Assembly: GCF_001510655.1 (NCBI RefSeq)
Contig: NZ_LMVC01000003.1
Span: 231,847-295,846, forward strand
DNA: 64,000 bases
Direction: 5' to 3'
Source of the DNA: Fictibacillus sp. FJAT-27399
Lineage (GTDB): Bacteria; Bacillota; Bacilli; Bacillales; Fictibacillaceae
Shown here: positions 1 through 64,000 of the stretch, one piece after another
How the letters are laid out: each line of letters opens with the position of its first letter
How positions within the stretch are numbered: position 1 is the stretch's first letter
Program-made: the position numbers and the translations under genes
Notes under the pieces: generated by a model
The model's database searches: none
What the model was told of the DNA's origin: nothing
The model's input: only the letters and a program-made list of their open reading frames with translations

Positions 1-43
1 TTATGTCGAATTTTGAAGATTAAATAAAAGGGGATGGGAAATA

Positions 44-79
44 GAAAAAAGGATGTCCCATTTACTTAGGGGACACCCT
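44..79 (-). terminator. Intrinsic terminator of the 212-1414 MFS gene
   Basis: Read on the minus strand, GGGTGTCCC and GGGACATCC form a stem around a 10-base loop, followed by a run of six T. It lies about 130 bases downstream of the MFS gene's stop, with nothing coding in between. Confidence 0.75.
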
Positions 80-131
80 CTGTTTTATGAGTGAAAAGAT
101 GATGTTTGATCGTGGATAGAAGGCTCGAAAT

Positions 132-195
132 GGATGCCGCCAGATTATTCGGCCCAGCCGCCACATTATTCCTTCCAGCCGCCCGATTGCATCAT
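132..195. repeat. Short tandem repeat, about 21-bp unit
   Basis: Three imperfect direct copies of a unit close to CCAGCCGCCACATTATTC follow each other between the terminator and the stop codon of the MFS gene. The first two copies share ATTATTC after GCCGCCA, while the third decays to GCCGCCCGATTG. The function is unknown; it lies in the 3' untranslated part of the MFS transcript. Confidence 0.5.
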
Positions 196-211
196 TAACT
201 CTTCGATTTGC

Positions 212-1414
212 TTAAGCGGCCTTCAGCTTCTCTGCCTGTTTTGATTTGATTTTAACAAACAGCATAACGATGGCGCCCATTAACGGACCGGCGGCAAGTG
301 TCAGGAATCCGTAAAAGTAGCTTGATGTAGCATCTACAATCATGCCGACGACAAGCGGTGAGATGAGCGAGCCGAGCTGCCAGATGGCATTGACGAGACC
401 CATCGCCGTTCCAACGAGTCTTTCCTCCACCAGTTCACCGATAATGGCAGTCATCACCGGACTGTAGATAAACGCAGTAACGCCAAGTACAGCAGTCAGC
501 GTAAAGAGAATTCCTGTGTGTGTATTCACGCCGAACCAGACCAAAACCGGCGCGAACAAGAATAAAGCCCAAAACGCGATCGTCTTTTTGTTCACGTAGT
601 CCGACACGAATCCGATCAGCGGTTTGCACAAAAGACCTGCCATGCCATAAACCGCCATCATCCGGCCTGCTGAAACGAGCGAAAGGTGAAGCGAATGGTT
701 CAAGTATGCATTCGCCCAGGTAGCGGTTCCCCATGTGGCCCAAAGACCTCCAAACCCCGCTATTCCTGCGAGAATGAGGTTTTTATTTTTCAGTACAGTG
801 AGGATCTCACTCATGGAGGATACGGATTTCTTTGTTCCATGATCCCTCTTGCTCTCTTTTAGGAAAAAGAAGCTGAGCACGATGCCGGCAATCGGCAGGA
901 GACCCGCAACAATAAAGGCAGAACGCCAGCCATGAGCGGCAGCGACTGTCGGAACAAACAAGTTAACGACCGTGACGCCAAGAGACGTTGCCGTCATAAA
1001 AAAGCCGATCGCCACACCTCTTCTTTTAGGTGAGATGTGATCGAAAATAGCAGCCAGTGATGCAGAAAAGATGGCGCCTGATCCAAGTCCGGCCAGCAGG
1101 CGGAAGACAAATCCCTGTTCAAAGGAATGCACCGTCGACATGGTGAACGTAAAGATTCCCATCATAAAATAGGAACTAAGCAGAACTTTTCGATAGCCGA
1201 ACCGGTCGGTCAGCACGCCGCCCGGAAACTGGGTAATGACATATCCTATGTAAAAAGCGGTCATGTAACTGCCGGCATGCGCGGCCGTCAGTCCCATCTC
1301 TTTTGAAGCGAGCGGAATGACGGGCGGCCACGACAGCCTGTCCACAAACGAAAACATATACGTCATCCAGACAAGCACAACGACGGTAACTTGCCGGATC
1401 CAGGGTTTTTTCAT
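212..1414 (-). CDS. MFS transporter, anion/cation symporter-like
   Basis: A 400-residue polytopic membrane protein with the 12-helix pattern of the major facilitator superfamily. The loop 2-3 signature reads GGVLTDRFGYRKV (about residues 64-76), and a second half-signature GFVSDYVNKK lies near residue 265. The early FSFVDRLSWPPVIP stretch resembles the ACS branch (hexuronate, glucarate or phthalate carriers), but the substrate cannot be read from sequence. The ATG start at 1414 is preceded by AAGGAG nine bases away. It is monocistronic: its own terminator lies downstream, and upstream are a promoter-like TTGTCT-N18-TAATAA (1592 to 1563, minus) and the terminator of the neighbouring exporter gene. 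No regulator gene sits beside it. Confidence 0.85.
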   Translation of the reverse strand: MKKPWIRQVTVVVLVWMTYMFSFVDRLSWPPVIPLASKEMGLTAAHAGSYMTAFYIGYVITQFPGGVLTDRFGYRKVLLSSYFMMGIFTFTMSTVHSFEQGFVFRLLAGLGSGAIFSASLAAIFDHISPKRRGVAIGFFMTATSLGVTVVNLFVPTVAAAHGWRSAFIVAGLLPIAGIVLSFFFLKESKRDHGTKKSVSSMSEILTVLKNKNLILAGIAGFGGLWATWGTATWANAYLNHSLHLSLVSAGRMMAVYGMAGLLCKPLIGFVSDYVNKKTIAFWALFLFAPVLVWFGVNTHTGILFTLTAVLGVTAFIYSPVMTAIIGELVEERLVGTAMGLVNAIWQLGSLISPLVVGMIVDATSSYFYGFLTLAAGPLMGAIVMLFVKIKSKQAEKLKAA

Positions 1415-1607
1415 AGATGATAACTCCTTGTATGGTTTGGATCAACGGGATCTTCTTCGAAAGTACACTCCTCCTCTTCCTCATGTACGTCTAGGTACAC
1501 TCCGATGAGTCGTCGTTTGTTTCCTTGAATATCTTGTCGCTGACAAACCTTATCAGATTGAATTATTACACATTATTAAATATAACAGACAAGATCTTTT
1601 CAAGCAT

Positions 1608-1645
1608 AAAAAAACCTTCTGGAAATGGAGATTTCAAGAAGGTTT
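1608..1645 (-). terminator. Intrinsic terminator of the YeiH-family gene
   Basis: On the minus strand AAACCTTCT pairs with AGAAGGTTT around a loop that can extend the stem (GAAAT/ATTTC), followed by a T-rich tail. It begins right at the stop codon of the exporter gene. Confidence 0.8.
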
Positions 1646-2669
1646 ATAAAGTGAAAAAAGTAAGCACTGACAAAAAGATCGAGGTCAATGTCATCGCGAT
1701 CAGCGGACGCAGCGCGCGGCTTTTAAGTGCGCTAAAGCTGACGTTCAAACCAAGACCGACCATCGCCATCGTGAGGATAAACGTGCTGAGGTTTGAGATG
1801 TCATCCTGCACTTGTGAAGAGGCGGGGATGATGTCTCCCACTATATAGCTGCCAATCAGACTCGTGATGATGAATCCGATGAGAAACCACGGAAACTCTA
1901 CTTTTGCGGAGTTTTTCTGGTTTTCCGGTGAGCGCTTTTTCATCCAATACATAAAGATGAAGCAGAGCGGGACAAGCAGGAAAACGCGTCCCAGTTTGGC
2001 AAGCAAAGCTACCGCGAGAGCATCCTGTCCGGCTGGTGCTCCCGCCAATGCCACATGGGCAATCTCATGCAGAGAGAGGCCTGCCCACGTCCCATAATCG
2101 CTGTCCGACAAGGGAAGCAAGGGCCAGAGTACGGTATAAAGGATGGAGAAAAGCGTCCCCATCAAGGCGATGATCCCGACGCTGATCGCCGTGTCTTCTT
2201 CCTTTGATTTTACGATTGGGGAAATGGCTGCGATAGCCGCTGCTCCGCATACTCCTGTACCGATGCCGAGCAGCAGGGAAATGGAAGCGTCCGCTTTCAG
2301 CCATTTGGACAATGCATACATCACAAGGATGGAGAAAGCAACTGTTCCGATACCCCGGACTAACAGAGGCAGTCCTTGATGAAAAATAACGTCGATGTTC
2401 AGTTTTAATCCATATAAAATAATCGCAAAACGCAGCAGCTTTTTCGCTGAAAACTCAATGCCTGATCGGAGTTTTTCAGGATAGCCGGAAACTTGCCGGT
2501 AAACAACGGCAATCAGGATGGCACTGGCAAGCGGTCCGATGTGATCGAATCCGGGCAGTTTGGATAAGCCTAATCCCAGCAATGCGATAAAAAAGGTAAA
2601 AGCGATGCCGGCAAGCCATTGAAGGCGCTGGCTTTTTACGATGTGAGTTGAAGTTTCAGTGTATTCCAT
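1644..2669 (-). CDS. YeiH family putative sulfate exporter (UPF0324)
   Basis: A 341-residue inner-membrane protein with about ten hydrophobic helices. The conserved LLGIGTGVCGAAAIAAISPIV-type loop (about residues 133-153) and the later GLSLHEIAHVALAG motif (about 197-210) are hallmarks of the UPF0324/YeiH family, annotated as putative sulfate exporters. The biochemical role is thinly supported even in model species. The start at 2669 has a CAGGAGGAAAG-type ribosome site. It is divergent from a LysR-type regulator across a 144-bp spacer. The same yeiH/yeiE-type pairing occurs in other bacteria, which suggests control by that regulator in response to sulfur-compound levels (inference). Confidence 0.88.
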   Translation of the reverse strand: MEYTETSTHIVKSQRLQWLAGIAFTFFIALLGLGLSKLPGFDHIGPLASAILIAVVYRQVSGYPEKLRSGIEFSAKKLLRFAIILYGLKLNIDVIFHQGLPLLVRGIGTVAFSILVMYALSKWLKADASISLLLGIGTGVCGAAAIAAISPIVKSKEEDTAISVGIIALMGTLFSILYTVLWPLLPLSDSDYGTWAGLSLHEIAHVALAGAPAGQDALAVALLAKLGRVFLLVPLCFIFMYWMKKRSPENQKNSAKVEFPWFLIGFIITSLIGSYIVGDIIPASSQVQDDISNLSTFILTMAMVGLGLNVSFSALKSRALRPLIAMTLTSIFLSVLTFFTL

Positions 2670-2744
2670 AAGTCTTTCCTCCTGTGTACTTCCATGTTAC
2701 TCTTGGTGGTAGTATAAGTAAAATCACTCTTTTGGATAGTGATG

Positions 2745-2760
2745 ATAACTAATTTGTTAT
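2745..2760. promoter_or_regulatory. LysR-type operator candidate in divergent spacer
   Basis: The perfect inverted repeat ATAAC-N6-GTTAT fits the T-N11-A box that LysR-family proteins bind. It sits between the YeiH gene and the LysR gene, 53 bases before the regulator's start, a normal position for a site that controls both directions. Confidence 0.55.
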
Positions 2761-2813
2761 AAATGTACCAAACTAGGATTTAAACAGATGTTTAAAAACC
2801 GGAGGGAAAGACA

Positions 2814-3689
2814 GTGGATCAGGAACTGCATGTATTTGTGACGGTCGTGGAAAAAGCCAACTTTTCGCATGCGGCGGAAGTTTTGCATATCACCCAGCCG
2901 GCGGTGAGCCGTTATATCAAAAACTTAGAGAGTAAAATGAATGCGAAACTGCTTGAACGGAATAACAAGATGGTGCAGATGACGAAGGCTGGAGAAATTG
3001 TCTACCATCATGCCAAGGAAATCCTGTCGCTCTATGAAAAGATGAATGTGCTTGTCGCTGACTTGATGAGCGAGCCGAGCGGGAAGCTGAGCATCGGGGC
3101 GAGTTACACGTTTGGTGAGTATATTCTGCCTCACATCATTGCTACGATCCGTGCGGAGTTCCCGCAGATCAACCCGTCCATCATGATCGGCAACACCCGC
3201 GAAATTGTTCACCAAGTGGCATCCCGGCATATCGATGTGGGAATCATTGAAGGAAAGATGACAGATGAGCACGTGGCGATGGAGCGTTTTTCTGTGGATA
3301 GTCTCGTGGTCGTTGTTTCAGCTGGACATCCGCTGGCTCAGAAGGAAGTGGTTTCGTTTTCTGGTCTTGAGGATGAAACGTGGATCGTACGGGAGCAGGG
3401 ATCCGGAACGCGTGAAGCAACAGAGCAGATGTTTGCTGACCATCGATTTACTCCAGGTTCAGTGATGGAGTTCGGGAGCACGCAGATCATTAAAGAGTCG
3501 GTCGAGGCGGGTCTCGGTGTTTCGTTTCTTTCCACATGGACGATACGGAAGGAGCTTGCTTTAGGAACGCTTAAGGTCCTTGATCTGCCGGGCTTTCCGG
3601 TCCAGCGGCAGTTCACTCTCGTGACACAGGATACGGAATTTCAGACGAAGGCAATGGAAGTGTTTTTGAGGGTTTTGAAGCAGGGGTGA
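2814..3689 (+). CDS. LysR family transcriptional regulator, CysL/YeiE-like
   Basis: 291 residues. The N-terminal winged helix-turn-helix (about residues 1-60) reads FSHAAEVLHITQPAVSRYIK, the classic LysR recognition region. The rest is a periplasmic-binding-protein-like effector domain (about 90-290). The start is GTG at 2814, seven bases after GGAGGGAAAG; no in-frame ATG lies nearby. Its divergent partner is a YeiH-type exporter, and in Bacillus and enterobacteria such pairs belong to the CysL/YeiE group linked to sulfite/sulfur metabolism. That assignment rests on context and general resemblance, so the effector is inferred. The stop is followed within 80 bases by the ribulokinase-like gene, which is probably unrelated in function. 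Confidence 0.88.
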   Translation: MDQELHVFVTVVEKANFSHAAEVLHITQPAVSRYIKNLESKMNAKLLERNNKMVQMTKAGEIVYHHAKEILSLYEKMNVLVADLMSEPSGKLSIGASYTFGEYILPHIIATIRAEFPQINPSIMIGNTREIVHQVASRHIDVGIIEGKMTDEHVAMERFSVDSLVVVVSAGHPLAQKEVVSFSGLEDETWIVREQGSGTREATEQMFADHRFTPGSVMEFGSTQIIKESVEAGLGVSFLSTWTIRKELALGTLKVLDLPGFPVQRQFTLVTQDTEFQTKAMEVFLRVLKQG

Positions 3690-3767
3690 GATTAATTTTT
3701 TGTGCGTTTCCCGAAAAAGTGTAGTACTATTCTACAAAAGAGCGATAGACCAAAGGAGGATGCTGTT

Positions 3768-5465
3768 TTGCAGAAAAAATATGTGATCGGAATTGATTAT
3801 GGAACGGAATCCGGGCGGGTTTTGCTTGTGGATGCTGCTTCCGGAGAAGAAATTGCCACAAGTGTTACCGCTTACAGACATGGTGTGATGGATGAGAAAC
3901 TTCCTGGAGGTACAGCCCTTGAAGCGGACTGGGCCTTGCAGCATCCCGGGGATTATTTTGATGTTCTGCGTGAATCGGTGCCTGCTGTCCTTCAACAGGC
4001 TAAGGTAAGCGCAGAAGATGTTATCGGCCTCGGGATCGATTTTACTGCGTCTACGATTATGCCGCTAACTGCAGAGGGTGAACCGCTCTGCCTGCAGCCA
4101 GACTGGGAAGATAATCCGCACAGCTGGGTCAAGCTATGGAAGCATCATGCCGCACAGCCAGAAGCGGACGAACTCACGAAACTTGCAGAAGAGAGGAACG
4201 AGGGTTTTCTGAAACGATATGGAGGAAAGGCTTCGTCAGAATGGATGTTTCCAAAAATATTGCAGATCTTGAGGGAGGCGCCTGACGTTTTTGAAGAAAC
4301 GGATCTGTTTATGGAAGCGGGTGACTGGGTTACCTCACGGCTTGCCGGAAACATGGTCCGCAGCAGCAACACATGCGGCTATAAAGCCTTTTGGAATAAA
4401 GAAGAGGGTTATCCTTCCGCTGAATTTTTCAGCACGCTCGACACACGCCTTGAAAACATTTTAGATACGAAAATGCGAGGGCCAGTTTTATCCATTGGAG
4501 AAAAAGCGGGAGAACTTACAGAAGAAATGGCAAGGCTTATAGGATTAGAACCCGGGATTGCTGTAGCGGTAGGGATTATTGACGCTCATGCAGGGGTTCC
4601 GGCAGTTGGCGCTGTAAACCCTGGCCAGCTTGTAATGGCGATGGGGACCTCAACTTGCCATATGCTGATTTCTGATGTGGAAGAACCGATTAAAGGTGTG
4701 TGCGGGATTGTAGAAGACGGCATTATTCCAGGCTGCATCAGTTACGAAACCGGGCAGGTTGCTGTTGGTGATTCCTTTGCCTGGTATGTTGACCAGGCTG
4801 TTCCCGATTATGTGAAAAAAGAAGCGGCCGATGCCGGAATGAACGTCCATCAATTACTGGAGAAGAAGGCAGCAGCCTGCAGGCCGGGTCAGTCTGGGCT
4901 TGTTGCACTGGACTGGTGGAATGGCAATCGCTCTGTTCTCGTTGATGCTCATTTGTCCGGGGCGATTGTTGGTCTCACACTGGCAACAAAACCGGAAGAA
5001 ATCTACCGGGCTTTGTTGGAATCAACGGCTTTTGGCACAAAAAAGATCATTGAAAGTTTCGTTGATGCCGGCGTGGCTGTTGATGAAATCTTTGCCGTGG
5101 GCGGACTGCCTGAACGGAATCACCTGTTGATGCAGATCTATGCGGATGTAACGAACCGCGAGATTAAAATCGCCGACTCACGCCAGACGACCGCACTTGG
5201 CGCTGCGATGTATGCGGCAGTAGCGGCAGGGCGTGAGGCAGGAGGCTATGATTCTATTTTTGAAGCAGCTGAGAAGATGGCACGAGTGAAGGAAGAAACA
5301 TTCAAGCCAATTCCTGAAAACGTGAGGAAGTATGAAGAGCTGTACCGCTATTATTTGGAGCTGCATGATTTTTTCGGACAGGAGAAGCGTTCGTTGATGC
5401 ATGGACTGAAGCGGCTGAAGAGTGGAGAGGCAGAAGAAGTGCTGCAAAATGGTGTCCCGCTTTGA
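3768..5465 (+). CDS. araB: L-ribulokinase-like FGGY carbohydrate kinase
   Basis: 565 residues from a TTG start at 3768, placed seven bases after AAAGGAGGA; an upstream GTG at 3702 has no ribosome site and would add 22 residues outside the family. The protein opens with the FGGY ATPase signature [12 protein letters not shown] and carries [11 protein letters not shown], typical of ribulokinase (AraB phosphorylates L-ribulose with ATP). The length equals that of Bacillus AraB (about 560). Neither araA nor araD is nearby, so it is an orphan; another ketopentose or ketotetrose as substrate is conceivable given the tetritol-type island 1.3 kb downstream (inference). The last codons form the left arm of a perfect 18-bp hairpin. 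Confidence 0.82.
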
Positions 5466-5485
5466 TGAGCGGGACACCATTTTGC
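5444..5485 (+). terminator. Perfect 18-bp hairpin spanning the araB stop codon
   Basis: GCAAAATGGTGTCCCGCT is repeated exactly in reverse complement after a six-base loop (TTGATG). The left arm encodes the last residues of the kinase and the loop holds its TGA. There is no long T tract after the stem (TTTTGCGGG), so termination efficiency is uncertain; transcript-end protection is an alternative. Confidence 0.6.
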
Positions 5486-5512
5486 GGGCGGGTGGATGTG
5501 GATGCGTTGTTT

Positions 5513-5640
5513 GGCATGTAAAGTGCTGTGTTTGGCATGTAAGCTACGAAAAGTCGCACGTAAACAAGAAAAAGTGGACAGTAAGTTCCCTTAAGTGGAC
5601 AGTAAACCAACAAAACCCGCACGTAACCAAAATAACGCAC
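5513..5640. repeat. Degenerate direct-repeat array, about 21-bp period
   Basis: Six consecutive degenerate units each begin with a G-rich/CA word and GTAA: GGCATGTAA, GGCATGTAA, GCACGTAA, GGACAGTAA, GGACAGTAA and GCACGTAA. Their spacing is 18-22 bases, close to two helical turns, and a partial GCAC follows. The array fills the gap between the kinase and the NERD gene. The function is unknown. Confidence 0.6.
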
Positions 5641-5719
5641 CCCAATTATTTCACTCACCGTAGCAGGAATCGCTCTCAATCAACGGGAATAACTACCAAA
5701 AAGAAAGGAGAGTAATAAT

Positions 5720-6706
5720 TTGATCATAAAAGAACGGGCGTACCCGCAATATATAACCGCTTTGGAGGCATTATTGCGGCGAATTCCCCAAAATCATCCT
5801 AAACGGCGGGAAATTGAGCTGGATTATGCCAAAAGGCTGGCCGGTTATCGGGGCGAACAGGCGTTGGACTATCCGCTGGGCTTTTTGCAGGAAAAGGAGT
5901 TCAGCATTTTCCATGATCTTAGGCTTCCTGACCGAAAACGGCACTTTCAACTCGATACTCTCATACTTTCTCAAAGTTTTGCTCTAATTTTGGAGGTGAA
6001 GAACATTGCAGGTACCCTCATTTTTGATGAAGACTTCAGACAATTGATCAGAATTTCCAATGAAAAAGAGGAGGCGTTCGCGGATCCAATCCTTCAAGCT
6101 GAACTGCAAAAAGTACAGCTGCTCTCTTGGTTCTCACAACAAAAGCTGACTGCATTCCCAGTTGAAACCCTGGTTGTCATCAGCCATCCCAAAACAGTAA
6201 TTAAAAACTCTCTTATGAAGCTATCCCCAGAATCCTCAAAAAAAGTAACCCAGAACAAAGACATTCCCTTCAGAATTGCAGCCTTCCAACGCCAATATAC
6301 AAAAGAAATTCCCCAAAAAGAGATGAATAGAATTTCCCGTCAGCTACTCAAAGCCCACAGCCCTTTTACCCCCGACATTCTCTCGCTCTATGAAATTTCG
6401 CCCAATGAAATTCTAAACGGTGTGCACTGTCCAAACTGCAATCACTTACCGATGACAAGGTTTTACGGAAAGTGGTTTTGCACAAGCTGCTCCCATTCTT
6501 CTAAAACGGCTTACCTTCCAGCGCTCAATGATTATGTAGCGCTGTTCGGAAGTACTATAACAAACCGCGAGTTGCGCAACTTTCTTAACATAGCCTCGCC
6601 TTCTATTGCAGCGAAAATCCTCCATTCTATGAATCTCCCATCTTCAGGAGGTTATCGAAACCATTCCTACCATCTAACTTCAGAAAACGAAATAAAACAA
6701 AAATAA
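5720..6706 (+). CDS. NERD domain protein with C-terminal zinc ribbon
   Basis: 328 residues from a TTG start ten bases after AAAGGAGAG. The nuclease-related NERD domain covers roughly residues 35-150, with the core LDTLILSQSFALILEVKN containing the E-x-K of restriction-endonuclease-like folds. A putative zinc ribbon follows near residues 235-260 (CPNC...CTSC). The molecular role of NERD proteins is unsettled; nucleic-acid processing is the usual prediction. Its AT-rich end overlaps one of the operator-like repeats of the downstream island (6684-6696). Its codon use and A-rich 3' half differ from the GC-richer kinase gene before it, consistent with accessory cargo. Confidence 0.8.
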   Translation: MIIKERAYPQYITALEALLRRIPQNHPKRREIELDYAKRLAGYRGEQALDYPLGFLQEKEFSIFHDLRLPDRKRHFQLDTLILSQSFALILEVKNIAGTLIFDEDFRQLIRISNEKEEAFADPILQAELQKVQLLSWFSQQKLTAFPVETLVVISHPKTVIKNSLMKLSPESSKKVTQNKDIPFRIAAFQRQYTKEIPQKEMNRISRQLLKAHSPFTPDILSLYEISPNEILNGVHCPNCNHLPMTRFYGKWFCTSCSHSSKTAYLPALNDYVALFGSTITNRELRNFLNIASPSIAAKILHSMNLPSSGGYRNHSYHLTSENEIKQK

Positions 6707-6727
6707 AATTGACAAAACGAAAGTAAA
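6684..6727 (+). promoter_or_regulatory. Two DeoR-operator-like motifs before the SDR gene
   Basis: AAAACGAAATAAA (6684-6696) and AAAACGAAAGTAAA (6714-6727) are direct copies of a motif that also occurs before the deoR, eltD-like and rpiB-like genes. The second copy fills the spacer between the -35 and -10 elements of the SDR promoter, so a bound protein would block RNA polymerase. Confidence 0.65.
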
Positions 6728-6736
6728 TGATAGAAT
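6709..6736 (+). promoter_or_regulatory. Sigma-A promoter of the SDR gene
   Basis: A perfect TTGACA (6709-6714) is followed after 16 bases by TAGAAT (6731-6736), 33 bases upstream of the chosen ATG. Confidence 0.75.
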
Positions 6737-6768
6737 TCTACATAACTTTTAGTTTAGGGAGGATATGT

Positions 6769-7539
6769 ATGGACTATCAGCAGCTTTTTAGTTTAAAAGG
6801 GAAGACAGCTCTTGTTACAGGCGGAGGAAGAGGATTGGGGAAAGCGATGGCTGAAGCGCTCGCGCAGGCAGGCGCGAACGTAGTGATCGCCGATATGGAC
6901 GAGGGCACGGCAAAGCAGAGTGCTGAAGAACTCAAAGCTCATCAGGTAAAAACGCTAGGTCTTAAACTGGATGTGACCCTAGAGGATGAAGTGAAAAGCT
7001 GTATCAACGAAATTGTAAGCGATTTCGGTGCCATCGATATTCTTGTTAACAACGCGGGAATCTGCCAGAAGATCACGGTGGAAGAACAGAGTTTAGAAGA
7101 TTGGAAGAAAACAATGGACGTGAACGTGAATGGTGTCTTTCTGCTTTCCAAATATGCGGGAAAGGTTATGAAAGAAAATGGAGGAGGCTCGGTTATTAAT
7201 GTTGCTTCCATGTCGAGTTTTATCGCCAACACAGAAGCGCAGTGCGCGTACAATGCTTCAAAAGCGGCAGTAGCCATGATGACAAAGTGTCTTGCCTCTG
7301 AGTGGGCACCTTATAACATCCGGGTGAACGCCATCGCGCCAGGCTATATGAAAACGGAGATGACAAAGCCAATCTTTGCGCCGGGAGGGGAACTCGCGCA
7401 TGTGCTTGATCTTGTACCGATGAAGAGGCTGGGAGAACCGCATGAACTTGGCGGGTTAGCGATCTATTTGGCATCGGACGCTTCCACCTTTGCAACAGGA
7501 TCGACCTTTATTGTCGATGGAGGTTATACCATTTGGTAA
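6769..7539 (+). CDS. SDR family dehydrogenase, candidate D-threitol/sugar-alcohol dehydrogenase
   Basis: 256 residues from ATG 6769, which follows GGGAGGATAT; an upstream in-frame ATG at 6727 overlaps the -10 box and is unlikely. It is a classical short-chain dehydrogenase: NAD(P)-binding TGGGRGLG at residues 17-24, NNAG near 94-97, and catalytic Ser147, Tyr161 and Lys165 (YNASK). The chemistry would be reversible oxidation of a polyol or hydroxy-acid carbonyl. Gluconate 5-dehydrogenase-like enzymes share this layout. Context (zinc polyol dehydrogenase, RpiB, DhaKL) suggests a tetritol such as D-threitol giving D-erythrulose, by analogy with the Mycobacterium smegmatis pathway; this is inferred. 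It ends in a terminator shared with the convergent deoR gene. Confidence 0.8.
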   Translation: MDYQQLFSLKGKTALVTGGGRGLGKAMAEALAQAGANVVIADMDEGTAKQSAEELKAHQVKTLGLKLDVTLEDEVKSCINEIVSDFGAIDILVNNAGICQKITVEEQSLEDWKKTMDVNVNGVFLLSKYAGKVMKENGGGSVINVASMSSFIANTEAQCAYNASKAAVAMMTKCLASEWAPYNIRVNAIAPGYMKTEMTKPIFAPGGELAHVLDLVPMKRLGEPHELGGLAIYLASDASTFATGSTFIVDGGYTIW

Positions 7540-7546
7540 TAAAATA

Positions 7547-7577
7547 AGCAGCCGACATAATTGTGTCAGGCTGCTTT
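7547..7577. terminator. Bidirectional terminator between SDR and deoR genes
   Basis: AGCAGCC-GACA pairs with TGTCA-GGCTGCT (one bulged base) and is followed by TTTTCTTT on the plus strand and an A/T-rich tail on the minus strand. It serves two convergent genes. Confidence 0.75.
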
Positions 7578-7580
7578 TCT

Positions 7581-8354
7581 TTATTCCGTTTCCACCGTTA
7601 TCAATTCAACACCATGCTGCTCGAGAGCGGATTTATCGCTTTCTGCTTCACTGCTGTCCGTAATGATGATGTCAAGGTCATCGAGAGCGGCGAAGGATGC
7701 GATGGAGTTTTTGTGAAATTTGGAGTGATCGAGCAAGGCTACTACTTTCTTGCTTGCCTTTACCATCGCTTTTTTCAGCTCGACTTCATAGACGCTGAAA
7801 TCGGTAAGTCCGGATTTAATGGAGAACCCGTTGGAAGAGGTAAACAGCAGATCAATATTAATCTGGCTTAGAATGTTGACCCCGAGTGTACCTTCTAGGG
7901 AGTGTGATCCCCGTTTTACGATGCCGCCCAATAAAATGACGGTAATGTCCGGATGTTCATTCAGCTCGAGAGCGGTGTTGATTCCGCTGGTAACAACAGT
8001 GAGCCTGATTTGCTTTTCCTTCAAGACACGGGCAAGTTCGAGGGCGGTGGAGCTGGCATCGAGCATGATGCACTGTCCGTTCTCGATCAATGCGGCGGCC
8101 TCTTTGGCAATCACTGACTTTTCGGTTTTGTTTTTCTTTTCACGAATGGAAAAGCTCGTTTCATTGTCATTTGACTCTGCCAAGACAGCTCCGCCATGGG
8201 TTCGTTTCAGCAGTCCCTCTTCTTCCATGCGTGTTAGATCTGTCCGGAGGGTGGCTTCAGATACTTGAATCTCTTGAGCAAGTTCTTTGATGGAGACTCT
8301 CTGGCTTTCATTCAATCTATCAAGTATGGCTTTGCGTCGTTCTGGCACAAACAT
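7581..8354 (-). CDS. DeoR/GlpR family sugar-metabolism repressor
   Basis: 257 residues if started at ATG 8354 (MFVPERRKAILD); a TTG at 8363 better spaced from AGGTGAT is possible, so the start is uncertain. The N-terminal winged helix (about 5-57) includes SIKELAQEIQVSEATLRTDL and the family-typical THGGAVL. The C-terminal DeoRC domain (about 75-235) senses phosphorylated sugars. It lies in the middle of the catabolic island, divergent from the eltD-like gene, and is the obvious owner of the AAAACGAAAATAAA motifs. A copy of the motif (minus strand, about 8391-8405) lies in its own leader, implying autoregulation. The likely inducer is a ketotetrose or aldotetrose phosphate (inference). Confidence 0.88.
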   Translation of the reverse strand: MFVPERRKAILDRLNESQRVSIKELAQEIQVSEATLRTDLTRMEEEGLLKRTHGGAVLAESNDNETSFSIREKKNKTEKSVIAKEAAALIENGQCIMLDASSTALELARVLKEKQIRLTVVTSGINTALELNEHPDITVILLGGIVKRGSHSLEGTLGVNILSQINIDLLFTSSNGFSIKSGLTDFSVYEVELKKAMVKASKKVVALLDHSKFHKNSIASFAALDDLDIIITDSSEAESDKSALEQHGVELITVETE

Positions 8355-8426
8355 TTTTCCCAATAAAATCACCTACAAATCGATTAGTTATGTTTATCGT
8401 TTTGGCTGTTTTACTTTTATTATTCT

Positions 8427-8455
8427 ATTACACCATCTTTCATAAACATTGTAAA
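8427..8455 (-). promoter_or_regulatory. Promoter of the deoR gene
   Basis: On the minus strand TTTACA (8455-8450) is followed after 17 bases by TGTAAT (8432-8427), about 75 bases before the start. An operator-like AAAACGATAAA lies between this promoter and the gene. Confidence 0.55.
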
Positions 8456-8473
8456 TCAATAATAAAACAAAAT

Positions 8474-8570
8474 AAAACGAAAATAAAATATAAAAAAACC
8501 AAAAATTAATTGACTATTCAAACATAAAGGTACTATAATGAACCCAATACCTCGCAATTACGAAAATAAA
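8474..8570 (+). promoter_or_regulatory. Operator copies flanking the eltD-like promoter
   Basis: AAAACGAAAATAAA (8474-8487) lies upstream of the -35 element, and TTACGAAAATAAA (8558-8570), extended by CGATAAA, lies just past the expected start site. Paired sites bracketing a promoter suggest looping or roadblock repression by the adjacent DeoR protein. Confidence 0.6.
8510..8539 (+). promoter_or_regulatory. Promoter of the eltD-like operon
   Basis: TTGACT (8510-8515) is followed after 18 bases by TATAAT (8534-8539). The transcript would carry a leader of about 130 bases containing an operator copy and a cre site. Confidence 0.7.
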
Positions 8571-8630
8571 CGATAAAAAAAGAAAGAATATAAAAACAAA
8601 AAGGAGGAAAGTCAGTTATTTTTTGAGAAA

Positions 8631-8645
8631 ATGAAAGCGTTCTCT
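8631..8645 (+). promoter_or_regulatory. cre site for CcpA catabolite repression
   Basis: ATGAAAGCGTTCTCT matches the Bacillus cre consensus WTGAAARCGYTTWNN at all but one defined position. It lies in the leader between the promoter and the eltD-like start, a position where CcpA typically acts as a roadblock. This supports a secondary carbon source for the operon. Confidence 0.7.
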
Positions 8646-8674
8646 ATAACTATCATACAAAGGGAGAGATATTG

Positions 8675-9790
8675 ATGAGCATGAAGACGGTTGCTGAACA
8701 AGAGACGAAGAATGTGAGTATTCCGAAGACCATGAAGGCGGTTGTAGCATATGCGCCAGGAGATTACCGGTTTGAAACGGTTCCTGTTCCTGAGATCGGA
8801 GAAGGTGAGATTCTTGTAAAAGTGGAAGCGTGCGGAATTTGTGCCGGAGATTTAAAAGCGTTTGACGGTGCACCAAGCTTCTGGGGAGATGAAAAGCAGC
8901 CTGCTTATATTAAAGCTCCAATGATTCCTGGCCATGAATTTATCGGTCATGTAGTAGGTCTTGGTGAAGGGGTAACCGGGTTTGAGCTGGGCGAACGTGT
9001 GATTTCGGAACAGATCGTTCCTTGCTGGGATTGCCGATTTTGTAATCGCGGACAATACTGGATGTGTGAAAAGCATGATCTCTACGGATTTCAGAATAAT
9101 GTAAACGGTGCCATGGCAGAATACATGAAGTTTACGAAGGAAGCCATCAATTATAAAGTGCCTGAGAACCTTCCGATTGAAAAAGCTATCTTGATCGAGC
9201 CATATGCATGTTCTTTCCATGCTGTACAGCGTGCGCAGATTCAGCTTGGAGATGTGGTTGTTCTTGCAGGTGCGGGAACACTCGGTCTTGGGATGATTGG
9301 TGCCATCAAGAAATCAGGCCCTGGGAAACTAATCGTGCTTGACCTTTTCGAAGAGCGTTTAGAGCTTGCCAAAAAATTCGGAGCTGACATGGTGCTCAAC
9401 CCGGCAAAGGATGACGTGAATGCCATTGTCAAAGAATTAACGGACGGTTATGGCTGTGACATTTATATTGAAGCAACAGGCGCACAGAAGTCGGTGGAGC
9501 AAGGACTGACCATGATCCGCAAGCTTGGACGTTTCGTGGAATTCAGCGTATTTAAGGAGCCGGTAACGGTAGACTGGAGCATCATCAGCGATCGCAAAGA
9601 ACTGGATGTGCTTGGTTCCCACCTCGGCCCATACTGCTACGAGCATGTGATTAAAGGAATCTCCAACGGCGACCTTCCGACAGACGGTGTCGTGACGCAT
9701 ACACTGCCGCTGGAAGAATTCGAAAAGGGCTTCCAGCTTGTGAAAAACGGGGCAGAGTCCTTGAAAGTTGTGCTTGATCCGAATCTATAA
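8675..9790 (+). CDS. Zinc-dependent polyol dehydrogenase, EltD-like (erythritol/L-threitol)
   Basis: 371 residues from ATG 8675 after AGGGAGAG; the TTG one codon upstream is less likely. It is a medium-chain dehydrogenase: catalytic-zinc ligands are in C53-G-I-C and PGH87-E88, the structural zinc has C117, C120, C123 and C131, and the cofactor loop is GAGTLGLG. It would oxidise a polyol to a ketose with NAD. The combination with a CsbX/RbtT permease, RpiB and DhaK/DhaL fits erythritol/L-threitol dehydrogenase of the M. smegmatis EltD type; sorbitol or arabitol dehydrogenase is the alternative. It heads a run of six same-strand genes, though hairpins after eltD and an internal promoter before rpiB split the run into subunits. 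Confidence 0.82.
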   Translation: MSMKTVAEQETKNVSIPKTMKAVVAYAPGDYRFETVPVPEIGEGEILVKVEACGICAGDLKAFDGAPSFWGDEKQPAYIKAPMIPGHEFIGHVVGLGEGVTGFELGERVISEQIVPCWDCRFCNRGQYWMCEKHDLYGFQNNVNGAMAEYMKFTKEAINYKVPENLPIEKAILIEPYACSFHAVQRAQIQLGDVVVLAGAGTLGLGMIGAIKKSGPGKLIVLDLFEERLELAKKFGADMVLNPAKDDVNAIVKELTDGYGCDIYIEATGAQKSVEQGLTMIRKLGRFVEFSVFKEPVTVDWSIISDRKELDVLGSHLGPYCYEHVIKGISNGDLPTDGVVTHTLPLEEFEKGFQLVKNGAESLKVVLDPNL

Positions 9791-9796
9791 AAACAA

Positions 9797-9826
9797 TGGC
9801 TGCTGGTTGGAAGCTGGCAGCCTTCT
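9797..9826 (+). terminator. Weak hairpin between eltD-like and permease genes
   Basis: GGCTGC and GCAGCC form a six-pair stem around a 13-base loop, followed by TTCTTATT. The tail is poor, so attenuation or mRNA processing inside the operon is more likely than full termination. Confidence 0.4.
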
Positions 9827-9859
9827 TATTAAAAACCATCAGGCAAAGGAGGAATACAA

Positions 9860-11134
9860 GTGGATCGTCTTTTGGACAGAATCGGAATGGATCGGAAAAT
9901 GGCTCTCGGTTATTTCGGGGTTTTGATTTTTATGATGGGTGATGGCCTTGAGTTAGGCTGGCTTTCTTCTTATTTAACAGACCATGGCCTAACGATGCAG
10001 GAATCCGCTCTTATTTTTAGTGTTTATGGCTTTGCTGTTGCGATAGCAGCGTGGCTGTCAGGTGTCCTGGCCGAAGTGCTCGGACCGAGGAAAGCGATGA
10101 TGCTGGGGCTGACGCTGTTTATAGCTGGTTCGGTAGTTTTCCTGACGTTCGGAATTACGAGCATGAATCTTGCTATTATGCTCCCAACCTATGCTTTACG
10201 GGGACTGGGATATCCGCTTTTCGCCTATTCTTTCCTCGTATGGGTGACTTATTATGCCCCGGCTGACAAGCTTGGAACAGCAGTAGGCTGGTTCTGGTTT
10301 GCTTTCAGCGGCGGATTAAACGTACTTGGCGCGTACTATTCAAGCTTTGCACTGCCGGTGCTGGGTGAAATGAAAACGTTATGGAGCGCACTTGTTTTCG
10401 TACTATTGGGAGCGACTGTTGCAATTTTTCTGAACAAAGACAAAGAACACAAAAAGAAATTTGAAAATAAAGGCGACGCTTTGAGATATCTATTAAAAGG
10501 CGTGACCATCGCATTTGAAAATCCGAAAATCGGCATGGGTGGAATCGTACGGACGATTAACACATCCGCTGCCTACGGTTTTGTAGTCTTCATGCCGGCG
10601 TTCATGATGGATCTTGGGTTTACTCGATCGGAGTGGCTGCAAATCTACGGCTCTCTCTGGACGAGCAACATCATCTTTAACCTTATTTTCGGCATTGTTG
10701 GTGACAAGCTGGGGTGGCGGAACACGGTCATGTGGTTCGGCGGCGTCGGCTGCGCTATTTTTACAGCAGCCTTCTATTATGTACCGCTCGCGGCCGGTCC
10801 TAATTACTTTGTGGCAACAGCAGTAGCTGCCTGCTATGGCGCATGTCTTGCAGGATTCGTACCCTTATCAGCACTAATTCCTTCGCTAGCCCCAGAAAAC
10901 AGGGGTGCAGCGATGTCTATTCTTAACCTTGGAGCAGGACTGAGTACATTCGTCGGTCCGGCAATCGTAGGGGCTTTCATTGGAATGGTAGATACGGTAG
11001 GCATTATTTGGATCTACACAGGCTTGTATCTTGTGAGTGCTGTTCTAATGAAATTTGTAACTCTTTCCAAAGAGGAAGCGGAAGAAGCAGAACGGATCTC
11101 AATAGAGGAATTTAAAACAGCACAAAAGGCATAA
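9860..11134 (+). CDS. RbtT/DalT/CsbX family MFS permease
   Basis: 424 residues from a GTG start seven bases after AAAGGAGG; there is no nearby ATG in frame. Twelve predicted membrane segments are present, with MGDGLELGWLSSYLTDHGLT in the first helix/loop and ALRGLGYPLFAYSFLVW near residues 112-128, both typical of the ribitol/arabitol/CsbX group. It would bring the polyol into the cell by proton symport. It is the second gene of the eltD-like operon and is followed by a clear terminator. The substrate is inferred from context to be a four-carbon polyol; pentitols are the family's known substrates. Confidence 0.83.
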   Translation: MDRLLDRIGMDRKMALGYFGVLIFMMGDGLELGWLSSYLTDHGLTMQESALIFSVYGFAVAIAAWLSGVLAEVLGPRKAMMLGLTLFIAGSVVFLTFGITSMNLAIMLPTYALRGLGYPLFAYSFLVWVTYYAPADKLGTAVGWFWFAFSGGLNVLGAYYSSFALPVLGEMKTLWSALVFVLLGATVAIFLNKDKEHKKKFENKGDALRYLLKGVTIAFENPKIGMGGIVRTINTSAAYGFVVFMPAFMMDLGFTRSEWLQIYGSLWTSNIIFNLIFGIVGDKLGWRNTVMWFGGVGCAIFTAAFYYVPLAAGPNYFVATAVAACYGACLAGFVPLSALIPSLAPENRGAAMSILNLGAGLSTFVGPAIVGAFIGMVDTVGIIWIYTGLYLVSAVLMKFVTLSKEEAEEAERISIEEFKTAQKA

Positions 11135-11162
11135 GAGAGTTTGGAATTTTAAAAAGATGAAA

Positions 11163-11195
11163 AGAACGTCTTTTGCGAGGCGTTCTTCTTTTTAC
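11163..11195 (+). terminator. Terminator after the permease gene
   Basis: AAGAACG and CGTTCTT form a stem around a 12-base loop followed by CTTTTTA. It separates the eltD/permease unit from the rpiB/dhaK/dhaL unit. Confidence 0.7.
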
Positions 11196-11206
11196 CCCAA
11201 AACACA

Positions 11207-11276
11207 AAACGAAAATAAATGAAAATAAATAACAATAAACAATTGACATAAAACGAAATAAATGAAAAAATAAATG
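11207..11276 (+). promoter_or_regulatory. Cluster of DeoR-operator motifs with the rpiB promoter
   Basis: AAAACGAAAATAAA (11207-11220), TGAAAATAAA (11221-11230), AAAACGAAATAAAT (11251-11264) and TGAAAAAATAAAT (11264-11276) surround a perfect TTGACA (11244-11249). The -10 element is weak (AAAAAT at 11267-11272, 17-base spacing). The third copy again fills the promoter spacer, as before the SDR gene. Confidence 0.6.
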
Positions 11277-11339
11277 AAAGAAAACAATAATTAGAAAATT
11301 TCGTTATAAGACTAAAATAGAGAGAAAGGGAGTTGTATA

Positions 11340-11822
11340 ATGAGGATAGGATTGGGTTCTGACCATAATGCCTTTGATATGAAAGAAAGTCTTAAAAGCT
11401 ATATACAAGAGCTGGGCCACGAGGTAGTAGATTACGGCTGCCATTCGTGTTCTGAGGTCGATTATCCGGAAGTGGCGTTTGAGGTAGGAGAAGGAATCAT
11501 TCAAAACAAACTGGACAGAGGAATCCTGTGCTGCGGAACAGGAATCGGAGTGGCGATCGCAGCAGGAAAAGTGCCAGGCATCCGCGCAGCCCTCTGCCAT
11601 GATACGTATTCTGCAGAACGTGCCCAGAAAAGCAACAATGCTCAGGTGCTGACGATGGGATCGAAGGTTATCGGGATTGAGCTCGCCAAACAGGTGGTTA
11701 AAACCTATCTCGAATCTCATTTCTCAGGAGGAAATTCCGGAAGAAAAGTACAGCAGATCACAGATAAAGAACAAGAATTTCTGAAAGGGGATGCCGTTCA
11801 TCATGAAAAAACTTATAAATAA
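11340..11822 (+). CDS. RpiB/LacAB-type sugar-phosphate isomerase
   Basis: 160 residues, the normal size for ribose-5-phosphate isomerase B. It has the SDH motif (residues 7-9), the DYP loop (41-43) and GILCCGTGIG (61-70) with the catalytic cysteine at 64/65. RpiB-family proteins interconvert aldose and ketose phosphates; in tetritol pathways they convert erythrulose-4-phosphate to erythrose-4-phosphate (DerI/EryI-like). That role fits the adjacent DhaK/DhaL genes better than a housekeeping Rpi role. The ATG at 11340 follows AGAAAGGGAG. Its last 20 bases overlap the dhaK start, which implies translational coupling. Confidence 0.85.
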   Translation: MRIGLGSDHNAFDMKESLKSYIQELGHEVVDYGCHSCSEVDYPEVAFEVGEGIIQNKLDRGILCCGTGIGVAIAAGKVPGIRAALCHDTYSAERAQKSNNAQVLTMGSKVIGIELAKQVVKTYLESHFSGGNSGRKVQQITDKEQEFLKGDAVHHEKTYK

Positions 11823-12807
11823 TCCGAATCGTGTTGTAGAAGAAATGATCGATGGTTACGCAAAAGCCCACCCGCAGCATGTCAGAGTGCTGTCAGAAAA
11901 CAGCCGCTCGATCGTAACGGCCCGGGAAACAGCAGAAGGCAAAGTCGGCGTATTAATCGGCGGAGGATCTGGGCATGAACCTGCTTTTATGGGTTATGTC
12001 GGACCAGGAATGGCAGACGGGGTAGCGGTAGGAAACATTTTTGCTTCACCACCACCGGATCCGATTCTGGAAGCGACGAAGGCTATTGATAAAGGGGCAG
12101 GAGTCATTTATGTATACGGCAACTATGCCGGAGATCTGATGAATTTTGGGATGGCGGCTGAACTGGCAGAATTGGAGGCTGACATTCAGGTCGGCAAAGT
12201 TATCGTCACCGATGACGTCGCATCCGCTCCGAAAGAGGAAAAGGAAAAACGAAGAGGGATTGCTGGAGAATTTTTCGTAACAAAGGTGGCCGGTGCGGCT
12301 TCTGAAAAAGGCTACAGCTTAGAGGATGTCGTCAGAGTCGCCAATAAAGCAAACGATCAAACCCGTACGATGGGTGTCGGACTTTCTCCTTGTTCTCTTC
12401 CTCAGACTGGAAAGCCCAGTTTTGAGCTTGAAGAAAATGAGATGGAAATCGGCCTCGGACACCATGGTGAGCCAGGAGTAGAAAAAGGCGATCTGCAGCC
12501 GGCTGATCAGGTAGCAGACCGATTGGTTCAAGATATTCTAGCCGATATGCCATTAGGTGAAGGGGAAAAAGTAGCTGTTCTTGTAAACGGCTTGGGTTCA
12601 ACCACCAAGATGGAACTCTATATCGTTTTCCGCAGAGTGGAACAGATTTTAAATGAAAAAGGGATTCAGATCCACCGTTCTTTTGTAGGCGATTACAGTA
12701 CGTCACTAGAGATGGGCGGCTGTTCGGTCACACTGATCAAGCTTGATGATGAACTTGCAGAATTTGTGGATGCACCGGCAGATTGCCCGATGTATGTTCA
12801 ACGATAA
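11803..12807 (+). CDS. dhaK: Dihydroxyacetone/erythrulose kinase subunit DhaK
   Basis: 334 residues. ATG 11803 (MKKLINNPNRVV) is chosen over ATG 11791, which would abut the AAAGGGG ribosome site. Substrate-binding features are GGGSGHEP with His58, GNYAGDLMNF, and the GHHGEPG loop that carries the histidine forming a hemiaminal with the ketose. The family phosphorylates short ketoses such as dihydroxyacetone or erythrulose. No dhaM phosphotransfer gene follows, so the DhaKL pair probably uses ATP instead of a PTS donor, or borrows a DhaM from elsewhere (inference). The context with RpiB favours D-erythrulose as substrate. Confidence 0.87.
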   Translation: MKKLINNPNRVVEEMIDGYAKAHPQHVRVLSENSRSIVTARETAEGKVGVLIGGGSGHEPAFMGYVGPGMADGVAVGNIFASPPPDPILEATKAIDKGAGVIYVYGNYAGDLMNFGMAAELAELEADIQVGKVIVTDDVASAPKEEKEKRRGIAGEFFVTKVAGAASEKGYSLEDVVRVANKANDQTRTMGVGLSPCSLPQTGKPSFELEENEMEIGLGHHGEPGVEKGDLQPADQVADRLVQDILADMPLGEGEKVAVLVNGLGSTTKMELYIVFRRVEQILNEKGIQIHRSFVGDYSTSLEMGGCSVTLIKLDDELAEFVDAPADCPMYVQR

Positions 12808-12819
12808 GGAGGAGATCAC

Positions 12820-13470
12820 ATGTCATTTACAGCGAAAGAATTGAAAGGCTTTTTACAGAGTGTTGTGGATACAGTCGAGGAAAATAAAGATTACTTATCC
12901 GAGCTTGACCGCAAATTGGGCGACGGAGACCATGGTGTCACGATGTCGATCGGCTGGCAGGCTGTTCAGGAAAAGCTCCAGGGTGAACTGCATGAGGAAG
13001 AAGATTGCGGAAAAATCAGCATCACAGCAGGCCGTACGTTTTTAAGCGCGGTCGGTTCAACGGTCGGCCCTCTTTATGCGACAGGATTTTTGAGAGGCGG
13101 TAAGGAAGTTCAAGGCAAGACCGAACTTTCAGGGGAGGACCTATACAGCTTCTGGACTGCTTTTATTGAAGGAATTAAAGAAAGAGGACAGGCGGAAGTC
13201 GGCGATAAAACGATGGTCGATACTCTTCAGCCGGCTTTGGGTACGCTGAAGCTGGAGTACGAAAAATCCGGGGACTTTACTGGCGCATTCACGAAAGCGG
13301 TTGCTTCGGCAAAAGAAGGCATGGAATCGACGAAAGATCTTCTTTCTAAAAAAGGGCGGTCCAGCCGGCTGGGAGAGCGGTCACTCGGCAACCAGGATCC
13401 GGGCGCCACTTCTTCCTATCTTATCTTATCCGCCTTTGAAAGCGTCGTCACATCTGTACAAACCGTGTAA
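12820..13470 (+). CDS. dhaL: Dihydroxyacetone/erythrulose kinase subunit DhaL
   Basis: 216 residues; ATG after AAGGAGGAGATCAC. This is the nucleotide-binding subunit: the Mg/ATP-binding aspartates lie in LDRKLGDGDHG (Asp30, Asp35, Asp37), and SRLGERSLGNQDPGA near the C terminus is the second conserved loop. It works with DhaK to phosphorylate the ketose. The gene is 12 bases after dhaK and ends in a strong terminator. The split two-gene form differs from the fused DhaK-DhaL kinases described for the mycobacterial tetritol pathway. Confidence 0.87.
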   Translation: MSFTAKELKGFLQSVVDTVEENKDYLSELDRKLGDGDHGVTMSIGWQAVQEKLQGELHEEEDCGKISITAGRTFLSAVGSTVGPLYATGFLRGGKEVQGKTELSGEDLYSFWTAFIEGIKERGQAEVGDKTMVDTLQPALGTLKLEYEKSGDFTGAFTKAVASAKEGMESTKDLLSKKGRSSRLGERSLGNQDPGATSSYLILSAFESVVTSVQTV

Positions 13471-13483
13471 TAGCTATATGCCG

Positions 13484-13529
13484 GAGGGCCGCTGAACTGA
13501 AAACAACCAGGAAGGCGGCCCTCTTTTTC
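13484..13529 (+). terminator. Terminator between dhaL and glpX-like genes
   Basis: GAGGGCCGC pairs with GCGGCCCTC (nine pairs) around a 22-base loop, followed by TTTTTCT. It partly insulates the fructose-bisphosphatase gene. Confidence 0.8.
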
Positions 13530-13561
13530 TATGTCCAAAATCAGAAGAGGAGGGATCGTAC

Positions 13562-14527
13562 ATGAATATGAGCTTGGATAAAAAAGAAGACATTCAGACG
13601 CTGGCGCTGGATTTTCTAGCAGTTGCCCAGCAGGCGGCCATTGCTTCTTACCCGTGGGTCGGCAAGGGAAAGAAAAACGAAGCTGACGGGGCAGGTACAG
13701 AAGCGATGCGTACCCGGATGAACACGATCGGGATGGATGGAACAATCGTTATCGGTGAGGGAGAACTGGATGAGGCACCTATGCTGTATATCGGAGAAAA
13801 GGTTGGTACAGGAGTTGGCCCTGCTGTGGACATTGCGGTCGATCCGGTGGAAGGCACGACCCTTATGTCTAAGGGACAGGACAATTCCTTAACCGTCATT
13901 GCTGTTGCTGAACGCGGCCATTTGCTGCACGCGCCTGATATGTATATGAGGAAAATTGCGGTGGGACCAAAAGCAAAGGGGCGAATTTACATTGAGGCCC
14001 CTTTGACGGAGAATATTTTGGCTGTTGCTGATGCATTGGGTAAAGATGTGAGTGAGGTTACGGTCATGATCCAAGACCGAACCCGCCATCATGATCTTAT
14101 TCAGCAAGTGTTTGAAGCCGGAGCAAAAGTGAAGCTGTTTTCCGATGGAGATGTGACAGGAGCCATAGCTACAGGAATCGATGAGATTGACGTCGATCTG
14201 CTCGTGGGAACTGGGGGAGCGCCAGAGGGAGTAATAGCGGCTGCGGCTTTGCGAAGCCTGGGCGGTGATTTTCAGGCACAGCTGGTCTGCCAAAATGATG
14301 AAGAGTTTAATCGCTGTGTGACGATGGGATTGAGCGATCCGGGTAAAATCCTAAGAATGGATGATCTTGTGAAAAGTGACAGCTGTTTCTTTGTCGCGGC
14401 GGGCATCACGGACGGCATCCTCCTGGACGGTGTCCGCAAGAAGGAAGGCGGGACTATGCTTACCCACTCGTTCATCACCATCGGAGGGAAAGGAAACTAT
14501 TTTCAATTTATCGAGACTCGCCACTGA
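13562..14527 (+). CDS. glpX: Class II fructose-1,6-bisphosphatase, GlpX family
   Basis: 321 residues, matching GlpX enzymes. Metal-binding motifs are GEGELDEAPML (about 62-72) and the DPVEGTT loop (about 98-104); GAPEGV lies near 220. It hydrolyses fructose 1,6-bisphosphate (or sedoheptulose bisphosphate) to the monophosphate. Bacillaceae normally have a housekeeping glpX elsewhere, so this is likely a pathway-linked paralogue. Erythrose-4-phosphate entering the non-oxidative pentose pathway needs fructose-6-phosphate as partner, which would explain its presence (inference). ATG 13562 follows AGGAGGGATCGTAC. The stop codon lies inside a terminator hairpin. Confidence 0.88.
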   Translation: MNMSLDKKEDIQTLALDFLAVAQQAAIASYPWVGKGKKNEADGAGTEAMRTRMNTIGMDGTIVIGEGELDEAPMLYIGEKVGTGVGPAVDIAVDPVEGTTLMSKGQDNSLTVIAVAERGHLLHAPDMYMRKIAVGPKAKGRIYIEAPLTENILAVADALGKDVSEVTVMIQDRTRHHDLIQQVFEAGAKVKLFSDGDVTGAIATGIDEIDVDLLVGTGGAPEGVIAAAALRSLGGDFQAQLVCQNDEEFNRCVTMGLSDPGKILRMDDLVKSDSCFFVAAGITDGILLDGVRKKEGGTMLTHSFITIGGKGNYFQFIETRH

Positions 14528-14543
14528 AATGGCGGGTTTTTTA
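14519..14543 (+). terminator. Terminator overlapping the glpX stop
   Basis: CGCCA and TGGCG form a short stem around CTGAAA, which contains the TGA stop, then GG and six T. Confidence 0.7.
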
Positions 14544-14580
14544 ATATAAGGTCTGTTGGTCCATGTTGTTGATTTTTGGT

Positions 14581-14705
14581 AGGGGGTGATTGAAGCGCCA
14601 TCAGAAAAGCAGAAAGGTATATGCAAGCTTTTTCCCATCTGCTTTTCTGGCGCTTCATTTGTTTCACAAATCAGCTGGCTCTAATCATCGCCAGCTATCA
14701 CCCCT
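14581..14705. ncRNA. Nested palindrome with three-way-junction potential
   Basis: An outer stem (GGGGTGAT 14583-14590 with ATCACCCC 14697-14704) encloses two hairpins. The first has TGAAGCGCCA (14591-14600) pairing with TGGCGCTTCA (14648-14657) and, above a small bulge, GAAAAGCAGA pairing with TCTGCTTTTC around a 24-base loop. The second has AGCTGG (14673-14678) pairing with CCAGCT (14691-14696). All pairs are Watson-Crick. It sits between converging genes. It could be a small RNA, an mRNA 3' structure or a dispersed palindromic element; expression is unknown. Confidence 0.5.
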
Positions 14706-14720
14706 TCTTATTGGATAAAA

Positions 14721-14745
14721 AACTCCCTCATAGCGGGGAGTTTTT
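14721..14745. terminator. Terminator at the end of the sensor kinase gene
   Basis: AACTCCC and GGGGAGTT pair around a seven-to-eight-base loop, with TTTTT on the plus side and AAAAAA ahead of the stem, so it can work in both directions between the convergent glpX region and the kinase gene. Confidence 0.7.
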
Positions 14746-14756
14746 GCTTTCAAAAA

Positions 14757-16028
14757 TTATGGGTTGAGGTGCTGTGAGGATTCGGGCTTAATGGGAAAGG
14801 TAAGTAAGAATACGGTTCCTTTCCCTACCTTGCTCTGGACCTTGATGGTTCCCCGCAGCGCGCGAACAATGCTGTAGACGACCATCATTCCGAGGCCTGT
14901 GCCTTTTGATCCTTTTGTAGAATAATAAGGTTCACCAAGGCGGTCGATCTGCTGTTTTGTCATGCCTACTCCTGAATCTTCAATTTTGACGATGGCATTT
15001 ATGGGAGAAGCCGTTGATTCTATGGTCAGTACTCCACCGTTTGGCATCGACTCAATGGCATTTTTTACGATATTTAAAAAGCACTGGCGAATCTTTTGGC
15101 GGTCTCCATGAATGGAAGATACGGGTTCAAGTTTTTCTGTGATTTCTACTGAATATTGGTTAGCGAGCGGCTGAAGAATTTTAAGGACGTGATGAAGTTC
15201 CTCGTGAAGGAAGATATCACTTAAGGTTACTAGCGATGGTTTTGAGAACGTCAGATAATCCTGTATCACTCGTTCAGCAGATTCCAGCTCACTTTTAATA
15301 AGGGTCAAATATTCCGTTTGTTTTTCCTGAGGGGCATCATTTTCCTGCAGCAATTGAACAAAGCCTATGGCAGTGGTCAGCGGATTGCGGATTTCATGAG
15401 AAATGGCAGCCCCCATCTGTTCTACGGCTTCCAGTCTTTTGGTTCTTACGATATGTTCCTGAAGCACCAGGTTTTTATCAATGAGCTCCATAAAATAAAC
15501 AATCATTCCGGCACCTAATGGAGGAATAACCATATAGGCAAACCAGACATCAAGCAGCACCTTGGAAGAGAACATCATCTGGGTAAATATCATGGTTAAA
15601 AAGCTGATCAGCAGCGTAAAGAGACTGGCCAAACCGACGCGGCGGTTAGAAGAAAGCTTAAGGAACCACGGTGAGAGGCGCCATAGGGATAATCCGAGCA
15701 CTGCATAGAGCACAATATTTAGGAAAAACCCGCTGTCGAATCCGTAAAAGGCTCTTAAAAGAACAGCGATCAAACAAAAGAGTGGAGCATACCCTGTATA
15801 AAATCCAGCGATGATGACTGGTATATTGCGCAGATCCAGATACATACTGCTGCTGAGTTTATATGAAAACAGATAACAAATCACCAAGGACACAATGAAA
15901 TAAGCATAGAACATCATTCGGTACCGCTGCTGTGCATGAAATCTTCCAGTCCCCAGCAGGCAAAAAAAGAGCAAAACAATGAGCAGTGAGAGGTTAAACC
16001 AGAAATGCACAGTGATCTCCATCTGCAT
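14757..16028 (-). CDS. Membrane sensor histidine kinase (5TM-type, KinB-like)
   Basis: 423 residues from ATG 16028, which follows AGGATGTG; a longer reading to 16160 would add a polar, non-homologous tail. Residues 1-180 form about five to six membrane helices with DLRNIP and GF-GY motifs like the 5TM-5TMR_LYT sensor region. The phosphoacceptor is His211 in ISHEIRNPLTTAIGFVQLL, and the ATPase boxes NAIES, DSGVGM and GTGLGM are complete. No response regulator lies beside it. Orphan kinases of this architecture in Bacillus often feed the sporulation phosphorelay (Spo0F), but that partner is inferred. It has its own terminator. Confidence 0.85.
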   Translation of the reverse strand: MQMEITVHFWFNLSLLIVLLFFCLLGTGRFHAQQRYRMMFYAYFIVSLVICYLFSYKLSSSMYLDLRNIPVIIAGFYTGYAPLFCLIAVLLRAFYGFDSGFFLNIVLYAVLGLSLWRLSPWFLKLSSNRRVGLASLFTLLISFLTMIFTQMMFSSKVLLDVWFAYMVIPPLGAGMIVYFMELIDKNLVLQEHIVRTKRLEAVEQMGAAISHEIRNPLTTAIGFVQLLQENDAPQEKQTEYLTLIKSELESAERVIQDYLTFSKPSLVTLSDIFLHEELHHVLKILQPLANQYSVEITEKLEPVSSIHGDRQKIRQCFLNIVKNAIESMPNGGVLTIESTASPINAIVKIEDSGVGMTKQQIDRLGEPYYSTKGSKGTGLGMMVVYSIVRALRGTIKVQSKVGKGTVFLLTFPIKPESSQHLNP

Positions 16029-16153
16029 TTCACATCCTGTTAATTTTAGGTATATCTTACCTTTTAAAGATTTTTTAGTAAATAAGAATGAGGAAATTTT
16101 GTAATCGATAGAGTGAGGTAAAATATTACAATTGAGTAAAATGGTTTGCCGGA

Positions 16154-16183
16154 TTGACATTTTCTTTATCTATCTGATATATT
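16154..16183 (+). promoter_or_regulatory. Promoter of the amino-acid permease gene
   Basis: Perfect TTGACA (16154-16159), 18-base spacer and TATATT (16178-16183). It gives a leader of about 80 bases with a terminator-like hairpin inside. Confidence 0.65.
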
Positions 16184-16217
16184 AGCATGGTAAAGTAATA
16201 AATAAATTTCGATATGA

Positions 16218-16248
16218 AACGCGGTGGTGGCTCACCATGCGTTTTTTT
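16218..16248 (+). terminator. Leader hairpin with T tract before the permease gene
   Basis: AACGC pairs with GCGTT and the inner GGTG with CACC, followed directly by seven T. It lies between the promoter and the permease ribosome site, so it looks like a premature terminator (attenuator). No tRNA-binding T-box or lysine-riboswitch core fits in the roughly 30 bases before it, so any regulator is unknown; NusG/NusA pausing or read-through are simple alternatives. Confidence 0.5.
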
Positions 16249-16271
16249 ATATTTAGAGGGGAAAGGTTTAG

Positions 16272-17714
16272 ATGAATACACCTACGAATACAACAAAAAA
16301 ATGGGGGTTCTGGCTTTTAGCCGCCTTCGTTATCGGAAATATGGTTGGCTCAGGCATATTCATGCTTCCAAGTTCATTGGCTCAAACAGCCAGCCCGCTT
16401 GGAGTAACCGTTGCCTGGCTTGTCACGGGCTTTGGTGTCATGATGATTGCGCTGATCTTCAGTAAGCTGTCCATCCGCCGTCCGGACTTAACTGCTGGAC
16501 CGCAAAGCTATGCACGCGCGATGTTTAAATCAAAAAGCGCAGGGAATGTAGCAAGCTTTAGCATGGTATGGGGATACTGGGTAGCCAACTGGATCAGCAA
16601 TGTGGCGATGGTCACAAGCTTTGCTGGTTACCTGTCTACGTTCTTACCCATTATGAAAGCACAGCATGTTGTTTTTTCTATAGGATCACAGGATATTCAA
16701 CTCGGTAAAATCATTACGTTTGGAGTTTGTACGGTTTTGCTGTGGGGAATTCACTTTATTTTGGTGAGCAGCATGAACAGAGCCGGAAAATTGAATTTTG
16801 TTGCAACAGCATCAAAAGTGGCCGGTTTTGCACTCTTTATTGTCGCAGCACTTTTTGCATTCCAGTCATCCAATTTCGGTGAATTCTATACACCTGTTGC
16901 TGATGAAGGCGGGACGTCACATGGACTGTTCAGCCAGGTGCAAATGGCCGCCATCTCTACGCTATGGGCGTTCATCGGTATTGAATCGGCCGTTATCTTA
17001 TCAGGACGTGCGAAATCACAGCGGGATGTGAGCCGCGCTACGATCTTCGGACTCATTGTTGCTCTTGTGATTTACATGGCCATTACGCTTCTGACGATGG
17101 GAATTTTGCCTCAGGAAGTCTTAAAAGCCTCTGATAAACCTTTTGTTGATGCTCTTTCTGCCATAATTGGCAGTGCAGGTGCAAATGTTATGGCTATTCT
17201 CGCACTCGTTTCCTTATTTGGGGCAACGATCGGCTGGATCCTTTTAAGCGCAGAGGTTCCTTATCAAGCGGCAAAATCGGGGACTTTTCCTGCGTATTTT
17301 GCAAAAGTGAACAAAAAAGGAAGTCCAACCAGATCTCTTACTGTTACAAATGTGATGTCACAGATCTTAATTTTCTCTACGATTTCAGGAACCATCAGTC
17401 AGGCGTATACATTCCTGACGACAGCAGCTACACTTGCTTATCTGATCCCATATCTTGTTTCTGCCGTCTTTTTCCTGAAGCTCACCTTAAAAGGGGAAGC
17501 CATGGAAGGATCAAAAGGCTCGCGAGTCAAGGATATCATCATTGCGGTATTGGCACTTATTTACTCCGTATGGGTGATCAAAACGGGAACAGCGGACCTT
17601 AAGACGTTTGGCCTCGGAATCGGTTTGTTCCTTGCAGGCTTTATCATATATCCGTTGATAAATAAGCAGCGTCGAAAAAGCGATGTATCCTCGGTTTCTG
17701 TGGAGAACAACTAA
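16272..17714 (+). CDS. APC family basic amino acid permease/antiporter
   Basis: 480 residues with about twelve membrane helices. The first helix holds FVIGNMVGSGIFMLP, the glycine-rich APC signature, and WAFIGIESAVILSGRAKSQRDVSRAT (about 230-255) is the helix 6/loop motif of basic amino acid/polyamine antiporters such as arginine:ornithine or lysine carriers. The substrate cannot be fixed. ATG 16272 follows GAGGGGAAAGG. It is monocistronic, with a leader hairpin upstream and a strong bidirectional terminator downstream. Confidence 0.87.
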   Translation: MNTPTNTTKKWGFWLLAAFVIGNMVGSGIFMLPSSLAQTASPLGVTVAWLVTGFGVMMIALIFSKLSIRRPDLTAGPQSYARAMFKSKSAGNVASFSMVWGYWVANWISNVAMVTSFAGYLSTFLPIMKAQHVVFSIGSQDIQLGKIITFGVCTVLLWGIHFILVSSMNRAGKLNFVATASKVAGFALFIVAALFAFQSSNFGEFYTPVADEGGTSHGLFSQVQMAAISTLWAFIGIESAVILSGRAKSQRDVSRATIFGLIVALVIYMAITLLTMGILPQEVLKASDKPFVDALSAIIGSAGANVMAILALVSLFGATIGWILLSAEVPYQAAKSGTFPAYFAKVNKKGSPTRSLTVTNVMSQILIFSTISGTISQAYTFLTTAATLAYLIPYLVSAVFFLKLTLKGEAMEGSKGSRVKDIIIAVLALIYSVWVIKTGTADLKTFGLGIGLFLAGFIIYPLINKQRRKSDVSSVSVENN

Positions 17715-17720
17715 ATAACA

Positions 17721-17754
17721 AAAGACCAACTCGCCGATGAGTTGGTCTTTTTTT
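17721..17754. terminator. Bidirectional terminator, permease / SgrR-like gene
   Basis: AAAGACCAACTC is followed by GCCGAT and the exact reverse complement GAGTTGGTCTTT, then more T. It is A-rich on the other side and serves the convergent gene as well. Confidence 0.85.
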
Positions 17755-17755
17755 G

Positions 17756-19522
17756 TTATATTGTGCTCCCGACCTCTGGCTTCACCCACAGCTTCCGAAA
17801 ATCGGCCCACCCAAAGTCATTCAGCCGAATACCCTTCAGCAATACAGGGTAGTTCCACTCTTTGGCGATATGGTACATGTGGAGGAGGATCTTTTCGTCC
17901 TCAATATATTTTTCGATTTCCTCCAGGATCAAATCCCGTTTCTCATAGCTTTCTTCCCGTGTGAACCGGGCTAAGTATTCATCCAGTATCTTAATTTGTT
18001 CTTGAGACAGCAGGGTGCGCATGCTCCGTTTACTTTTTATAAAGGAAAGGAAGCCGTATTGGGTATCCCTCTCAAGCACTTCGCCTTTGGAGAGGATCTC
18101 TGCGTCAAGGGGCTGCGGATCCAGCAGAGAATAAGGCGACAGCTCCACAGAAATACCTGCTTCCGAGAATCTTTTCTGCAGCCATTCCGCTTCTCTCAAT
18201 CCCTCGCTCGTATAATCCAAATACTTAAAGGTAAGAGTCTCTCCCTGATAGGAACTTTTGCTTAACAATGCAATGGCGCGATCCAATGATGTTGGGGGAT
18301 ACGATGAATGCTGGCTGCGCTCTGGCCACAGGCTGCTCGCCGGGCTGTTCCGCCGTCCGCCAAGCTCGGCGATCATCCGGTTCCGATCGATGAGTTCATC
18401 AACCGCTTGCCGGAAGTACAGGTCGTGGTGTGGACCTTCCTTTTGAAAATTAAAGACTAAATAGTGAGAGCCGTTGTTGTTCACCTTCATGTGGCGGTTT
18501 TCTGTCGCCTCACTGCCAGGCAGCTCATAGTGGACAATCCGGTCAGCGTTCAGTTCCACGAACCACAGCTCCACTCGGTCGAGCAGTGCCCGTCCGTTGA
18601 AGTGCTCATCGAATGCTTCAAGGATAAACACCTTATCGTTATACTGTATCACTTTGAACGGCCCGGTCCCGATGAGTTCTTTGCCAGTGACGATTGGAAC
18701 ATCATGCGGCACAATCGGCGCGTGGTAGGAGCTGAGGTAATGCAAAAAGAACACATTCGGCCGTTTTAGAATAATCCTCACTGCGTAATCATTGAATGTT
18801 TGGATGGATTGGATCTCGGAAAACAGGTGGCGGTACGGTGATTGCACCGAAGGATCCTGCAGCCGGTCCAGTGTATATTTTACATCCTGGGCAGTAAGGG
18901 TCCTGCCGTGATGAAACCGCACGCTTTTCCGCAAATAAAAAGTCCATTCCGTTTTATCCTGATTAATGTCCCAATGGTGGGCAAGGTGCGGTTCGAACTT
19001 CCCGGTCACTGAGTTGTAGTTCACGAGCGTATCAAAGATCTGCCGTACAAAATGTGCTTCTGCTGCTGTATAAGAATGAGCTGGATCAAGGGCGGCAAGC
19101 GGGCGCCTCATCGGAATCTTCAGCAGATCAACCCGGCTTGAGACCGTCTGTTTGACCTGAAGGCCGAAGTTGTCCTGAATACGGGCTTGAAGCTTTTTCG
19201 CCAAGTGTTCAGGCAGAAGCGGCCGGTTCAGAAATTCTGCGGCTTCTGTAATTTGGTTCTTCGCCAGCAGTTTTGCAAAGTGAGCCTCAACCGCTTCTTC
19301 CAGGCTGTAATGAAAAAGGACCTTTGAACGGTTGCCGCGGCCTTTTCCAGGAATCCACGTTAGCCATTTTTCCTCGCCCATCCGTTTTAAGAGAAGGTTG
19401 ACGTTTCGTTTCGTACAGAAAAATAAGGTTTCCAGCTGGCTGACGGTGACTTCTGCCGGGGTTTCATCGATCTTCTCGAGATACTGCAGATGAAGGGTGA
19501 TGTAGTAATCAAGGATTTCCAT
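17756..19522 (-). CDS. SgrR family regulator (HTH fused to solute-binding domain)
   Basis: 588 residues from ATG 19522 (MEILDYYITL), seven bases after GGAGGA; the ATG at 19537 overlaps that ribosome site. The N-terminal part (about 1-110) is the SgrR_N winged-helix domain (TVSQLETLFFCTKRNVNLLLKRM). Residues 150-520 form an ABC-type extracellular solute-binding domain (SBP_bac_5) without a signal peptide, with HHGRTLTAQDVKYTLDRL as a typical family stretch. Such proteins are cytoplasmic regulators that bind a small ligand. It is divergent from an MFS exporter, the same arrangement as E. coli sgrR with setA, so it probably controls that exporter (inference). Confidence 0.87.
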   Translation of the reverse strand: MEILDYYITLHLQYLEKIDETPAEVTVSQLETLFFCTKRNVNLLLKRMGEEKWLTWIPGKGRGNRSKVLFHYSLEEAVEAHFAKLLAKNQITEAAEFLNRPLLPEHLAKKLQARIQDNFGLQVKQTVSSRVDLLKIPMRRPLAALDPAHSYTAAEAHFVRQIFDTLVNYNSVTGKFEPHLAHHWDINQDKTEWTFYLRKSVRFHHGRTLTAQDVKYTLDRLQDPSVQSPYRHLFSEIQSIQTFNDYAVRIILKRPNVFFLHYLSSYHAPIVPHDVPIVTGKELIGTGPFKVIQYNDKVFILEAFDEHFNGRALLDRVELWFVELNADRIVHYELPGSEATENRHMKVNNNGSHYLVFNFQKEGPHHDLYFRQAVDELIDRNRMIAELGGRRNSPASSLWPERSQHSSYPPTSLDRAIALLSKSSYQGETLTFKYLDYTSEGLREAEWLQKRFSEAGISVELSPYSLLDPQPLDAEILSKGEVLERDTQYGFLSFIKSKRSMRTLLSQEQIKILDEYLARFTREESYEKRDLILEEIEKYIEDEKILLHMYHIAKEWNYPVLLKGIRLNDFGWADFRKLWVKPEVGSTI

Positions 19523-19637
19523 GCCGGTTTCCTCCATAAAAGGTGAAATTCTTTTCTGAATTTTACACTTTTTCTTCCCCTTTTACTAGAGGAAAATAAA
19601 CAGCAGATAGAAGAAATGGTAAAAGGAGGGAGAAATT

Positions 19638-20903
19638 ATGTTTCGGGATTTGCATCCTAATATAAAGATAAGGATTATTACATCATTTATGACACGCGTG
19701 GTCGGAACGATGATTTTTCCGTTTATGGCGATCTACTTGTCTGCCAAGCTCGGGCAGGCGCTTGCGGGAATCATCCTGCTGATCAACGTGTTCGTATCCA
19801 TCCTGGTCGGATTTTACGGAGGCTATATTTCGGACCGGGTCGGGCGGAAAAAGGTGATGGTCGTTGCCCAGCTGATTACGGTCGTGGCGTTCGTGTTCAT
19901 GACAGCAGCCAATTCCCCGTGGTACGATTCAGCTTGGCTCACTTCGTTCATGATGCTCATACAAAGCATCAGCTCGGGGCTGATGAATCCGGCGGCTGAG
20001 GCAATGCTGATCGACGTCAGTACGAAGGAAAACCGGAAGTTCATGTACAGCATTAACTATTGGGCCGTGAACCTGTCGATTGCGCTCGGTTCCATTGTCG
20101 GAGGATTCCTGTTTAAGTCTCACCGGTTTGAGCTGTTCACTGCCATAACTCTTGTCAGCATCTTCACGCTTTATCTGGTGGCTTATGTGATGAAAGAATC
20201 CTACACCCAGACGGCTGTTCCGCAAAAAGTGAATGTGTTCAAAGATATGGCAGGCAACTACAAAACGGTCATGAAAGATAAAATGTTTTTATGGTTCTGT
20301 CTAGCATCCACACTGATCGTCAGTATTGAATTTCAAACAGGGAATTATATTTCCGTACGTCTTGAGGAAGAATTCACGTCCCGGCTTGTAACGTTCGGCG
20401 ATCTGTTTTCCTACCATCTTGACGGTCTGCGGATGATCAGCTGGATCCGGACGTTCAATACGGTGCTTGTTGTTGCAGGAACGGTTCTGGTCACACGCTG
20501 GATGAGCCGGTATTCGGACCAGAAAGTCATTTATACTGGATTTTGGATGTATGCTGCAGGCTATGCGGTACTGGGCTACAGCAATTCAGCGGGATTGCTG
20601 CTCGTTTCCATCTTTATCGCAACAATCGGAGAGCTCATGTACGTTCCAGTCAAACAGTCCATGATGGCTGATATCGTAAATGACAATGCACGGAGTTCCT
20701 ATATGGCGGTGCATGGATTAACCTTCCAGATGGCAAAAATCCTGGGAGCTGCGGGAATCACGATCGGTTCCTTCGTTCCTTCCTGGGGCATGGCTTTATC
20801 CTATCTCTTGTCCGGAATGCTCGGAATCTACTGTTTTACAAAAGTAACGGGGCCGCTGAACAAGGCGGTTAAAAAAGAAACGAAAAAAGTGGCAGCAATA
20901 TAA
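19638..20903 (+). CDS. MFS exporter (DHA1-like) divergent from SgrR-like gene
   Basis: 421 residues, twelve predicted helices, loop 2-3 signature GGYISDRVGRKKVM (about 55-68). The N terminus MFRDLHPNIKIRIITSF and overall layout resemble Bacillus YttB-type drug or sugar efflux proteins. ATG 19638 follows AAAGGAGGGAGAAA. The 115-bp shared spacer with the SgrR-like regulator suggests joint control and export of the ligand sensed by that regulator (inference). A hairpin follows the stop codon. Confidence 0.83.
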   Translation: MFRDLHPNIKIRIITSFMTRVVGTMIFPFMAIYLSAKLGQALAGIILLINVFVSILVGFYGGYISDRVGRKKVMVVAQLITVVAFVFMTAANSPWYDSAWLTSFMMLIQSISSGLMNPAAEAMLIDVSTKENRKFMYSINYWAVNLSIALGSIVGGFLFKSHRFELFTAITLVSIFTLYLVAYVMKESYTQTAVPQKVNVFKDMAGNYKTVMKDKMFLWFCLASTLIVSIEFQTGNYISVRLEEEFTSRLVTFGDLFSYHLDGLRMISWIRTFNTVLVVAGTVLVTRWMSRYSDQKVIYTGFWMYAAGYAVLGYSNSAGLLLVSIFIATIGELMYVPVKQSMMADIVNDNARSSYMAVHGLTFQMAKILGAAGITIGSFVPSWGMALSYLLSGMLGIYCFTKVTGPLNKAVKKETKKVAAI

Positions 20904-20906
20904 AAA

Positions 20907-20935
20907 AAGGAGGCGTTTAATGTGCGTCTCCTTCT
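20907..20935 (+). terminator. Hairpin after the MFS exporter
   Basis: AAGGAG-G-CG pairs with CG-T-CTCCTT, with a mismatch; the T tail is short, so it is probably a moderate terminator. Confidence 0.5.
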
Positions 20936-20946
20936 TGATAAAAAAT

Positions 20947-20965
20947 ATATCGTATTGTACGATAT
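20947..20965. promoter_or_regulatory. MarR operator candidate
   Basis: ATATCGTA-TTG-TACGATAT is a perfect 8-bp inverted repeat with a three-base centre, 17 bases before the MarR start. Its length and position fit autorepression by a MarR dimer. Confidence 0.7.
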
Positions 20966-20982
20966 AAAAAGAGGTGAAGAGG

Positions 20983-21399
20983 ATGAATGTTCAATTCATA
21001 AATGAGATATGGACCGATCTGTATTATTTATTGCATTACAAACACGAAGAACGGTTGACCCACCAAAATGTGAGGTGCATGCAGGCGGTGAAAAAGAATA
21101 AGGATGCCACGGTTGCCTTTTTGGCAGATGTCCTGCAGATTACGCATCATTCCGCATCCGAGCATGTGAAGAGGCTGATCGATAAAGGCTATGCTCAAAA
21201 AGAACGATCGGCGACGGATAAGAGAGCGGTATATGTGAAGCTGACCGGGTTAGGAGAGGAAGTACTCAAACGGAACACCGAACTGGACGAAGAAAAGCTG
21301 CAGAACGTTCTGGGCCGTTTGAGCAAAAAAGAACAACAAGAGATTTTGGACGCGTTTGAGAAGCTAAGAACGGAGGCAAAGCATGTATACAGTCGTTAA
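20983..21399 (+). CDS. MarR family transcriptional regulator
   Basis: 138 residues from ATG 20983 after GAGGTGAAG; the GTG at 20974 lies inside that ribosome site. The winged helix (about 35-105) includes VAFLADVLQITHHSASEHVKR and the wing ERSATDKRAVYVKLT, matching the MarR DNA-binding signature. A perfect palindrome lies directly upstream. The stop overlaps the start of a small membrane-protein gene by 17 bases, so the two form a coupled operon. The ligand is unknown. Confidence 0.88.
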   Translation: MNVQFINEIWTDLYYLLHYKHEERLTHQNVRCMQAVKKNKDATVAFLADVLQITHHSASEHVKRLIDKGYAQKERSATDKRAVYVKLTGLGEEVLKRNTELDEEKLQNVLGRLSKKEQQEILDAFEKLRTEAKHVYSR

Positions 21400-21733
21400 A
21401 ATTACAATTTCGGCGCTGGTGATCGGTATGATTACCGCCCTTGCCAAACATTCCCCTCGTTATGGAGGAATTATCGCGGCTCTTCCGCTGGTCAGCCTGT
21501 TAAGTCTGTTTTGGCTCTATACACAAGGAGAGCGGACCGATCACCTGAGCCAGTTTTTATATGGTGTTCTGTACGGGCTGCCGAGCACCATCGTCTTGAT
21601 TTTTGTTGTCGCTTTTTCCCTTAAGCATTCCATGCCTTTTTTTCTGTCGATTGTACTCGGGATCGGCGGATGGGGGTTGTGTTTGGTCCTTCAAAAGCTC
21701 CTTCTTTCAGGGGCTCTATTAAATCTGCGGTAG
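21383..21733 (+). CDS. DUF3147 family small membrane protein
   Basis: 116 residues with four hydrophobic segments and short polar turns, including a conserved-looking GGIIAALPLVSLLSLFWLY. DUF3147 proteins have no known function. ATG 21383 overlaps the end of the MarR gene and the ribosome site CGGAGG lies within it, so both are co-translated. A transport or stress role under MarR control is possible but not shown. It ends two bases before the stop of the convergent flavin-reductase gene, so the two transcripts must overlap. Confidence 0.75.
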   Translation: MYTVVKITISALVIGMITALAKHSPRYGGIIAALPLVSLLSLFWLYTQGERTDHLSQFLYGVLYGLPSTIVLIFVVAFSLKHSMPFFLSIVLGIGGWGLCLVLQKLLLSGALLNLR

Positions 21734-21734
21734 T

Positions 21735-22346
21735 TTACGTCTCCGAACGGTATGTTTTTCCGAGCTCTTCTCCCAGACTGAAGTAATGGCGAAAATTATA
21801 GATTAAAGGATTCCACTTAGCAGGATCGATGTGATTTTCCCCCTTGATGATGTCGGTGTGGGCATGAACGCTGACAGCCTGGGTCTCCACAATCGCAAAG
21901 AACGGTGAGTACTCGGGAATCCGGATCTGCTTTACTTCGGCTTCAATCTGCAGAGGGCATTCTGCGATTCTTTCAGGCTGGACTGAAATGGATGAAGTGG
22001 AAGTGAAACCTGCTTCGGCAAACTTATCTTTTTTGTAGGTGAAGCCAAGCTCTTGTTTGTATGGTGGAACCGGATCTTTTCCTGTATAAGGAGCAAGTCT
22101 TTCAACTTGTTCCCAAAGCGAAGCGTCCGGTATATTTAGCACACATTCCGGTGTTCTCTCCAGGTTCTCTATGGCTTTTCCACCGATTCCGATGCCTAAT
22201 AGGATACAGTTGCCGAGTGCCCAGGAGGACGATATGGGGCTGATGTTGACCGTGCGATCCTCATTTAATGTGGTCAGCAGAACGACAGGTGTTCCGTAGT
22301 ATAAAATTTTCGGTGTGATGAATGAGGTGTTTGGCAAAGTCTTCAT
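21735..22346 (-). CDS. Flavin reductase family (FMN-binding split barrel) protein
   Basis: 203 residues. The split-barrel FMN-binding fold is indicated by YYGTPVVLLTTLNEDRTVN-ISPISSSWALG near the N terminus and the later EAEVKQIR strand. Members reduce flavins or act on quinones and nitro compounds with NAD(P)H. It is divergent from an ArsR-type regulator with a perfect palindrome in the 95-bp spacer, so it may belong to that regulon (inference). ATG 22346 follows AAGGAGAA. Confidence 0.82.
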   Translation of the reverse strand: MKTLPNTSFITPKILYYGTPVVLLTTLNEDRTVNISPISSSWALGNCILLGIGIGGKAIENLERTPECVLNIPDASLWEQVERLAPYTGKDPVPPYKQELGFTYKKDKFAEAGFTSTSSISVQPERIAECPLQIEAEVKQIRIPEYSPFFAIVETQAVSVHAHTDIIKGENHIDPAKWNPLIYNFRHYFSLGEELGKTYRSET

Positions 22347-22394
22347 TTGTATTCTCCTTTATATTGGATTCGCATTCAGTATAAAGCAGGAATT

Positions 22395-22412
22395 CTTCGA
22401 TGTTCATCGAAG
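22395..22412. promoter_or_regulatory. ArsR-type operator candidate
   Basis: CTTCGATG-TT-CATCGAAG is a perfect 8-bp inverted repeat with a two-base centre. It lies between the flavin reductase and ArsR genes, where it could repress both. Confidence 0.7.
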
Positions 22413-22441
22413 TATGGATGTAAAAGGAGGCGATGAGATTG

Positions 22442-23140
22442 ATGGCACAATCGAATGTGGCTGAAATTGCTTCGATCGTAAGCGAGTCTTCACGCGCGGC
22501 CATATTAACGGTCTTGATGGACGGCCGGTTTCATACGGCGAGCGAACTCGCTTTTATGGCCGGCATCAAACCGCAGACCGCAAGCTTTCACCTGTCAAAA
22601 ATGCAGGAGGCTGGTGTGATTGCTCAGGAAAAACAAGGGAGGCACCGTTATTACGGCATTCATAACGAAGAGGTCGCTAAGGTGATGGAGTCCTTTCTTT
22701 TAATTGCACCGCCTGTAAAAATCAAATCGCTGAAGCAGTCCTCACAGGACAAGGCGATGAGGTTTGCGAGAACGTGCTATGACCATCTGGCGGGCAGCGT
22801 CGGAGTTCAGCTGACCGATGCATTGCTGGAAGCAGATTTTTTGGACGAAGATGAGGAGAATTTTATGGTAACGGAAGAAGGCGTTCATTTTTTCAATGGA
22901 TTGGGCATCGACCTTGAAACAATCAGCAAGAAACGCCGGTCCTTCTCCCATCGGTGCCTGGATTGGAGTGAGCGCCGCCATCATCTGGCAGGAGCGCTGG
23001 GCAATGCCCTTTTGGAACAATTATTGGAGCGGGGATGGATTGAGCGAGTTCCGCAGCACCGGGCGGTTAAGGTAACAGAAGAGGGGAAAAAAGGACTGAA
23101 GGAAACGTTCGGAATGGACCTTTTAAAGGAGGGAAAGTAA
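22442..23140 (+). CDS. ArsR family winged-helix regulator with C-terminal extension
   Basis: About 232 residues; the start is ATG 22442 or TTG 22439, while ATG 22433 is only two bases from AAAGGAGG. The HTH (about 10-80) contains ASELAFMAGIKPQTASFHLSKM and a GRHRYYGIHNE wing. The unusually long C-terminal part (about 95-232) includes FARTCYDHLAGSVGVQ and SHRCLDWSERRHHLAGALG, shared by a Bacillus subgroup of ArsR proteins. No clear metal-binding cysteine pair like that of CadC/ArsR was seen, so a small-molecule or redox signal is likelier. It is followed after one base by the MmcQ/YjbR gene. Confidence 0.83.
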   Translation: MAQSNVAEIASIVSESSRAAILTVLMDGRFHTASELAFMAGIKPQTASFHLSKMQEAGVIAQEKQGRHRYYGIHNEEVAKVMESFLLIAPPVKIKSLKQSSQDKAMRFARTCYDHLAGSVGVQLTDALLEADFLDEDEENFMVTEEGVHFFNGLGIDLETISKKRRSFSHRCLDWSERRHHLAGALGNALLEQLLERGWIERVPQHRAVKVTEEGKKGLKETFGMDLLKEGK

Positions 23141-23141
23141 G

Positions 23142-23525
23142 GTGGCAAGCCATAAAGAAATCGTTTCAGAGACAGGCAAGCAAATGCTGCAGCAGGTCCG
23201 GGGAATTTGTATTGGTTTTCCGGAAGTAACGGAGCATGTCGACGGTTTTGGCCATACATCGTTCCGTGTGAAGGACAAGCCCTTCGTCATCATGGGAGAG
23301 AATGAACAGGGAACTTCATTGGCGATAAAAACACTGCCGGAAACACAGGAAATACTTCTTCAAGAGGATCGGTTTTTCAGACCTGCTTACATCGGCCAGC
23401 ACGGCTGGACCTCGATCTACCATTCAGGCGGAATGAACTGGAAAGAGATTCATAGCCTGATTCTTGAAGCCTATCAGCGGACTGCGCCTAAGCGTTTGGT
23501 AAAATTGCTGGAAGAAAACCAATAA
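23142..23525 (+). CDS. MmcQ/YjbR family protein
   Basis: 127 residues from GTG 23142, preceded by GGAGGGAAAGTAAG. The CyaY-like MmcQ/YjbR fold is suggested by RGICIGFPEVTEHVDGFGHTSFRVKDK and the WTSIYHSGGMNWKEI stretch near residue 90. It has been proposed to bind DNA, but no role is established. It is tightly coupled to the ArsR-like gene before it and 26 bases from the dipeptidase gene. Confidence 0.82.
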   Translation: MASHKEIVSETGKQMLQQVRGICIGFPEVTEHVDGFGHTSFRVKDKPFVIMGENEQGTSLAIKTLPETQEILLQEDRFFRPAYIGQHGWTSIYHSGGMNWKEIHSLILEAYQRTAPKRLVKLLEENQ

Positions 23526-23551
23526 TTCGAAGAGGAAAGGAAGTACATACC

Positions 23552-24928
23552 ATGAACGAAAAAATAGAAGAGTACCTTGCAAGCAACAGAGATGCCCATT
23601 TGAGCCAGCTGAAAGATTTTCTCGCCATACCAAGCATCTCGACGCAGACAGAGCACAAGGGAGATATGGAAAAAGCAGCGCAATGGACCGCAGAATCCTT
23701 GCGCCAGCTAGGCATGGATAATGTAAAGGTATATGAGACAAAAGGACACCCGGTCGTTTATGGGGAATGGCTTAAGGCAGAAGGAAAGCCGACTGCCCTC
23801 ATCTATGGCCATTATGATGTCCAGCCTGTCGACCCGGTCGAGCTATGGAACAGCCCGCCATTTTCTGCTGAGATTCGTGATGAAAAGCTCTATGCCCGTG
23901 GGGCGAGTGATGATAAAGGCCAGACCTTTATGCACTTTAAAGCACTGGAAGCTTATTTAGAAACAACAGGTACACTGCCGTTGAACTTCAAGTTCTGTAT
24001 TGAGGGCGAGGAAGAGATGGGAAGCCCCAACCTGCCTGCTTTTGCGGAGGAACATAAGGACTTATTAGCTGCTGATCTGATCGTGGTTTCGGATACAGGC
24101 ATGATCGAAAAAGGAAAACCCGCCATCACTTACGGACTTAGAGGATTGTGCGGCCTGCAGATCGATTTGAAGGGACCGAGCGGAGATGTTCACTCCGGAC
24201 TGTATGGCGGGGCGATTCAGAATCCCATTCATGCACTCGTTAAAATCGTAGACTCCTTCCATAGTGAGGACGGACATATTTTGGTGGATGGTTTCTATGA
24301 TGATGTTTTGACGGTTACCGAACAGGAGAAGGAAGAGTTTGCTTCCCTTCAGTTTAATGAGGAGGAAGTGAAGAAGGAATTAGGTGTGAATGAGTTATAC
24401 GGTGAAGAAGGCTACTCTTACCTTGAGCGCACATGGACCCGTCCGACTCTTGAGGTGAACGGGATCTATGGCGGCTATCAAGGCGGAGGTTTGAAAACCG
24501 TACTGCCGTCAGAAGCCCATGCGAAAATTTCGTGCCGTCTTGTACCGAATCAGGATCCTGATAAGATTGTTGAACAGCTCAAAAAGCATATCACGAAGCA
24601 TCTCCCAGCTGGAGTTGAAGTAGAAATGTCTCGCTTTGATCAAGGGCATCCTTACTTGACGCCGATCGATCATCCTTATGTTCAGGCAGCAGGGGAGGCT
24701 TATGAAAAAGTGTACGATGTGAAGACTTCCTATATAAGAAGCGGCGGTTCCATTCCGATCATCGCAACATTTAAACAGTTGTTTAACCTGCCGATTGTAT
24801 TGATGGGATTCGGCCTGCCGAATGAAAACTTCCACGCACCAAATGAGCACTTCCATCTTGAGAATTTTGATAAAGGGATGCGCGTTCTGTGCCATTATTG
24901 GGAAGATATCGCGAAATTAGAGCTGTAA
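23552..24928 (+). CDS. M20 family dipeptidase
   Basis: 458 residues, typical of the CNDP-like M20/M25/M40 group. Zinc and catalytic residues are visible: YGHYDVQPVD (His/Asp ligand), GASDDKGQ (bridging Asp) and CIEGEEEMGSPNL (catalytic Glu and ligand Glu), then DTGM and a C-terminal His in NEHFH. It cleaves dipeptides in the cytoplasm; there is no signal peptide. ATG 23552 follows GAGGAAAGGAAG. It is third in the ArsR-YjbR-dipeptidase run and is followed by a terminator. Confidence 0.9.
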   Translation: MNEKIEEYLASNRDAHLSQLKDFLAIPSISTQTEHKGDMEKAAQWTAESLRQLGMDNVKVYETKGHPVVYGEWLKAEGKPTALIYGHYDVQPVDPVELWNSPPFSAEIRDEKLYARGASDDKGQTFMHFKALEAYLETTGTLPLNFKFCIEGEEEMGSPNLPAFAEEHKDLLAADLIVVSDTGMIEKGKPAITYGLRGLCGLQIDLKGPSGDVHSGLYGGAIQNPIHALVKIVDSFHSEDGHILVDGFYDDVLTVTEQEKEEFASLQFNEEEVKKELGVNELYGEEGYSYLERTWTRPTLEVNGIYGGYQGGGLKTVLPSEAHAKISCRLVPNQDPDKIVEQLKKHITKHLPAGVEVEMSRFDQGHPYLTPIDHPYVQAAGEAYEKVYDVKTSYIRSGGSIPIIATFKQLFNLPIVLMGFGLPNENFHAPNEHFHLENFDKGMRVLCHYWEDIAKLEL

Positions 24929-24938
24929 ATGAAATTGG

Positions 24939-24970
24939 AAGACCCGGGCTATGGCGCCTGGGTCTTTTTT
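24939..24970 (+). terminator. Terminator after the dipeptidase gene
   Basis: AAGACCC pairs with GGGTCTT, with an inner GGC/GCC pair, followed by six T. Confidence 0.8.
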
Positions 24971-24978
24971 GGTTATAA

Positions 24979-25307
24979 AAGGGGCTGTCCAAGAAGTCTG
25001 GTAGCGGTTGATCTCCGCTCCAGGCTGCTCGCTTTTACCGGCGCGAGCTCCTACTTTCGCGGGGCGTGCGGTGAGCCTTACCGGCGTGAACGCCTACTTT
25101 TTGGCGCAAGCGCCTGCGGGAGTCTCACCTGTCACGCTAGTCCCGCAGGACAAGGAAGGCTCCGGCAGCTTTTTATCGCACGAAGAAAATGTGAAGTTCA
25201 TTTTCGAGGAGTCTCGCACCTTGCACTCCAATCAACTTTTCATTGAAGATTTTTCACGTCAAAGGAGCTGCCTGAAGGTCAATTTTCGACTTTCAGGACA
25301 GCCCCTT
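24979..25307. mobile_element. MITE-like repeat element A (329 bp)
   Basis: A perfect 12-bp terminal inverted repeat, AAGGGGCTGTCC and GGACAGCCCCTT, bounds the element. The core (about 25006-25236) is closely similar to element B at 59847-60056, sharing for example TCGCACGAAGAAAATGTGA, TCTCGCACCTTGCACTCC and CCCGCAGGACAAGGAAGGC. It carries about 30 bases that B lacks. No transposase is encoded; open frames across it are not proteins. It fills the gap between a terminator and the stop of the convergent exporter gene. Confidence 0.7.
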
Positions 25308-25318
25308 CCCAAATTCTA

Positions 25319-26860
25319 TTAACTTGCCGGCACTTCTTCCCGGGTTTCTGTTTTCTGATTTCGGTTGCCCATCACATAGCGATCGCCTCCGACGAACAGG
25401 GCAACGATAAAACCAATGGCACAAGCGATTAACGCGAGGTAAAACCCGTGGTGCAAAGCCTTTTCGACCGCATCTCTTAAAAAGCTGACGACTTGAGGGG
25501 GAAGCTGAATGTTCTTTTGCATCAGGATTTCCGGCTTAGCCATCTGCTCCACTTTATCCGCTGGAAGCTGAGAGGAGGCCGCAAATTCCTTCATCTTGTC
25601 TTTTAGATCATTGTTTACGATCGTAGCGGTAATGGCAGCCCCCATTACACCGCCGATGCTCCGCCAGAATCCGACGACAGAAGAGGCAATCCCGATGTAT
25701 TTACGATCTACAGACTGGGCAACGGCATTTTGTGAAACGCTCATGAGCGGCCCAAGAACGAGGAGGCCGAGTCCGATCATGACTCCCGTTACGACCCAGT
25801 TCGCGGTTTCGTGTGTAATGGTTCCGAGCAAGTAAGCTTCGATGATCCCAACACCCATCGCAAACGCCATGATTGTGCGGAAGCGTAATTTGGTACAAAG
25901 GAAACCAGCTGTTATAGCCCCAACCATGATCGGAAACATCATCGGCGTCAGTACGCTGTTTGAGTTTTCGTTCCCGATGACAGCCACCGAAAGAATAGGC
26001 AAGTAGGTGATGGCCGAGAACATGATCGCACCTTGGCAAAACACGACGATGCTCGTTCCGAGGACCATTTTATTTTTAAAGATGGAAAGCGGAAGGATCG
26101 GTTCCTGCGCTTTTCGTTCTACCAATAGGAATAGCGCAATGGATACTGCGGCTCCGGAAAACAGTCCAATGATCTGTGCTGAATCCCATGCATAATCTTT
26201 TCCTCCCCACTCCAGTCCAAGCAGAAGCAGGACGGTAGAGGAAACGAGCAGCAATGTTCCTAAGTAATCAACCTTAGGTTTAAAGTCGGATTTGGATTCT
26301 TTTAGAGCGATGGCCAGCGTAACAATCGAAAGCAAACCAAAAGGAACGTTAACGTAAAAGCACCATCTCCAGCCTAATAAGGAAGACTCGGAAATCCATG
26401 TGCCGATCTGCGGCCCCAGAACGGAGGAGATTCCAAAGATACCTGCAAAGATACCCGACATTTTAGCTGCTTGCTTCGGATCAGTTGAGACTGAATAGAT
26501 AATCGTAAAAGAAATAGGGAAAATTGCACCTGACCCGATACCCTGAATGACACGGTAAAAGATCAGCTGGTCGATGTTCTGGGCGGTTCCGCACAGAGCG
26601 GATCCAATCAGAAACATGCTGATACCAATCAAATAAAACAGCTTTCGTCCAAATAAATCGCTCATCTTCCCAAAAACGAGCATTGTACTGGTCGCTGACA
26701 GCATATAGGCTGTGAAAATCCAGCTCATTTTGTCAAAACCGCCGATGTCTTTAATCACTTGACTGATGCTGGCTGAAACAATTGTGTTATCCAATGAAGA
26801 CATGAAAAGCCCCAAAGCCATTGCCAGCACGACGAACCCCATTCTTTTATCTTGAGCCAT
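25319..26860 (-). CDS. EmrB/QacA family (DHA2) multidrug exporter
   Basis: 513 residues with the 14-helix arrangement of DHA2 exporters. Motif A reads GKMSDLFGRKLFYL (about 64-77), motif C is around GSGAIFPISFTI (about 111-122), and the N terminus LDNTIVSASISQVIKDIGG is typical. It expels cationic or lipophilic toxins using the proton gradient; the substrate is not predictable. ATG 26860 follows GGGGAAGTGGTGAGG. It is monocistronic, with no adjacent regulator on its upstream side. Confidence 0.88.
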   Translation of the reverse strand: MAQDKRMGFVVLAMALGLFMSSLDNTIVSASISQVIKDIGGFDKMSWIFTAYMLSATSTMLVFGKMSDLFGRKLFYLIGISMFLIGSALCGTAQNIDQLIFYRVIQGIGSGAIFPISFTIIYSVSTDPKQAAKMSGIFAGIFGISSVLGPQIGTWISESSLLGWRWCFYVNVPFGLLSIVTLAIALKESKSDFKPKVDYLGTLLLVSSTVLLLLGLEWGGKDYAWDSAQIIGLFSGAAVSIALFLLVERKAQEPILPLSIFKNKMVLGTSIVVFCQGAIMFSAITYLPILSVAVIGNENSNSVLTPMMFPIMVGAITAGFLCTKLRFRTIMAFAMGVGIIEAYLLGTITHETANWVVTGVMIGLGLLVLGPLMSVSQNAVAQSVDRKYIGIASSVVGFWRSIGGVMGAAITATIVNNDLKDKMKEFAASSQLPADKVEQMAKPEILMQKNIQLPPQVVSFLRDAVEKALHHGFYLALIACAIGFIVALFVGGDRYVMGNRNQKTETREEVPAS

Positions 26861-27018
26861 AACCTCACCACTTCCCCTTTATATATTCAAGAAATACCAT
26901 TATTTAGAATACCATCATCACTGATGGCTGAACAGTTAATTTTTTATAAAGGAAAATAAGCCCCACGTACAAGCATTCCATTAAAATCATCATAGATTAC
27001 TAGGAGGAGGTGATTAGT

Positions 27019-27129
27019 TTGCTGCGAATCAGATGCAACTGTTCAGCACAAAGACAGCATGCTTTACGTAAACCTGTAAACGTCATTACTTTTGGTGGTA
27101 TAGGATGCAGAGGCTGTTGTTCACGTTAA
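27019..27129 (+). CDS. Small cysteine-rich protein of 36 residues
   Basis: A TTG start at 27019 lies four bases after AGGAGGTGATT, an almost perfect complement of the 16S 3' end and the best ribosome site in the window. The peptide starts MLRIRCNCSAQRQ and ends FGGIGCRGCCSR, with five cysteines (CxC and CxxCC) and a net positive charge. No signal peptide or family was recognised. It could be a metal-binding mini-protein, a spore or stress peptide, or a modified-peptide precursor; no modifying enzyme gene is nearby. The coding claim rests on the ribosome site and the ordered Cys pattern. Confidence 0.55.
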   Translation: MLRIRCNCSAQRQHALRKPVNVITFGGIGCRGCCSR

Positions 27130-27433
27130 GAAGAAAGATTAGGATGCTGTCGATTATTTTCCGGGAAATATGATGCGATATGTCGTTTAGATTCAATGTT
27201 TGGCGGATACACATAAGAGTAGGCGATGGAAAAATAAATGTAGACATATAATGCAGCCATCTACGACAACTTTTTTAACAAAAATAGAATAACCTAAACC
27301 CAGAAGGAACCAAAACAAAATTTCCTGTTAGAAAATATTACGAATTTCTATTTTATATAGCCATTTTTCCGTATAGTTGCATAAAGATATGTACTACAAG
27401 CCTGTTGAATAAAAAGGAGAGGCGTGTAAACCA
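27130..27433. other. AT-rich intergenic region, nothing coding seen
   Basis: 304 bases between the Cys-rich small gene and the next CDS. No open frame with a ribosome site, no strong hairpin and no repeat copy was found. It presumably holds the promoter of the 27434 gene, but no convincing -35/-10 pair stands out. Confidence 0.5.
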
Positions 27434-27814
27434 ATGGCTACCTATCACAATCAAGTATTTGTGTCTGTGCCGGAACACGAAGTCCGTGATAAATGTTCAC
27501 CTATTTACTTTACCTGCATTCAGGAAGGTTTGATCGTGCGTGCCGCTTATATCGGAGAGGGCATACAATGCGGGACATTAGTCGGCATGGTTGATCATGA
27601 AGGGGAACTTCATTTTAAATACCATCATGTGAACAAGAACAATGAGCTGCGGAGCGGAGTGGGGAGGCTGGTGCCTGAATGGCTGCCAGATGGCCGCTTA
27701 ACGCTGACTGGAACCTGGCAGGGAATGGACGGCTTACAACAAGAGAAAATGCAGTGCCATTCCTTTCAAGGCGCTTTTCAAGGTGCCAGGCACCTCAATT
27801 ACACAAGTGTGTAA
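27434..27814 (+). CDS. Conserved small protein, 3' end rewritten by a repeat
   Basis: 126 residues from ATG 27434 after AAAGGAGAGG. The body resembles a small Bacillus family sometimes labelled N-acetylglutamate synthase on weak grounds: repeated short strands such as LIVRAAYIGEGIQCGTLVG and HFKYHHVN with LTGTWQG near residue 98. I would not assign an enzymatic role. The last residues (GARHLNYTSV) and the stop TAA are encoded by the GGTGCCAGGCACC repeat at 27782-27831, so the natural C terminus was probably replaced when the repeat arrived. Confidence 0.65.
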   Translation: MATYHNQVFVSVPEHEVRDKCSPIYFTCIQEGLIVRAAYIGEGIQCGTLVGMVDHEGELHFKYHHVNKNNELRSGVGRLVPEWLPDGRLTLTGTWQGMDGLQQEKMQCHSFQGAFQGARHLNYTSV

Positions 27815-27831
27815 TCGTGGTGCCTGGCACC
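27782..27831. repeat. GGTGCCAGGCACC nested palindrome, copy 1
   Basis: GGTGCCAGGCACC, inner hairpin TTACACAAGTGTGTAA, then GGTGCCTGGCACC. The whole 50 bases can fold as one long hairpin, and each 13-mer is itself a palindrome. A T-rich tail (TTTCTTTTTTT) follows, so it may terminate transcripts. It overlaps the end of the 27434 CDS. Confidence 0.85.
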
Positions 27832-27841
27832 GTTTCTTTTT

Positions 27842-28297
27842 TTAACGGCAGAGCTGAAGCTGTGGCTGAGAAAGAATTCTTATGGCTTCCTTATTGTTTG
27901 AAACATCCAAAAAAATTTTTGTCTTCTCTCCCAGATAAATCGCTTCGATTGTCACTCTACACCACAATGCCCCATGGATCATTCCGATTTGTCCGGGTGC
28001 ACCTGAAGCAATATCAAGGATTTGAATGACTTGCTTTTCTGTCCAATGCAAATGCAAAGGATAAAGAGTATTCCTGACGGCCTGAATTTCGTTCGGAATC
28101 TCACCTTCTGTACTTCCGACTACAAATCTAACGACATTTTGAGGACTGTTGGGATCTGGTTTCAATTGTTGGAAGCCATTGATGTTTATACCGTTCAGTG
28201 CAAAGTGCTTTAGTAATTTTGCAAGGGTCCGATCATCTGCTATTAATAGAAACTGGGTTCTCATTTTATAATTTAGTCCGTTAGGCATCGATTCCAT
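27842..28297 (-). CDS. Hypothetical protein, ACT-like N-terminal half
   Basis: Up to 151 residues; ATG 28297 lies only two bases from AAAGGAG, so ATG 28288 may be the true start. Residues 12-45 (FLLIADDRTLAKLLKHFALNGININGFQQ-type) have the beta-alpha-beta pattern and GININ turn seen in ACT ligand-binding domains. The second half has no recognised match. It has no membrane segment or signal and is probably cytoplasmic. Its stop lies next to repeat copy 1. No operon partner exists, so the role is unknown. Confidence 0.6.
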   Translation of the reverse strand: MESMPNGLNYKMRTQFLLIADDRTLAKLLKHFALNGININGFQQLKPDPNSPQNVVRFVVGSTEGEIPNEIQAVRNTLYPLHLHWTEKQVIQILDIASGAPGQIGMIHGALWCRVTIEAIYLGEKTKIFLDVSNNKEAIRILSQPQLQLCR

Positions 28298-28390
28298 TAC
28301 TCCTTTAGTGGCTCTTATTTATTTAAAAATATGTCATAGGAATAGTACTCATAACCAAAAACCAGAGGACACCCAACGCTATTTTTAAAA

Positions 28391-28431
28391 TGTAAAAAGC
28401 CCCTCCTGTTAAATAAGGAGAGGGCTGCTTA
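28391..28431 (-). terminator. Terminator downstream of the 28444 gene
   Basis: On the minus strand AGCCCTCTCCT and AGGAGGGGCT pair, with one bulge, around an AT loop and end in TTTTT. Confidence 0.75.
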
Positions 28432-28443
28432 AATTTAAATCTA

Positions 28444-28659
28444 TTACTTGAAAATATCATACGAGACGGTTCCACTTTTGATGGTGAGTGATTTTAGTTT
28501 TTGGTTTACTTCTGGGTTGGTTTTGAGTTCTCCCATGAATTTATCATAGGCTTCCTGGACAGAGGAGACCGTGTAAACCGCCCGCTGCCGTTTTTGGTCT
28601 GTTGAAGCTTCTACTAAAAAGAGATCAAACGTGTCTTTGTTCAAGAATCGCACCCCCAT
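28444..28659 (-). CDS. Hypothetical small protein, about 66-71 residues
   Basis: The open frame runs further upstream to 28857, but those codons look non-coding (hydrophobic/Cys-rich, low quality). A protein-like part starts at ATG 28659 (MGVRFLNKDTFDLF) or, with a better GGGGGTG ribosome site, at TTG 28644. It is a small soluble alpha/beta protein ending KSGTVSYDIFK. No family was recognised. It has a good terminator and is divergent from the FtsW-like gene. Confidence 0.5.
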   Translation of the reverse strand: MGVRFLNKDTFDLFLVEASTDQKRQRAVYTVSSVQEAYDKFMGELKTNPEVNQKLKSLTIKSGTVSYDIFK

Positions 28660-28903
28660 AGCTTTATAGTTATTATTTTCTGCAATAGTATTGAGAGTCC
28701 TGCCTATGGAGGTGCTGTTACAAAAAAGTAAAATTAACAGAGGAGTTGTAAAATAGCTTCTATTAAATGGATAGTTAAAAAACAGGCAGCAGTGAACGCT
28801 GTCTTTTTTTGTCCGGTTCAGAGGATAATGTATCGATTTTGTCGCATAATTTATCATCCAAGATGTTCCAATATAGAGTAGAATAAGAGTGGGTGATCAA
28901 ATT

Positions 28904-30115
28904 ATGCTGAAAAAATTAATAAAGAATATGGATTATAGTTTAGTAGTGGCCACGGTTGGCTTATGTATATTTGGTTTAGTCATGATCTATAGCAGCAGCT
29001 ATTGGGTCGCATTTAATTATGGTAGAGAAGCTGATTTCTTCTTTAATCGGCAGCTCATTTTTGTACTCGGAGGTTTTGTGATTTTTTGTCTCTCCTCTAT
29101 CTTTCCATACAAAGCGTATATGAAACTAACAAAACTATTAATTACGGTGACGGTCTTTCTATTAATTCTTGTTTTTGTTTTGGGAAAGGTCGTTAATAAT
29201 GCGCAATCGTGGATCAGTCTGGGAGGGTTTAACCTTCAGCCGGCTGAAGCGGCAAAAATCGCGATCATCATCTACTTGGCATCGATATTATCGAAGAAAC
29301 AATCCTACATTTCCGACTTTAACAAGGCCATTGCACCACCGTTAGTCGTCGTTGGATTTATTGCCTTCCTTATTCTCATGCAGCCTGACTTCGGTTCAAT
29401 GCTCATCCTGGTTTCCATTGCGGCATGTATCCTGGTTTGTGCGAAGATACGCTTTCGCCATGTTGCGATTCTTTCGGTATCGTCGGCAGTACTGATGATT
29501 GTTTTCTTCATGTTTGTGGCTAGTGATGAACAGCTTTCCCGTTTTAAGGGAGCCTACTCACCATTTGAACACCAGAAAGAGGGCTATCAGCTCATCAATT
29601 CCTATGTCGCCATTTCTGCCGGAGGAATGGAAGGGGTAGGGCTCGGGAACGGGCGTACAAAGTATGGATACTTGCCAGAGGGACAGACAGATTTCATCAT
29701 CGCCAACGTCTCGGAGGAGTTTGGATTTGCCGGTGTTCTGGCCTCAATCACAGGATTATTTTACATCGTGATCAGAGGATTTATCATTGGCCTGCGCTGT
29801 AAAGATACGTTCGGCCGGCTGCTGGCGTTCGGAGTGGCCAGTATGATCGGGATCCAATCGTTCATTAACCTTGGCGCTGCCACAGGGCTCCTGCCAGTTA
29901 CCGGTGTTCCACTGCCTTTTCTAAGCTATGGCGGGTCATCACTTCTGGTCATCATGTTCTCGATGGGGATTCTGACGAACGTTTCCGCGTTTGTGAACAT
30001 AAAACGAAACCCGGTTCATGAAGATGCTTTGGATAAAGATAAGCCTTTAACACCTCTTCACAAAAACACGGTTGCTGCGTTTCCTTATCAAAACAAAAAG
30101 AAACCAGCCCACTAA
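28904..30115 (+). CDS. FtsW/RodA/SpoVE family SEDS glycosyltransferase
   Basis: 403 residues from ATG 28904, six bases after GGTGAT; a GTG at 28889 would precede that site. It has ten membrane helices with SEDS motifs: FNLQPAEAAK (about 104-113), LPEGQTDFIIANVSEEFG (about 252-269) and GVPLPFLSYGGSSLL (about 325-339). It polymerises lipid II into peptidoglycan with a partner PBP. The gene stands alone, without mreBCD or the division cluster, so it is likely an additional FtsW/RodA paralogue used under particular conditions. Assignment to FtsW versus RodA is not possible by eye. Confidence 0.87.
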   Translation: MLKKLIKNMDYSLVVATVGLCIFGLVMIYSSSYWVAFNYGREADFFFNRQLIFVLGGFVIFCLSSIFPYKAYMKLTKLLITVTVFLLILVFVLGKVVNNAQSWISLGGFNLQPAEAAKIAIIIYLASILSKKQSYISDFNKAIAPPLVVVGFIAFLILMQPDFGSMLILVSIAACILVCAKIRFRHVAILSVSSAVLMIVFFMFVASDEQLSRFKGAYSPFEHQKEGYQLINSYVAISAGGMEGVGLGNGRTKYGYLPEGQTDFIIANVSEEFGFAGVLASITGLFYIVIRGFIIGLRCKDTFGRLLAFGVASMIGIQSFINLGAATGLLPVTGVPLPFLSYGGSSLLVIMFSMGILTNVSAFVNIKRNPVHEDALDKDKPLTPLHKNTVAAFPYQNKKKPAH

Positions 30116-30183
30116 AAAAGGTTTGCAAATTGCTCTCTCATTCCGTCATGATGTAAGAAAACCGAAGAATGGGAGAGTGGAAA

Positions 30184-30947
30184 ATGATTGATACGTTCGA
30201 AGTTGTCATCACGCCATTTCAGAGAAAACGGAAGGTAAGGGTCTGCCTGCCGAATGGTTATGAAACAAGCGGAAAAACATATCCTGTCCTGTACATGCAT
30301 GACGGACAGAACCTGTACCGTGATGAGATGCGAGCTTCGGCACATCCTGGGGTGTAAAGGATTATATAGAAGAAAGCGGTCTTGAGCTGATTGTCGTGGG
30401 GATTGATTGTGCGGATGGAACTGACCGTCTGGATGAGTACGGTCCATGGGAGAATGCCGACATTGCAGACAAGCTGAACCTGGATAAAAATGCTTACGGC
30501 GGCGAGGGTGAAAAATACATCGATTATATCGTGCATGAACTCAAACCTCTGATTGATCAAAAATACCGTACCCAGCGCAATGACACGCTGATGGCAGGAA
30601 GCTCGATGGGCGGTTTAATCTCGACATACGCGGCCTGCGCCTATCCGCTTATTTTCACTCGGGTAGCTTCTGTATCGTCTGCCTATTGGTTCAGCCAGCA
30701 GGAGATTGAAGAGCTGATCCGGGACAGCGACCTTTCCAGCGTGAAAAAATTCTACATGGACGTTGGTACAAAGGAAGACTCCGGAAACGTAAATAACCAG
30801 ATGTATATCGATTCAAGCGACCGGGTTTACGAGATCATGAAGGATAAGGTGAGTGACTGCCGCTATGACGTAGTCGAAGGCGGCATACATAACGAAGCAG
30901 ATTGGAGAAAACGCCTGCCGGAGATTTTGGGTTATTTGTTTAACTGA
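30184..30947 (+). pseudogene. Frameshifted alpha/beta-hydrolase esterase
   Basis: ATG 30184 (MIDTFEVVITPFQRK) follows GGGAGAG and reads through the conserved LYMHDGQNLY, then stops at 30357. In the next frame the protein resumes as ASFGTSWGVKDYIEESGLEL and continues without a break to 30947, including GSSMGG (nucleophile Ser) and the C-terminal GGIHNEADW (catalytic His). One missing base near 30325-30332 explains it. Repaired, it would be a putative esterase (PF00756-like) of about 254 residues. A sequencing error cannot be excluded because all other motifs are intact. Confidence 0.8.
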
Positions 30948-30951
30948 AATC

Positions 30952-30992
30952 AAAAAGTTCCTATCCCAATACAATGGGATAGGAACTTTTTT
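30952..30992 (+). terminator. Strong terminator after the esterase
   Basis: AAAAAGTTCCTATCCCA is followed by ATACAA and its exact reverse complement, ending in a T run. Confidence 0.85.
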
Positions 30993-31215
30993 GATTGTAA
31001 ATTGTAATTTTATTACAAGTATCGGCATTCATTTTCCTCATAAAAAGAAAAAATGAGAAATATAGTAAATAAAAGGTAGTCTTTTAGTCATATATCGGTA
31101 TAATAAAAAAGTAGTAAAAAAGGAATGCTTTGGGTCGATACAAAAGGGAGCACCGTCCTTGATTTTTGGACGCTATTCTATATATTTTAAAGGTGAAAAA
31201 GGGGAGAAAAATTTT

Positions 31216-31704
31216 ATGTCAGATTTGCAGGCTAAGTTAGGGGATGGACTTACCAAAATTCAGGGCAGCCTCCAGCAGGGAAAGCAGAAGCTGCATACTG
31301 CCCAAGAAGTGGGACAGCTCAGGAAATCGGGAGCAGAAGCATCGGCTAAACGGCTCGAGCTTATCGTGGGATTAGGGGAAGAAGTCTATTCCTTGATCCG
31401 CAAAGGGGAGTTTGTTCCTGCTCATTTATCACGTATGGCTGAAGAGATTCAAGTACAGGATACGGCGATTTTCCAAGTGAACAGAACCATTGAAGAGCTG
31501 AACCGTAAAAATACGGACGGCGGATATTCATGCTCATGCGGAGCACCTGTCAGTTCCGCTGACAAATTTTGCGGCAGCTGCGGAAAACCAGTTGTGATTC
31601 CAAACCAGAATAGCGAGCAATATACGCTTCAATGCCGTACATGCAGTGAAATGATTCCAAGCGGATCCGAGTATTGCGGATGCTGCGGAAATAAAACGGT
31701 TTAA
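31216..31704 (+). CDS. Double zinc-ribbon protein with helical N-terminus
   Basis: 162 residues from ATG 31216, ten bases after AAAGGGGAG. Residues 1-95 are a predicted helical/coiled-coil region (LQAKLGDGLTKIQGSLQQG). Residues 105-162 hold two zinc ribbons, CSCGAPVSSADKFCGSC and CRTCSEMIPSGSEYCGCC. No enzyme motif is seen; such proteins act as scaffolds or regulators. It is first in a three-gene operon in which every product carries zinc ribbons, 12 bases before the next gene. Confidence 0.8.
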   Translation: MSDLQAKLGDGLTKIQGSLQQGKQKLHTAQEVGQLRKSGAEASAKRLELIVGLGEEVYSLIRKGEFVPAHLSRMAEEIQVQDTAIFQVNRTIEELNRKNTDGGYSCSCGAPVSSADKFCGSCGKPVVIPNQNSEQYTLQCRTCSEMIPSGSEYCGCCGNKTV

Positions 31705-31716
31705 GGGGGGACTTGC

Positions 31717-33354
31717 GTGTATTGCAGCAGTTGTGGACATTTAAATGATCCGAACATGAATTATTGCGCCAAAGACGGTGCGGCACTTAACCTTCCAAAA
31801 AAACCGAACGGCCTTTTCACAAGCCGGGACTCCAGGTTCTGCTCATCCTGCGGAACAGAAAATGACAGGCAGCAAAACTATTGCCGGTCATGTTCAGCGA
31901 GCTTGTTTGCATTAACCAAAGGTAAAGAAGATTTAACAGCCATTACAGGGGCAGCTCGTGATACGCTGAAAAACACGGTGAACAGCCAAACCCTGCAAAA
32001 CGTGAAACAAACCGTTTTGAATTCAAAAAAAGTAAAATTCGCCCTTGGCGGAGCACTGATTTCTTTTTTAGTTGTACTTATTCTTTCATTTGCAATTAAC
32101 GGGATTTTGAACAAAAAGGTAGAAGCGCTTTTAGAAAATGATGAAATTAGTGAATTTAATGTAGGTTCCATTCTGTCAGAGATGGGCTCCCTTGGAGACG
32201 GGGTCGATGCCCCCGAGCCTGATTCGCTGGTAGGTGTGACAGACTGGATTCTTGCTTCGCATATGGTGGATTCGACCATTCACGCAGGGATCAAGGGAAG
32301 TGCAGGAGAAGAAACGCATTCAAGCAGCGCTGATTTTGAAACAAAGTCAGGTGTGCTTATTCTGCTTCTCATTCCATTCATCGGTCTTGTGGCTGGGGGA
32401 TATTTTTATGCTGCGAAAAACAAAAGTGAAGCATTGGCAAACCGCTTTAGCGCCGCTTTAATTATTGGTGCTGTATATGCACTGGTCCTTGCCATCCTGT
32501 CTTTCTTTGCAGGATTCTCCTATAATCTTTCTGTTAATGAAGAATTTATGAAAATGCATCTTTCCATCGATACGGATTATTCATTCTGGGGCTCATTGTT
32601 CAATGGCTTTGTAATCGGAACATTGTTCAGCTTCCTTGGGACTTTGCTCCAGCTCGGTGCTTTTAAAACGACAGGGCATCTATCTTCACGCCTTTCCTAT
32701 GGAGAGCCGATCCATCAGGCGGCAAGCACACTTGTACGCGGTGTGATTTTAACAACCTTGGTGCTCTTTATCGTCAGTGTAATCAAGATTAACGATGAGG
32801 CAGCTCCTTCTGAAAATGTACCTTGGACGGCCGTTTTCGTATTCATAACGCAGCTGGGTTTATATGTTTGGAACATTCTTAACTTCTCTACCTTCAAGTT
32901 CCAGGGTACAGCTGACGGTGATTCCGGGTCCTTGCATTTGTCCCTCTTCTCGGGAGCGGGCGGCACAGCTACAGATAACTCTATTGTATCCGGTTTTCGC
33001 TATGCGATTGAAGAAACACTGAACCTTGATGCTTACATGTATCTTGGGCTGCTCATTCCGGTTGTACTGTTTCTCTATGCCGGCTACCGCATTTATTTAA
33101 AATCACAGAATTTCAACAAAGATTTACTCATTTTCAGTGCGGTATACAGTGTGCTGCTCACGTTTATTATTACGGCAACACGTTTAGCGATTACGGTATC
33201 AGGTGACTTGATGAGCCAAATGAGTATGGACGATATGGGAGGCATTCATTTTTCTCTCGGGTTCTCCTTCTTCGGCACGTTGTTTGCCAGTCTGATCTTC
33301 TCCGCACTGCTCGCTTATGCGGGAAGCTATATTGCACGTTTAAGACAACATTAA
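31717..33354 (+). CDS. Zinc-ribbon membrane protein, about seven TM segments
   Basis: 545 residues from GTG 31717 after TTTAAGGGGGGAC. The N terminus has two zinc ribbons (CSSCGHLNDPNMNYC at about 2-16 and CSSCGTENDRQQNYCRSC at about 42-59), then a polar linker, one TM helix near 110-130 and a further cluster of TM segments from about 210 to 540. Extracellular stretches are acidic and short. No transporter signature was recognised. As the middle gene of the operon it probably forms an envelope complex with its neighbours (inference). Confidence 0.8.
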   Translation: MYCSSCGHLNDPNMNYCAKDGAALNLPKKPNGLFTSRDSRFCSSCGTENDRQQNYCRSCSASLFALTKGKEDLTAITGAARDTLKNTVNSQTLQNVKQTVLNSKKVKFALGGALISFLVVLILSFAINGILNKKVEALLENDEISEFNVGSILSEMGSLGDGVDAPEPDSLVGVTDWILASHMVDSTIHAGIKGSAGEETHSSSADFETKSGVLILLLIPFIGLVAGGYFYAAKNKSEALANRFSAALIIGAVYALVLAILSFFAGFSYNLSVNEEFMKMHLSIDTDYSFWGSLFNGFVIGTLFSFLGTLLQLGAFKTTGHLSSRLSYGEPIHQAASTLVRGVILTTLVLFIVSVIKINDEAAPSENVPWTAVFVFITQLGLYVWNILNFSTFKFQGTADGDSGSLHLSLFSGAGGTATDNSIVSGFRYAIEETLNLDAYMYLGLLIPVVLFLYAGYRIYLKSQNFNKDLLIFSAVYSVLLTFIITATRLAITVSGDLMSQMSMDDMGGIHFSLGFSFFGTLFASLIFSALLAYAGSYIARLRQH

Positions 33355-33387
33355 AAAGAGTTTGATAGAAAAGAAAGAGGGTAAACC

Positions 33388-34809
33388 ATGAACTTTTGCA
33401 AGGAATGCGGAACCCAGCTGCCTAGGGGCAGCGGATTCTGCAAAAACTGCGGAACTCCGTATAAAGGACAGGAATCAGTGCCAGCACCAGCTGAGCCGAC
33501 AGGGAGCCGTTCTTCAGAAAAGAGCAAACGTCCCAACAAGCCGCTGATCATTTCAGTGGCTGCCCTGGTGGTCCTTCTCATTGCCGGTTTTACGGCTTAT
33601 AAAGTGATAGAGGGCAAAACAGGTCCGTCTGCTACCGTGAAGAATTTTAAAGAGGCTATTGAAAACAAAGACACGGAAGCGGTAAAAGGCTTCATTAACG
33701 AAGGACAGTCTGAAATTGAAGCGGATGACAAGACTACGAAAGACTTTATTGAATATGCCAGTAAAAACAACTCGTTTTCATCAGCGATCGATTCTCTGGA
33801 AAAACAAGCAAGCGGGATGGACGGCGAGACACTTGCCCGTCCGATTACCGATGAACATGATAATGAATGGCTTCAATTGAAAAGAGACGGCAAAGAATGG
33901 CTGTTCTTTGATCACTATGTGGTCGAGGTCAAACCGGTAACTGTTAAAGTGACTTCTAACTTTGAAGATTCATCCGTTTACCTGGACGGCAAGAAAAAAG
34001 GGATTCTGGATAAAGAGGACGGCATTGTAAAAGCAGGGGAAATCCTGCCGGGAAGCCATAATGTAAAAGTGGAGTACAAAGGAGAGTACGCAACCCTCTC
34101 CGATGACGTGGACGTTGATGTGTCAGAAGCGGAAAAAAACCTTCTTGAGGTGGAGGTTCCTCTTGAAGGGAAATACGTTTACATCAGTTCCAACTATGGT
34201 GATGCCAACCTGTTTGTCAACGGCAAGGACACCGGCAAAACAATCGATGACATCGATAAATTCGGGCCGGTGGCTACAGACGGTTCCATTTCGCTTCATG
34301 CAGAAAAAAACTTTGACGTCGGAAAAATGAAAAGTGAATCGGTTGTGGTCAACAACGATGAAGACGTGAGCCTGGACATTGACTATGACGAATCCGCTAT
34401 GGCCGCAGGAGACGAAACAATGGATGACGATAGTGGATTATATAAAGATGAAGTTAAGAACTTTATGCGTGAGTACGTCAAACTGTCTGTAGAAGCGATG
34501 AACACCCATGATTTCTCGATGATCTCCGATTATCTCGATGAAAGTGGAGATGCATACGATGAAACGAGCAAGTACATCGATTATGTGAACGAAAAAGGAA
34601 TCACAGAAAAATTGGTGGATTATGAAGTGATTGACGTTGAGCAGTTCGATGAAGAAATGATCCATGTTTCAGCATACGAAACCTTTGATATTACGTATGG
34701 CGATGGAGAAACAAAGAGAAAGAAATTCAAATCCCGCTATGCGATATATGCTCCATACGATGGAGGCTACTATATTAACAAGCTGCTCGAAACCAAAGAA
34801 GTGAAATAA
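33388..34809 (+). CDS. TcaA/YvbJ-like zinc-ribbon, single-TM surface protein
   Basis: 473 residues, ATG 33388 after GAAAGAGGG. An N-terminal zinc ribbon (CKECGTQLPRGSGFCKNCG, residues 4-22) is cytoplasmic, followed by one TM helix (about 52-72) and a long extracellular part with NTF2-like and Ig/PEGA-like segments (SSVYLDGKKKGILD; ANLFVNGKDTGKT) and a C-terminal NTF2-like module. This is the architecture of S. aureus TcaA and B. subtilis YvbJ, the former linked to teicoplanin and cell-wall stress response. A role in envelope sensing or wall-precursor handling is inferred. The transcript ends at repeat copy 2. Confidence 0.83.
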   Translation: MNFCKECGTQLPRGSGFCKNCGTPYKGQESVPAPAEPTGSRSSEKSKRPNKPLIISVAALVVLLIAGFTAYKVIEGKTGPSATVKNFKEAIENKDTEAVKGFINEGQSEIEADDKTTKDFIEYASKNNSFSSAIDSLEKQASGMDGETLARPITDEHDNEWLQLKRDGKEWLFFDHYVVEVKPVTVKVTSNFEDSSVYLDGKKKGILDKEDGIVKAGEILPGSHNVKVEYKGEYATLSDDVDVDVSEAEKNLLEVEVPLEGKYVYISSNYGDANLFVNGKDTGKTIDDIDKFGPVATDGSISLHAEKNFDVGKMKSESVVVNNDEDVSLDIDYDESAMAAGDETMDDDSGLYKDEVKNFMREYVKLSVEAMNTHDFSMISDYLDESGDAYDETSKYIDYVNEKGITEKLVDYEVIDVEQFDEEMIHVSAYETFDITYGDGETKRKKFKSRYAIYAPYDGGYYINKLLETKEVK

Positions 34810-34824
34810 TATCGTACAGAAAAA

Positions 34825-34861
34825 GGTGCCAGGCACCGCAAATATGCGGGTGCCTGGCACC
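34825..34861. repeat. GGTGCCAGGCACC nested palindrome, copy 2
   Basis: The shortest copy: GGTGCCAGGCACC, inner GCAAATATGC, then GGTGCCTGGCACC and TTTT. It lies between the TcaA-like gene and the convergent UPF0316 gene, positioned as a bidirectional terminator. Confidence 0.85.
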
Positions 34862-34869
34862 TTTTCAAT

Positions 34870-35400
34870 TTATTTTGCATGTTTATCTTTCTTCATGCTC
34901 TTTGTAAGGTAGCCGCCTTTAAAGCTGCGGATCTCGAAGGAGACGAGGAAGGCTTTTGGAGCGATTTCGTCGATAATGCGGAGGAGTTCTTTTTCCCGGC
35001 TTCTTTTCGCCAGTACATCCAGACGAAACCGCGCATTTTCTTCGCGCCCTTCACCTTGATAGACGGTTACGCCGAATCCTTCTTCGCGAAGGCGGTTCAC
35101 CAGTTTTTCTGACCGGTCGAGCAGGTTGATCTGGTGCGTGACGTAGCCGATGGCCAATTTATTCTCAAGCACTCCGCCCAGCAGGAGTCCTACTCCAAAT
35201 CCGAGAGCGTAGGCGACAATGTTCCAAATGTTCGACATATCCTGAAACACGATCCCGAGGGACAAGACGTTGATGGCCGCTTCAACCACCCCGATGACAC
35301 TCGCTTTTCGTGTTTCGCCTTTAACAAGCAAGATGGTACGGACGGTCACAATCGGGAGTAGAGATAGCTGCATAAGGAAAATAATGAGGGGTTGCCACAT
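34870..35400 (-). CDS. UPF0316/DUF2179 family membrane protein (YebE-like)
   Basis: 176 residues. About three N-terminal membrane helices (1-85) include [17 protein letters not shown], followed by a C-terminal DUF2179 domain (about 100-165) with [18 protein letters not shown]. The family is widespread in Bacillus and its function is unknown; DUF2179 may bind a ligand in the cytoplasm. The start at 35400 (ATG) follows AAGGAGGTCCAACTC. A candidate cre site lies 160 bases upstream. It is monocistronic. Confidence 0.83.
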
Positions 35401-35560
35401 GTGAGTTGGACCTCCTTGAACGTAGTTCTGTTATTCGTGACAGTGTAACACAGCATGGTTATTTTTTCTTGTTGCTGTGTTCCTATTTCTTTTCTAGCAA
35501 AATTGTCACACGGTGTCGCATTATGTTTTACCTTAAATAGAAGCAGTGAAACACGATATG

Positions 35561-35578
35561 TGAAAGTAAACGCTTTCA
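35561..35578. promoter_or_regulatory. Second cre-like palindrome
   Basis: TGAAAGTAAACGCTTTCA matches the core CcpA pattern (AANCGNTTTCA with a matching left arm). It lies upstream of the UPF0316 gene. The gene's function gives no reason for catabolite control, so this could be fortuitous. Confidence 0.4.
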
Positions 35579-35603
35579 AGGGCGAAGTTTTTTAAACAAC
35601 TAA

Positions 35604-35628
35604 AAACAGACGGCCTATTTCACCGTCT
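35604..35628 (-). terminator. Terminator of the cardiolipin synthase gene
   Basis: On the minus strand AGACGG and CCGTCT pair around an AT loop, followed by GTTTTTAG. Confidence 0.6.
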
Positions 35629-35631
35629 ATT

Positions 35632-36831
35632 CTATAAGAACCGGGAGAGCAGGTTGGCAACTTGTTCCCTTCCTTTTTGAAGCAGAGGTCTCTTTTGGTA
35701 TCTTTCATAGGTAAGAAGTTCGGAACGCCGGATGTCCTCTTCAATCGATTCTTTTACCATGTTTATAAAAGAAGGGGTATAGAAGAACCCGTTCATTTCA
35801 TCATTTAAATAGAAGCTTCTCTTGTTAAAGTTCCCTGAACCGATATTACACAGCTCATCATCCACGACAATGACCTTGGAATGGTAGAACCCTTGGTAGA
35901 AGCGATAAATCTTGCAGCCATGCGGCAAAAGCAGGCCATAGTACCTGAAAGCAGCTTCCTTTACGAGCGGGTAATCGGCCTGAAACGGCACTAGGATTTT
36001 AACATCTACTCCTCTTTTTATAGCTTTAATGAGCTCATCGGTCAGTTCCTTTCCAGGAATAAAATAAGGGGTGCAGATATACAGCTCCTTTTTTGCATGT
36101 TTCACAAGGGCAAGGAAGATATCCTGCAAATGTGCTCCGTTCGTGCTTTCAAAATGATGCTCGATTCCACCGGTTACCGTGACGTTCTCCTGCGGCAGAT
36201 AGGTTTGCTTCTCTTGTGTGGCAACGTTCCAATCTCTGTAAAACTGATTCCGCAGGTCATCCACACCTTTCCCCTGAACCTTCAGATGATAATCTCTCCA
36301 ATAGCCAAGCTTCGGATTGTTTCCGAGATATTCTTCGCCCAAGTTAAACCCGCCGATATAGCCAATCGTCCCATCGATCACACTGATTTTTCGATGGTTG
36401 TGGGTGAGGGAGGTGAAAAGCAGGTAAGGAAGACGAGGCTTATTGGAAAAAGCCACTTTCACTCCTTCATCCCGGCAGAGTTTGATCTCTGCTTTCGTCA
36501 CATTTTTTGAGCCATAATGATCGAGCAGCAGCCGGACGGTAAGGCCTTCTTTTGCTTTCTGGCGCAGGATACTGAGAAATTCATTGCAGATCTTGTCGTC
36601 GCACATGGTATAAAACTGAATCTCCAATGACTTTTTTGCATTCCGAATGTCGTCAAAATAGCGGGTATACAGCTCCCTGCCGTCAATAAAGAGAGTTAGT
36701 TCGCCGCTGCGTTTTGGATATTGCTTTACGCCATGCAGGTTCAGGTGTTTTTTATATCCGAGGTAATAGCTTAGCCATAGTAAAAATACGATTAGAATGA
36801 GAATGAGTACTGTTATGATCAGTGCGTACAT
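35632..36831 (-). CDS. cls: Cardiolipin synthase (phospholipase D family)
   Basis: 399 residues from ATG 36831 (MYALIITVLI), 12 bases after GGAGG; the open frame continues upstream but without a ribosome site. One N-terminal membrane helix (2-24) precedes two HKD motifs: HRKISVIDGTIGYIGG (about 146-161) and HSKVIVVDDELCNIGSGN (about 316-333). Both are intact, so transphosphatidylation of two phosphatidylglycerols into cardiolipin is expected. It has one TM segment where many Cls proteins have two. Monocistronic. Confidence 0.88.
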   Translation of the reverse strand: MYALIITVLILILIVFLLWLSYYLGYKKHLNLHGVKQYPKRSGELTLFIDGRELYTRYFDDIRNAKKSLEIQFYTMCDDKICNEFLSILRQKAKEGLTVRLLLDHYGSKNVTKAEIKLCRDEGVKVAFSNKPRLPYLLFTSLTHNHRKISVIDGTIGYIGGFNLGEEYLGNNPKLGYWRDYHLKVQGKGVDDLRNQFYRDWNVATQEKQTYLPQENVTVTGGIEHHFESTNGAHLQDIFLALVKHAKKELYICTPYFIPGKELTDELIKAIKRGVDVKILVPFQADYPLVKEAAFRYYGLLLPHGCKIYRFYQGFYHSKVIVVDDELCNIGSGNFNKRSFYLNDEMNGFFYTPSFINMVKESIEEDIRRSELLTYERYQKRPLLQKGREQVANLLSRFL

Positions 36832-36995
36832 CGTAAAGGATAACCTCCATAGGATTATAATCATGCCATTTCCTTCACAGTTTTGCTCAATATAGACAGA
36901 TTCATTCAATCGATGCCTCTAGAAATTGCACGCTTTCCATAGTATATTGGCTTATATATATGTAAACGTAAGTCAGGGGAAAGCCAGGTGTACTC

Positions 36996-37487
36996 ATGAA
37001 ACGCTTTTTATTTTATTGGCTGCCGGCCCTTTTAGCAGCCGGCGGTATTTTTTACTCTTCAGCCACGCCTTATGAAAAACAGGACATGCGGCCGACGCTC
37101 TCGCATTATTTGGACCATAAAATGATCGCAAACTTCTTCTCGTCCACCGTGTTCCAATATTCCGGTGAGGAAGTCAGTGTCCAGGCACTAGGCCCGGCTG
37201 GATTTGTAGAGTTCCTCATCCGGAAATTGGCTCATTTCTCAGTTTATCTTTTGTTAGCCTTTCTTTTATTCAGAGTGCTGCGCTTTTATTTTAATAGAGG
37301 AAAGACGTTCATCCTGTCGTTTGTCCTGACAGTAGCCTATGCAGCGTCGGATGAAATTCACCAGCATTTTACCGCGGGGCGTTCACCGCATGTGGAAGAT
37401 GTTATGATCGATGCAACGGGTGGATTAGTGGGGATAATAATTGCGGTGCTGATTTACTGGAGGCATTTTCGTCGAAAAGCACAATAA
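36996..37487 (+). CDS. VanZ family protein
   Basis: 163 residues with an N-terminal helix (FLFYWLPALLAAGGIFYSS), then three helices. The VanZ core KLAHFSVYLLLAFLLFRVL and the ASDEIHQHFTAGRSPHVEDVMID block (about 113-135) are present. VanZ-like proteins can lower teicoplanin susceptibility but mostly have unknown roles. ATG 36996 sits about 20 bases after the weak GGGGAAAG. A hairpin covers its stop. Confidence 0.85.
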   Translation: MKRFLFYWLPALLAAGGIFYSSATPYEKQDMRPTLSHYLDHKMIANFFSSTVFQYSGEEVSVQALGPAGFVEFLIRKLAHFSVYLLLAFLLFRVLRFYFNRGKTFILSFVLTVAYAASDEIHQHFTAGRSPHVEDVMIDATGGLVGIIIAVLIYWRHFRRKAQ

Positions 37488-37512
37488 TTGTTCGACAATT
37501 ATTTTATTTCCC
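37483..37512 (+). terminator. AT-rich terminator after VanZ gene
   Basis: AATAATTGT-TCG-ACAATTATT with TTATTT behind; it includes the TAA stop. Confidence 0.6.
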
Positions 37513-37571
37513 CATGTAAGCTAGCCATTTTCTGCCGATATCTTTAATAACAGAGATGGAAGCGGGGGAAA

Positions 37572-38387
37572 ATGTTGAAAAAGAAGAAGAAGTTTTTATA
37601 CGTCATGATTTGTATTATCTGCCTGGGAAGTCTGGGATTTGGGAATTTCTATTATAATATGAAGCTTGAAAATACAGCTAATGCTGCAAAAAAAGCAATT
37701 CATGATGAATCCATTGTAAAAGAAACTGCCGAAGAGACAGCCATTAAAAGTACAGAGGTTAACAGTGAAGAATTGATGAAAAATTTTCCTGAGGATTTAG
37801 CTGCAAAAGTCAATGAAAAAATGAAAGCGGGAGAAATCGTTAAATTTGCAGCGCTAGGCTCTGAATCAACGTCCACTGAAGATGGATCTTGGGGGAAACT
37901 TCTGCAAAATGGGTTGGATAAAGCTTATGGTAAAGGCGCAATAGAGGTTACCGCAGAAGGGATTAAGGATGAGCTTTCAATTAATATTACCAAAGATAAA
38001 GAGTATAGATCCCTGTTGGAGGAGAAGCCAGATGTCCTTCTCATTGAACCGTTTTTGCTGAATGATAACGGAAAAGTAAAAGTGGATGATACGCTAGGAA
38101 GCCTTAATGTTCTTCTCGCTGATGTGAAAAGAATATCTAAAAGCACAACCGTAATGATTCAGCCGCCAAACCCTATTTATAAACCAGTCTTTTATTTGGA
38201 CCAGGTGAACCGATTGGAAATGTTCACAAAGGAAAAAGGACTTATTTATTTGAACCACTGGGGATCATGGCCGGATCCTGATTCGGAAGAAATGAAAACG
38301 TATGTAGATATGAATACTTATCAGCCAACTGAAAAAGGCGATAAAGTTTGGGCAAAATACCTTATAAATTATTTCACAGGAAAATAA
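37572..38387 (+). CDS. Membrane-anchored SGNH-hydrolase-like protein
   Basis: 271 residues. KKKKKFLYVMICIICLGSLGF forms an N-terminal anchor (about 3-23), with a Lys/Glu-rich linker to about residue 90. The remainder resembles SGNH/GDSL hydrolases: block I reads FAALGSEST where most enzymes have GDS, DVLLIEPFLLND is block III-like, and YLNHWGSWPDPDS is near the C-terminal catalytic block. The changed block I makes hydrolase activity uncertain. Similar secreted proteins accompany polysaccharide modification. ATG 37572 follows GAAGCGGGGGAAA. It has its own terminator. Confidence 0.7.
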   Translation: MLKKKKKFLYVMICIICLGSLGFGNFYYNMKLENTANAAKKAIHDESIVKETAEETAIKSTEVNSEELMKNFPEDLAAKVNEKMKAGEIVKFAALGSESTSTEDGSWGKLLQNGLDKAYGKGAIEVTAEGIKDELSINITKDKEYRSLLEEKPDVLLIEPFLLNDNGKVKVDDTLGSLNVLLADVKRISKSTTVMIQPPNPIYKPVFYLDQVNRLEMFTKEKGLIYLNHWGSWPDPDSEEMKTYVDMNTYQPTEKGDKVWAKYLINYFTGK

Positions 38388-38393
38388 AGAAGA

Positions 38394-38427
38394 AAATCCC
38401 TCTTACGGATGCTAAGGGGGATTTTTT
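38394..38427 (+). terminator. Terminator after SGNH-like gene
   Basis: AAATCCC-TCTTA pairs with TAAG-GGGGATTT, followed by T residues. Confidence 0.75.
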
Positions 38428-38618
38428 CGTTAAACGTTTGTTTAAAAAGGTTGTCGGTATCTTTACAGGACAGGCTGATTAGGTTCGACACCATTTTTTG
38501 ATGGATTCCAGTATGATTAAATTAGCTTCATAATCCAAAGTCCTTAATATTTTTTTTAGTAACGAAAACTTTAGGTAAAATATGAAGATAGCACTTATGA
38601 GGTACTGGAGGTTCAACC

Positions 38619-38741
38619 ATGCTGATGTTTATCGCAGGCTGTTTTGTAGGATCTATCCTTACTGTCTTTATTATGAGCCTAATGTTTGTATCCAAACGAG
38701 CAGATGAAACGAGTGAAAGACAGCATAAAGAAAAAGAATAG
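38619..38741 (+). CDS. DUF3789-type small membrane protein, 40 residues
   Basis: ATG 38619 lies eight bases after TGGAGG. The peptide MLMFIAGCFVGSILTVFIMS begins with one hydrophobic helix containing GxxxG-like spacing and continues with a charged tail (SKRADETSERQHKEKE). This matches the DUF3789 pattern of tiny Bacillus membrane proteins, function unknown. It is too short for most gene finders. Repeat copy 3 follows 18 bases after its stop. Confidence 0.7.
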   Translation: MLMFIAGCFVGSILTVFIMSLMFVSKRADETSERQHKEKE

Positions 38742-38759
38742 TAAAAAGTAAAATAACAA

Positions 38760-38809
38760 GGTGCCAGGCACCGCAGTTACACAAGTGTGTAATTCCGGTG
38801 CCTGGCACC
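38760..38809. repeat. GGTGCCAGGCACC nested palindrome, copy 3
   Basis: GGTGCCAGGCACC, inner TTACACAAGTGTGTAA (identical to copy 1), GGTGCCTGGCACC and TTTTC. It lies between the DUF3789 gene and the convergent 38824 gene. Confidence 0.85.
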
Positions 38810-38823
38810 TTTTCATATTTCTC

Positions 38824-39252
38824 CTATTGCTGGCGCTTCTTGATTTCCTTCAGTGCCACCAGTTTTAAGGCTTCCATTTCTTTTGGGGTAAGCTTTTCAT
38901 TTAATGTGGCTTCGATTTCTCGCCGCTCTTGGGGAGAGACCCCATCAAGGGCTTTGTTCTTCATGTCTTTCAGGTCATCCATGCCTACTTTTTTTATGAC
39001 GGTCTTCAGGGCTTCTTCTTTCGTATGAAAAGGGAGGTTCCGCTTTTCAGCCAGGGCGTCGAGGTCTCCGCTATTCTTTGCATACTGTGCAACTTCAGGG
39101 TCATCCATCAGTTTGTCAACGTCCTTGCTGTCCACGATCTGAGTGGCTACCTGATCTACCAGCTTGTTTGCGCCAAAATTGACAATAGCGTTGTAAGCAA
39201 AGTAGCCAATACCGCCAATCAGCAATACAAACACCACAACCCATTTCATCAT
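38824..39252 (-). CDS. Hypothetical membrane-anchored helical protein
   Basis: 142 residues from ATG 39252 (MMKWVVVFVLLIGGIGYFAYN), eight bases after GGGGG; a longer reading starts in repeat copy 4 and is rejected. One N-terminal helix (about 3-23) anchors a charged, mostly helical domain (LMDDPEVAQYAKNSGDLDAL; SPQERREIEATLNEKLTPKE). No family was named with confidence. It is flanked on both sides by repeat copies 3 and 4. Confidence 0.7.
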   Translation of the reverse strand: MMKWVVVFVLLIGGIGYFAYNAIVNFGANKLVDQVATQIVDSKDVDKLMDDPEVAQYAKNSGDLDALAEKRNLPFHTKEEALKTVIKKVGMDDLKDMKNKALDGVSPQERREIEATLNEKLTPKEMEALKLVALKEIKKRQQ

Positions 39253-39288
39253 CGAAAAAGCCCCCGTGTTTTTGTTTTTTTTATAAAT

Positions 39289-39339
39289 GGTGCCAGGCAC
39301 CGGCTCTTACATACTTGTGTAATCCCGGTGCCTGGCACC
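39289..39339. repeat. GGTGCCAGGCACC nested palindrome, copy 4
   Basis: GGTGCCAGGCACC, inner TTACATACTTGTGTAA (one G-T wobble pair), then GGTGCCTGGCACC. It lies immediately downstream of the L,D-transpeptidase gene on the minus strand. Confidence 0.85.
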
Positions 39340-39346
39340 AAAAACT

Positions 39347-40057
39347 TTAATACATATCCTTCATCTGTTTCTCTGTCCCTTGAATGAACACTGGCTTCTT
39401 GGCTAGATCCATCCATTTAAGCAGCTTGACCACATTATCTTGAGACACTGCCGTACAGCCGGCTGTCGGTTTATCCGACGCTCTCCAAACATGGAAGAAG
39501 ATCGCACTTCCAGCTCCTTTAACAATCGGATGCGTATTGTACTCGATGACCGCTCCGTAATGATAAAGCGGCTCAAGCTTCATGCGTTCAAAGGACTTCC
39601 AGCGCTTTTCTGGATCACCTTTGTACACGATCCATTTGTTGTAATCCCTGGATGTCACATCGTCGACCCAGTAGTCGTACTGATCGGTTTTTGTGTAAGG
39701 AAGATCCACTCCGGAAGGTTTCTTAACTGTTCCAAAGCTTCGGCCGATATAAAAGATGCCAGCGGGAGACTTGCCATCACCTTCTTTTTTCTTCGGACTG
39801 ATGCCGTTTTTCCCGATTACAGCGGGCATGGAGTATTTTTTCACCCATTTGCCTTTTACATACTCATATGCCGTGATTTTAGCCGTGAATTTGTCTGCCT
39901 TTTCCGCTGTCACAAATACTGCCTGTTTTGCCTTCTTATCTTTATACACTTTTTTCAGCAAGGCTTTTTGATGAGAAGGAATGGAAACTGCATACGAAGG
40001 AGTGAACGAACAGAACGCAACGATTCCTAAAACTAGTAAACTCAGAAATTTCTTCAT
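39347..40057 (-). CDS. L,D-transpeptidase (YkuD family), secreted
   Basis: 236 residues with a Sec signal peptide (MKKFLSLLVLGIVAFCSF, cleavage near SYA-VS at about 23). The YkuD catalytic signature HVWRASDKPTAGCTAVS has His189 and nucleophile Cys201. It would make or remodel 3-3 cross-links or attach proteins to meso-DAP in peptidoglycan. ATG 40057 follows AAAGGAAAG. It is divergent from the M14 carboxypeptidase gene across a 76-bp spacer, a pairing that suggests joint wall maturation. Confidence 0.87.
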   Translation of the reverse strand: MKKFLSLLVLGIVAFCSFTPSYAVSIPSHQKALLKKVYKDKKAKQAVFVTAEKADKFTAKITAYEYVKGKWVKKYSMPAVIGKNGISPKKKEGDGKSPAGIFYIGRSFGTVKKPSGVDLPYTKTDQYDYWVDDVTSRDYNKWIVYKGDPEKRWKSFERMKLEPLYHYGAVIEYNTHPIVKGAGSAIFFHVWRASDKPTAGCTAVSQDNVVKLLKWMDLAKKPVFIQGTEKQMKDMY

Positions 40058-40133
40058 TATTCTTTCCTTTCTTTACCGTTTTTCTTTTATTATACAATCT
40101 TTGCTATGGCATAAAAGTGTTTAGGAGGTAATT

Positions 40134-41726
40134 ATGAAAAAGAACCTAGTGATTTTCATTCTGGCTATGCTTATTTTCCTATCCGGCATTGCACCAGAGG
40201 CTTCAGCAGCAAGCATGGTGAATCCAATTCAAACGTATACATACACAGAAATGACGAGGGACATAAAAGCTCTTGCCAAAAAATATCCAGATCTGATTCA
40301 ATACCGTTCTCTTGGAAAAAATCCGTACGGCCGGGAAATCTGGGCCGTAAAACTTGGAAAGGGAGATGCCACTGTTTTCTACAATGCTTCCCACCATGCC
40401 AGGGAATGGCTCGGCACCAACATCGTCATGGAAATGATCGATCAATACAGCAGCTCATATGCCAGCAAGAAGAAGTTTGATGGCTATGATGTTCGAACTC
40501 TATTAAATGATGTTTCCATCTGGTTTGTGCCAATGGTAAACCCGGATGGAGTTACATTACAGCAGCAGGGAGTCACTGCTTTTCCGAAATCCGTACAAAG
40601 CAAGCTGATTAAAATGAATAAAGGAAGCAGAAACTTTAAGCACTGGAAAGCGAACGGCCAGGGCATTGATCTAAATCGCCAATATCCTGCAGGATGGAAC
40701 CTCCTCTCCAAGCGCATCAGCGGGCCAGCTTCCCAGAATTTCAATGGAAAGAAGCCGCTTGAAACGATTGAAACAAAGCTCATGTATGACTTTTCCTATT
40801 ATATAGATCCGGAGGCTACCATTTCCTATCATACATCGGGAAGAATTCTCTACTGGCACTATCGTACGAAAAAAGAAAACTACAGCCGCGATTATACGAT
40901 GGCAAAAGCGATTGGTTCGATGACCGGCTACCGCCTTGTTGCTCCAAGCAATTCGGCCAGCGGAGGGGGCTATAAAGACTGGTTTGTGTCATCATTCGGC
41001 CGCCCGGGGTTTACACCTGAACTCAGCTATCACGTCGGGGAAACCAATGTGCCGGTTAAGATGATATCCGAAGAATGGCGCCGAAACAAAAAGGTGGGTC
41101 TATACGTTGCAAATGAAGGACGAAAGCTGTGGGAAAAGAAAATTAAGAAAGTAAACATGCCGATCACAACCTTTGATTCTATCAATTTGTATGACCGCCC
41201 AGGAGCAGCCTATAAAACAAAAGCAGTATTCAAGCCGCAAAAGGTAACGGTGATTGCGGTGAAAGGAAACTATTTCAGGCTGAACACAGCATCGGGTAAA
41301 AAATGGATTCCTCAGGCTCACTACTTAAAAGGATCCTATAACGTCATTGATCTTGTGAAAAAACCAAAAGCTCTTCTATTAAAAGAAAAGACCCAGCTGT
41401 ACAGTCTGCCGTCCACTAGCAAGAAATACGCAAAAACCCTTCCGGCAGGTGAAGTAAAAGCAATTAAAGAATCCGGAAACTGGTACGGCGTACAAACGAA
41501 ATACGGCTTAAAGTGGATTCCAAAAAGCAAAACAGCGGATTTCACACCAAAAACCGTATCCTTGGAAGAAACAACAGAAGCTGACACTGCAGTGTATTTC
41601 TTACCATTGGATAACGCTACGACAGCTAACACCATACCTCAAGGAACAGCGATTTCCATCACAAAAGAATGGAACAGCTGGCAATATGTAAGTTCCCCGG
41701 CCTATAAAGGCTGGATTAAAAAATAA
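40134..41726 (+). CDS. Secreted M14 zinc carboxypeptidase, first copy
   Basis: 530 residues, with the start at ATG 40134 after TTAGGAGGTAATT. Signal peptide to about residue 26 (EASAA). M14 domain (about 30-345): zinc ligands His88 and Glu91 (HHAREW) and His233 (YHTSG), substrate-binding NPDGV and NRQYP, catalytic Glu296 (PGFTPELSYH). The C-terminal third contains two or three SH3-like wall-binding repeats (YDRPGAAYKTKAVFKPQKVTV-type). It probably trims D-Glu-DAP or D-Ala bonds in wall peptides. It is a tandem paralogue of the next gene; a repeat element lies between them. Confidence 0.88.
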   Translation: MKKNLVIFILAMLIFLSGIAPEASAASMVNPIQTYTYTEMTRDIKALAKKYPDLIQYRSLGKNPYGREIWAVKLGKGDATVFYNASHHAREWLGTNIVMEMIDQYSSSYASKKKFDGYDVRTLLNDVSIWFVPMVNPDGVTLQQQGVTAFPKSVQSKLIKMNKGSRNFKHWKANGQGIDLNRQYPAGWNLLSKRISGPASQNFNGKKPLETIETKLMYDFSYYIDPEATISYHTSGRILYWHYRTKKENYSRDYTMAKAIGSMTGYRLVAPSNSASGGGYKDWFVSSFGRPGFTPELSYHVGETNVPVKMISEEWRRNKKVGLYVANEGRKLWEKKIKKVNMPITTFDSINLYDRPGAAYKTKAVFKPQKVTVIAVKGNYFRLNTASGKKWIPQAHYLKGSYNVIDLVKKPKALLLKEKTQLYSLPSTSKKYAKTLPAGEVKAIKESGNWYGVQTKYGLKWIPKSKTADFTPKTVSLEETTEADTAVYFLPLDNATTANTIPQGTAISITKEWNSWQYVSSPAYKGWIKK

Positions 41727-41738
41727 TTTGAACGCTTT

Positions 41739-41788
41739 GGTGCCAGGCACCGCGATTACATAAGTATGTAATTGCAGTGCCTGGCACC
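41739..41788. repeat. GGTGCCAGGCACC nested palindrome, copy 5
   Basis: GGTGCCAGGCACC, inner TTACATAAGTATGTAA (perfectly paired, with a C-G pair of copies 1 and 3 changed to T-A), then AGTGCCTGGCACC and a TTTATTT tail. It lies between the two M14 genes. Confidence 0.85.
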
Positions 41789-41895
41789 TTTATTTGACAA
41801 AAAGATACGTAATTATCCTTATGTTCTGAATTATTCCTTTTCTAGTATAATTAGAGAGTTAGGGAAAAAACAAAAACTCCAACAGGGGGAAAAGG

Positions 41896-43503
41896 ATGAA
41901 AAAAACATTATTTGCTCTAGTACTGGCTGTTCTTGTCGGCCTGTCTGGCTTCAGCTTTACGCCATCGGCTTCGGCAGCCAGCTATGTTAACCCGATTCAG
42001 ACGTATACATACTCCGAAATGACAACGGATATGAAGCAGATTGCAAAAGCTTATCCGGATCTTGTTCAATACCGTGCACTCGGCAAAACAAAGTACGGCC
42101 GAACCGTCTATGCGATTAAGCTGGGAAAAGGGGATGCCACGGTATTCTACAATGCCTCTCACCACGCACGCGAATGGATCACGACGAACATCGCCATGGA
42201 AATGGTGGATGCCTACAGTGATGCCTACAAGAAAAATACAACCTACCAAGGCTACAACGTTCGCAATCTCTTAAATGACGTATCCATCTGGATCGTACCT
42301 ATGGTTAATCCAGACGGGGTCACCCTTCAGCAATCGGGCTTAAAAGAATTTCCGAAGTCTGCACATGCCGGCCTCATCAAAATGAACAAAGGCAGCAAAA
42401 ACTTCAAGCGCTGGAAAGCCAACGCACAGGGTATAGACCTCAACCGCCAGTATCCAGCCGGCTGGTCTCAGATTCCGCGAAGCGAAGCACCAAAGCCTTC
42501 CTATCAAATGTACAAAGGAACAAAACCGCTTGAGGCACCTGAAGTAAAGCTTCTCTATAACTTCACGTCCTATGTTAACCCGGAAGCGACCATCTCTTAT
42601 CATACATCCGGACGCATTCTTTACTGGCACTACCTAAATAAAAAGGCAAACTACAACCGTGACTACGCGATGGCCAAGGAATTCGCGGCCATGACCAAAT
42701 ATAAGCTCGTTAAAGCGAACAACGACGAAAAGGGTGGAGGCTACAAAGACTGGTTCATCACGCAATATGGCCGTCCAGGCTTAACACCGGAACTGAGCTA
42801 TCATGTTGGTGAGACCAATCCTCCGGTATCCGCGATCAATGAGGAGTGGAACCGAAACCGTAAAGCAGCTCTTTATGTAGCAAATGAAGGAAAGAAGCTG
42901 TGGGAGAAGAAGTTTACAAAAACGAACACAACGATCACAACGTTCGCGCCATTTAACCTTTACCACCGTCCAAGTTCCACTTACAAAACAATCACAAAGC
43001 TAAAAGCGCAAAAGCTGACGGCAATTGGTACAAAAGGCAGCTATTTTAGAATCAGCACGAAAGATTACGGCAAAAAGTGGATTTTAAAAGATAACTATGT
43101 AACAGGCACCGTCACTGAATTTCATACAAAACCAAAGACATTTCTCGTAAAAGAAGCAACACCGCTTTATTATTCTCCGATTGCATCCAAGAAAACAACA
43201 AGCAAACTTTATGCAGGTGAAGTTCAAGCCATTAAATCGTATGGCAGCTATTTCGCGGTCAAGACAAAGTTCAATTATGACCTCTGGATCAAGAAGGACA
43301 GCAATACAGTAGATTTCAATCCGACAGCTGTGAACCAGCAAGTTGAGCTAAAAGCGGATACAACGCTGTATTCCCTGCCGATCGAAGCAAAGAAAACGAC
43401 AACCACCCTTAAGCCGCAAACGGTGAAAGCTACGAAAAAATGGAGCAACTGGCTCTATGTAGAAGGAACAGAAGGCAAGGGCTGGATACAACAGAATCAA
43501 TAG
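41896..43503 (+). CDS. Secreted M14 zinc carboxypeptidase, second copy
   Basis: 535 residues, ATG 41896 after CAGGGGGAAAAGG. The layout is the same as the preceding paralogue: signal peptide ending near SASAA, M14 motifs HHAREWITTN, NPDGV, NRQYP, YHTSGRILYWHY and PGLTPELSYHVGE, and an SH3-like C-terminal region. Identity between the two is high across the catalytic domain and lower in the wall-binding tail, so the pair arose by tandem duplication followed by divergence of targeting. A strong terminator follows. Confidence 0.88.
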   Translation: MKKTLFALVLAVLVGLSGFSFTPSASAASYVNPIQTYTYSEMTTDMKQIAKAYPDLVQYRALGKTKYGRTVYAIKLGKGDATVFYNASHHAREWITTNIAMEMVDAYSDAYKKNTTYQGYNVRNLLNDVSIWIVPMVNPDGVTLQQSGLKEFPKSAHAGLIKMNKGSKNFKRWKANAQGIDLNRQYPAGWSQIPRSEAPKPSYQMYKGTKPLEAPEVKLLYNFTSYVNPEATISYHTSGRILYWHYLNKKANYNRDYAMAKEFAAMTKYKLVKANNDEKGGGYKDWFITQYGRPGLTPELSYHVGETNPPVSAINEEWNRNRKAALYVANEGKKLWEKKFTKTNTTITTFAPFNLYHRPSSTYKTITKLKAQKLTAIGTKGSYFRISTKDYGKKWILKDNYVTGTVTEFHTKPKTFLVKEATPLYYSPIASKKTTSKLYAGEVQAIKSYGSYFAVKTKFNYDLWIKKDSNTVDFNPTAVNQQVELKADTTLYSLPIEAKKTTTTLKPQTVKATKKWSNWLYVEGTEGKGWIQQNQ

Positions 43504-43513
43504 TATTAGGACT

Positions 43514-43553
43514 AAATAAGGACTGCCATTTGGCAGTCCTTATTTCTTTTTTT
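43514..43553 (+). terminator. Terminator after the second M14 gene
   Basis: AAATAAGGACTGCCA and TGGCAGTCCTTATTT form a perfect stem around TT, followed by CTTTTTTT. Confidence 0.88.
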
Positions 43554-43972
43554 CGACAAATGGAAAAAAAGAATATTATTTTTTAAGAAAACTATTAATA
43601 TCTGACAAAAACTGTCGATAATACTTTTGTAGCAAGTAAGGATAAGAAAATAGGCTTGTACTTAATGTACTATTAATATTGTAATTTATGTTAATGGGTA
43701 GTAAAAAAATAACATTAAGTTTACAAAAAATACTAGCTTTTTATCGTAATTTGTTATATCATATGAAATGTATTACACAGTTGGAAGATTATTCCTATTT
43801 TAATATACTAAATACCTAATAGGTGATCTTGTCCGACAAAGGCTTTTGGTTTTAAAAATTAGTTGGAGCTGGCAATAGGTACATAGTTACATAGCTTCCT
43901 AGTCCGGAAGGTTTTTGCTCTCTGATTAGTTTTTATAAAATAATTGTGATTTAGGAAGGGGAATTTCAGGTA
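43554..43972 (+). promoter_or_regulatory. Long AT-rich promoter/leader region of the S-layer gene
   Basis: About 420 non-coding bases precede the S-layer start. A promoter candidate is TTGTAC (43656-43661), N18, TGTAAT (43680-43685); other AT-rich boxes exist. Nearer the gene, CTTCC-TAGTCC-GGAAG (about 43895-43910) is followed by GTTTTT, a short terminator-like hairpin. Long leaders with stabilising structure are common for S-layer mRNAs. No riboswitch class was recognised. Confidence 0.5.
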
Positions 43973-46900
43973 ATGGACAAAAAGAAAGCTCTTAAGATCG
44001 CGACAGCAACGACTGTTGCAGCAAGCGCATTCGTTTCTGTAGCACCAGCAACATTCGCTGCTTCTACATCTACAGCAAGCAAGGCAGTAACAAAAGCAGA
44101 GGCAGATGCTAAGAAAGTAAAGGATCTTTACAACGCTAAAAAACTTAGCTTCAAAAAGATCTCTTACAAAACAGCTACAGCTTCTTACAACAAAGCAGTA
44201 GCTGAGGTTAAAAAACTTGCTAAAGGCAAAACAAAAACGGCTCTAGAGAACCGTTTGAAATCAGTTAAAAGCATCCACACTTATGCTGCTAACTATAACA
44301 AAGCAATCGATCTTAGTGCTGCACTAGCAACTGCTACAAGCAACGTGAACGCAGAACTTAAAAAAGCTTCTTTCGATCTTGCTGGAGCTAAAAAAGATCA
44401 AGCTGCTCTTAAAACAGCTACAGCTAACTTCTCTAAGCATGTAGTAAAAGGTACTGTATACGGTGAAAGCCCACGTGCACAATTCACTGCTAAATACCTT
44501 ACTCCAGCTAAAACTGCTGCAACTGCAGTAGACAAAAAAATCAAAGCTGTTGAAGCTGAACTAAGCGACGTTAAAATTGCAACTGCTGATGTAACAGCTC
44601 TTGAGTCTGCTGTAAAAGGCCTTAAAGACGAAGCTACTGTAGCAACTGCAGAAAAACTTCTTACAGCTGCTAAAGCATCTTTCGCTAAAGTTGACACTGC
44701 ATCTGTAAAAGCTGATCTTTCTAAAAGAATCTCTGCAGCTGAAAAAACACTTGGCGATTTCAAAACTGAGTGGAACGAAGTTAAAACAGCTACAGCTGAC
44801 GTTGTAAAACTTGAAGAAGCTGTTAAAGCTCTTAAAGATGACGCTACTGTAAAAGCTGCTGAAGACGCTCTTGCAACTGCAAAAGCTTCTTACGCAAAAG
44901 TTGACACTGAGACAGTTAAAGCTGATCTTGGAAAACGCATCGAAGACGCTGGAAAAGGAATTGAAGCTAAAAAAGCTGAACTTGCTGTTCCTAAAGTTGA
45001 GTCTGTAAGTGCGATTAACGCTTCTCAAATCGTTGTTAAATTCAACAAGCTTGTTGACGAAACAACTGCTGGAGACAAGGCGAACTATACAGTTGAAGGA
45101 AGCCATCCTGCTTCTGTTGAAGTTCAAGAAGACGAGAAATCTGTAGTTTTAACTCTTGCAGCTCCATATGCTGAAGCTAAAACTGTTGCAGCTCAAGTTG
45201 AAGGTGTTAAACTTAAAGATTCTCAAGATAAATTCCCGTTATTTGCTGGTACAGTAACAATTGAAGATAAAGTTGCAGCTAACATCAGCAGTGTTGCAGG
45301 AACTACTAACGGAGATGTTTTAAAATCTGTTAAAGTTTCTTATTCCGAGCCTGTAAAAGCTGGTGCTGCAATTAAAATCGATGGTGTTAAAGTAGCTGTA
45401 ACTTCAGCTGGTGTTTCTCAAGATATTTCAGGTCTTTCACTTGATGCATCTAAAGAACACACTGTTGAAATTGTAAACCTAACTGATGGTGCTAACAACG
45501 TGGCTCCAGTTGTTTCTTACAAATTCTCTGCAACTAAAGACGTTTCTGCTCCAACTGTTAAATCTGTTTCAGCTCTTAACGACAATCAATTTGTTGTAGA
45601 ATTCTCGGAAAAAGTGGACAAAGCAACTGTAGAAACTACTGACTTTGCTGTAGTTAAAACTGCATCTCTTTCTCCTGTATCTGTAACAGGTGTTGCACCA
45701 GTTAGCGATGATGTAACAGGTACTAAATATGTTGTTACAACAAACCTTGCAAGTGCAGATTACTCTCTTGTAAATTCAATCGCTCTAAATATTGCGATTA
45801 GAGACAAAGCATTCAAAGACGTTCCTGGTAACGAAAGTGCAGCTTCTACAGCAAGCGTAACTCTTACTAAAGATGCAGTGGCACCAACTCTTGCTTCCAC
45901 AGTATTTGAAAAGGATAATGACGGAGCAGTTACAAAAGTTACTCTTAAGTTTGATGAAGAAGTAAACTTAGGTGCTGGCATGGATTACACTGATCTAGAA
46001 GTAGTACAAGACAATGGTGTATTACAATCTGGATTCTTCACTAAGTCAGAAGTAGACGGTAAAAATGTTGTTCTTACTGTGAAATCTGGAGTTAAAGCTG
46101 GTAAGTTTAGCGTATCTCTACCTACTGGTTTCGTAGTAGATAAATCTATCGCTGGTAACAAATCTGTTGCTTCATCTTCTATCGTAGACTTTGGTAAAGG
46201 TGAAACTGCAACTACATTCGTTGTTTCAAGTGCTAAAGTTTTGAAATCAAACGAAATCACAGTTACTTATCCTACAAAAGTTGTAGGTGGAGCATTTGAT
46301 GGATCCGCAACTTCTTTAGACCGTTATACTCTTAATGGAAAAATGCTTCCTGAAGGAACAAAAATCACTCTTGATGCTGGTCAAACTGTAGCTACAATTG
46401 TACTTCCTGCAGGTTCAATTTCTAGCACAGATGCTGCTGCAGTATTCCAAGTAAACGGAGTTAAAGCTCTAACTGGTGAAACAAGCAAATTGTTTACTGA
46501 AACTATAACTATTACTGACAACGTAGCACCAGTATTAACATCTGCACAAGTTCTTGCTGATGGTCAAACTTTCGTATTTAACTACAGCGAAAATCTTGGA
46601 ACAGTAGGGGCAACTCTTGGTTCTGAATTCAAGTTTGTGGTTGATGGCAAGGAAGTAACACTCGCTGATGGCGAATTTACTAAGGTAAGTGCTTCTGGTA
46701 AGCAAATTGTTGCTAAGGTAAATGCAACTGTTTCTAACAATGATGCTAAACCTGCTTCTGCAGCAGTATCTGGAACTAATGCATCGATCGCAACTGTAGC
46801 GAATGGTGATAAAGCTACTCAAGATAAAGTATATACTTATACTGTAGGTCTTGGTGTAGTTGGTGGAGCTAATGAAGGTCAACCTGTTGTAACAGATGGA

Positions 46901-47167
46901 ACTACTGAGTATGCACTTTCTAACGGCGACGCTACATTTAAAGTTGACAATGTTGATGTGTCTGTAAAAGGTGCTAAAGATGGAGATACATTTACAGTAA
47001 CTACTAAGAAAGCAGTTGCAGCTACAACTTCTGCACTTGCATTCAACACTTCTAAAGTTATCACTGTTGAAACTGTTGCTCCAACTTTGGATGCTGCAAG
47101 TTTCGATATTGAGGACTTGGTTGGAAATGACCAAAAAGCAGAAGTAAAACTTACAACTACTAGATAA
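43973..47167 (+). CDS. S-layer protein, SbsC-like, without SLH motifs
   Basis: 1064 residues. Signal peptide MDKKKALKIATATTVAASAF... is cut near residue 30 (TFAAS). Residues 31-339 are Ala/Lys-rich helices; two tandem 70-residue units (200-269 and 270-339) each start with K-ATADV and contain AKVDT-VKADL-KRI. This resembles the secondary-wall-polymer-binding region of Geobacillus SbsC. From about 340 come beta-rich Big/Ig-like domains marked by PKVESVSAIN, SAPTVKSVSALN and VAPTL. Codon use is strongly biased (GCT, AAA, GTA), as in very abundant proteins. The end at LTTTR comes soon after a VAPTLDAASFD domain start, so a truncated C terminus is possible. A perfect terminator follows. Confidence 0.82.
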   Translation: MDKKKALKIATATTVAASAFVSVAPATFAASTSTASKAVTKAEADAKKVKDLYNAKKLSFKKISYKTATASYNKAVAEVKKLAKGKTKTALENRLKSVKSIHTYAANYNKAIDLSAALATATSNVNAELKKASFDLAGAKKDQAALKTATANFSKHVVKGTVYGESPRAQFTAKYLTPAKTAATAVDKKIKAVEAELSDVKIATADVTALESAVKGLKDEATVATAEKLLTAAKASFAKVDTASVKADLSKRISAAEKTLGDFKTEWNEVKTATADVVKLEEAVKALKDDATVKAAEDALATAKASYAKVDTETVKADLGKRIEDAGKGIEAKKAELAVPKVESVSAINASQIVVKFNKLVDETTAGDKANYTVEGSHPASVEVQEDEKSVVLTLAAPYAEAKTVAAQVEGVKLKDSQDKFPLFAGTVTIEDKVAANISSVAGTTNGDVLKSVKVSYSEPVKAGAAIKIDGVKVAVTSAGVSQDISGLSLDASKEHTVEIVNLTDGANNVAPVVSYKFSATKDVSAPTVKSVSALNDNQFVVEFSEKVDKATVETTDFAVVKTASLSPVSVTGVAPVSDDVTGTKYVVTTNLASADYSLVNSIALNIAIRDKAFKDVPGNESAASTASVTLTKDAVAPTLASTVFEKDNDGAVTKVTLKFDEEVNLGAGMDYTDLEVVQDNGVLQSGFFTKSEVDGKNVVLTVKSGVKAGKFSVSLPTGFVVDKSIAGNKSVASSSIVDFGKGETATTFVVSSAKVLKSNEITVTYPTKVVGGAFDGSATSLDRYTLNGKMLPEGTKITLDAGQTVATIVLPAGSISSTDAAAVFQVNGVKALTGETSKLFTETITITDNVAPVLTSAQVLADGQTFVFNYSENLGTVGATLGSEFKFVVDGKEVTLADGEFTKVSASGKQIVAKVNATVSNNDAKPASAAVSGTNASIATVANGDKATQDKVYTYTVGLGVVGGANEGQPVVTDGTTEYALSNGDATFKVDNVDVSVKGAKDGDTFTVTTKKAVAATTSALAFNTSKVITVETVAPTLDAASFDIEDLVGNDQKAEVKLTTTR

Positions 47168-47187
47168 TTTGTTATAAGAGATACTTC

Positions 47188-47228
47188 AAAAAAAGCTCTG
47201 TAGGTGATCTTCTCTACAGAGCTTTTTT
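47188..47228. terminator. Strong bidirectional terminator after the S-layer gene
   Basis: AAAAAAGCTCTGTAG and CTACAGAGCTTTTTT are exact reverse complements around a ten-base loop. Confidence 0.9.
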
Positions 47229-47256
47229 CAAAAATTATTTTTATACTTGTGCTGAA

Positions 47257-47890
47257 TTAAGGATTGGAAACATTCTTAATACGGCACCCCTTTTCTGGAA
47301 AAATCCCAAAGACAATTGTCTTTGGGATTTTTTCTATCGTTTTTACTGATAACGTGCTGCCGTTTGTTGTAAATACGATGGATCCCTTTTGATCGGTGCG
47401 TAAAATTTTAGCTGGTTTCAATAGATTTACCACTTCTTTCGTAGGGCGGCCATAATGGTTTTTACCCACAGAAATGACCGCATATTGCGGTTTCACCTTT
47501 TTAACAAAAGCCGAGCTGGTTGATGTTTTCGCTCCATGATGTCCTACTTTTAAAACGTTAGCTTGCAAGTTCTGCTTAGAGTTGATCATGTCGGTTTCTG
47601 ATTTGAACTCTGCATCCCCTGTGAAAAGGAATGATTTCTTCCGAGATACCAAACGAACAACTGCACTCCAGTTGTTCAAGTCACTTTTGCTGTATGTTTT
47701 AACAGGAGCAACAAACGTGGCTGAAGTTCCTTTGAGGGGCACTTTAATACCTTCCATTCATCAGATTGCTGGATAATTTAAATCCTTTGATTTTTATCAT
47801 TTTGCTCTTCCTCTTGGGGTGCCGGATCCTATCATCATTAGTAGCACATCCAGCTATAAGAAAAGCAGAAATCCACATAATATTTTTCAC
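47257..47890 (-). pseudogene. Decayed lipoprotein of the ComEC-like metallo-beta-lactamase fold
   Basis: The 47757-47257 frame encodes only the C-terminal half of an MBL-fold hydrolase: SFLFTGDAEFKSE, VLKVGHHGAKTSTS and YAVISVGKNHYGRPT are motifs of ComEC/Rec2-like proteins, while the HxHxDH metal site is absent. Upstream, in another frame, a lipoprotein signal remains (GTG 47890 or ATG 47878: MWISAFLIAGCATND, lipobox LIAGC), which soon hits a stop. So the N-terminal catalytic half has been deleted and the frame lost. The fragment is unlikely to be active. Confidence 0.72.
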
Positions 47891-47945
47891 AGCAGGAAAT
47901 AGTAAAAAGGATATAAAAGTTTAAATAGGAAGGATGAATTAAACC

Positions 47946-48005
47946 ATGAATAAGAAATGGGTATCTATGCTGCTTAGTGTCATCTTTAATAAATTAAACT
48001 TTTAG
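47946..48005 (+). pseudogene. Remnant of a secreted-protein gene start
   Basis: ATG 47946 with an upstream AGGAAGG gives MNKKWVSMLLSVIFNKLNF and then TAG. This looks like the first part of a signal peptide cut short. Together with the adjacent MBL remnant it marks a decayed spot between the S-layer gene and the gas-vesicle cluster. Confidence 0.4.
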
Positions 48006-48193
48006 TCAATCAGCTAGAGCATATAATCTACACTCCACAAATATACAAAAATGCTTTTCTCTATTTCTGCATGATTTATGCTCCTCATAAGCACTATTAA
48101 TCCTAGATCTATTTGATTGCAGTATATTATTAATAAAAAAGATAAAAATGGTAAATCTGACATTAATAGGATGTAACGAAAGGGGTTTGATCT
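48006..48193. promoter_or_regulatory. Upstream region of the gas-vesicle cluster
   Basis: 188 AT-rich bases with no gene. A weak promoter candidate is TTGCAG-N17/18-GATAAA around 48115-48145; no sigma-B-like GTTTAA/GGGTAT pair was found. The single gvp promoter must lie here, since the nine gvp genes are tightly packed. Confidence 0.35.
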
Positions 48194-48451
48194 ATGCAAA
48201 AAACACTGGAGATTATTGAACATTTTTTTACTGAACATCTTTCTCCGCCCCATAAAATTCCTTCAGTTGAACCCGAAGATGGAGGCTTTAGGGCTGTGGT
48301 TGAAATTATAGAGGAAAAAGAATATATGAGAAAATATGCAAGAGATGAAATAGTAGGAGTTTATGAGGTGAAATTGAACAGCGAGAATGAAGTTATTTCG
48401 TATTCGCGCATCTATTTAAAGAACAGGGGAGAGACAGGACATTGGGAGTAA
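48194..48451 (+). CDS. gvpO: Gas vesicle protein GvpO
   Basis: 85 residues, ATG 48194 after GAAAGGGG. The GvpO domain is visible in RAVVEIIEEKEYMRKYARDE-IVGVYEVKLNSENEVISYSRIY. In haloarchaea GvpO is needed for vesicle formation, and actinobacterial clusters also carry it; its exact job is unsettled. It is first in the cluster. Its TAA shares one base with the ATG of the next gene (TAATG), so translation is coupled. Confidence 0.85.
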   Translation: MQKTLEIIEHFFTEHLSPPHKIPSVEPEDGGFRAVVEIIEEKEYMRKYARDEIVGVYEVKLNSENEVISYSRIYLKNRGETGHWE

Positions 48452-49185
48452 TGGCAGAAAAAAAGGGATTGTATGTATTTTGTATTGCTCAGTATAAGAG
48501 TAGTAAATCCGAGAGTATTTATTTTGCCTCAAGGGAACGAGAGTTGATTTTTGTTCCTTATCAGGACATGGTTCTTGCTGCAGTGGAAGTTCCTCTTAAT
48601 CTTCGTCCATCAAAGGAAAACCTGCTTATACACCAGAAGATTATTGGCTCCCTTATAGAAACAAGTGAAGCGGTCTTTCCGTTTAGCTTCGGGCACGTTG
48701 TCAGATCATATCAGGAAGCAGCCTCTATGCTCCAGCGGCTTTATCCTCAGCTAAAAAATATGTTTCCTTCAATCCGCGGGAAAATAGAAGTTGGACTGAA
48801 AGTGATTGGAAAAAAGAAGTGGCTCTTAAAAAAGCTTGGGGAGGCCGAATCCTGTTTTCACAAACGATCAATAAGCCCTAAAGACCGTATTAAACAAGGT
48901 GAAATGGCTGAACAGTTTTTTCTCAAATTAAGGAAAGAGTTTGACCAGAATCTTCATAAAAAACTCTCCTATGCTGCTGATCAATCCCGGCTGAACAGCA
49001 TTTTAACCGAAACGATGCTGCTGAATGCTTCTTACTTAATCAAAAAAGAGGAGGAAGAAGCCTTCGATCTTCTAGTGGATAGTCTTTGTGAACCTTGGAG
49101 GGATCAAGCTGATTTTGTCTATACTGGTCCATGGCCTGCTTATAATTTTGTTGAAATCCGGCTTCAGGCTGAACAGAGCTCATGA
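48451..49185 (+). CDS. gvpF: Gas vesicle protein GvpF/GvpL family (first copy)
   Basis: 244 residues from ATG 48451; the upstream TTG 48442 is rejected because ATG overlaps the gvpO stop. A GvpL/GvpF domain spans nearly the whole protein: N-terminal LYVFCIAQY, FPFSFGHVV near residue 75 and the C-terminal hallmark TGPWPAYNFVEI. These proteins help nucleate GvpA assembly. It has diverged from usual GvpF (for example the early VPYQDMVLAAVEVPL). The stop overlaps the gvpG start (ATGA). Confidence 0.83.
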   Translation: MAEKKGLYVFCIAQYKSSKSESIYFASRERELIFVPYQDMVLAAVEVPLNLRPSKENLLIHQKIIGSLIETSEAVFPFSFGHVVRSYQEAASMLQRLYPQLKNMFPSIRGKIEVGLKVIGKKKWLLKKLGEAESCFHKRSISPKDRIKQGEMAEQFFLKLRKEFDQNLHKKLSYAADQSRLNSILTETMLLNASYLIKKEEEEAFDLLVDSLCEPWRDQADFVYTGPWPAYNFVEIRLQAEQSS

Positions 49186-49457
49186 TTTCCATTCTTTTAT
49201 TTCCTTTAAAGCTTTTACTGATGACAGCTGAAAAAGTAAAGGAGGAGGCGGACCGGGAACTTTACGATGTTGGAATAATACAAAAAAAGCTACTGATGCT
49301 GGAAGTTAGTTATGAAAACGGCGAACTGGCTAAGGAAGAGTTTGACCAGCAATACTTACAATGGTTGTGCAGGTACGAAGATGCCAGAGAAAAGGAACGA
49401 AATGCATGGACTGATTGGATTGAATGTACATCCAATTCAGAGAATGAGATTGAATAA
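49182..49457 (+). CDS. gvpG: Gas vesicle protein GvpG
   Basis: 91 residues, overlapping gvpF by four bases. It begins with the short hydrophobic ISILLFPLKLLLMTAEKVKEEAD and continues as a charged helix (LQWLCRYEDAREKER), the standard GvpG form. GvpG is an accessory assembly protein that sits between gvpF and gvpL in Bacillus megaterium too. Confidence 0.83.
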   Translation: MISILLFPLKLLLMTAEKVKEEADRELYDVGIIQKKLLMLEVSYENGELAKEEFDQQYLQWLCRYEDAREKERNAWTDWIECTSNSENEIE

Positions 49458-49515
49458 AAGACAAGATCAGAATAAATGGACAACTGACTGAATTGGTGAA
49501 ATGAGGGATAACAAG

Positions 49516-50325
49516 ATGGGCGACTTGATTTATTTATATGGATTGATACCAACTAAAGAAGCGGCAGCACATCAATCTTTCCCATCTTACACAGGCTTTG
49601 ATGGTGAGCGCAAGCTATACACTATTCCGGTCAACAATGTCACCGCAGTTATTTGCAAACTGGATTCTGATCATTATTCAGAAGAAGCCATTAAAGACAA
49701 GATCGACAGTGATATGGACTGGCTGCAGGAAAAAGCGTTCCATCATCATGAAACGGTTGCCGCCCTGTATAAGAGCTTCACAATCATTCCGCTTAAGTTT
49801 TGCACGATTTATAAGAATGAAGCAAGCCTGAAGCAAACCATTCAATCCAATGAAACGAGGATTGAAGAGACACTTTCCACGCTTCAGGGAAATGAAGAAT
49901 GGAATGTGAAAATCTATTCTGACGATCATGAACTGAAAAAGCAGGTAAGTGAAAACAATTCCGCAATTGAAGCGAAGAAACAGGAAATTAGCGAGCTGCC
50001 TCGCGGAAGACAATTTTTCGAAAAGAAAAAGATCGATAAGCTGATTGAGGATGAGCTTGAAAATGAGAAGAATCGAGTTTGTGAACAAGTGCATGAGAAG
50101 CTGACGGTGCACTCGCTTCACGCAGCTATTAAGAAAAATTGGAGCAAAGATGTCACAGGTCTAAAAGAAAATATGGCCTGGAACAGCGTGTTTCTTCTTC
50201 CGATCCCGAAAGTGGAAAGCTTCTTGGATGAAATGAAGCAGTTTAACCAGGAACTTGGCGGCACTGGCTGGAGATTCGAAGCTACAGGCCCATGGCCGGC
50301 GTACCATTTCTCCAGTTTTTCATAA
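49516..50325 (+). CDS. gvpL: Gas vesicle protein GvpL (GvpF/L family, second copy)
   Basis: 269 residues from ATG 49516, eight bases after GAGGG; ATG 49501 precedes that site. GvpL/GvpF domain: DLIYLYGLIPT at the start, IIPLKFCTIYKNEASLK in the middle, a long charged helical insert (about 140-200) and the closing TGPWPAYHFSSF. With GvpF it builds the assembly complex. It is 58 bases after gvpG, with no terminator between. Confidence 0.86.
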   Translation: MGDLIYLYGLIPTKEAAAHQSFPSYTGFDGERKLYTIPVNNVTAVICKLDSDHYSEEAIKDKIDSDMDWLQEKAFHHHETVAALYKSFTIIPLKFCTIYKNEASLKQTIQSNETRIEETLSTLQGNEEWNVKIYSDDHELKKQVSENNSAIEAKKQEISELPRGRQFFEKKKIDKLIEDELENEKNRVCEQVHEKLTVHSLHAAIKKNWSKDVTGLKENMAWNSVFLLPIPKVESFLDEMKQFNQELGGTGWRFEATGPWPAYHFSSFS

Positions 50326-50344
50326 AAAGTGAGGGATCTGACAG

Positions 50345-50614
50345 ATGTCTCTTAGAGAATCAGTTAAAAATAAGGATATAGCACTTATTGATATTTTAGA
50401 TGTCATCCTGGATAAGGGTGTGGCAATTAAAAGTGATTTGATTATTTCGATTGCAGGTGTAGATCTAGTGTATTTGGATCTAAGGGTTCTGATTGCTTCA
50501 GTTGAAACGCTTGTCCAATCAAAAGCAGGCAACCGAAAGCCCGTCACATCTGATCAATTCGATAAGCAGAGGGAGGAGTTAGTCGATGCAACAGGCAAGC
50601 GGAACAAATGGTAG
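50345..50614 (+). CDS. gvpS: Gas vesicle protein GvpS (GvpA-related)
   Basis: 89 residues. The GvpA-like fold reads ALIDILDVILDKGVAIKSDLIISIAGVDLVYLDLRVLIASVET, followed by a polar tail instead of the GvpA end. Sequence and position between gvpL and gvpK match GvpS of B. megaterium, a minor or accessory GvpA paralogue. It overlaps gvpK by 29 bases. Confidence 0.83.
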   Translation: MSLRESVKNKDIALIDILDVILDKGVAIKSDLIISIAGVDLVYLDLRVLIASVETLVQSKAGNRKPVTSDQFDKQREELVDATGKRNKW

Positions 50615-50870
50615 GATTCAGCTTGATCCTGACAATGCCGAACACGGACTTGCGCAGCTAGTCCTTACCGTCGTTGAGCTTCTCAGGCAAATTGTCGAAC
50701 GTCATGCGATGAGGAGGGTGGAGGGTGGAACGCTGACGGACGAGCAAATTGAAAATCTTGGTGTAGCCTTGATGAACCTGGAAGAAAAAATGGAAGAATT
50801 GAAAGAAGGCTTTGGCCTTGACGCTGAAGATTTGAATATAGATCTCGGTCCATTAGGAAGTTTGCTATAG
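50586..50870 (+). CDS. gvpK: Gas vesicle protein GvpK
   Basis: 94 residues. GvpK motif: GLAQLVLTVVELLRQIVERHAMRRVEGGTLTDEQIENLG-type sequence spans residues 22-60, and the tail LDAEDLNIDLGPLGSLL closes it. GvpK is essential for vesicle formation in several systems, role unclear. ATG 50586 follows GGGAGGAGTTAGTCG inside the gvpS reading frame. Confidence 0.88.
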   Translation: MQQASGTNGRIQLDPDNAEHGLAQLVLTVVELLRQIVERHAMRRVEGGTLTDEQIENLGVALMNLEEKMEELKEGFGLDAEDLNIDLGPLGSLL

Positions 50871-50904
50871 CTTAAATATTGTGCGTGTTAAGGAGGAGAA
50901 CAGC

Positions 50905-51195
50905 ATGCTGTCAGAACATTCTCTGCAGGCAGGTTCCATTGTAGATGTTTTTGAAAGAGTCTTGGACAAAGGTGTCGTAATTGCTGGAGACATACGTATC
51001 AACCTTGCAGATGTTGAGTTATTAACCATAAAAATCAGACTCATCGTTGCATCTATAGATAAAGCAAAAGAAGTTGGACTCGACTGGTGGGAAACAGATC
51101 CTTATTTTAGTTCAAGAGCTGCGCTGCTGGAGCGAAAACACGTGGATGGAATAGACTATCCGCTAGATGTTCTTGACTTAGAAAGGTTAATTTAA
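50905..51195 (+). CDS. gvpJ: Gas vesicle protein GvpJ (GvpA-related)
   Basis: 96 residues from ATG 50905 after AAGGAGGAG; the GTG at 50881 is upstream of that site. The GvpA-like core is IVDVFERVLDKGVVIAGDIRINLADVELLTIKIRLIVASIDKA, followed by a distinctive tail (LDWWETDPYF). GvpJ is a minor shell protein thought to shape the tips. Confidence 0.84.
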   Translation: MLSEHSLQAGSIVDVFERVLDKGVVIAGDIRINLADVELLTIKIRLIVASIDKAKEVGLDWWETDPYFSSRAALLERKHVDGIDYPLDVLDLERLI

Positions 51196-51213
51196 GGAAG
51201 GGAGTGACTGGAT

Positions 51214-51567
51214 GTGCGTCACGAAAATCGTGAGGATCCCGTTCTCGAAACCCTCGTGATAACAGCAAATCATCATGATATAAAAGTAAATCTTCATTTG
51301 ACCGTCGATGGGGTGCTAGTCTCTGGGACAATTATTTCTGCAAAGGAATACTTATTGGAATGCGGGAAGCGATTTGAAAAAAATGAGGACGATGAAGCAA
51401 AAATACTGAGTCAGAAATTTTATGAGGCAAGTAAAGGGGCGGGAGACCACAAAGCTGCTGCCTATATTCATCTAAAAAATGTAAAAATTAAAGGCAACCA
51501 GCTTCCTTCTTCTTCCTATTGGAGATGCAGAATAGAAGATGTGAGCGGATTTGTAATCGGCAACTGA
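51214..51567 (+). CDS. gvpU: Gas vesicle protein GvpU
   Basis: 117 residues from GTG 51214, ten bases after AAGGGAG. It matches the B. megaterium GvpU pattern: KVNLHLTVDGVLVSGTIISAKEYL, AAYIHLKNVKI and WRCRIEDVSGFVIG. In B. megaterium GvpU controls vesicle clustering by phase transition. It is found mainly in Bacillus-type clusters, so the island is of Bacillaceae style despite its reduced gene set. Confidence 0.8.
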   Translation: MRHENREDPVLETLVITANHHDIKVNLHLTVDGVLVSGTIISAKEYLLECGKRFEKNEDDEAKILSQKFYEASKGAGDHKAAAYIHLKNVKIKGNQLPSSSYWRCRIEDVSGFVIGN

Positions 51568-51594
51568 AAATACTAATGAGAGAAGGGATAAGGG

Positions 51595-51858
51595 ATGCAT
51601 GTCAAAAAATGCAGTGATGGTTCCAGCCTTGTTGAAGTAGTGGACCGAATTTTGGATAAAGGCATTGTCATCGATGTATACGCAAAGATATCGGTGCTTG
51701 GATTAGAACTCATTACAGTAGATGCGAGAATTGTTGTCTCAAGTATTGAAACGTGGCTAAGATATGCAGATGCAGTTGATCTTCTTAAAAATGGAGAAGA
51801 AGACCATACGGAGCGTGAACCAAAGGAACTATTGGATCGATTGTTATTTCCCATCTGA
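51595..51858 (+). CDS. gvpA: Gas vesicle structural protein GvpA
   Basis: 87 residues from ATG 51595. SSLVEVVDRILDKGIVIDVYAKISVLGLELIT and ARIVVSSIETWLRYADAVDLL follow the GvpA/GvpB consensus closely, including the shared WLRYA motif. It is more divergent than most GvpA (VYAKISVLGLELIT in place of AFARVSLVGIEILT). GvpA forms the ribbed vesicle wall. It is unusual that it is the last gene; in known clusters gvpA is usually at or near the front. Confidence 0.82.
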   Translation: MHVKKCSDGSSLVEVVDRILDKGIVIDVYAKISVLGLELITVDARIVVSSIETWLRYADAVDLLKNGEEDHTEREPKELLDRLLFPI

Positions 51859-51970
51859 TGAAGTTTCACTCTCGAAAAATGGAAAAACTGCAATTATTAA
51901 AGTAGGATGCTAACACATCAAAGGGACAATAAGACCACGGAATTACCGAAGAAAAAGTGAAGAAGTTACG

Positions 51971-52413
51971 GTGGACGAAGATACATCGGAAGTGGACCTG
52001 AACTTTGATCCATATGAAAGTGATTCGGATTACAGCGGAAGTGAAGACGAAAATTATGCGGATAGTGAAACTGGCGTTGAGGATGCCATCCGCTCCCATT
52101 ATGCCAAGATCAGCCTGAATGATTATGAAGGGGCTTATGAAAAGTTCTCATCAGCCAGAAAAAGCAAAGTAACGCTAAGCGGCTGGTCCAACGGGCTGAA
52201 GGAAAACTATCGTGATGACGTGACTTACCTTAGCGTGAACAGATTTGACGGAGATACAGCAACAGCATATGTAGAAATGACATCCTATGATAAAATAAAA
52301 GCGGACATACATTAATACAGAAATGGGGCGGGGAATGGGATCTTGTCTATGAAGATGGCGAATGGAAACTCGATCAGGCCCATCTTGAAAAGCGGGATTC
52401 CAACGTACAATGA
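51971..52413 (+). pseudogene. Frameshifted TcaA/YvbJ-tail-like (NTF2-like) gene
   Basis: One frame gives an acidic linker (DLNFDPYESDSDYSGSEDE) and AIRSHYAKISLNDYEGAYEKF, then stops at 52315. The next frame continues as QKWGGEWDLVYEDGEWKLDQ to TGA 52413, which overlaps the following ATG (ATGA coupling). One A lost from a poly-A stretch near 52292-52300 restores a full NTF2-like domain. No convincing start or membrane anchor is seen upstream (GTG 51971 has no ribosome site), so the 5' end may also be damaged. Confidence 0.65.
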
Positions 52414-53693
52414 GAAGGCGAAAAAGGAAAAGCAGAAGACTTGCCTGGAGTATTTTAATCATCTTGGTCTGCCTGGCAGGTGCTGTCTATTTATTAAAAG
52501 GGCAGGATGAACAGAAGGCTCAGCCTGAAAAACAGCAGGATGAGGCGATGCCTTCCATGAAACCAATTAAAACTGACGAGAAACCAGCAGATCAACAAAG
52601 AGAAAAGCCAGAGGTTACTTTTTTTACACAAGAAAATCTTGATGAAAAAGTAAACCATCTGATAAAGAACATGACATTGAAAGAGAAAATCGGCCAGCTG
52701 ATTGTGGTAGGGCTTCCCGGGCAGGAGGTAGACAGCGGCGTTACCGAGATGATCAGAGACTATCATGCCGGCGGAATCATTCTGTTCGACAGAAACATGA
52801 AGAACCAGCAGCAAGTGGGAGAATTGAACAGCCAGCTGCAAAACCTGGCCATGAAAGATCCCCTGCAGATTCCACTCATGGTGAGTATTGACCAGGAAGG
52901 CGGCCTGATTGTCCGCATGAGAGACCAGGTGGCTCCAAAAGCTTCTCAGCATGATTTGGGAGTGAAAAAGAACCCGCAAGCGGTCTATCAGCAAGCGTCC
53001 ACTACTGCCAAAGAGCTGTTGAACATGGGAGTGAATGTAAACTTTGCGCCTGTTCTGGATATTTCGGATAAGGATTCCCGATCATTCGGATCAGATCCAA
53101 AGCTTGTCAGCAGCTATGGGGCGCAGGTCATTAAAGGCCTTACAGATGGGGGTATAACAGCCACAGTCAAGCATTTTCCCGGTAATGGGAGAAGCAGCAT
53201 TGACCCTCATAAGGATACGTCTTCGGTGCAGGCGGATAAGAAAGAACTTGAAAGCAGCGATATCTACCCGTTTAAATCCATGATTGACCAAATGGATAAT
53301 GATAAGTTTTTTGTAATGGTGACACACATCAAGTATCCAGCCTATGATCAGGAGAATCCAGCGAGTTTGTCTTCCAAAATCAAAATCGACCTATTGCGCA
53401 AGCAGCTCGGCTTTAAAGGAATTGTTGTGACGGATGACCTGGAGATGGGAGCTGTACATAAATATTACAGCAATGAAGATCTGGGTTATAAAGCGGTCGA
53501 AACAGGGGCCGACCTGCTGCTTGTCTGCCATACGCTGCAAAGCCAGAAAGAAGTGTACAACGGAATCTTATCAGCTGTGCAATCTCACAAGCTTTCAGAA
53601 CAGCGGATTGATGAAGCTGTCGAGCGCATCTTGCGTTTTAAGCTGAAAAATGAAACGTTGAAAAAAAGCGGAATGCAGGAACTGAAGCAATAA
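52410..53693 (+). CDS. Membrane-anchored GH3 beta-N-acetylhexosaminidase (NagZ-like)
   Basis: 427 residues: a short basic head, one TM helix (about 12-30), a polar linker, and a glycoside hydrolase family 3 domain (about 75-425). NagZ features are DQEGGLIVRMR, KHFPGNGRSSIDPHKDTS (catalytic His/Asp loop) and VTDDLEMGAV (nucleophile Asp). It would cleave GlcNAc-MurNAc fragments or other beta-GlcNAc linkages outside the membrane. It is coupled by ATGA to the broken NTF2-like gene upstream and ends at a strong terminator. Confidence 0.87.
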   Translation: MRRRKRKSRRLAWSILIILVCLAGAVYLLKGQDEQKAQPEKQQDEAMPSMKPIKTDEKPADQQREKPEVTFFTQENLDEKVNHLIKNMTLKEKIGQLIVVGLPGQEVDSGVTEMIRDYHAGGIILFDRNMKNQQQVGELNSQLQNLAMKDPLQIPLMVSIDQEGGLIVRMRDQVAPKASQHDLGVKKNPQAVYQQASTTAKELLNMGVNVNFAPVLDISDKDSRSFGSDPKLVSSYGAQVIKGLTDGGITATVKHFPGNGRSSIDPHKDTSSVQADKKELESSDIYPFKSMIDQMDNDKFFVMVTHIKYPAYDQENPASLSSKIKIDLLRKQLGFKGIVVTDDLEMGAVHKYYSNEDLGYKAVETGADLLLVCHTLQSQKEVYNGILSAVQSHKLSEQRIDEAVERILRFKLKNETLKKSGMQELKQ

Positions 53694-53721
53694 AGGAATA
53701 TGGTGCTTAATCGATGAATAC

Positions 53722-53774
53722 AAAAAGGAAGGAAGCAGGCCATAATAAGCCCGGCTTCCTTCCTTTTCTTTTTG
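53722..53774. terminator. Bidirectional terminator
   Basis: AAAAGGAAGGAAGC-A-GGC pairs with GCC-C-GGCTTCCTTCCTTTT around ATAATAA, T-rich after the stem on the plus strand. It serves nagZ-like and the convergent 53801 gene. Confidence 0.88.
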
Positions 53775-53800
53775 TTCAAGCTTCATACCTAGTTGATTTA

Positions 53801-54733
53801 TTATTTAATATTGATTTTCCAAGGTCCGTTGGCTTGAATACCGATGGCGTAAACGGAATCCTCTGGTATGTTTTCAACAGTGGAACCATGATAATTGCCA
53901 ATTTCGTTGGCTAGCAGTACTGAGTCGTTGATCTTGACTATAAAATTTTCACTTCCAGAATGGGAGAGAGTAAAGGTACGCGCTCCAGAATCCATTTGTA
54001 CAAATCGTACATCATCTCCAGAACCGCTAATTGTGCCTTTTTCCTTTTTAGGAATTTCTTGACTGCCCTGGATCGTCCAAGGTCCGTTGGCTTTGACGTT
54101 CAGCATGTACTTGCCGCCGTCCGGAATAGCAACCAGCCGTTTACCCTGGTAAGAGCCGATCGCATTGACCAATAGATCAACATCATTGCCGTTCTCGTCC
54201 AAAAGTTTAACAATGAAGTTTTCCGAGCCTGAATGTTTAGCCTGGAATACTACAAAACCGGGTTCAAGTTCAAACTGTTTTGTGGCTGTATCTCCCGTAC
54301 CTGACATTTTTAGTGCATCAGCTTTACGCTTTGCTGCTGCCGCTGCCTTGGCTTTTGCTGCAGCTTCAGCCTTTTTCTTAGCTTCAGCAGCAGCCTTGGC
54401 TTTTTGTTTAGCTTCAGCTTTTGCCTTAGCTTCTTCTTTAGCCTTTTGTTCTGCTGCAGCCTTCTGTTTAGCTTCGTCCTTAGCCTTAGCTTTTTCTTCT
54501 TTAGTAACTTTTTTTGAAGCCTCTTTTTTAACTGCCTTGTCATCTGTACTGGCGGTCTGTGTTGTATCACCTGCTCCACTTGTAGACACAGCTACTATGA
54601 AAATCACAGCACAGATTCCGGCAATTACAAAATTCTTTTTAGCTTTTCCGTTCTTCTTCACCAGGCTAATAAGAGCTAATATTATAAAAACAAAAAGAGC
54701 AATTAAACTAGTAAATCCAAAAAACATTCCCAT
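53801..54733 (-). CDS. Membrane protein with Lys/Ala coiled coil and two repeats
   Basis: 310 residues. Two N-terminal helices (about 5-25 and 33-52), then an extremely Lys/Ala/Glu-rich region (about 65-145, AKAEAKQKAKAAAEAKKK), then two related beta-rich repeats (about 145-225 and 230-310). Each repeat has HSGSENFIVK, an IG-Y-G turn and ANGPW. The repeats look like ligand- or wall-binding modules of unknown type. ATG 54733 follows AGGGAGATAA. The coiled segment is prone to length change. Confidence 0.75.
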   Translation of the reverse strand: MGMFFGFTSLIALFVFIILALISLVKKNGKAKKNFVIAGICAVIFIVAVSTSGAGDTTQTASTDDKAVKKEASKKVTKEEKAKAKDEAKQKAAAEQKAKEEAKAKAEAKQKAKAAAEAKKKAEAAAKAKAAAAAKRKADALKMSGTGDTATKQFELEPGFVVFQAKHSGSENFIVKLLDENGNDVDLLVNAIGSYQGKRLVAIPDGGKYMLNVKANGPWTIQGSQEIPKKEKGTISGSGDDVRFVQMDSGARTFTLSHSGSENFIVKINDSVLLANEIGNYHGSTVENIPEDSVYAIGIQANGPWKINIK

Positions 54734-54774
54734 TATTATCTCCCTTTTTTAACTGCGTTTTGTAACATCACAAG

Positions 54775-54806
54775 AAAAGCTAATCACATGAAAGTGATTA
54801 GCTAAA
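54775..54806 (-). terminator. Terminator of the 54813 gene
   Basis: On the minus strand AGCTAATCAC and GTGATTAGCT pair around six bases, followed by TTTTC. Confidence 0.75.
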
Positions 54807-54812
54807 GCTTTT

Positions 54813-55148
54813 TTACGCTCCAACGTTCTGCCCGGCTGGAGTAGAAGTAATAATTCCTCGAGCTTGCAGCTCAGACTGTGTTTGCTCATCTGAAGGACGG
54901 TATCCTTTTTCCAGCAGATCTTTTATATTGATTTTGTTATAAACGAAAGAAAAGATAATTCCAGGAATCCAAGCTCCAAACCCAAAGGTAAATACTGCAG
55001 CTAATGCTCCAGTAATGAACATGATGGCTGCCCATTTCAAATCTCCTCTGAAAAGAGCTGGAAAGAATCCGAAAAAGAAAGTTGTCCAGCTAAAACCAAT
55101 TTTTACTTCTTTTACTACCCCTGCTTCATTTTTTAATCTTGCATGCAT
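54813..55148 (-). CDS. Small membrane protein (DUF2628-like)
   Basis: 111 residues from ATG 55148 (MHARLKNEAGVVKEVKIGFSW), seven bases after GGGGGA. Two to three hydrophobic segments (SWTTFFFGFFPALFRGDLKWA; GFGAWIPGIIFSFVYNK) are followed by a polar tail. The SWxxFFFGxxPALFRxDxKW pattern resembles DUF2628 and related superinfection-immunity-like small proteins; function unknown. It lies upstream of the repeat protein gene on the same strand but has its own terminator. Confidence 0.7.
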   Translation of the reverse strand: MHARLKNEAGVVKEVKIGFSWTTFFFGFFPALFRGDLKWAAIMFITGALAAVFTFGFGAWIPGIIFSFVYNKINIKDLLEKGYRPSDEQTQSELQARGIITSTPAGQNVGA

Positions 55149-55414
55149 TAAAGCATCCCCCTTTTGACCCATGTAGAAATTACTAATTGATTATACCACT
55201 ATATTAAAAAATATGAAGTATTTTACATAGGAAATAATTAACTTTATTTTAAATAAGTGTAAAATATAATAATTTCCTATCGAAATTATTACTCGCAAGA
55301 TATATAGGAAAAAAATACCACTATTTTATAAATAAACATAAATATTAAGTAATGTTTAAACGAGTAAATTGTCCCTATATACGCTCCTAATATTTACAAT
55401 TACGATGTGAAAGT
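55149..55414. other. AT-rich intergenic region, nothing coding seen
   Basis: Very AT-rich (long A/T runs), no ribosome-site-linked frame and no strong hairpin. It contains the promoter of the small membrane protein on the minus strand, not resolvable by eye. Confidence 0.45.
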
Positions 55415-55533
55415 TTGCACCCCCAATGTTAGACACAACAATCAATGGGAGGTGCAGTTTTTTCATGGCCAAGTATTCTTTGGAAACCAAATTAGCTGCT
55501 GACGAACTAGTCAAAGCTTCTGAACCACAATAG
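55415..55533 (+). mobile_element. 5' remnant of an IS3-family (IS150-like) insertion sequence
   Basis: TGCACCCCCAATGTTAGACA resembles the left end of IS150-group elements. GGGAGGTGC and then ATG 55465 begin MAKYSLETKLAADELVK, the typical OrfA opening (MAKYSFE-K), which runs into a TAG after 22 codons. The rest of OrfA, OrfB and the right end are missing. It lies upstream of the wall-polymer locus. Confidence 0.6.
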
Positions 55534-55755
55534 ATCGATTTTATGGCTTTTTGACATAACGGCGATGATCTATAAAACTAGTACGAAATTACCATATAAT
55601 AGTTATTTCTATATAAAAAACAGAAAATATGGTATATTTTTTCATGGAAAAACCTCGAAATTTTAGTAAATATATCGAATGATTTAGCGATATCTGTCAA
55701 TAACACAGGGTTCAATTCTTGTTTGAAATTCAAATTCGTAAAAGAGGTGGCAGTA

Positions 55756-56646
55756 TTGAAAGGTATTATTTTGGCCGGAGGTTCAGGCACGAGATTGTAT
55801 CCGATTACAAAATCGATATCGAAGCAGCTTGTTCCAATATATGATAAACCTATGATCTACTATCCGCTGTCGGTATTGATGCTGGCGGGGATCAAAGAGA
55901 TCCTGATCATTTCCACTCCTCAGGACATACGGCAGTTCAGGGAGCTGCTTTCGGATGGAAGCGGCTTGGGTCTAACCCTTTCCTATGCTGTCCAGGAAGA
56001 ACCAAGAGGGCTTGCTGAGGCATTCATTATAGGAGAAGATTTTATCGGTTCAGATAAGGTTGCGTTAGTCCTGGGAGATAATATCTTTTACGGGCAGGGG
56101 TTCTCTGAGACACTGTCACGAGCCGTATCGGTCGATGATGGAGCGGTTGTTTTCGGCTATTATGTTATGAATCCAGAAGACTATGGCGTGGTTGAGTTTG
56201 ACAGCAACGGTAATGCGGTAGCATTAGAAGAAAAGCCAATTAATCCGCGGTCGAATTATGCCGTACCTGGGCTGTATTTCTATGACAATGATGTTGTGAA
56301 TATTGCAAAAAAGGTTGAACCCTCCCACCGCGGTGAATTGGAGATTACTTCGATTAATGAGGAGTATCTTAAGCAGGGCCGATTAAAAGTACAGGTGCTT
56401 GGCCGGGGTATGGCATGGCTCGATACAGGCACACACAGCAGCTTGCTGAAGGCGAGCAATTTTGTAGAAGCTGTACAGAACCGGCAGGGGCTCTATATCG
56501 CGTGTATTGAAGAGATCTCTTACCGAATGGGCTACATCAATGAAGCACAGCTTCTTGCCCTGGCAGAGCCTTTGAAAAAGACCGATTACGGAAAATATTT
56601 AATTCGTCTTACCGATCGAAGCAGACACTTGTCGGAAATACAGTAA
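55756..56646 (+). CDS. rmlA: Glucose-1-phosphate thymidylyltransferase (RmlA)
   Basis: 296 residues from TTG 55756 (seven bases after AGAGGTGG); an upstream frame extension is rejected. The nucleotidyltransferase signature [20 protein letters not shown] (about 6-25) and [13 protein letters not shown] and HRGELEIT motifs are intact. It makes dTDP-glucose from dTTP and glucose-1-phosphate. It is first in the sugar-polymer locus and is followed after four bases by rmlB; rmlC and rmlD do not follow, so the product is probably not rhamnose. Confidence 0.92.
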
Positions 56647-56662
56647 GGGGTTGTGTGAACAG

Positions 56663-57715
56663 ATGAAAACGTATTTAGTTACCGGCGGTGCCGGGTTTAT
56701 CGGCGCTAACTTTATCCATTATATGCTGAACAGGTATGACAGCATTAAGATCATCAATGTAGATAAACTCACGTATGCCGGGAATTTAGAAAATGTAAAA
56801 GAGTTTGAGGGAAATCCTAACTACCATTTTGTACAGGCTGACATATGCGATAAGAGTCTGGAGGACGTTTTTAACAAGTATGATATCGATTATGTCGTAA
56901 ACTTTGCGGCTGAGTCCCATGTAGACCGAAGCATTGAAGATCCGGAAGTCTTTGTGAAAACGAACGTACTGGGTACTTTGAATCTATTAAATCTTGCAAA
57001 GAAGAGCTGGTCTGTCGGTGATGATCTCTATAAAGAAGGAAGGAAGTTTCTTCATGTTTCCACCGATGAGGTGTACGGTTCTTTAGGGGATACCGGATTC
57101 TTTGAAGAGAGTACACCGATCGACCCGCATAGCCCGTATTCATCCAGCAAGGCATCTTCTGATCTGATGGTCAAAGCTTATTTCGATACGTACAAATTGC
57201 CTGTCAATATCACCAGGTGTTCCAATAACTACGGGCCGTATCAATTCCCGGAGAAACTTATACCGCTAATCATCAATAACTGCCTTAAAGGGAAGGACCT
57301 TCCTCTGTATGGCGATGGACTGAACATCAGGGATTGGCTTTATGTAGAGGATCATTGCAAAGCGATTGATATGGTGATTAACAAAGGAAATCCGGGTGAG
57401 GTGTACAATGTCGGGGGACACAATGAACGCACCAACATTGACATCATGAAGACCATTATTCACTATCTTCAAACCCATGTGGATGCGAATATCTCGGAAA
57501 AGCTGATCACGTATGTGACCGACCGCAAAGGGCACGATCGCAGGTACGGCATCAATCCTGAAAAAATCAAAAGGGAACTTGGCTGGGTACCGGATACGAA
57601 CTTTGAGGACGGTATTGTTAAAACCATTGAATGGTACTTAACGAGTCAAGATTGGATCAAGAACATAGAGGACGGCAGCTATCAGCAGCAAACCTATGTA
57701 AACGTGCAGGAATAA
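56663..57715 (+). CDS. rmlB: dTDP-glucose 4,6-dehydratase (RmlB)
   Basis: 350 residues from ATG 56663 (MKTYLVTGGAGFIGANF); a TTG at 56651 abuts the AAGGGG ribosome site. It is an extended SDR: GGAGFIG, catalytic STDEVYG, YSSSKASSD (Tyr/Lys) and NNYGPYQFPEKLIP. It converts dTDP-glucose to dTDP-4-keto-6-deoxyglucose, the substrate for the aminotransferase encoded 4 kb downstream. Confidence 0.93.
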   Translation: MKTYLVTGGAGFIGANFIHYMLNRYDSIKIINVDKLTYAGNLENVKEFEGNPNYHFVQADICDKSLEDVFNKYDIDYVVNFAAESHVDRSIEDPEVFVKTNVLGTLNLLNLAKKSWSVGDDLYKEGRKFLHVSTDEVYGSLGDTGFFEESTPIDPHSPYSSSKASSDLMVKAYFDTYKLPVNITRCSNNYGPYQFPEKLIPLIINNCLKGKDLPLYGDGLNIRDWLYVEDHCKAIDMVINKGNPGEVYNVGGHNERTNIDIMKTIIHYLQTHVDANISEKLITYVTDRKGHDRRYGINPEKIKRELGWVPDTNFEDGIVKTIEWYLTSQDWIKNIEDGSYQQQTYVNVQE

Positions 57716-57806
57716 AAAGGTGAAGGGGGTATTCTGTCTTACAGGGTAGCTCCTTCTAACGTATCGCCGTCTTAACGATTGAAACGGTATAGGGGAGGAA
57801 GAATGA

Positions 57807-59813
57807 TTGAAAGTCTTTGTAAAAAAGGCCATTAAAAAGTTAATGCTTGGCCATCGAATCAGGCATATTGAAATAGAAGACAACAGCAAGCTGAATGTTA
57901 CGTTTGATCAGTTAAGCCAGCTCTCGGGAAAAAAATATTTGGTGTTAAAAGATAAAGCGACGGGCAGAAGGCTTCAGAGCAAAATCGAGCAGAACAAGAC
58001 ATCTATCGATCTGACAGAGCTGCATGAAATGTCCGACACCGGCAAGATTGATTTTTACCTTAAGATCTATCTGTTCAACCGTACGCTGCAGACAAGGATC
58101 ACGCACAACCATGACGTTCCATTGTTTGAACATATCGATGAAGAACGAAAGAAGAAGTTCCGTTTTTATAAGACGATCAGAAATAATGTTTCATTGATGA
58201 CGGAAAGAACGTCGTTCCGATGCACACTCCTTGAAATCAAGCCGATGGGAAGCAATTTTTATCTTTCAGGGGAAGTTGAACCTTTGGAAGATATGAAGCC
58301 GGCTTCGGTTGAAATGGTGCTGGTAAGAAGGGATACACGGCAAGGCTTCGGATATAAGTTTGAACTCAAAAAACCAGGCAGTGAAAACTTGTACACATTC
58401 AATGGCATGGTGTTTATTGAAAAGCTGAGAAGCGCCCTTGCGATGAACTCGCGGTGGGATGTCTTTTTCCAGCTGAGAGATGATAAAAATAACCTGATCC
58501 ACCGTGAAATCATGAACACGCAGGGCTTCAGAAGCTACGAGCGGGAAGAGTACAGGTACCTTGAAACGGCACAGCTGAATGATCAGCATGTGGCGGTCCT
58601 TTACGCTACGATGGGGAAAAACAGCCTGGCCCTCTGGTATACCGACAAGAGCCAGTTTGCGAGAACCTATCAGATCGCCAAAGGAAAGAGCATTTTTAAT
58701 GAAGTCAGCGAAAGAGAAAAACTCAACAGCAGGATGGTGTTCTTTGAGAGTTTCCTGGGGAAAAACTATTCCGGAAATCCAAAATATATTTATGAAGAGA
58801 TGATTCAAAACAATAGATTTAAAGACTTTATCTTCGTCTGGTCCTATTCAGGTTCAAATCCAGAATGCATACCGGGTAATCCGATCATCGTGAACCGGGA
58901 GTCTGAGGATTATTATAAGTATTTGGCGCGTGCGAAGTACTGGGTCAGCAACATCATCCTGCCGATCCACCGGAAGCGCGAAGGCAACGTTTATTTGCAG
59001 ACTTGGCACGGTACCCCGCTGAAGAAATTGGGCTTTGATATTGAGATTGAAGGACCGGAAACACTCGCTCGTGAAAACTTCTATATCGAGTCTCGAAACT
59101 GGGATTATCTCGTTGCAGCCAACAAGTATTCCAGCGATATTTTTAAACGGGCATTTAAGTTTGATAAGAAAGTACTGGAGGCAGGGTATCCTGCGAACGA
59201 TATTTTTTATCAGGAGGATACTCCAACCAATGCACAGTCGCTCAAGGAAAAGCTTAATATTCCGGCTTCCAAAAAGGTCATCCTTTATGCGCCAACCTGG
59301 CGTGACAATGAGATGGCGAATTCATGGGACCATACATTTACACTGCCGTTTAACCTCGATGATCTGTATAACAAGCTGAGTGATGAGTATGTTCTCGTTC
59401 TGCGCATGCATCACCTTGTATCAGATATGCTGGAAATTGATCCGAAGTATAAGGATTTTGTCTATGATCTTTCCAAATATGATGACATCCAGGAGCTGTA
59501 CACCCTTTCAGATCTGTTGATTACGGACTATTCTTCCGTGTTCTTTGATTATGCCAATTCAAAGAAACCGATTCTGTTCTTTGCGTATGACTATGAAATG
59601 TACAAAGACAACATCCGCGGATTCTATCTGGATATGGCTAAGGATCTTCCGGGGCCGGTCATCCATACGGGGCCGGAGCTCATTCAGGCGATTCAAAACA
59701 TTAATTCCGTGAAAAGGCAATACGGACAGAAATATGAGGATTTCTATAACGAATACTGTTCCCTTGAAGACGGGAATGCCGCGAAAAAAATAGCAGAACT
59801 CGTGTTTAAATAA
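57807..59813 (+). CDS. CDP-glycerol glycerophosphotransferase (TagF/TarF-like)
   Basis: 668 residues from TTG 57807, seven bases after GGGGAGGAA. The N-terminal half (about 1-330) is a beta-rich TagF-type accessory region. The C-terminal half (about 340-668) is the glycerophosphotransferase domain, with YLQTWHGTPLKKLGF, LYAPTWRD and TDYSSVFFDYA, where the His and Ser/Asp bind the polymer and CDP. It adds glycerol-phosphate to a wall teichoic acid or related polymer. Its TAA forms part of the terminal repeat of MITE-like element B. Confidence 0.88.
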   Translation: MKVFVKKAIKKLMLGHRIRHIEIEDNSKLNVTFDQLSQLSGKKYLVLKDKATGRRLQSKIEQNKTSIDLTELHEMSDTGKIDFYLKIYLFNRTLQTRITHNHDVPLFEHIDEERKKKFRFYKTIRNNVSLMTERTSFRCTLLEIKPMGSNFYLSGEVEPLEDMKPASVEMVLVRRDTRQGFGYKFELKKPGSENLYTFNGMVFIEKLRSALAMNSRWDVFFQLRDDKNNLIHREIMNTQGFRSYEREEYRYLETAQLNDQHVAVLYATMGKNSLALWYTDKSQFARTYQIAKGKSIFNEVSEREKLNSRMVFFESFLGKNYSGNPKYIYEEMIQNNRFKDFIFVWSYSGSNPECIPGNPIIVNRESEDYYKYLARAKYWVSNIILPIHRKREGNVYLQTWHGTPLKKLGFDIEIEGPETLARENFYIESRNWDYLVAANKYSSDIFKRAFKFDKKVLEAGYPANDIFYQEDTPTNAQSLKEKLNIPASKKVILYAPTWRDNEMANSWDHTFTLPFNLDDLYNKLSDEYVLVLRMHHLVSDMLEIDPKYKDFVYDLSKYDDIQELYTLSDLLITDYSSVFFDYANSKKPILFFAYDYEMYKDNIRGFYLDMAKDLPGPVIHTGPELIQAIQNINSVKRQYGQKYEDFYNEYCSLEDGNAAKKIAELVFK

Positions 59814-60115
59814 GGCTCTTTCGTAACCTTTGTTGCTCTTGGGAGTGGTTGATTTCCGTTTCAAGATGCTCGCTTTTACCGGCGTAAACGCCTACTTTCG
59901 CGGGGCATGCGCTGAACCCCTCGGCGCAAGCGCCTACGGGTTTCACCTGTCACGCTCGTCCCGCAGGACAAGGAAGGCTTCGGCAGCGTTATATCGCACG
60001 AAGAAAATGTGACGTTCATTTTCGAGGAGTCTCGCACCTTGCACTCCAATCAACTTGTCAATGAAGACCCTTTACAAAATTGTTCCAAAGCAACAATCTT
60101 TTCGAAAACAGTCTT
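59812..60115. mobile_element. MITE-like repeat element B (304 bp)
   Basis: It starts AAGGCTCTTTCG..TTTGTTGCT and ends with the imperfect inverse AGCAACAATC..CGAAAACAGTCTT, giving terminal inverted repeats of about 34 bases. The core (59847-60056) closely matches element A. The left end coincides with the stop of the glycerophosphotransferase gene, and the right end lies 35 bases before the ATP-grasp start. No transposase. Confidence 0.68.
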
Positions 60116-60150
60116 AAATAATAACGGATATAAAAGAGGTGTCGGCGGTT

Positions 60151-61437
60151 TTGAAGAAGAATATCTTGGTTTTCCCTTGTGGATCAGAAATCGGTCTGGA
60201 GATTAACAATGCCCTTCGATTTGTAAAGGGCTATGCGTTATTCGGAGGTTCGAGCGTTTCTGATCACGGGAAATATGTTTATCAGAATTATATTGATGGA
60301 ATTCCAAACATTGATGCACCAGATTTCATCGATTACATCAATGAAGTCGTGAAGAAATTTAATATCGATTATATCTTTCCTGCCCATGACAGTGCGGTCC
60401 TGAAGCTCGCTCAGCATCAGGATGTACTGGGGGCGGAAGTGATTACCTCTCCAAAAGAAACCTGTGAAATCTGTCGATCGAAAAAGAAAACATACGAGTA
60501 TTTTGCAGATTCTGCGTTTGCCCCTGGAATGTATAGTTCGGTCGACGACATTCCAGAATACCCGGTCTTTTTGAAGCCGGATGTTGGACAAGGCTCTAAA
60601 GGCGTTGCGCTAGCTAAAAACCGCAGTGAACTGGAGTACCATATAGAGAAAAACGCAGATCTGCTTACGCTTGAGTATCTGCCGGGCAAGGAATATACGA
60701 TTGATTGCTTTTCCGATTTTAACCGTGAACTCCGGTTCGTCGGAATGCGCGAAAGAAAAAGGATCAAAAGCGGGATCAGTGTGAACTCGGCTTCACTGGA
60801 ACCGACTGCTGTCATCCGGAAGATGGCAGAAGAGATCAACAAGAAGCTGAACTTCCGCGGTGTATGGTTCTTTCAGGTGAAAGAAGACAAAAACGGAGAA
60901 TTTAAACTTTTGGAAATCTCGCCAAGAATCGCCGGCACGATGAGTTTGTACCGAAACAAAGGAATCAACTTTCCATTGTTAAGCCTGTTCGACCGTCAGG
61001 AGTACAAGCTTGATGTGATTGAGAACAATTTTAGAATTGAAGTCGACCGTGCCCTGATCAACCGTTTCACGCTGGATTTTGAGTATGAACGGGTATTTAT
61101 TGATTTTGATGATGCCATCACGAAGGATGAGAAGATTAATCCGACGGTCATGATGTACATCTACCAGTGCATTAACAAGGACATTGAACTCGTCCTCATC
61201 ACCAAGCATGCAAGGGACATTAGGGAAACCCTGACTCATTTAAAAGTAGATCCCAGCATATTCAGTGAGATCGTCCATATCACCAAAGAGGATGACAAAC
61301 ATAAATACATCAAAAATGATAAGCCATCTATTTTTATTGATGACTCGTACAGCGAGCGGAAGATGATGAAAGAGATGACCGGGATGCCTGTTTTCGACCT
61401 GGATGCCATTGAATGTCTCATTGACTGGAGAAACTAA
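60151..61437 (+). CDS. ATP-grasp ligase fused to a HAD-like phosphatase domain
   Basis: 428 residues from TTG 60151, nine bases after AGAGGTG. An N-terminal pre-ATP-grasp domain (LVFPCGSEIGLEINNAL) leads to an ATP-grasp fold (about 110-290): PVFLKPDVGQGSKGV (ATP-binding Lys), LEYLPGKEYTIDCF and LLEISPRIAGTMS (Mg ligands). The C-terminal third (about 310-428) has HAD motifs FIDFDDAIT, VLITKH and IFIDDSYSERK. ATP-grasp enzymes join a carboxylate to an amine or thiol. Next to an aminosugar aminotransferase, it may acylate a sugar amine or make an activated polymer substituent (inference). Confidence 0.75.
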   Translation: MKKNILVFPCGSEIGLEINNALRFVKGYALFGGSSVSDHGKYVYQNYIDGIPNIDAPDFIDYINEVVKKFNIDYIFPAHDSAVLKLAQHQDVLGAEVITSPKETCEICRSKKKTYEYFADSAFAPGMYSSVDDIPEYPVFLKPDVGQGSKGVALAKNRSELEYHIEKNADLLTLEYLPGKEYTIDCFSDFNRELRFVGMRERKRIKSGISVNSASLEPTAVIRKMAEEINKKLNFRGVWFFQVKEDKNGEFKLLEISPRIAGTMSLYRNKGINFPLLSLFDRQEYKLDVIENNFRIEVDRALINRFTLDFEYERVFIDFDDAITKDEKINPTVMMYIYQCINKDIELVLITKHARDIRETLTHLKVDPSIFSEIVHITKEDDKHKYIKNDKPSIFIDDSYSERKMMKEMTGMPVFDLDAIECLIDWRN

Positions 61438-61438
61438 T

Positions 61439-62563
61439 ATGATTACTGAATTAAAAATTGAGAAACCGATCCCTGTGACAAAGCCAAAGCTTCCGGACTT
61501 CGAAATCTACCAGGAGTATATTAAGGGAATCTGGGAGAACAAGTGGCTCACGAATGACGGACCGCTGCATGAACGTTTTAAAGAGAGCTTAAGAGGATAC
61601 CTGGGTATTAATCACCTTGAGCTGTTCACGAACGGCCATCTTGCGCTGGAAACAGCGATCAAGGCACTGAATATAACAGGAGAAGTAATCACAACGCCGT
61701 TTACGTTCGCGTCCACGATCCATGCGATCGTCAACTGCGGATTGACCCCTGTTTTCTGTGATATTGAGATGGAAAACTTCACGATCGATACCGATCAGAT
61801 CGAAAAGCAAATTACGAGCCGTACGAGTGCGATCATGGCAGTTCATGTTTTTGGGATGCCATGCAATCTTGAGAGAATTGAAGAATTGGCTCAAAAGCAT
61901 AAACTGGCCGTGATCTATGACGCGGCGCATACATTCGGGGTCGAAGTGAACGGCAGAAGCATCGCCGATTACGGAGATGTATCCATGTTCAGCTTTCATT
62001 CGACGAAGGTGTTCCATTCGATTGAAGGAGGTTTGCTGTCGTTCCGGGATGGTGATTTGGCGCCAAGGCTAAAAGCCCTGAAAAACTTTGGGATTACTTC
62101 TCCTGATTCTGTTGACTATGTGGGGACGAATGCCAAGATGAATGAGTTCCAGGCGGCGATGGGGTTAAGCAACCTTCAGACCATTGATGAAGATATCCAT
62201 AAACGAAAACTCGTTCACGATACCTACATCGAGCATTTGAGTTCGGTTGAAGGGATTAGGCATCTGCCGAATTCCATGGAGAATGTGAAGCATAATTATT
62301 CGTACTTTCCTATTCTGCTGCACGATCAGGAGACAAGAGATCAGCTGCATGAATCGTTAAAGAACTACAACGTATATACGAGGAAGTATTTTTATCCGTT
62401 GTGTACAGAATTCAGCTGTTATGCGGAGTATAAGCAGGATATGCCTATAGCTTCCTCCGTCAGTGAACGCATCTTATGTTTGCCGATGTATACGGAACTG
62501 GAAACAGAGATTGTCCATCAAATTTGCAGCATAATCAGATACGAGTTAGGTGAAGGAAGATGA
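61439..62563 (+). CDS. DegT/DnrJ/EryC1 family sugar aminotransferase (VioA/FdtB-like)
   Basis: 374 residues from ATG 61439, one base after the previous stop. PLP enzyme: TTPFTFASTIHAIVN, VIYDAAHTFGVEV (Asp near the PLP ring) and FSFHSTKVFHSIEGG, with the Schiff-base Lys in STK. Family members transaminate nucleotide-linked keto sugars. With RmlA and RmlB in the locus, the likely substrate is dTDP-4-keto-6-deoxyglucose giving dTDP-viosamine; a 3-keto isomer is the alternative but no isomerase is seen. It overlaps the next gene by four bases (ATGA). Confidence 0.87.
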   Translation: MITELKIEKPIPVTKPKLPDFEIYQEYIKGIWENKWLTNDGPLHERFKESLRGYLGINHLELFTNGHLALETAIKALNITGEVITTPFTFASTIHAIVNCGLTPVFCDIEMENFTIDTDQIEKQITSRTSAIMAVHVFGMPCNLERIEELAQKHKLAVIYDAAHTFGVEVNGRSIADYGDVSMFSFHSTKVFHSIEGGLLSFRDGDLAPRLKALKNFGITSPDSVDYVGTNAKMNEFQAAMGLSNLQTIDEDIHKRKLVHDTYIEHLSSVEGIRHLPNSMENVKHNYSYFPILLHDQETRDQLHESLKNYNVYTRKYFYPLCTEFSCYAEYKQDMPIASSVSERILCLPMYTELETEIVHQICSIIRYELGEGR

Positions 62564-64000
62564 ATAACTACAAACTGAGTGTCGTCGTACTGGTCTATAA
62601 TACGGAAGAGTTTTTACGAGATTGTCTGGAGTCCCTCGTGAATCAAACATTAAAAGGGATTGAGCTCATTCTCGTTAATGACAGCAGCCCGGATAACAGC
62701 CACCTGATCCTTGAAGAGTACCGTGAAAAATACGATAACATCACGGTGATTCATCAGGAGAACAGCGGCGGTGCGGTTGCCGGCAACAACGGGATGAAGC
62801 GTGCGACCGGCGAGTATGTTACGGTTATGGATTCCGATGATATCGTTCCATTGGATGCGTATGAAAAACTATATAAAAAAGCGAAAGAAACAGATTCCGA
62901 TATCGTGATTGGGAAACCAAATATATTGGTCAATGGAATTCAAAAGGAGATTATCTATAAAAGGGAAAGGGATGTTTGGAAGAGCAGCCGGGAAGTGAAC
63001 CATTTGCTTGAGTTTCCCGATATCTTTTACGATGGTTTCTATTGGAATAAGATCTATAAGCGCGACTTCATGATTGATAATGAATGCTTTATGCCTCCGG
63101 GGATGCTTTATGCCGACCGGCCGATGGTTCATAAAGCCTTCACAAAGGCGAAGAAGATCAATATCATTACAGACACGGTGTATTTGTGGAGAAAACGTGA
63201 GGAAGAGACGGATAACAAATCCATTACCCAGATGAAGAATGATATTAAAAATTTTCTGGACCGCATGAGCTCTCTTCACCATCAATTGAATTACTTCGAC
63301 AGCCTGCAGGATGAAGAACTAAGAACCGCTTTTCTGAAAAGAAACATCGACAGGTTATTCTTTCCGATCAAAGGGATCGCAGAAGATGAGGAATTCAGAG
63401 AAGTATATCTGCGTGAAGTAAAAGCCGTGTTAAGCAGCATAAAAGATGTATATGACAATGACTTGGGTGTCCTGAGAAATCTTTATATCTACATGATTTT
63501 AAACGACCTGACAGAGGAATTGCTGTTTTATCTCTCTGAGGAACCGAATGGCCCCATCGTTGAGGAGAACAATCACTATTATTGGGCACTGCCTTTTTTT
63601 AGGGATGGCTCAGAACGAATTCCCGATGAATTTTATCGTATTAAAGTGCTGCTGGCGAATTTTGTTAAAATCAGAAGCATTCAGTATTCGGATCATCACT
63701 TAACCGTAAGCGGGTTAAGAATTCCGAACGTCTTTGACGTTGAAACGGCGACTGTTATACTCAGATCAAGAACAGACGTCACGGATCGTATTGTGATGCC
63801 GCTGGAGGAAAACGGCGATGGAAGCTTTTCTGCTGCTGGAGAAGTGGACCGGCGAAACGAATCAAGTATCTTTGATATCTATGTTGAGTTTATTGATATC
63901 AATGGGACCGAGAGTATGTTCCGTGTTTCCAGCAAGATGGTGGAGAGCACGATTGAAGACCAGAAAGCCAATAACAGGATTTATTTCACGGGCAAGGGGA
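62560..64000 (+). CDS. GT2 family glycosyltransferase, truncated by window end
   Basis: At least 480 codons with no stop before the window ends. ATG 62560 overlaps the aminotransferase stop. The GT-A fold is clear: LSVVVLVYNTEEFLRDCLESL, LILVNDSSPDNS, and VTVMDSDDIVPLDAYE with the metal-binding DSDD (about 86-91). From about residue 350 a beta-rich segment follows that resembles the accessory region of TagF-like proteins and ends in RIYFTGKG, so a further domain, possibly a glycerophosphotransferase, may lie beyond the edge. It probably adds a sugar to the wall polymer. Confidence 0.85.
   Translation, partial: MNNYKLSVVVLVYNTEEFLRDCLESLVNQTLKGIELILVNDSSPDNSHLILEEYREKYDNITVIHQENSGGAVAGNNGMKRATGEYVTVMDSDDIVPLDAYEKLYKKAKETDSDIVIGKPNILVNGIQKEIIYKRERDVWKSSREVNHLLEFPDIFYDGFYWNKIYKRDFMIDNECFMPPGMLYADRPMVHKAFTKAKKINIITDTVYLWRKREEETDNKSITQMKNDIKNFLDRMSSLHHQLNYFDSLQDEELRTAFLKRNIDRLFFPIKGIAEDEEFREVYLREVKAVLSSIKDVYDNDLGVLRNLYIYMILNDLTEELLFYLSEEPNGPIVEENNHYYWALPFFRDGSERIPDEFYRIKVLLANFVKIRSIQYSDHHLTVSGLRIPNVFDVETATVILRSRTDVTDRIVMPLEENGDGSFSAAGEVDRRNESSIFDIYVEFIDINGTESMFRVSSKMVESTIEDQKANNRIYFTGKG

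Follow-up and report, generated by a model that had tools for sequence, protein, structure and literature searches.

A candidate operon for four-carbon sugar alcohol use in Fictibacillus, with a GlpX bisphosphatase akin to that of the Bacillus methanolicus methanol plasmid

Organization and conservation of the gene cluster

The window analysed here, a stretch of 64,000 nucleotides from Fictibacillus sp. FJAT-27399 to which all positions refer, carries a group of eight adjoining genes, and Pfam and NCBIfam profiles recovered all of them at or near the places, and in the families, given by an earlier note on this DNA. On the forward strand are an SDR dehydrogenase (6769..7539; adh_short_C2), which is a candidate second polyol or D-threitol dehydrogenase, a zinc-dependent EltD-like polyol dehydrogenase (8675..9790; ADH_N and ADH_zinc_N) predicted to convert erythritol to D-erythrulose, an MFS polyol permease of the RbtT/DalT/CsbX family (9860..11134; TIGR00897, 557 bits against a cut-off of 375), an RpiB-family isomerase (11340..11822), the DhaK and DhaL kinase subunits (11803..12807 and 12820..13470) and a GlpX class II bisphosphatase (13562..14527; TIGR00330, above cut-off). 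A DeoR/GlpR-family regulator, the presumed repressor of the cluster, is read from the reverse strand (7581..8372, start possibly at 8354; HTH_DeoR and DeoRC), and the rpiB and dhaK reading frames overlap by 20 bases. A LysR regulator and an AraB-type ribulokinase (2814..5465, forward strand; NCBIfam ribulokinase, above cut-off) are loosely linked neighbours and possibly form a pentulose branch.

The full gene order is retained in three related loci (L035, L036 and L037) and the core was found again in other Bacillota, so the cluster is not a chance arrangement. Within the genus the distribution is patchy, as a GlpX of the window type (at least 85% identical) is present in four of seven genomes, its own counted. 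Related loci were collected with two peptide patterns, one of them a DhaK motif, and the best 80 of 526 were retained. Among the 28 RpiB-bearing Bacillota loci counted (L088, L109, L114 and L118 included), a DeoR homologue is found in 27, a homologue of the zinc dehydrogenase in 23, GlpX in 20 (it is absent from the other eight), an SDR of any sort in 17, a transketolase (Tkt) in 16, TalC in six and Fba in two. Nine loci lacking RpiB contained neither GlpX nor Tkt (0/9 each).

Promoters and regulatory sites

Operator-like repeats are present at all three cluster promoters, each time with one perfect copy: upstream of the SDR gene (6684..6727, type AAAACGAAANTAAA, starts at 6684, 6694 and 6714), upstream of the zinc dehydrogenase gene (8464..8570, perfect copy at 8474-8487) and upstream of rpiB (11206..11263). 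Perfect sites occur five times in the 4.5-Mb genome, three of them inside the cluster. With a looser pattern, similar sites were detected ahead of rpiB in relatives, in 12 of the 22 regions examined against 0.76 expected, with none in the nearest relatives, L044 and L045.

A cre-like site for CcpA, TGAAAGCGTTCTCT, lies at 8632..8645 (forward strand) and has one mismatch. The window holds 11 cre-type sites against 6.84 expected, a number reached in 8 of 100 shuffles, so that the site is weak on its own; however, when a shortened pattern was applied to relatives with letter shuffles as the control, a site was present in 14 of 21 dehydrogenase-gene upstream regions against 0.17 expected. The cre site claimed earlier is thus there and recurs, but does not reach significance when the window is taken by itself. 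We infer that the DeoR protein would repress the three promoters until released by some pathway intermediate, and that CcpA would act at the cre site to give catabolite repression.

The RpiB-type isomerase

From the residue alignment, it is clear that Ser98 of the RpiB-family isomerase occupies the position of the ring-opening His (His99 in E. coli; for its role see PMC4783025), which is present in 3HE8 and in all 12 housekeeping copies. Ser was found at this position in 35 of 35 operon copies, that is, 12 in the first set and 23 of 23 in further operon loci. All seven isomerases scoring above the NCBIfam D-erythrulose-4-phosphate-isomerase cut-off also have Ser, while the five below it comprise one with Ser and four with His, and the same Ser is seen in 5IFZ, the closest solved relative of an NF051858 isomerase. 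The Fictibacillus protein itself passes the ribose-5-phosphate isomerase B model TIGR01120 (151.6 bits, cut-off 138.65) and scores 156 bits against a cut-off of 240 with the erythrulose-4-phosphate isomerase model, the name of which suggests Rhizobiales.

The same His-to-Ser change occurs in the C. immitis RpiB structure, for which a shorter-chain substrate was suspected, as stated in an excerpt of the report (PMC3212906). The normal RpiB of E. coli may show erythrulose-4-phosphate isomerase activity as well (PMC10733421, in part), so the Ser is better regarded as a marker than as a requirement. The shared Ser agrees with the earlier proposal of a DerI-like RpiB, and the protein is a predicted D-erythrulose-4-phosphate isomerase. 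As a simple one-residue marker, the exchange may tell isomerases of four-carbon phosphates from those of five-carbon phosphates and help to sort RpiB-family proteins now labelled ribose-5-phosphate isomerase in databases.

The kinase subunits

DhaK belongs to the Dak1 family, with His58, Asp111 and His221 conserved and aligned with the catalytic residues, although its TIGR02363 score of 404.4 bits is slightly below the cut-off (406.25); DhaL, the nucleotide-binding subunit, is a Dak2 protein above the TIGR02365 cut-off. Together they are a predicted D-erythrulose kinase. The two subunits are separate genes and no DhaM is found in the cluster or in any of the 28 RpiB-bearing loci, as the earlier note had it for this cluster. 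The one DhaM of the genome belongs to a DhaKLM set elsewhere on this contig, at a distance of about 180 kb, and could in principle serve the operon DhaL; in two other genomes, one with this operon (G014) and one with a related operon (G029), no DhaM match was found anywhere.

We have also considered the DhaK motif GNYAGD, present in 28 of 29 RpiB-linked rows, as a mark of the pathway. Since 60 of the 67 rows without a link to either RpiB or DhaM have it as well, it is not such a mark; in this comparison only three rows were DhaM-linked, and the motif was itself a scan pattern for the best 80 of 526.

Dehydrogenases and stereoisomers

The zinc dehydrogenase is 57% identical to a plasmid protein annotated as erythritol/L-threitol dehydrogenase, which is in keeping with the EltD likeness noted before; no DhaK gene was present within the 21 kb read around the gene of that plasmid protein. 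The SDR falls below the cut-offs of both gluconate 5-dehydrogenase (268 of 279 bits) and the GolD/DthD model NF005309 (238 of 286 bits). The view that two dehydrogenases point to the use of more than one stereoisomer finds no support here, as it depends on this SDR, which does not reach the GolD/DthD cut-off and is absent from some sister loci. In addition, use of L-threitol requires an L-erythrulose-1-phosphate isomerase and no LerI-type enzyme of the TIM family was found, the sole TIM gene of the genome being on another contig (two of 11 genomes have a second TIM gene). The best candidate substrates are erythritol and, perhaps, D-threitol.

GlpX, transketolase and the methanol plasmid

A second GlpX is encoded on another contig, so the operon gene is indeed a paralogue. 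The two share 54% identity, whereas the operon GlpX is 68% identical to GlpX of the B. methanolicus plasmid pBM19. In the second of two GlpX trees, the operon and pBM19 proteins are placed in one clade of 17 rows at 100/99, apart from housekeeping GlpX; the two sequences from methanol plasmids have operon copies around them, and operon copies also make up the next outgroups. This second tree was built after removing ten near-identical housekeeping rows and adding six rows, leaving out L011 (the same gene as L042), L029 (a long branch), L059 (a short reading) and L069 and L167 (a pair apart from all rows in the first tree). The operon copies L078 (second tree) and L069 with L167 (first tree) branch away from the window type.

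According to excerpts of PMC3905653 and PMC7092467, GlpX(P) is a proven sedoheptulose-1,7-bisphosphatase (SBPase) in B. methanolicus and the chromosomal copy is not, and both Fba enzymes of this organism make sedoheptulose bisphosphate; for Brucella GlpX, part of PMC11005471 gives fructose bisphosphate as preferred. Since the operon GlpX, a predicted SBPase/FBPase, falls in the clade of the plasmid enzyme, SBPase is its likelier job. The "added fructose-bisphosphatase" of the earlier note is thus correct as a GlpX bisphosphatase in the cluster, but a plain fructose-bisphosphatase is the less likely function.

The relationship extends to transketolase, as the operon Tkt of Neobacillus cucumis (L055) is 87% identical to TktP of pBM19; within B. 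methanolicus, TktP is 76% identical to its chromosomal counterpart TktC (PMC3905653, in part). In a Tkt tree without L046, whose Tkt is split over two reading frames in the contig, operon copies were not separated overall from other copies. The methanol-plasmid genes glpX-P and tkt-P may have been taken from tetritol-type operons, where their original role would have been to draw erythrose-4-phosphate into the pentose phosphate pathway, and the SBPase variant of plasmid-borne methylotrophy would partly have been assembled in this way, a reading to which we give not quite an even chance. Parsimony favours this origin but does not prove it: approximately unbiased (AU) tests did not reject trees with the plasmid genes outside the sampled operon genes (p 0.314 for GlpX, 0.0947 for Tkt and 0.423 for both joined), and nesting among the operon genes is therefore not proven. 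Likeness of Fba was discarded as a sign of pBM19 origin, as the Fba of L218, in a housekeeping-like gene order, showed 79% against 76 and 71% for operon Fba.

Proposed route and alternatives

Taken together, the cluster is probably an operon for the use of four-carbon sugar alcohols, inducible and under catabolite repression, with a route through D-erythrulose to the pentose phosphate pathway; we infer every substrate, the ATP donor and the direction of flux from gene identities, linkage, operator-like sites, residues and trees. The permease would import erythritol, perhaps also D-threitol, and the EltD-like zinc enzyme, perhaps together with the SDR, would oxidize it to D-erythrulose. DhaK and DhaL would then phosphorylate D-erythrulose at the expense of ATP, not through the PTS, to D-erythrulose-4-phosphate, and RpiB would isomerize this to D-erythrose-4-phosphate, a step for which a four-carbon ketose 4-phosphate would need no ring-opening His. 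Fba, encoded outside the operon, would join erythrose-4-phosphate with dihydroxyacetone phosphate to sedoheptulose-1,7-bisphosphate, and the operon GlpX would hydrolyse this to sedoheptulose-7-phosphate, making entry into the pentose phosphate pathway irreversible. The tetritol/erythrulose assignment made earlier is supported by the RpiB Ser, the EltD-like dehydrogenase and the DhaKL pair without DhaM.

The permease family name stands for pentitols, and AraB homologues (61-80% identical) are close to the cluster in L044, L045, L052 and L069, which would suit a pentitol island. In such an island ribitol or an arabitol would be taken up by the permease, oxidized by the dehydrogenases to a pentulose and phosphorylated by the AraB-type kinase, with RpiB and GlpX working in the pentose phosphate pathway. 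However, RpiB lacks the His that housekeeping copies keep, 7 of the 28 RpiB-bearing loci contain an AraB-like kinase, whatever its identity, the window copy has no operator repeats upstream, and with a pentulose kinase present DhaKL would be left without a role; we consider this unlikely. The same enzyme logic applied to another short ketose, such as the branched sugar apulose or L-erythrulose imported as such, is more doubtful still. DhaK-family enzymes do vary in the ketose they use, apulose kinases among them, but the passage of apulose phosphate through an RpiB would yield no erythrose-4-phosphate. For L-erythrulose, a DhaK/isomerase link is reported after Barbier 2014 in an excerpt of PMC5992420, but this ketose requires a second TIM-type isomerase, which is absent from the genome.

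Plain glycerol or dihydroxyacetone use, with GlpX for gluconeogenesis, fits DhaKL and GlpX by family, but the genome already has a DhaKLM set and a second GlpX, and such use would not account for RpiB, for the EltD-like enzyme or for the linkage of RpiB with Tkt; we consider it very improbable. We give slightly less credence yet to a dihydroxyacetone/formaldehyde cycle of the xylulose-monophosphate type, in which Tkt makes dihydroxyacetone, DhaKL phosphorylates it, and Fba/GlpX and RpiB regenerate the acceptor. DhaKL, GlpX, Tkt, RpiB, TalC and Fba do occur together in sister loci, with GlpX and Tkt like those of the methanol plasmid; but TktP, so close to the N. cucumis operon Tkt, showed no dihydroxyacetone synthase activity according to an excerpt of PMC3905653, the window operon has no Tkt, its RpiB is of the Ser type, and such a cycle has no use for a polyol permease.

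The candidate tetritol operon, then, probably lets a Fictibacillus-type bacterium use four-carbon sugar alcohols such as erythritol, giving tetritol catabolism a concrete and testable home in Bacillota. By sequence its GlpX gene, and in relatives the transketolase gene as well, is close kin of the methanol-growth genes of B. methanolicus; such operons may have supplied components of natural methylotrophy, a trait that is the target of engineering efforts in E. coli. Besides Brucella, bacterial SBPase has been traced to the Calvin cycle and methanol use (PMC11005471, in part); the operon suggests that it is also a built-in part of polyol breakdown.

Comparison with known systems

The tetritol pathway of Mycobacterium smegmatis reportedly described by Huang in 2015 comprises EltD, DthD, DerK/LerK and DerI/LerI and is said to proceed by oxidation, DhaK-family phosphorylation and RpiB-family isomerization to erythrose-4-phosphate. 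Compared by description, the Fictibacillus cluster would share oxidation as the first step, an EltD-like dehydrogenase, a predicted DhaK-family erythrulose kinase and the RpiB-family isomerase, but differs in its separate DhaK and DhaL, the absence of a LerI-type TIM, and the presence of an MFS permease, a DeoR regulator and GlpX (with Tkt too in 16 of 28 related loci). The parallel drawn earlier would hold for the entry steps, and the nearest logic for the whole is a hybrid in which these steps lead to the Fba/SBPase exit known from Brucella.

In Brucella, erythrose-4-phosphate leaves via transaldolase or Fba/SBPase, as parts of PMC11005471 and PMC11508834 report. The proposed exit is alike, and so is the RpiB-family last isomerase of the ery pathway (EryABCHI), 5IFZ carrying the same Ser. 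However, Brucella phosphorylates erythritol first, by EryA (PMC5992420, in part), and its SBPases, in an excerpt of PMC11005471, are Fbp and Bbp and not an operon-encoded GlpX; in Fictibacillus phosphorylation would follow oxidation, the SBPase candidate is the operon GlpX, and neither a Brucella-type erythritol kinase EryA nor a dehydrogenase EryB is among the eight cluster genes.

The RuMP cassette of pBM19 (glpX, fba, tkt, pfk, rpe and mdh) resembles the operons in its GlpX (68%, same clade) and TktP (87% to the N. cucumis operon Tkt), but has no annotated DhaKL, permease or RpiB and serves methanol rather than polyol use. Loci on enterobacterial plasmids (Klebsiella pCAV1042-183 and Salmonella p28NP1) have a 79-80% identical dehydrogenase together with an MFS transporter, DhaK, DhaL and an RpiB with Ser; they differ in a DhaK only about 49% identical, a sugar-binding regulator replacing DeoR, and a transaldolase, with no GlpX in the stretches read, the Klebsiella plasmid carrying a transketolase as well.

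Conservation and putative regulation of the cluster

All eight genes that the earlier note had claimed for the cluster (6769-14527) were found in the window, in a host genome of 4.5 Mb on 13 contigs with an estimated completeness of 100%. Their order and content are unchanged in three further members of the species or genus (loci L035, L036 and L037), and are likewise kept at locus L038 of genome G014, but with a different SDR. The window-type GlpX is patchy, being present in 4 of the 7 genomes of the genus, this one counted. The RpiB and DhaK reading frames overlap by 20 bases, which suggests that their translation is coupled. Directly upstream of the cluster lie an AraB-type ribulokinase and a LysR regulator (3702-5465); AraB homologues (61-80%) are also close to the same cluster, in varying positions, at L044, L045, L052 and L069, and the ribulokinase may add a pentulose branch.

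Repeats of the type AAAACGAAANTAAA, with two mismatches at most, occur 15 times in the window versus 6.1 expected, a number reached by none of 100 shuffles. Nine of them, including all three perfect ones, lie within the cluster's three intergenic regions, and several of those in the cluster are spaced 10 bases apart. The perfect pattern occurs five times in the entire genome, three of them in the cluster, and the backwards-read pattern twice; the other two perfect sites are at L170 and L171, on contigs C1 and C6. With regions shorter than 90 bases left out and a looser pattern used, relatives carry operator-like sites in 12 of 22 regions upstream of rpiB (0.76 expected) and cre-like sites in 14 of 21 regions upstream of the dehydrogenase gene (0.17 expected); no operator-like site was seen under this pattern upstream of rpiB at L044 and L045. 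These repeats are the putative binding sites of the DeoR protein.

Gene content of related loci

Named genomes were scanned with a four-sequence DhaK alignment, and of the 526 confirmed places the 80 best were retained. Gene content was determined by BLAST comparison with the window genes, the neighbours in L042 and the pBM19 genes; the loci were up to 21 kb long, and a gene at any position in them was counted. Thirty-six of these 80 places, plus L042, which had helped to build the query, make up 37 Bacillota loci, and RpiB is present in 28 of them. These 28 loci also carry DeoR (27), the zinc dehydrogenase (23), GlpX (20), the permease (19), an SDR of any kind (17), Tkt (16), an AraB-like gene (7), TalC (6), a second TIM (3), Fba (2) and Pfk (1), and DhaM was matched in none of them by this search. 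Among the nine loci without RpiB, neither GlpX nor Tkt was found, and DhaM in two. The full run of dehydrogenase, permease, RpiB, DhaK, DhaL, GlpX and Tkt is seen in 5 of the 37 loci, with only Tkt missing in five more.

In a class-wide draw, GlpX passed the chosen threshold in 8 of 398 genomes: the window's own copy, three in operons of this type (L213, L215 and L216), one on a plasmid resembling that of B. methanolicus (L212), two in housekeeping-like surroundings (L217 and L218), and one at L214. In this last locus (8600-17000, genome G339) a Ser-type RpiB, TalC, Tkt and the window-like GlpX form a single run with no DhaK nearby, adjoining a gene like one in L066 (MTIKFGC start), possibly EryC-like as judged by eye. 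A gene that by eye resembles RibB (dihydroxybutanone phosphate synthase) lies near DhaK at L042 (11685-12317), and also at L053 and L075-L077. In Metabacillus bambusae (L050), PfkA (78% identical to that of pBM19) and TalC come after the operon, and the gene content is thereby close to that of the methanol plasmid.

A serine replaces the ring-opening histidine of the isomerase

In ordinary RpiB a conserved histidine opens the ribose ring, and the E. coli H99N change is reported to lower kcat 26-fold (PMC4783025). This position is His in all 12 housekeeping RpiBs of the same genomes and Ser in 12 of the 13 other copies of the comparison set, the thirteenth (L152, His) lying apart from the operon, on another contig. 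All seven isomerases that score above the NCBIfam D-erythrulose-4-phosphate isomerase threshold have Ser, as against one Ser and four His among the five copies below it. Further operon loci gave Ser in 23 of 23 RpiBs, a count in which an extra fragment row in L062 spans a different part and L214 has no DhaK nearby, bringing the operon copies to 35 of 35. Loss of the histidine fits the proposed substrate, since a ketose 4-phosphate with four carbons is unable to close into a furanose. The same serine is found in 5IFZ and 3QD5, the solved structures of the nearest kin of such an isomerase; 3QD5 we take to be C. immitis RpiB. The authors of the C. immitis structure suspected a shorter-chain substrate (PMC3212906). 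Two points count against the assignment as DerI: the window RpiB scores over the RpiB cut-off and under that of DerI, and E. coli RpiB itself possibly has some D-erythrulose-4-phosphate isomerase activity, according to PMC10733421.

Kinase and stereochemistry

The window DhaK falls just below the cut-off of its equivalog model (404.4 versus 406.25). It retains the residues aligned with His56, Asp109 and His218 of E. coli DhaK, which are catalytic. Its loop reads YGNYAGD, versus KNYTGD or KNYSGD in the three DhaM-linked rows; GNYAGD is also present in 60 of the 67 rows without a link to RpiB or DhaM, so that the loop sets the enzyme apart from the DhaM-linked type and tells nothing more. No DhaM match was found in genomes G014 and G029, which have such or related operons, and this argues for ATP as the phosphoryl donor there.

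EltD converts erythritol into D-erythrulose and L-threitol into L-erythrulose, as PMC10733421 implies. Since the L-erythrulose branch requires a TIM-type isomerase, and the single TIM gene of this genome is on another contig, the window operon should, judged from its genes, serve D-erythrulose only. A second TIM was found in 2 of 11 genomes (G029 and G040), in operons whose DhaK is just 52-53% identical. The related operons L042 and L078, with a second TIM-family isomerase beside more distant DhaKL, RpiB, GlpX, Tkt and TalC, are candidates for L-erythrulose or L-threitol use.

GlpX, transketolase and the methanol plasmid

The window GlpX shares 68% identity with its counterpart on the methanol plasmid pBM19, versus 54% with the other GlpX of its own genome. 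Of the GlpX proteins of B. methanolicus, the plasmid-encoded one alone is reported to act as an SBPase, and sedoheptulose bisphosphate is made by either of its Fba enzymes (PMC3905653, PMC7092467). In the second GlpX tree (40 rows), housekeeping copies form one clade (100/99) and the window-type copies another of 17 rows (100/99), which includes both methanol-plasmid copies; these are closest to the Neobacillus operon copy (93/81), and operon copies again make up the next outer branches (94/93 and 92/85). TktP of pBM19 has 87% identity to the Tkt encoded in the Neobacillus cucumis operon and forms a clade with five operon Tkts (100/100); with the chromosomal TktC of B. methanolicus it reportedly shares 76% (PMC3905653). 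AU tests are compatible with either placement of the plasmid genes, within the sampled operon genes or next to them. As the GlpX outgroups are operon genes too, parsimony would favour transfer from operon to plasmid, a direction that a wider sample could alter. Such operons probably acquired GlpX on more than one occasion, because the operon copy of L078 groups with the housekeeping clade in the second tree and, in the first, those of L069 and L167 form a pair separate from every other row.

Comparison with known tetritol pathways

In the searchable literature, outside which most subscription papers lie, we found no account of the operon in Bacillota or of GlpX in it, and no mention of a His/Ser marker for erythrulose-phosphate isomerases or a tetritol origin for pBM19 genes. 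The pathway logic is already known; the gene combination is new. Exit through SBPase would convert three erythrose-4-phosphate and one triose phosphate into two fructose-6-phosphate and one triose phosphate.

A dehydrogenase with 79-80% identity to that of the window occurs in seven plasmid records from Klebsiella, Raoultella, E. coli and Salmonella; at L165 and L168 (plasmids NZ_CP018670.1 and CP152066.1) it is accompanied by an MFS transporter, DhaKL, a Ser-type RpiB and transaldolase. According to two studies, Brucella requires either transaldolase or the Fba/SBPase route for growth on erythritol (PMC11005471), and this growth stops when Fba and transaldolase are both lost (PMC11508834). 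The GlpX of 20 of the 28 RpiB-bearing Bacillota loci parallels the Fba/SBPase option, and the transaldolase beside the dehydrogenase on the two enterobacterial plasmids examined, one of which also has Tkt, parallels the transaldolase option. By this comparison, the Bacillota loci and the enterobacterial plasmids show the same two alternatives as Brucella.
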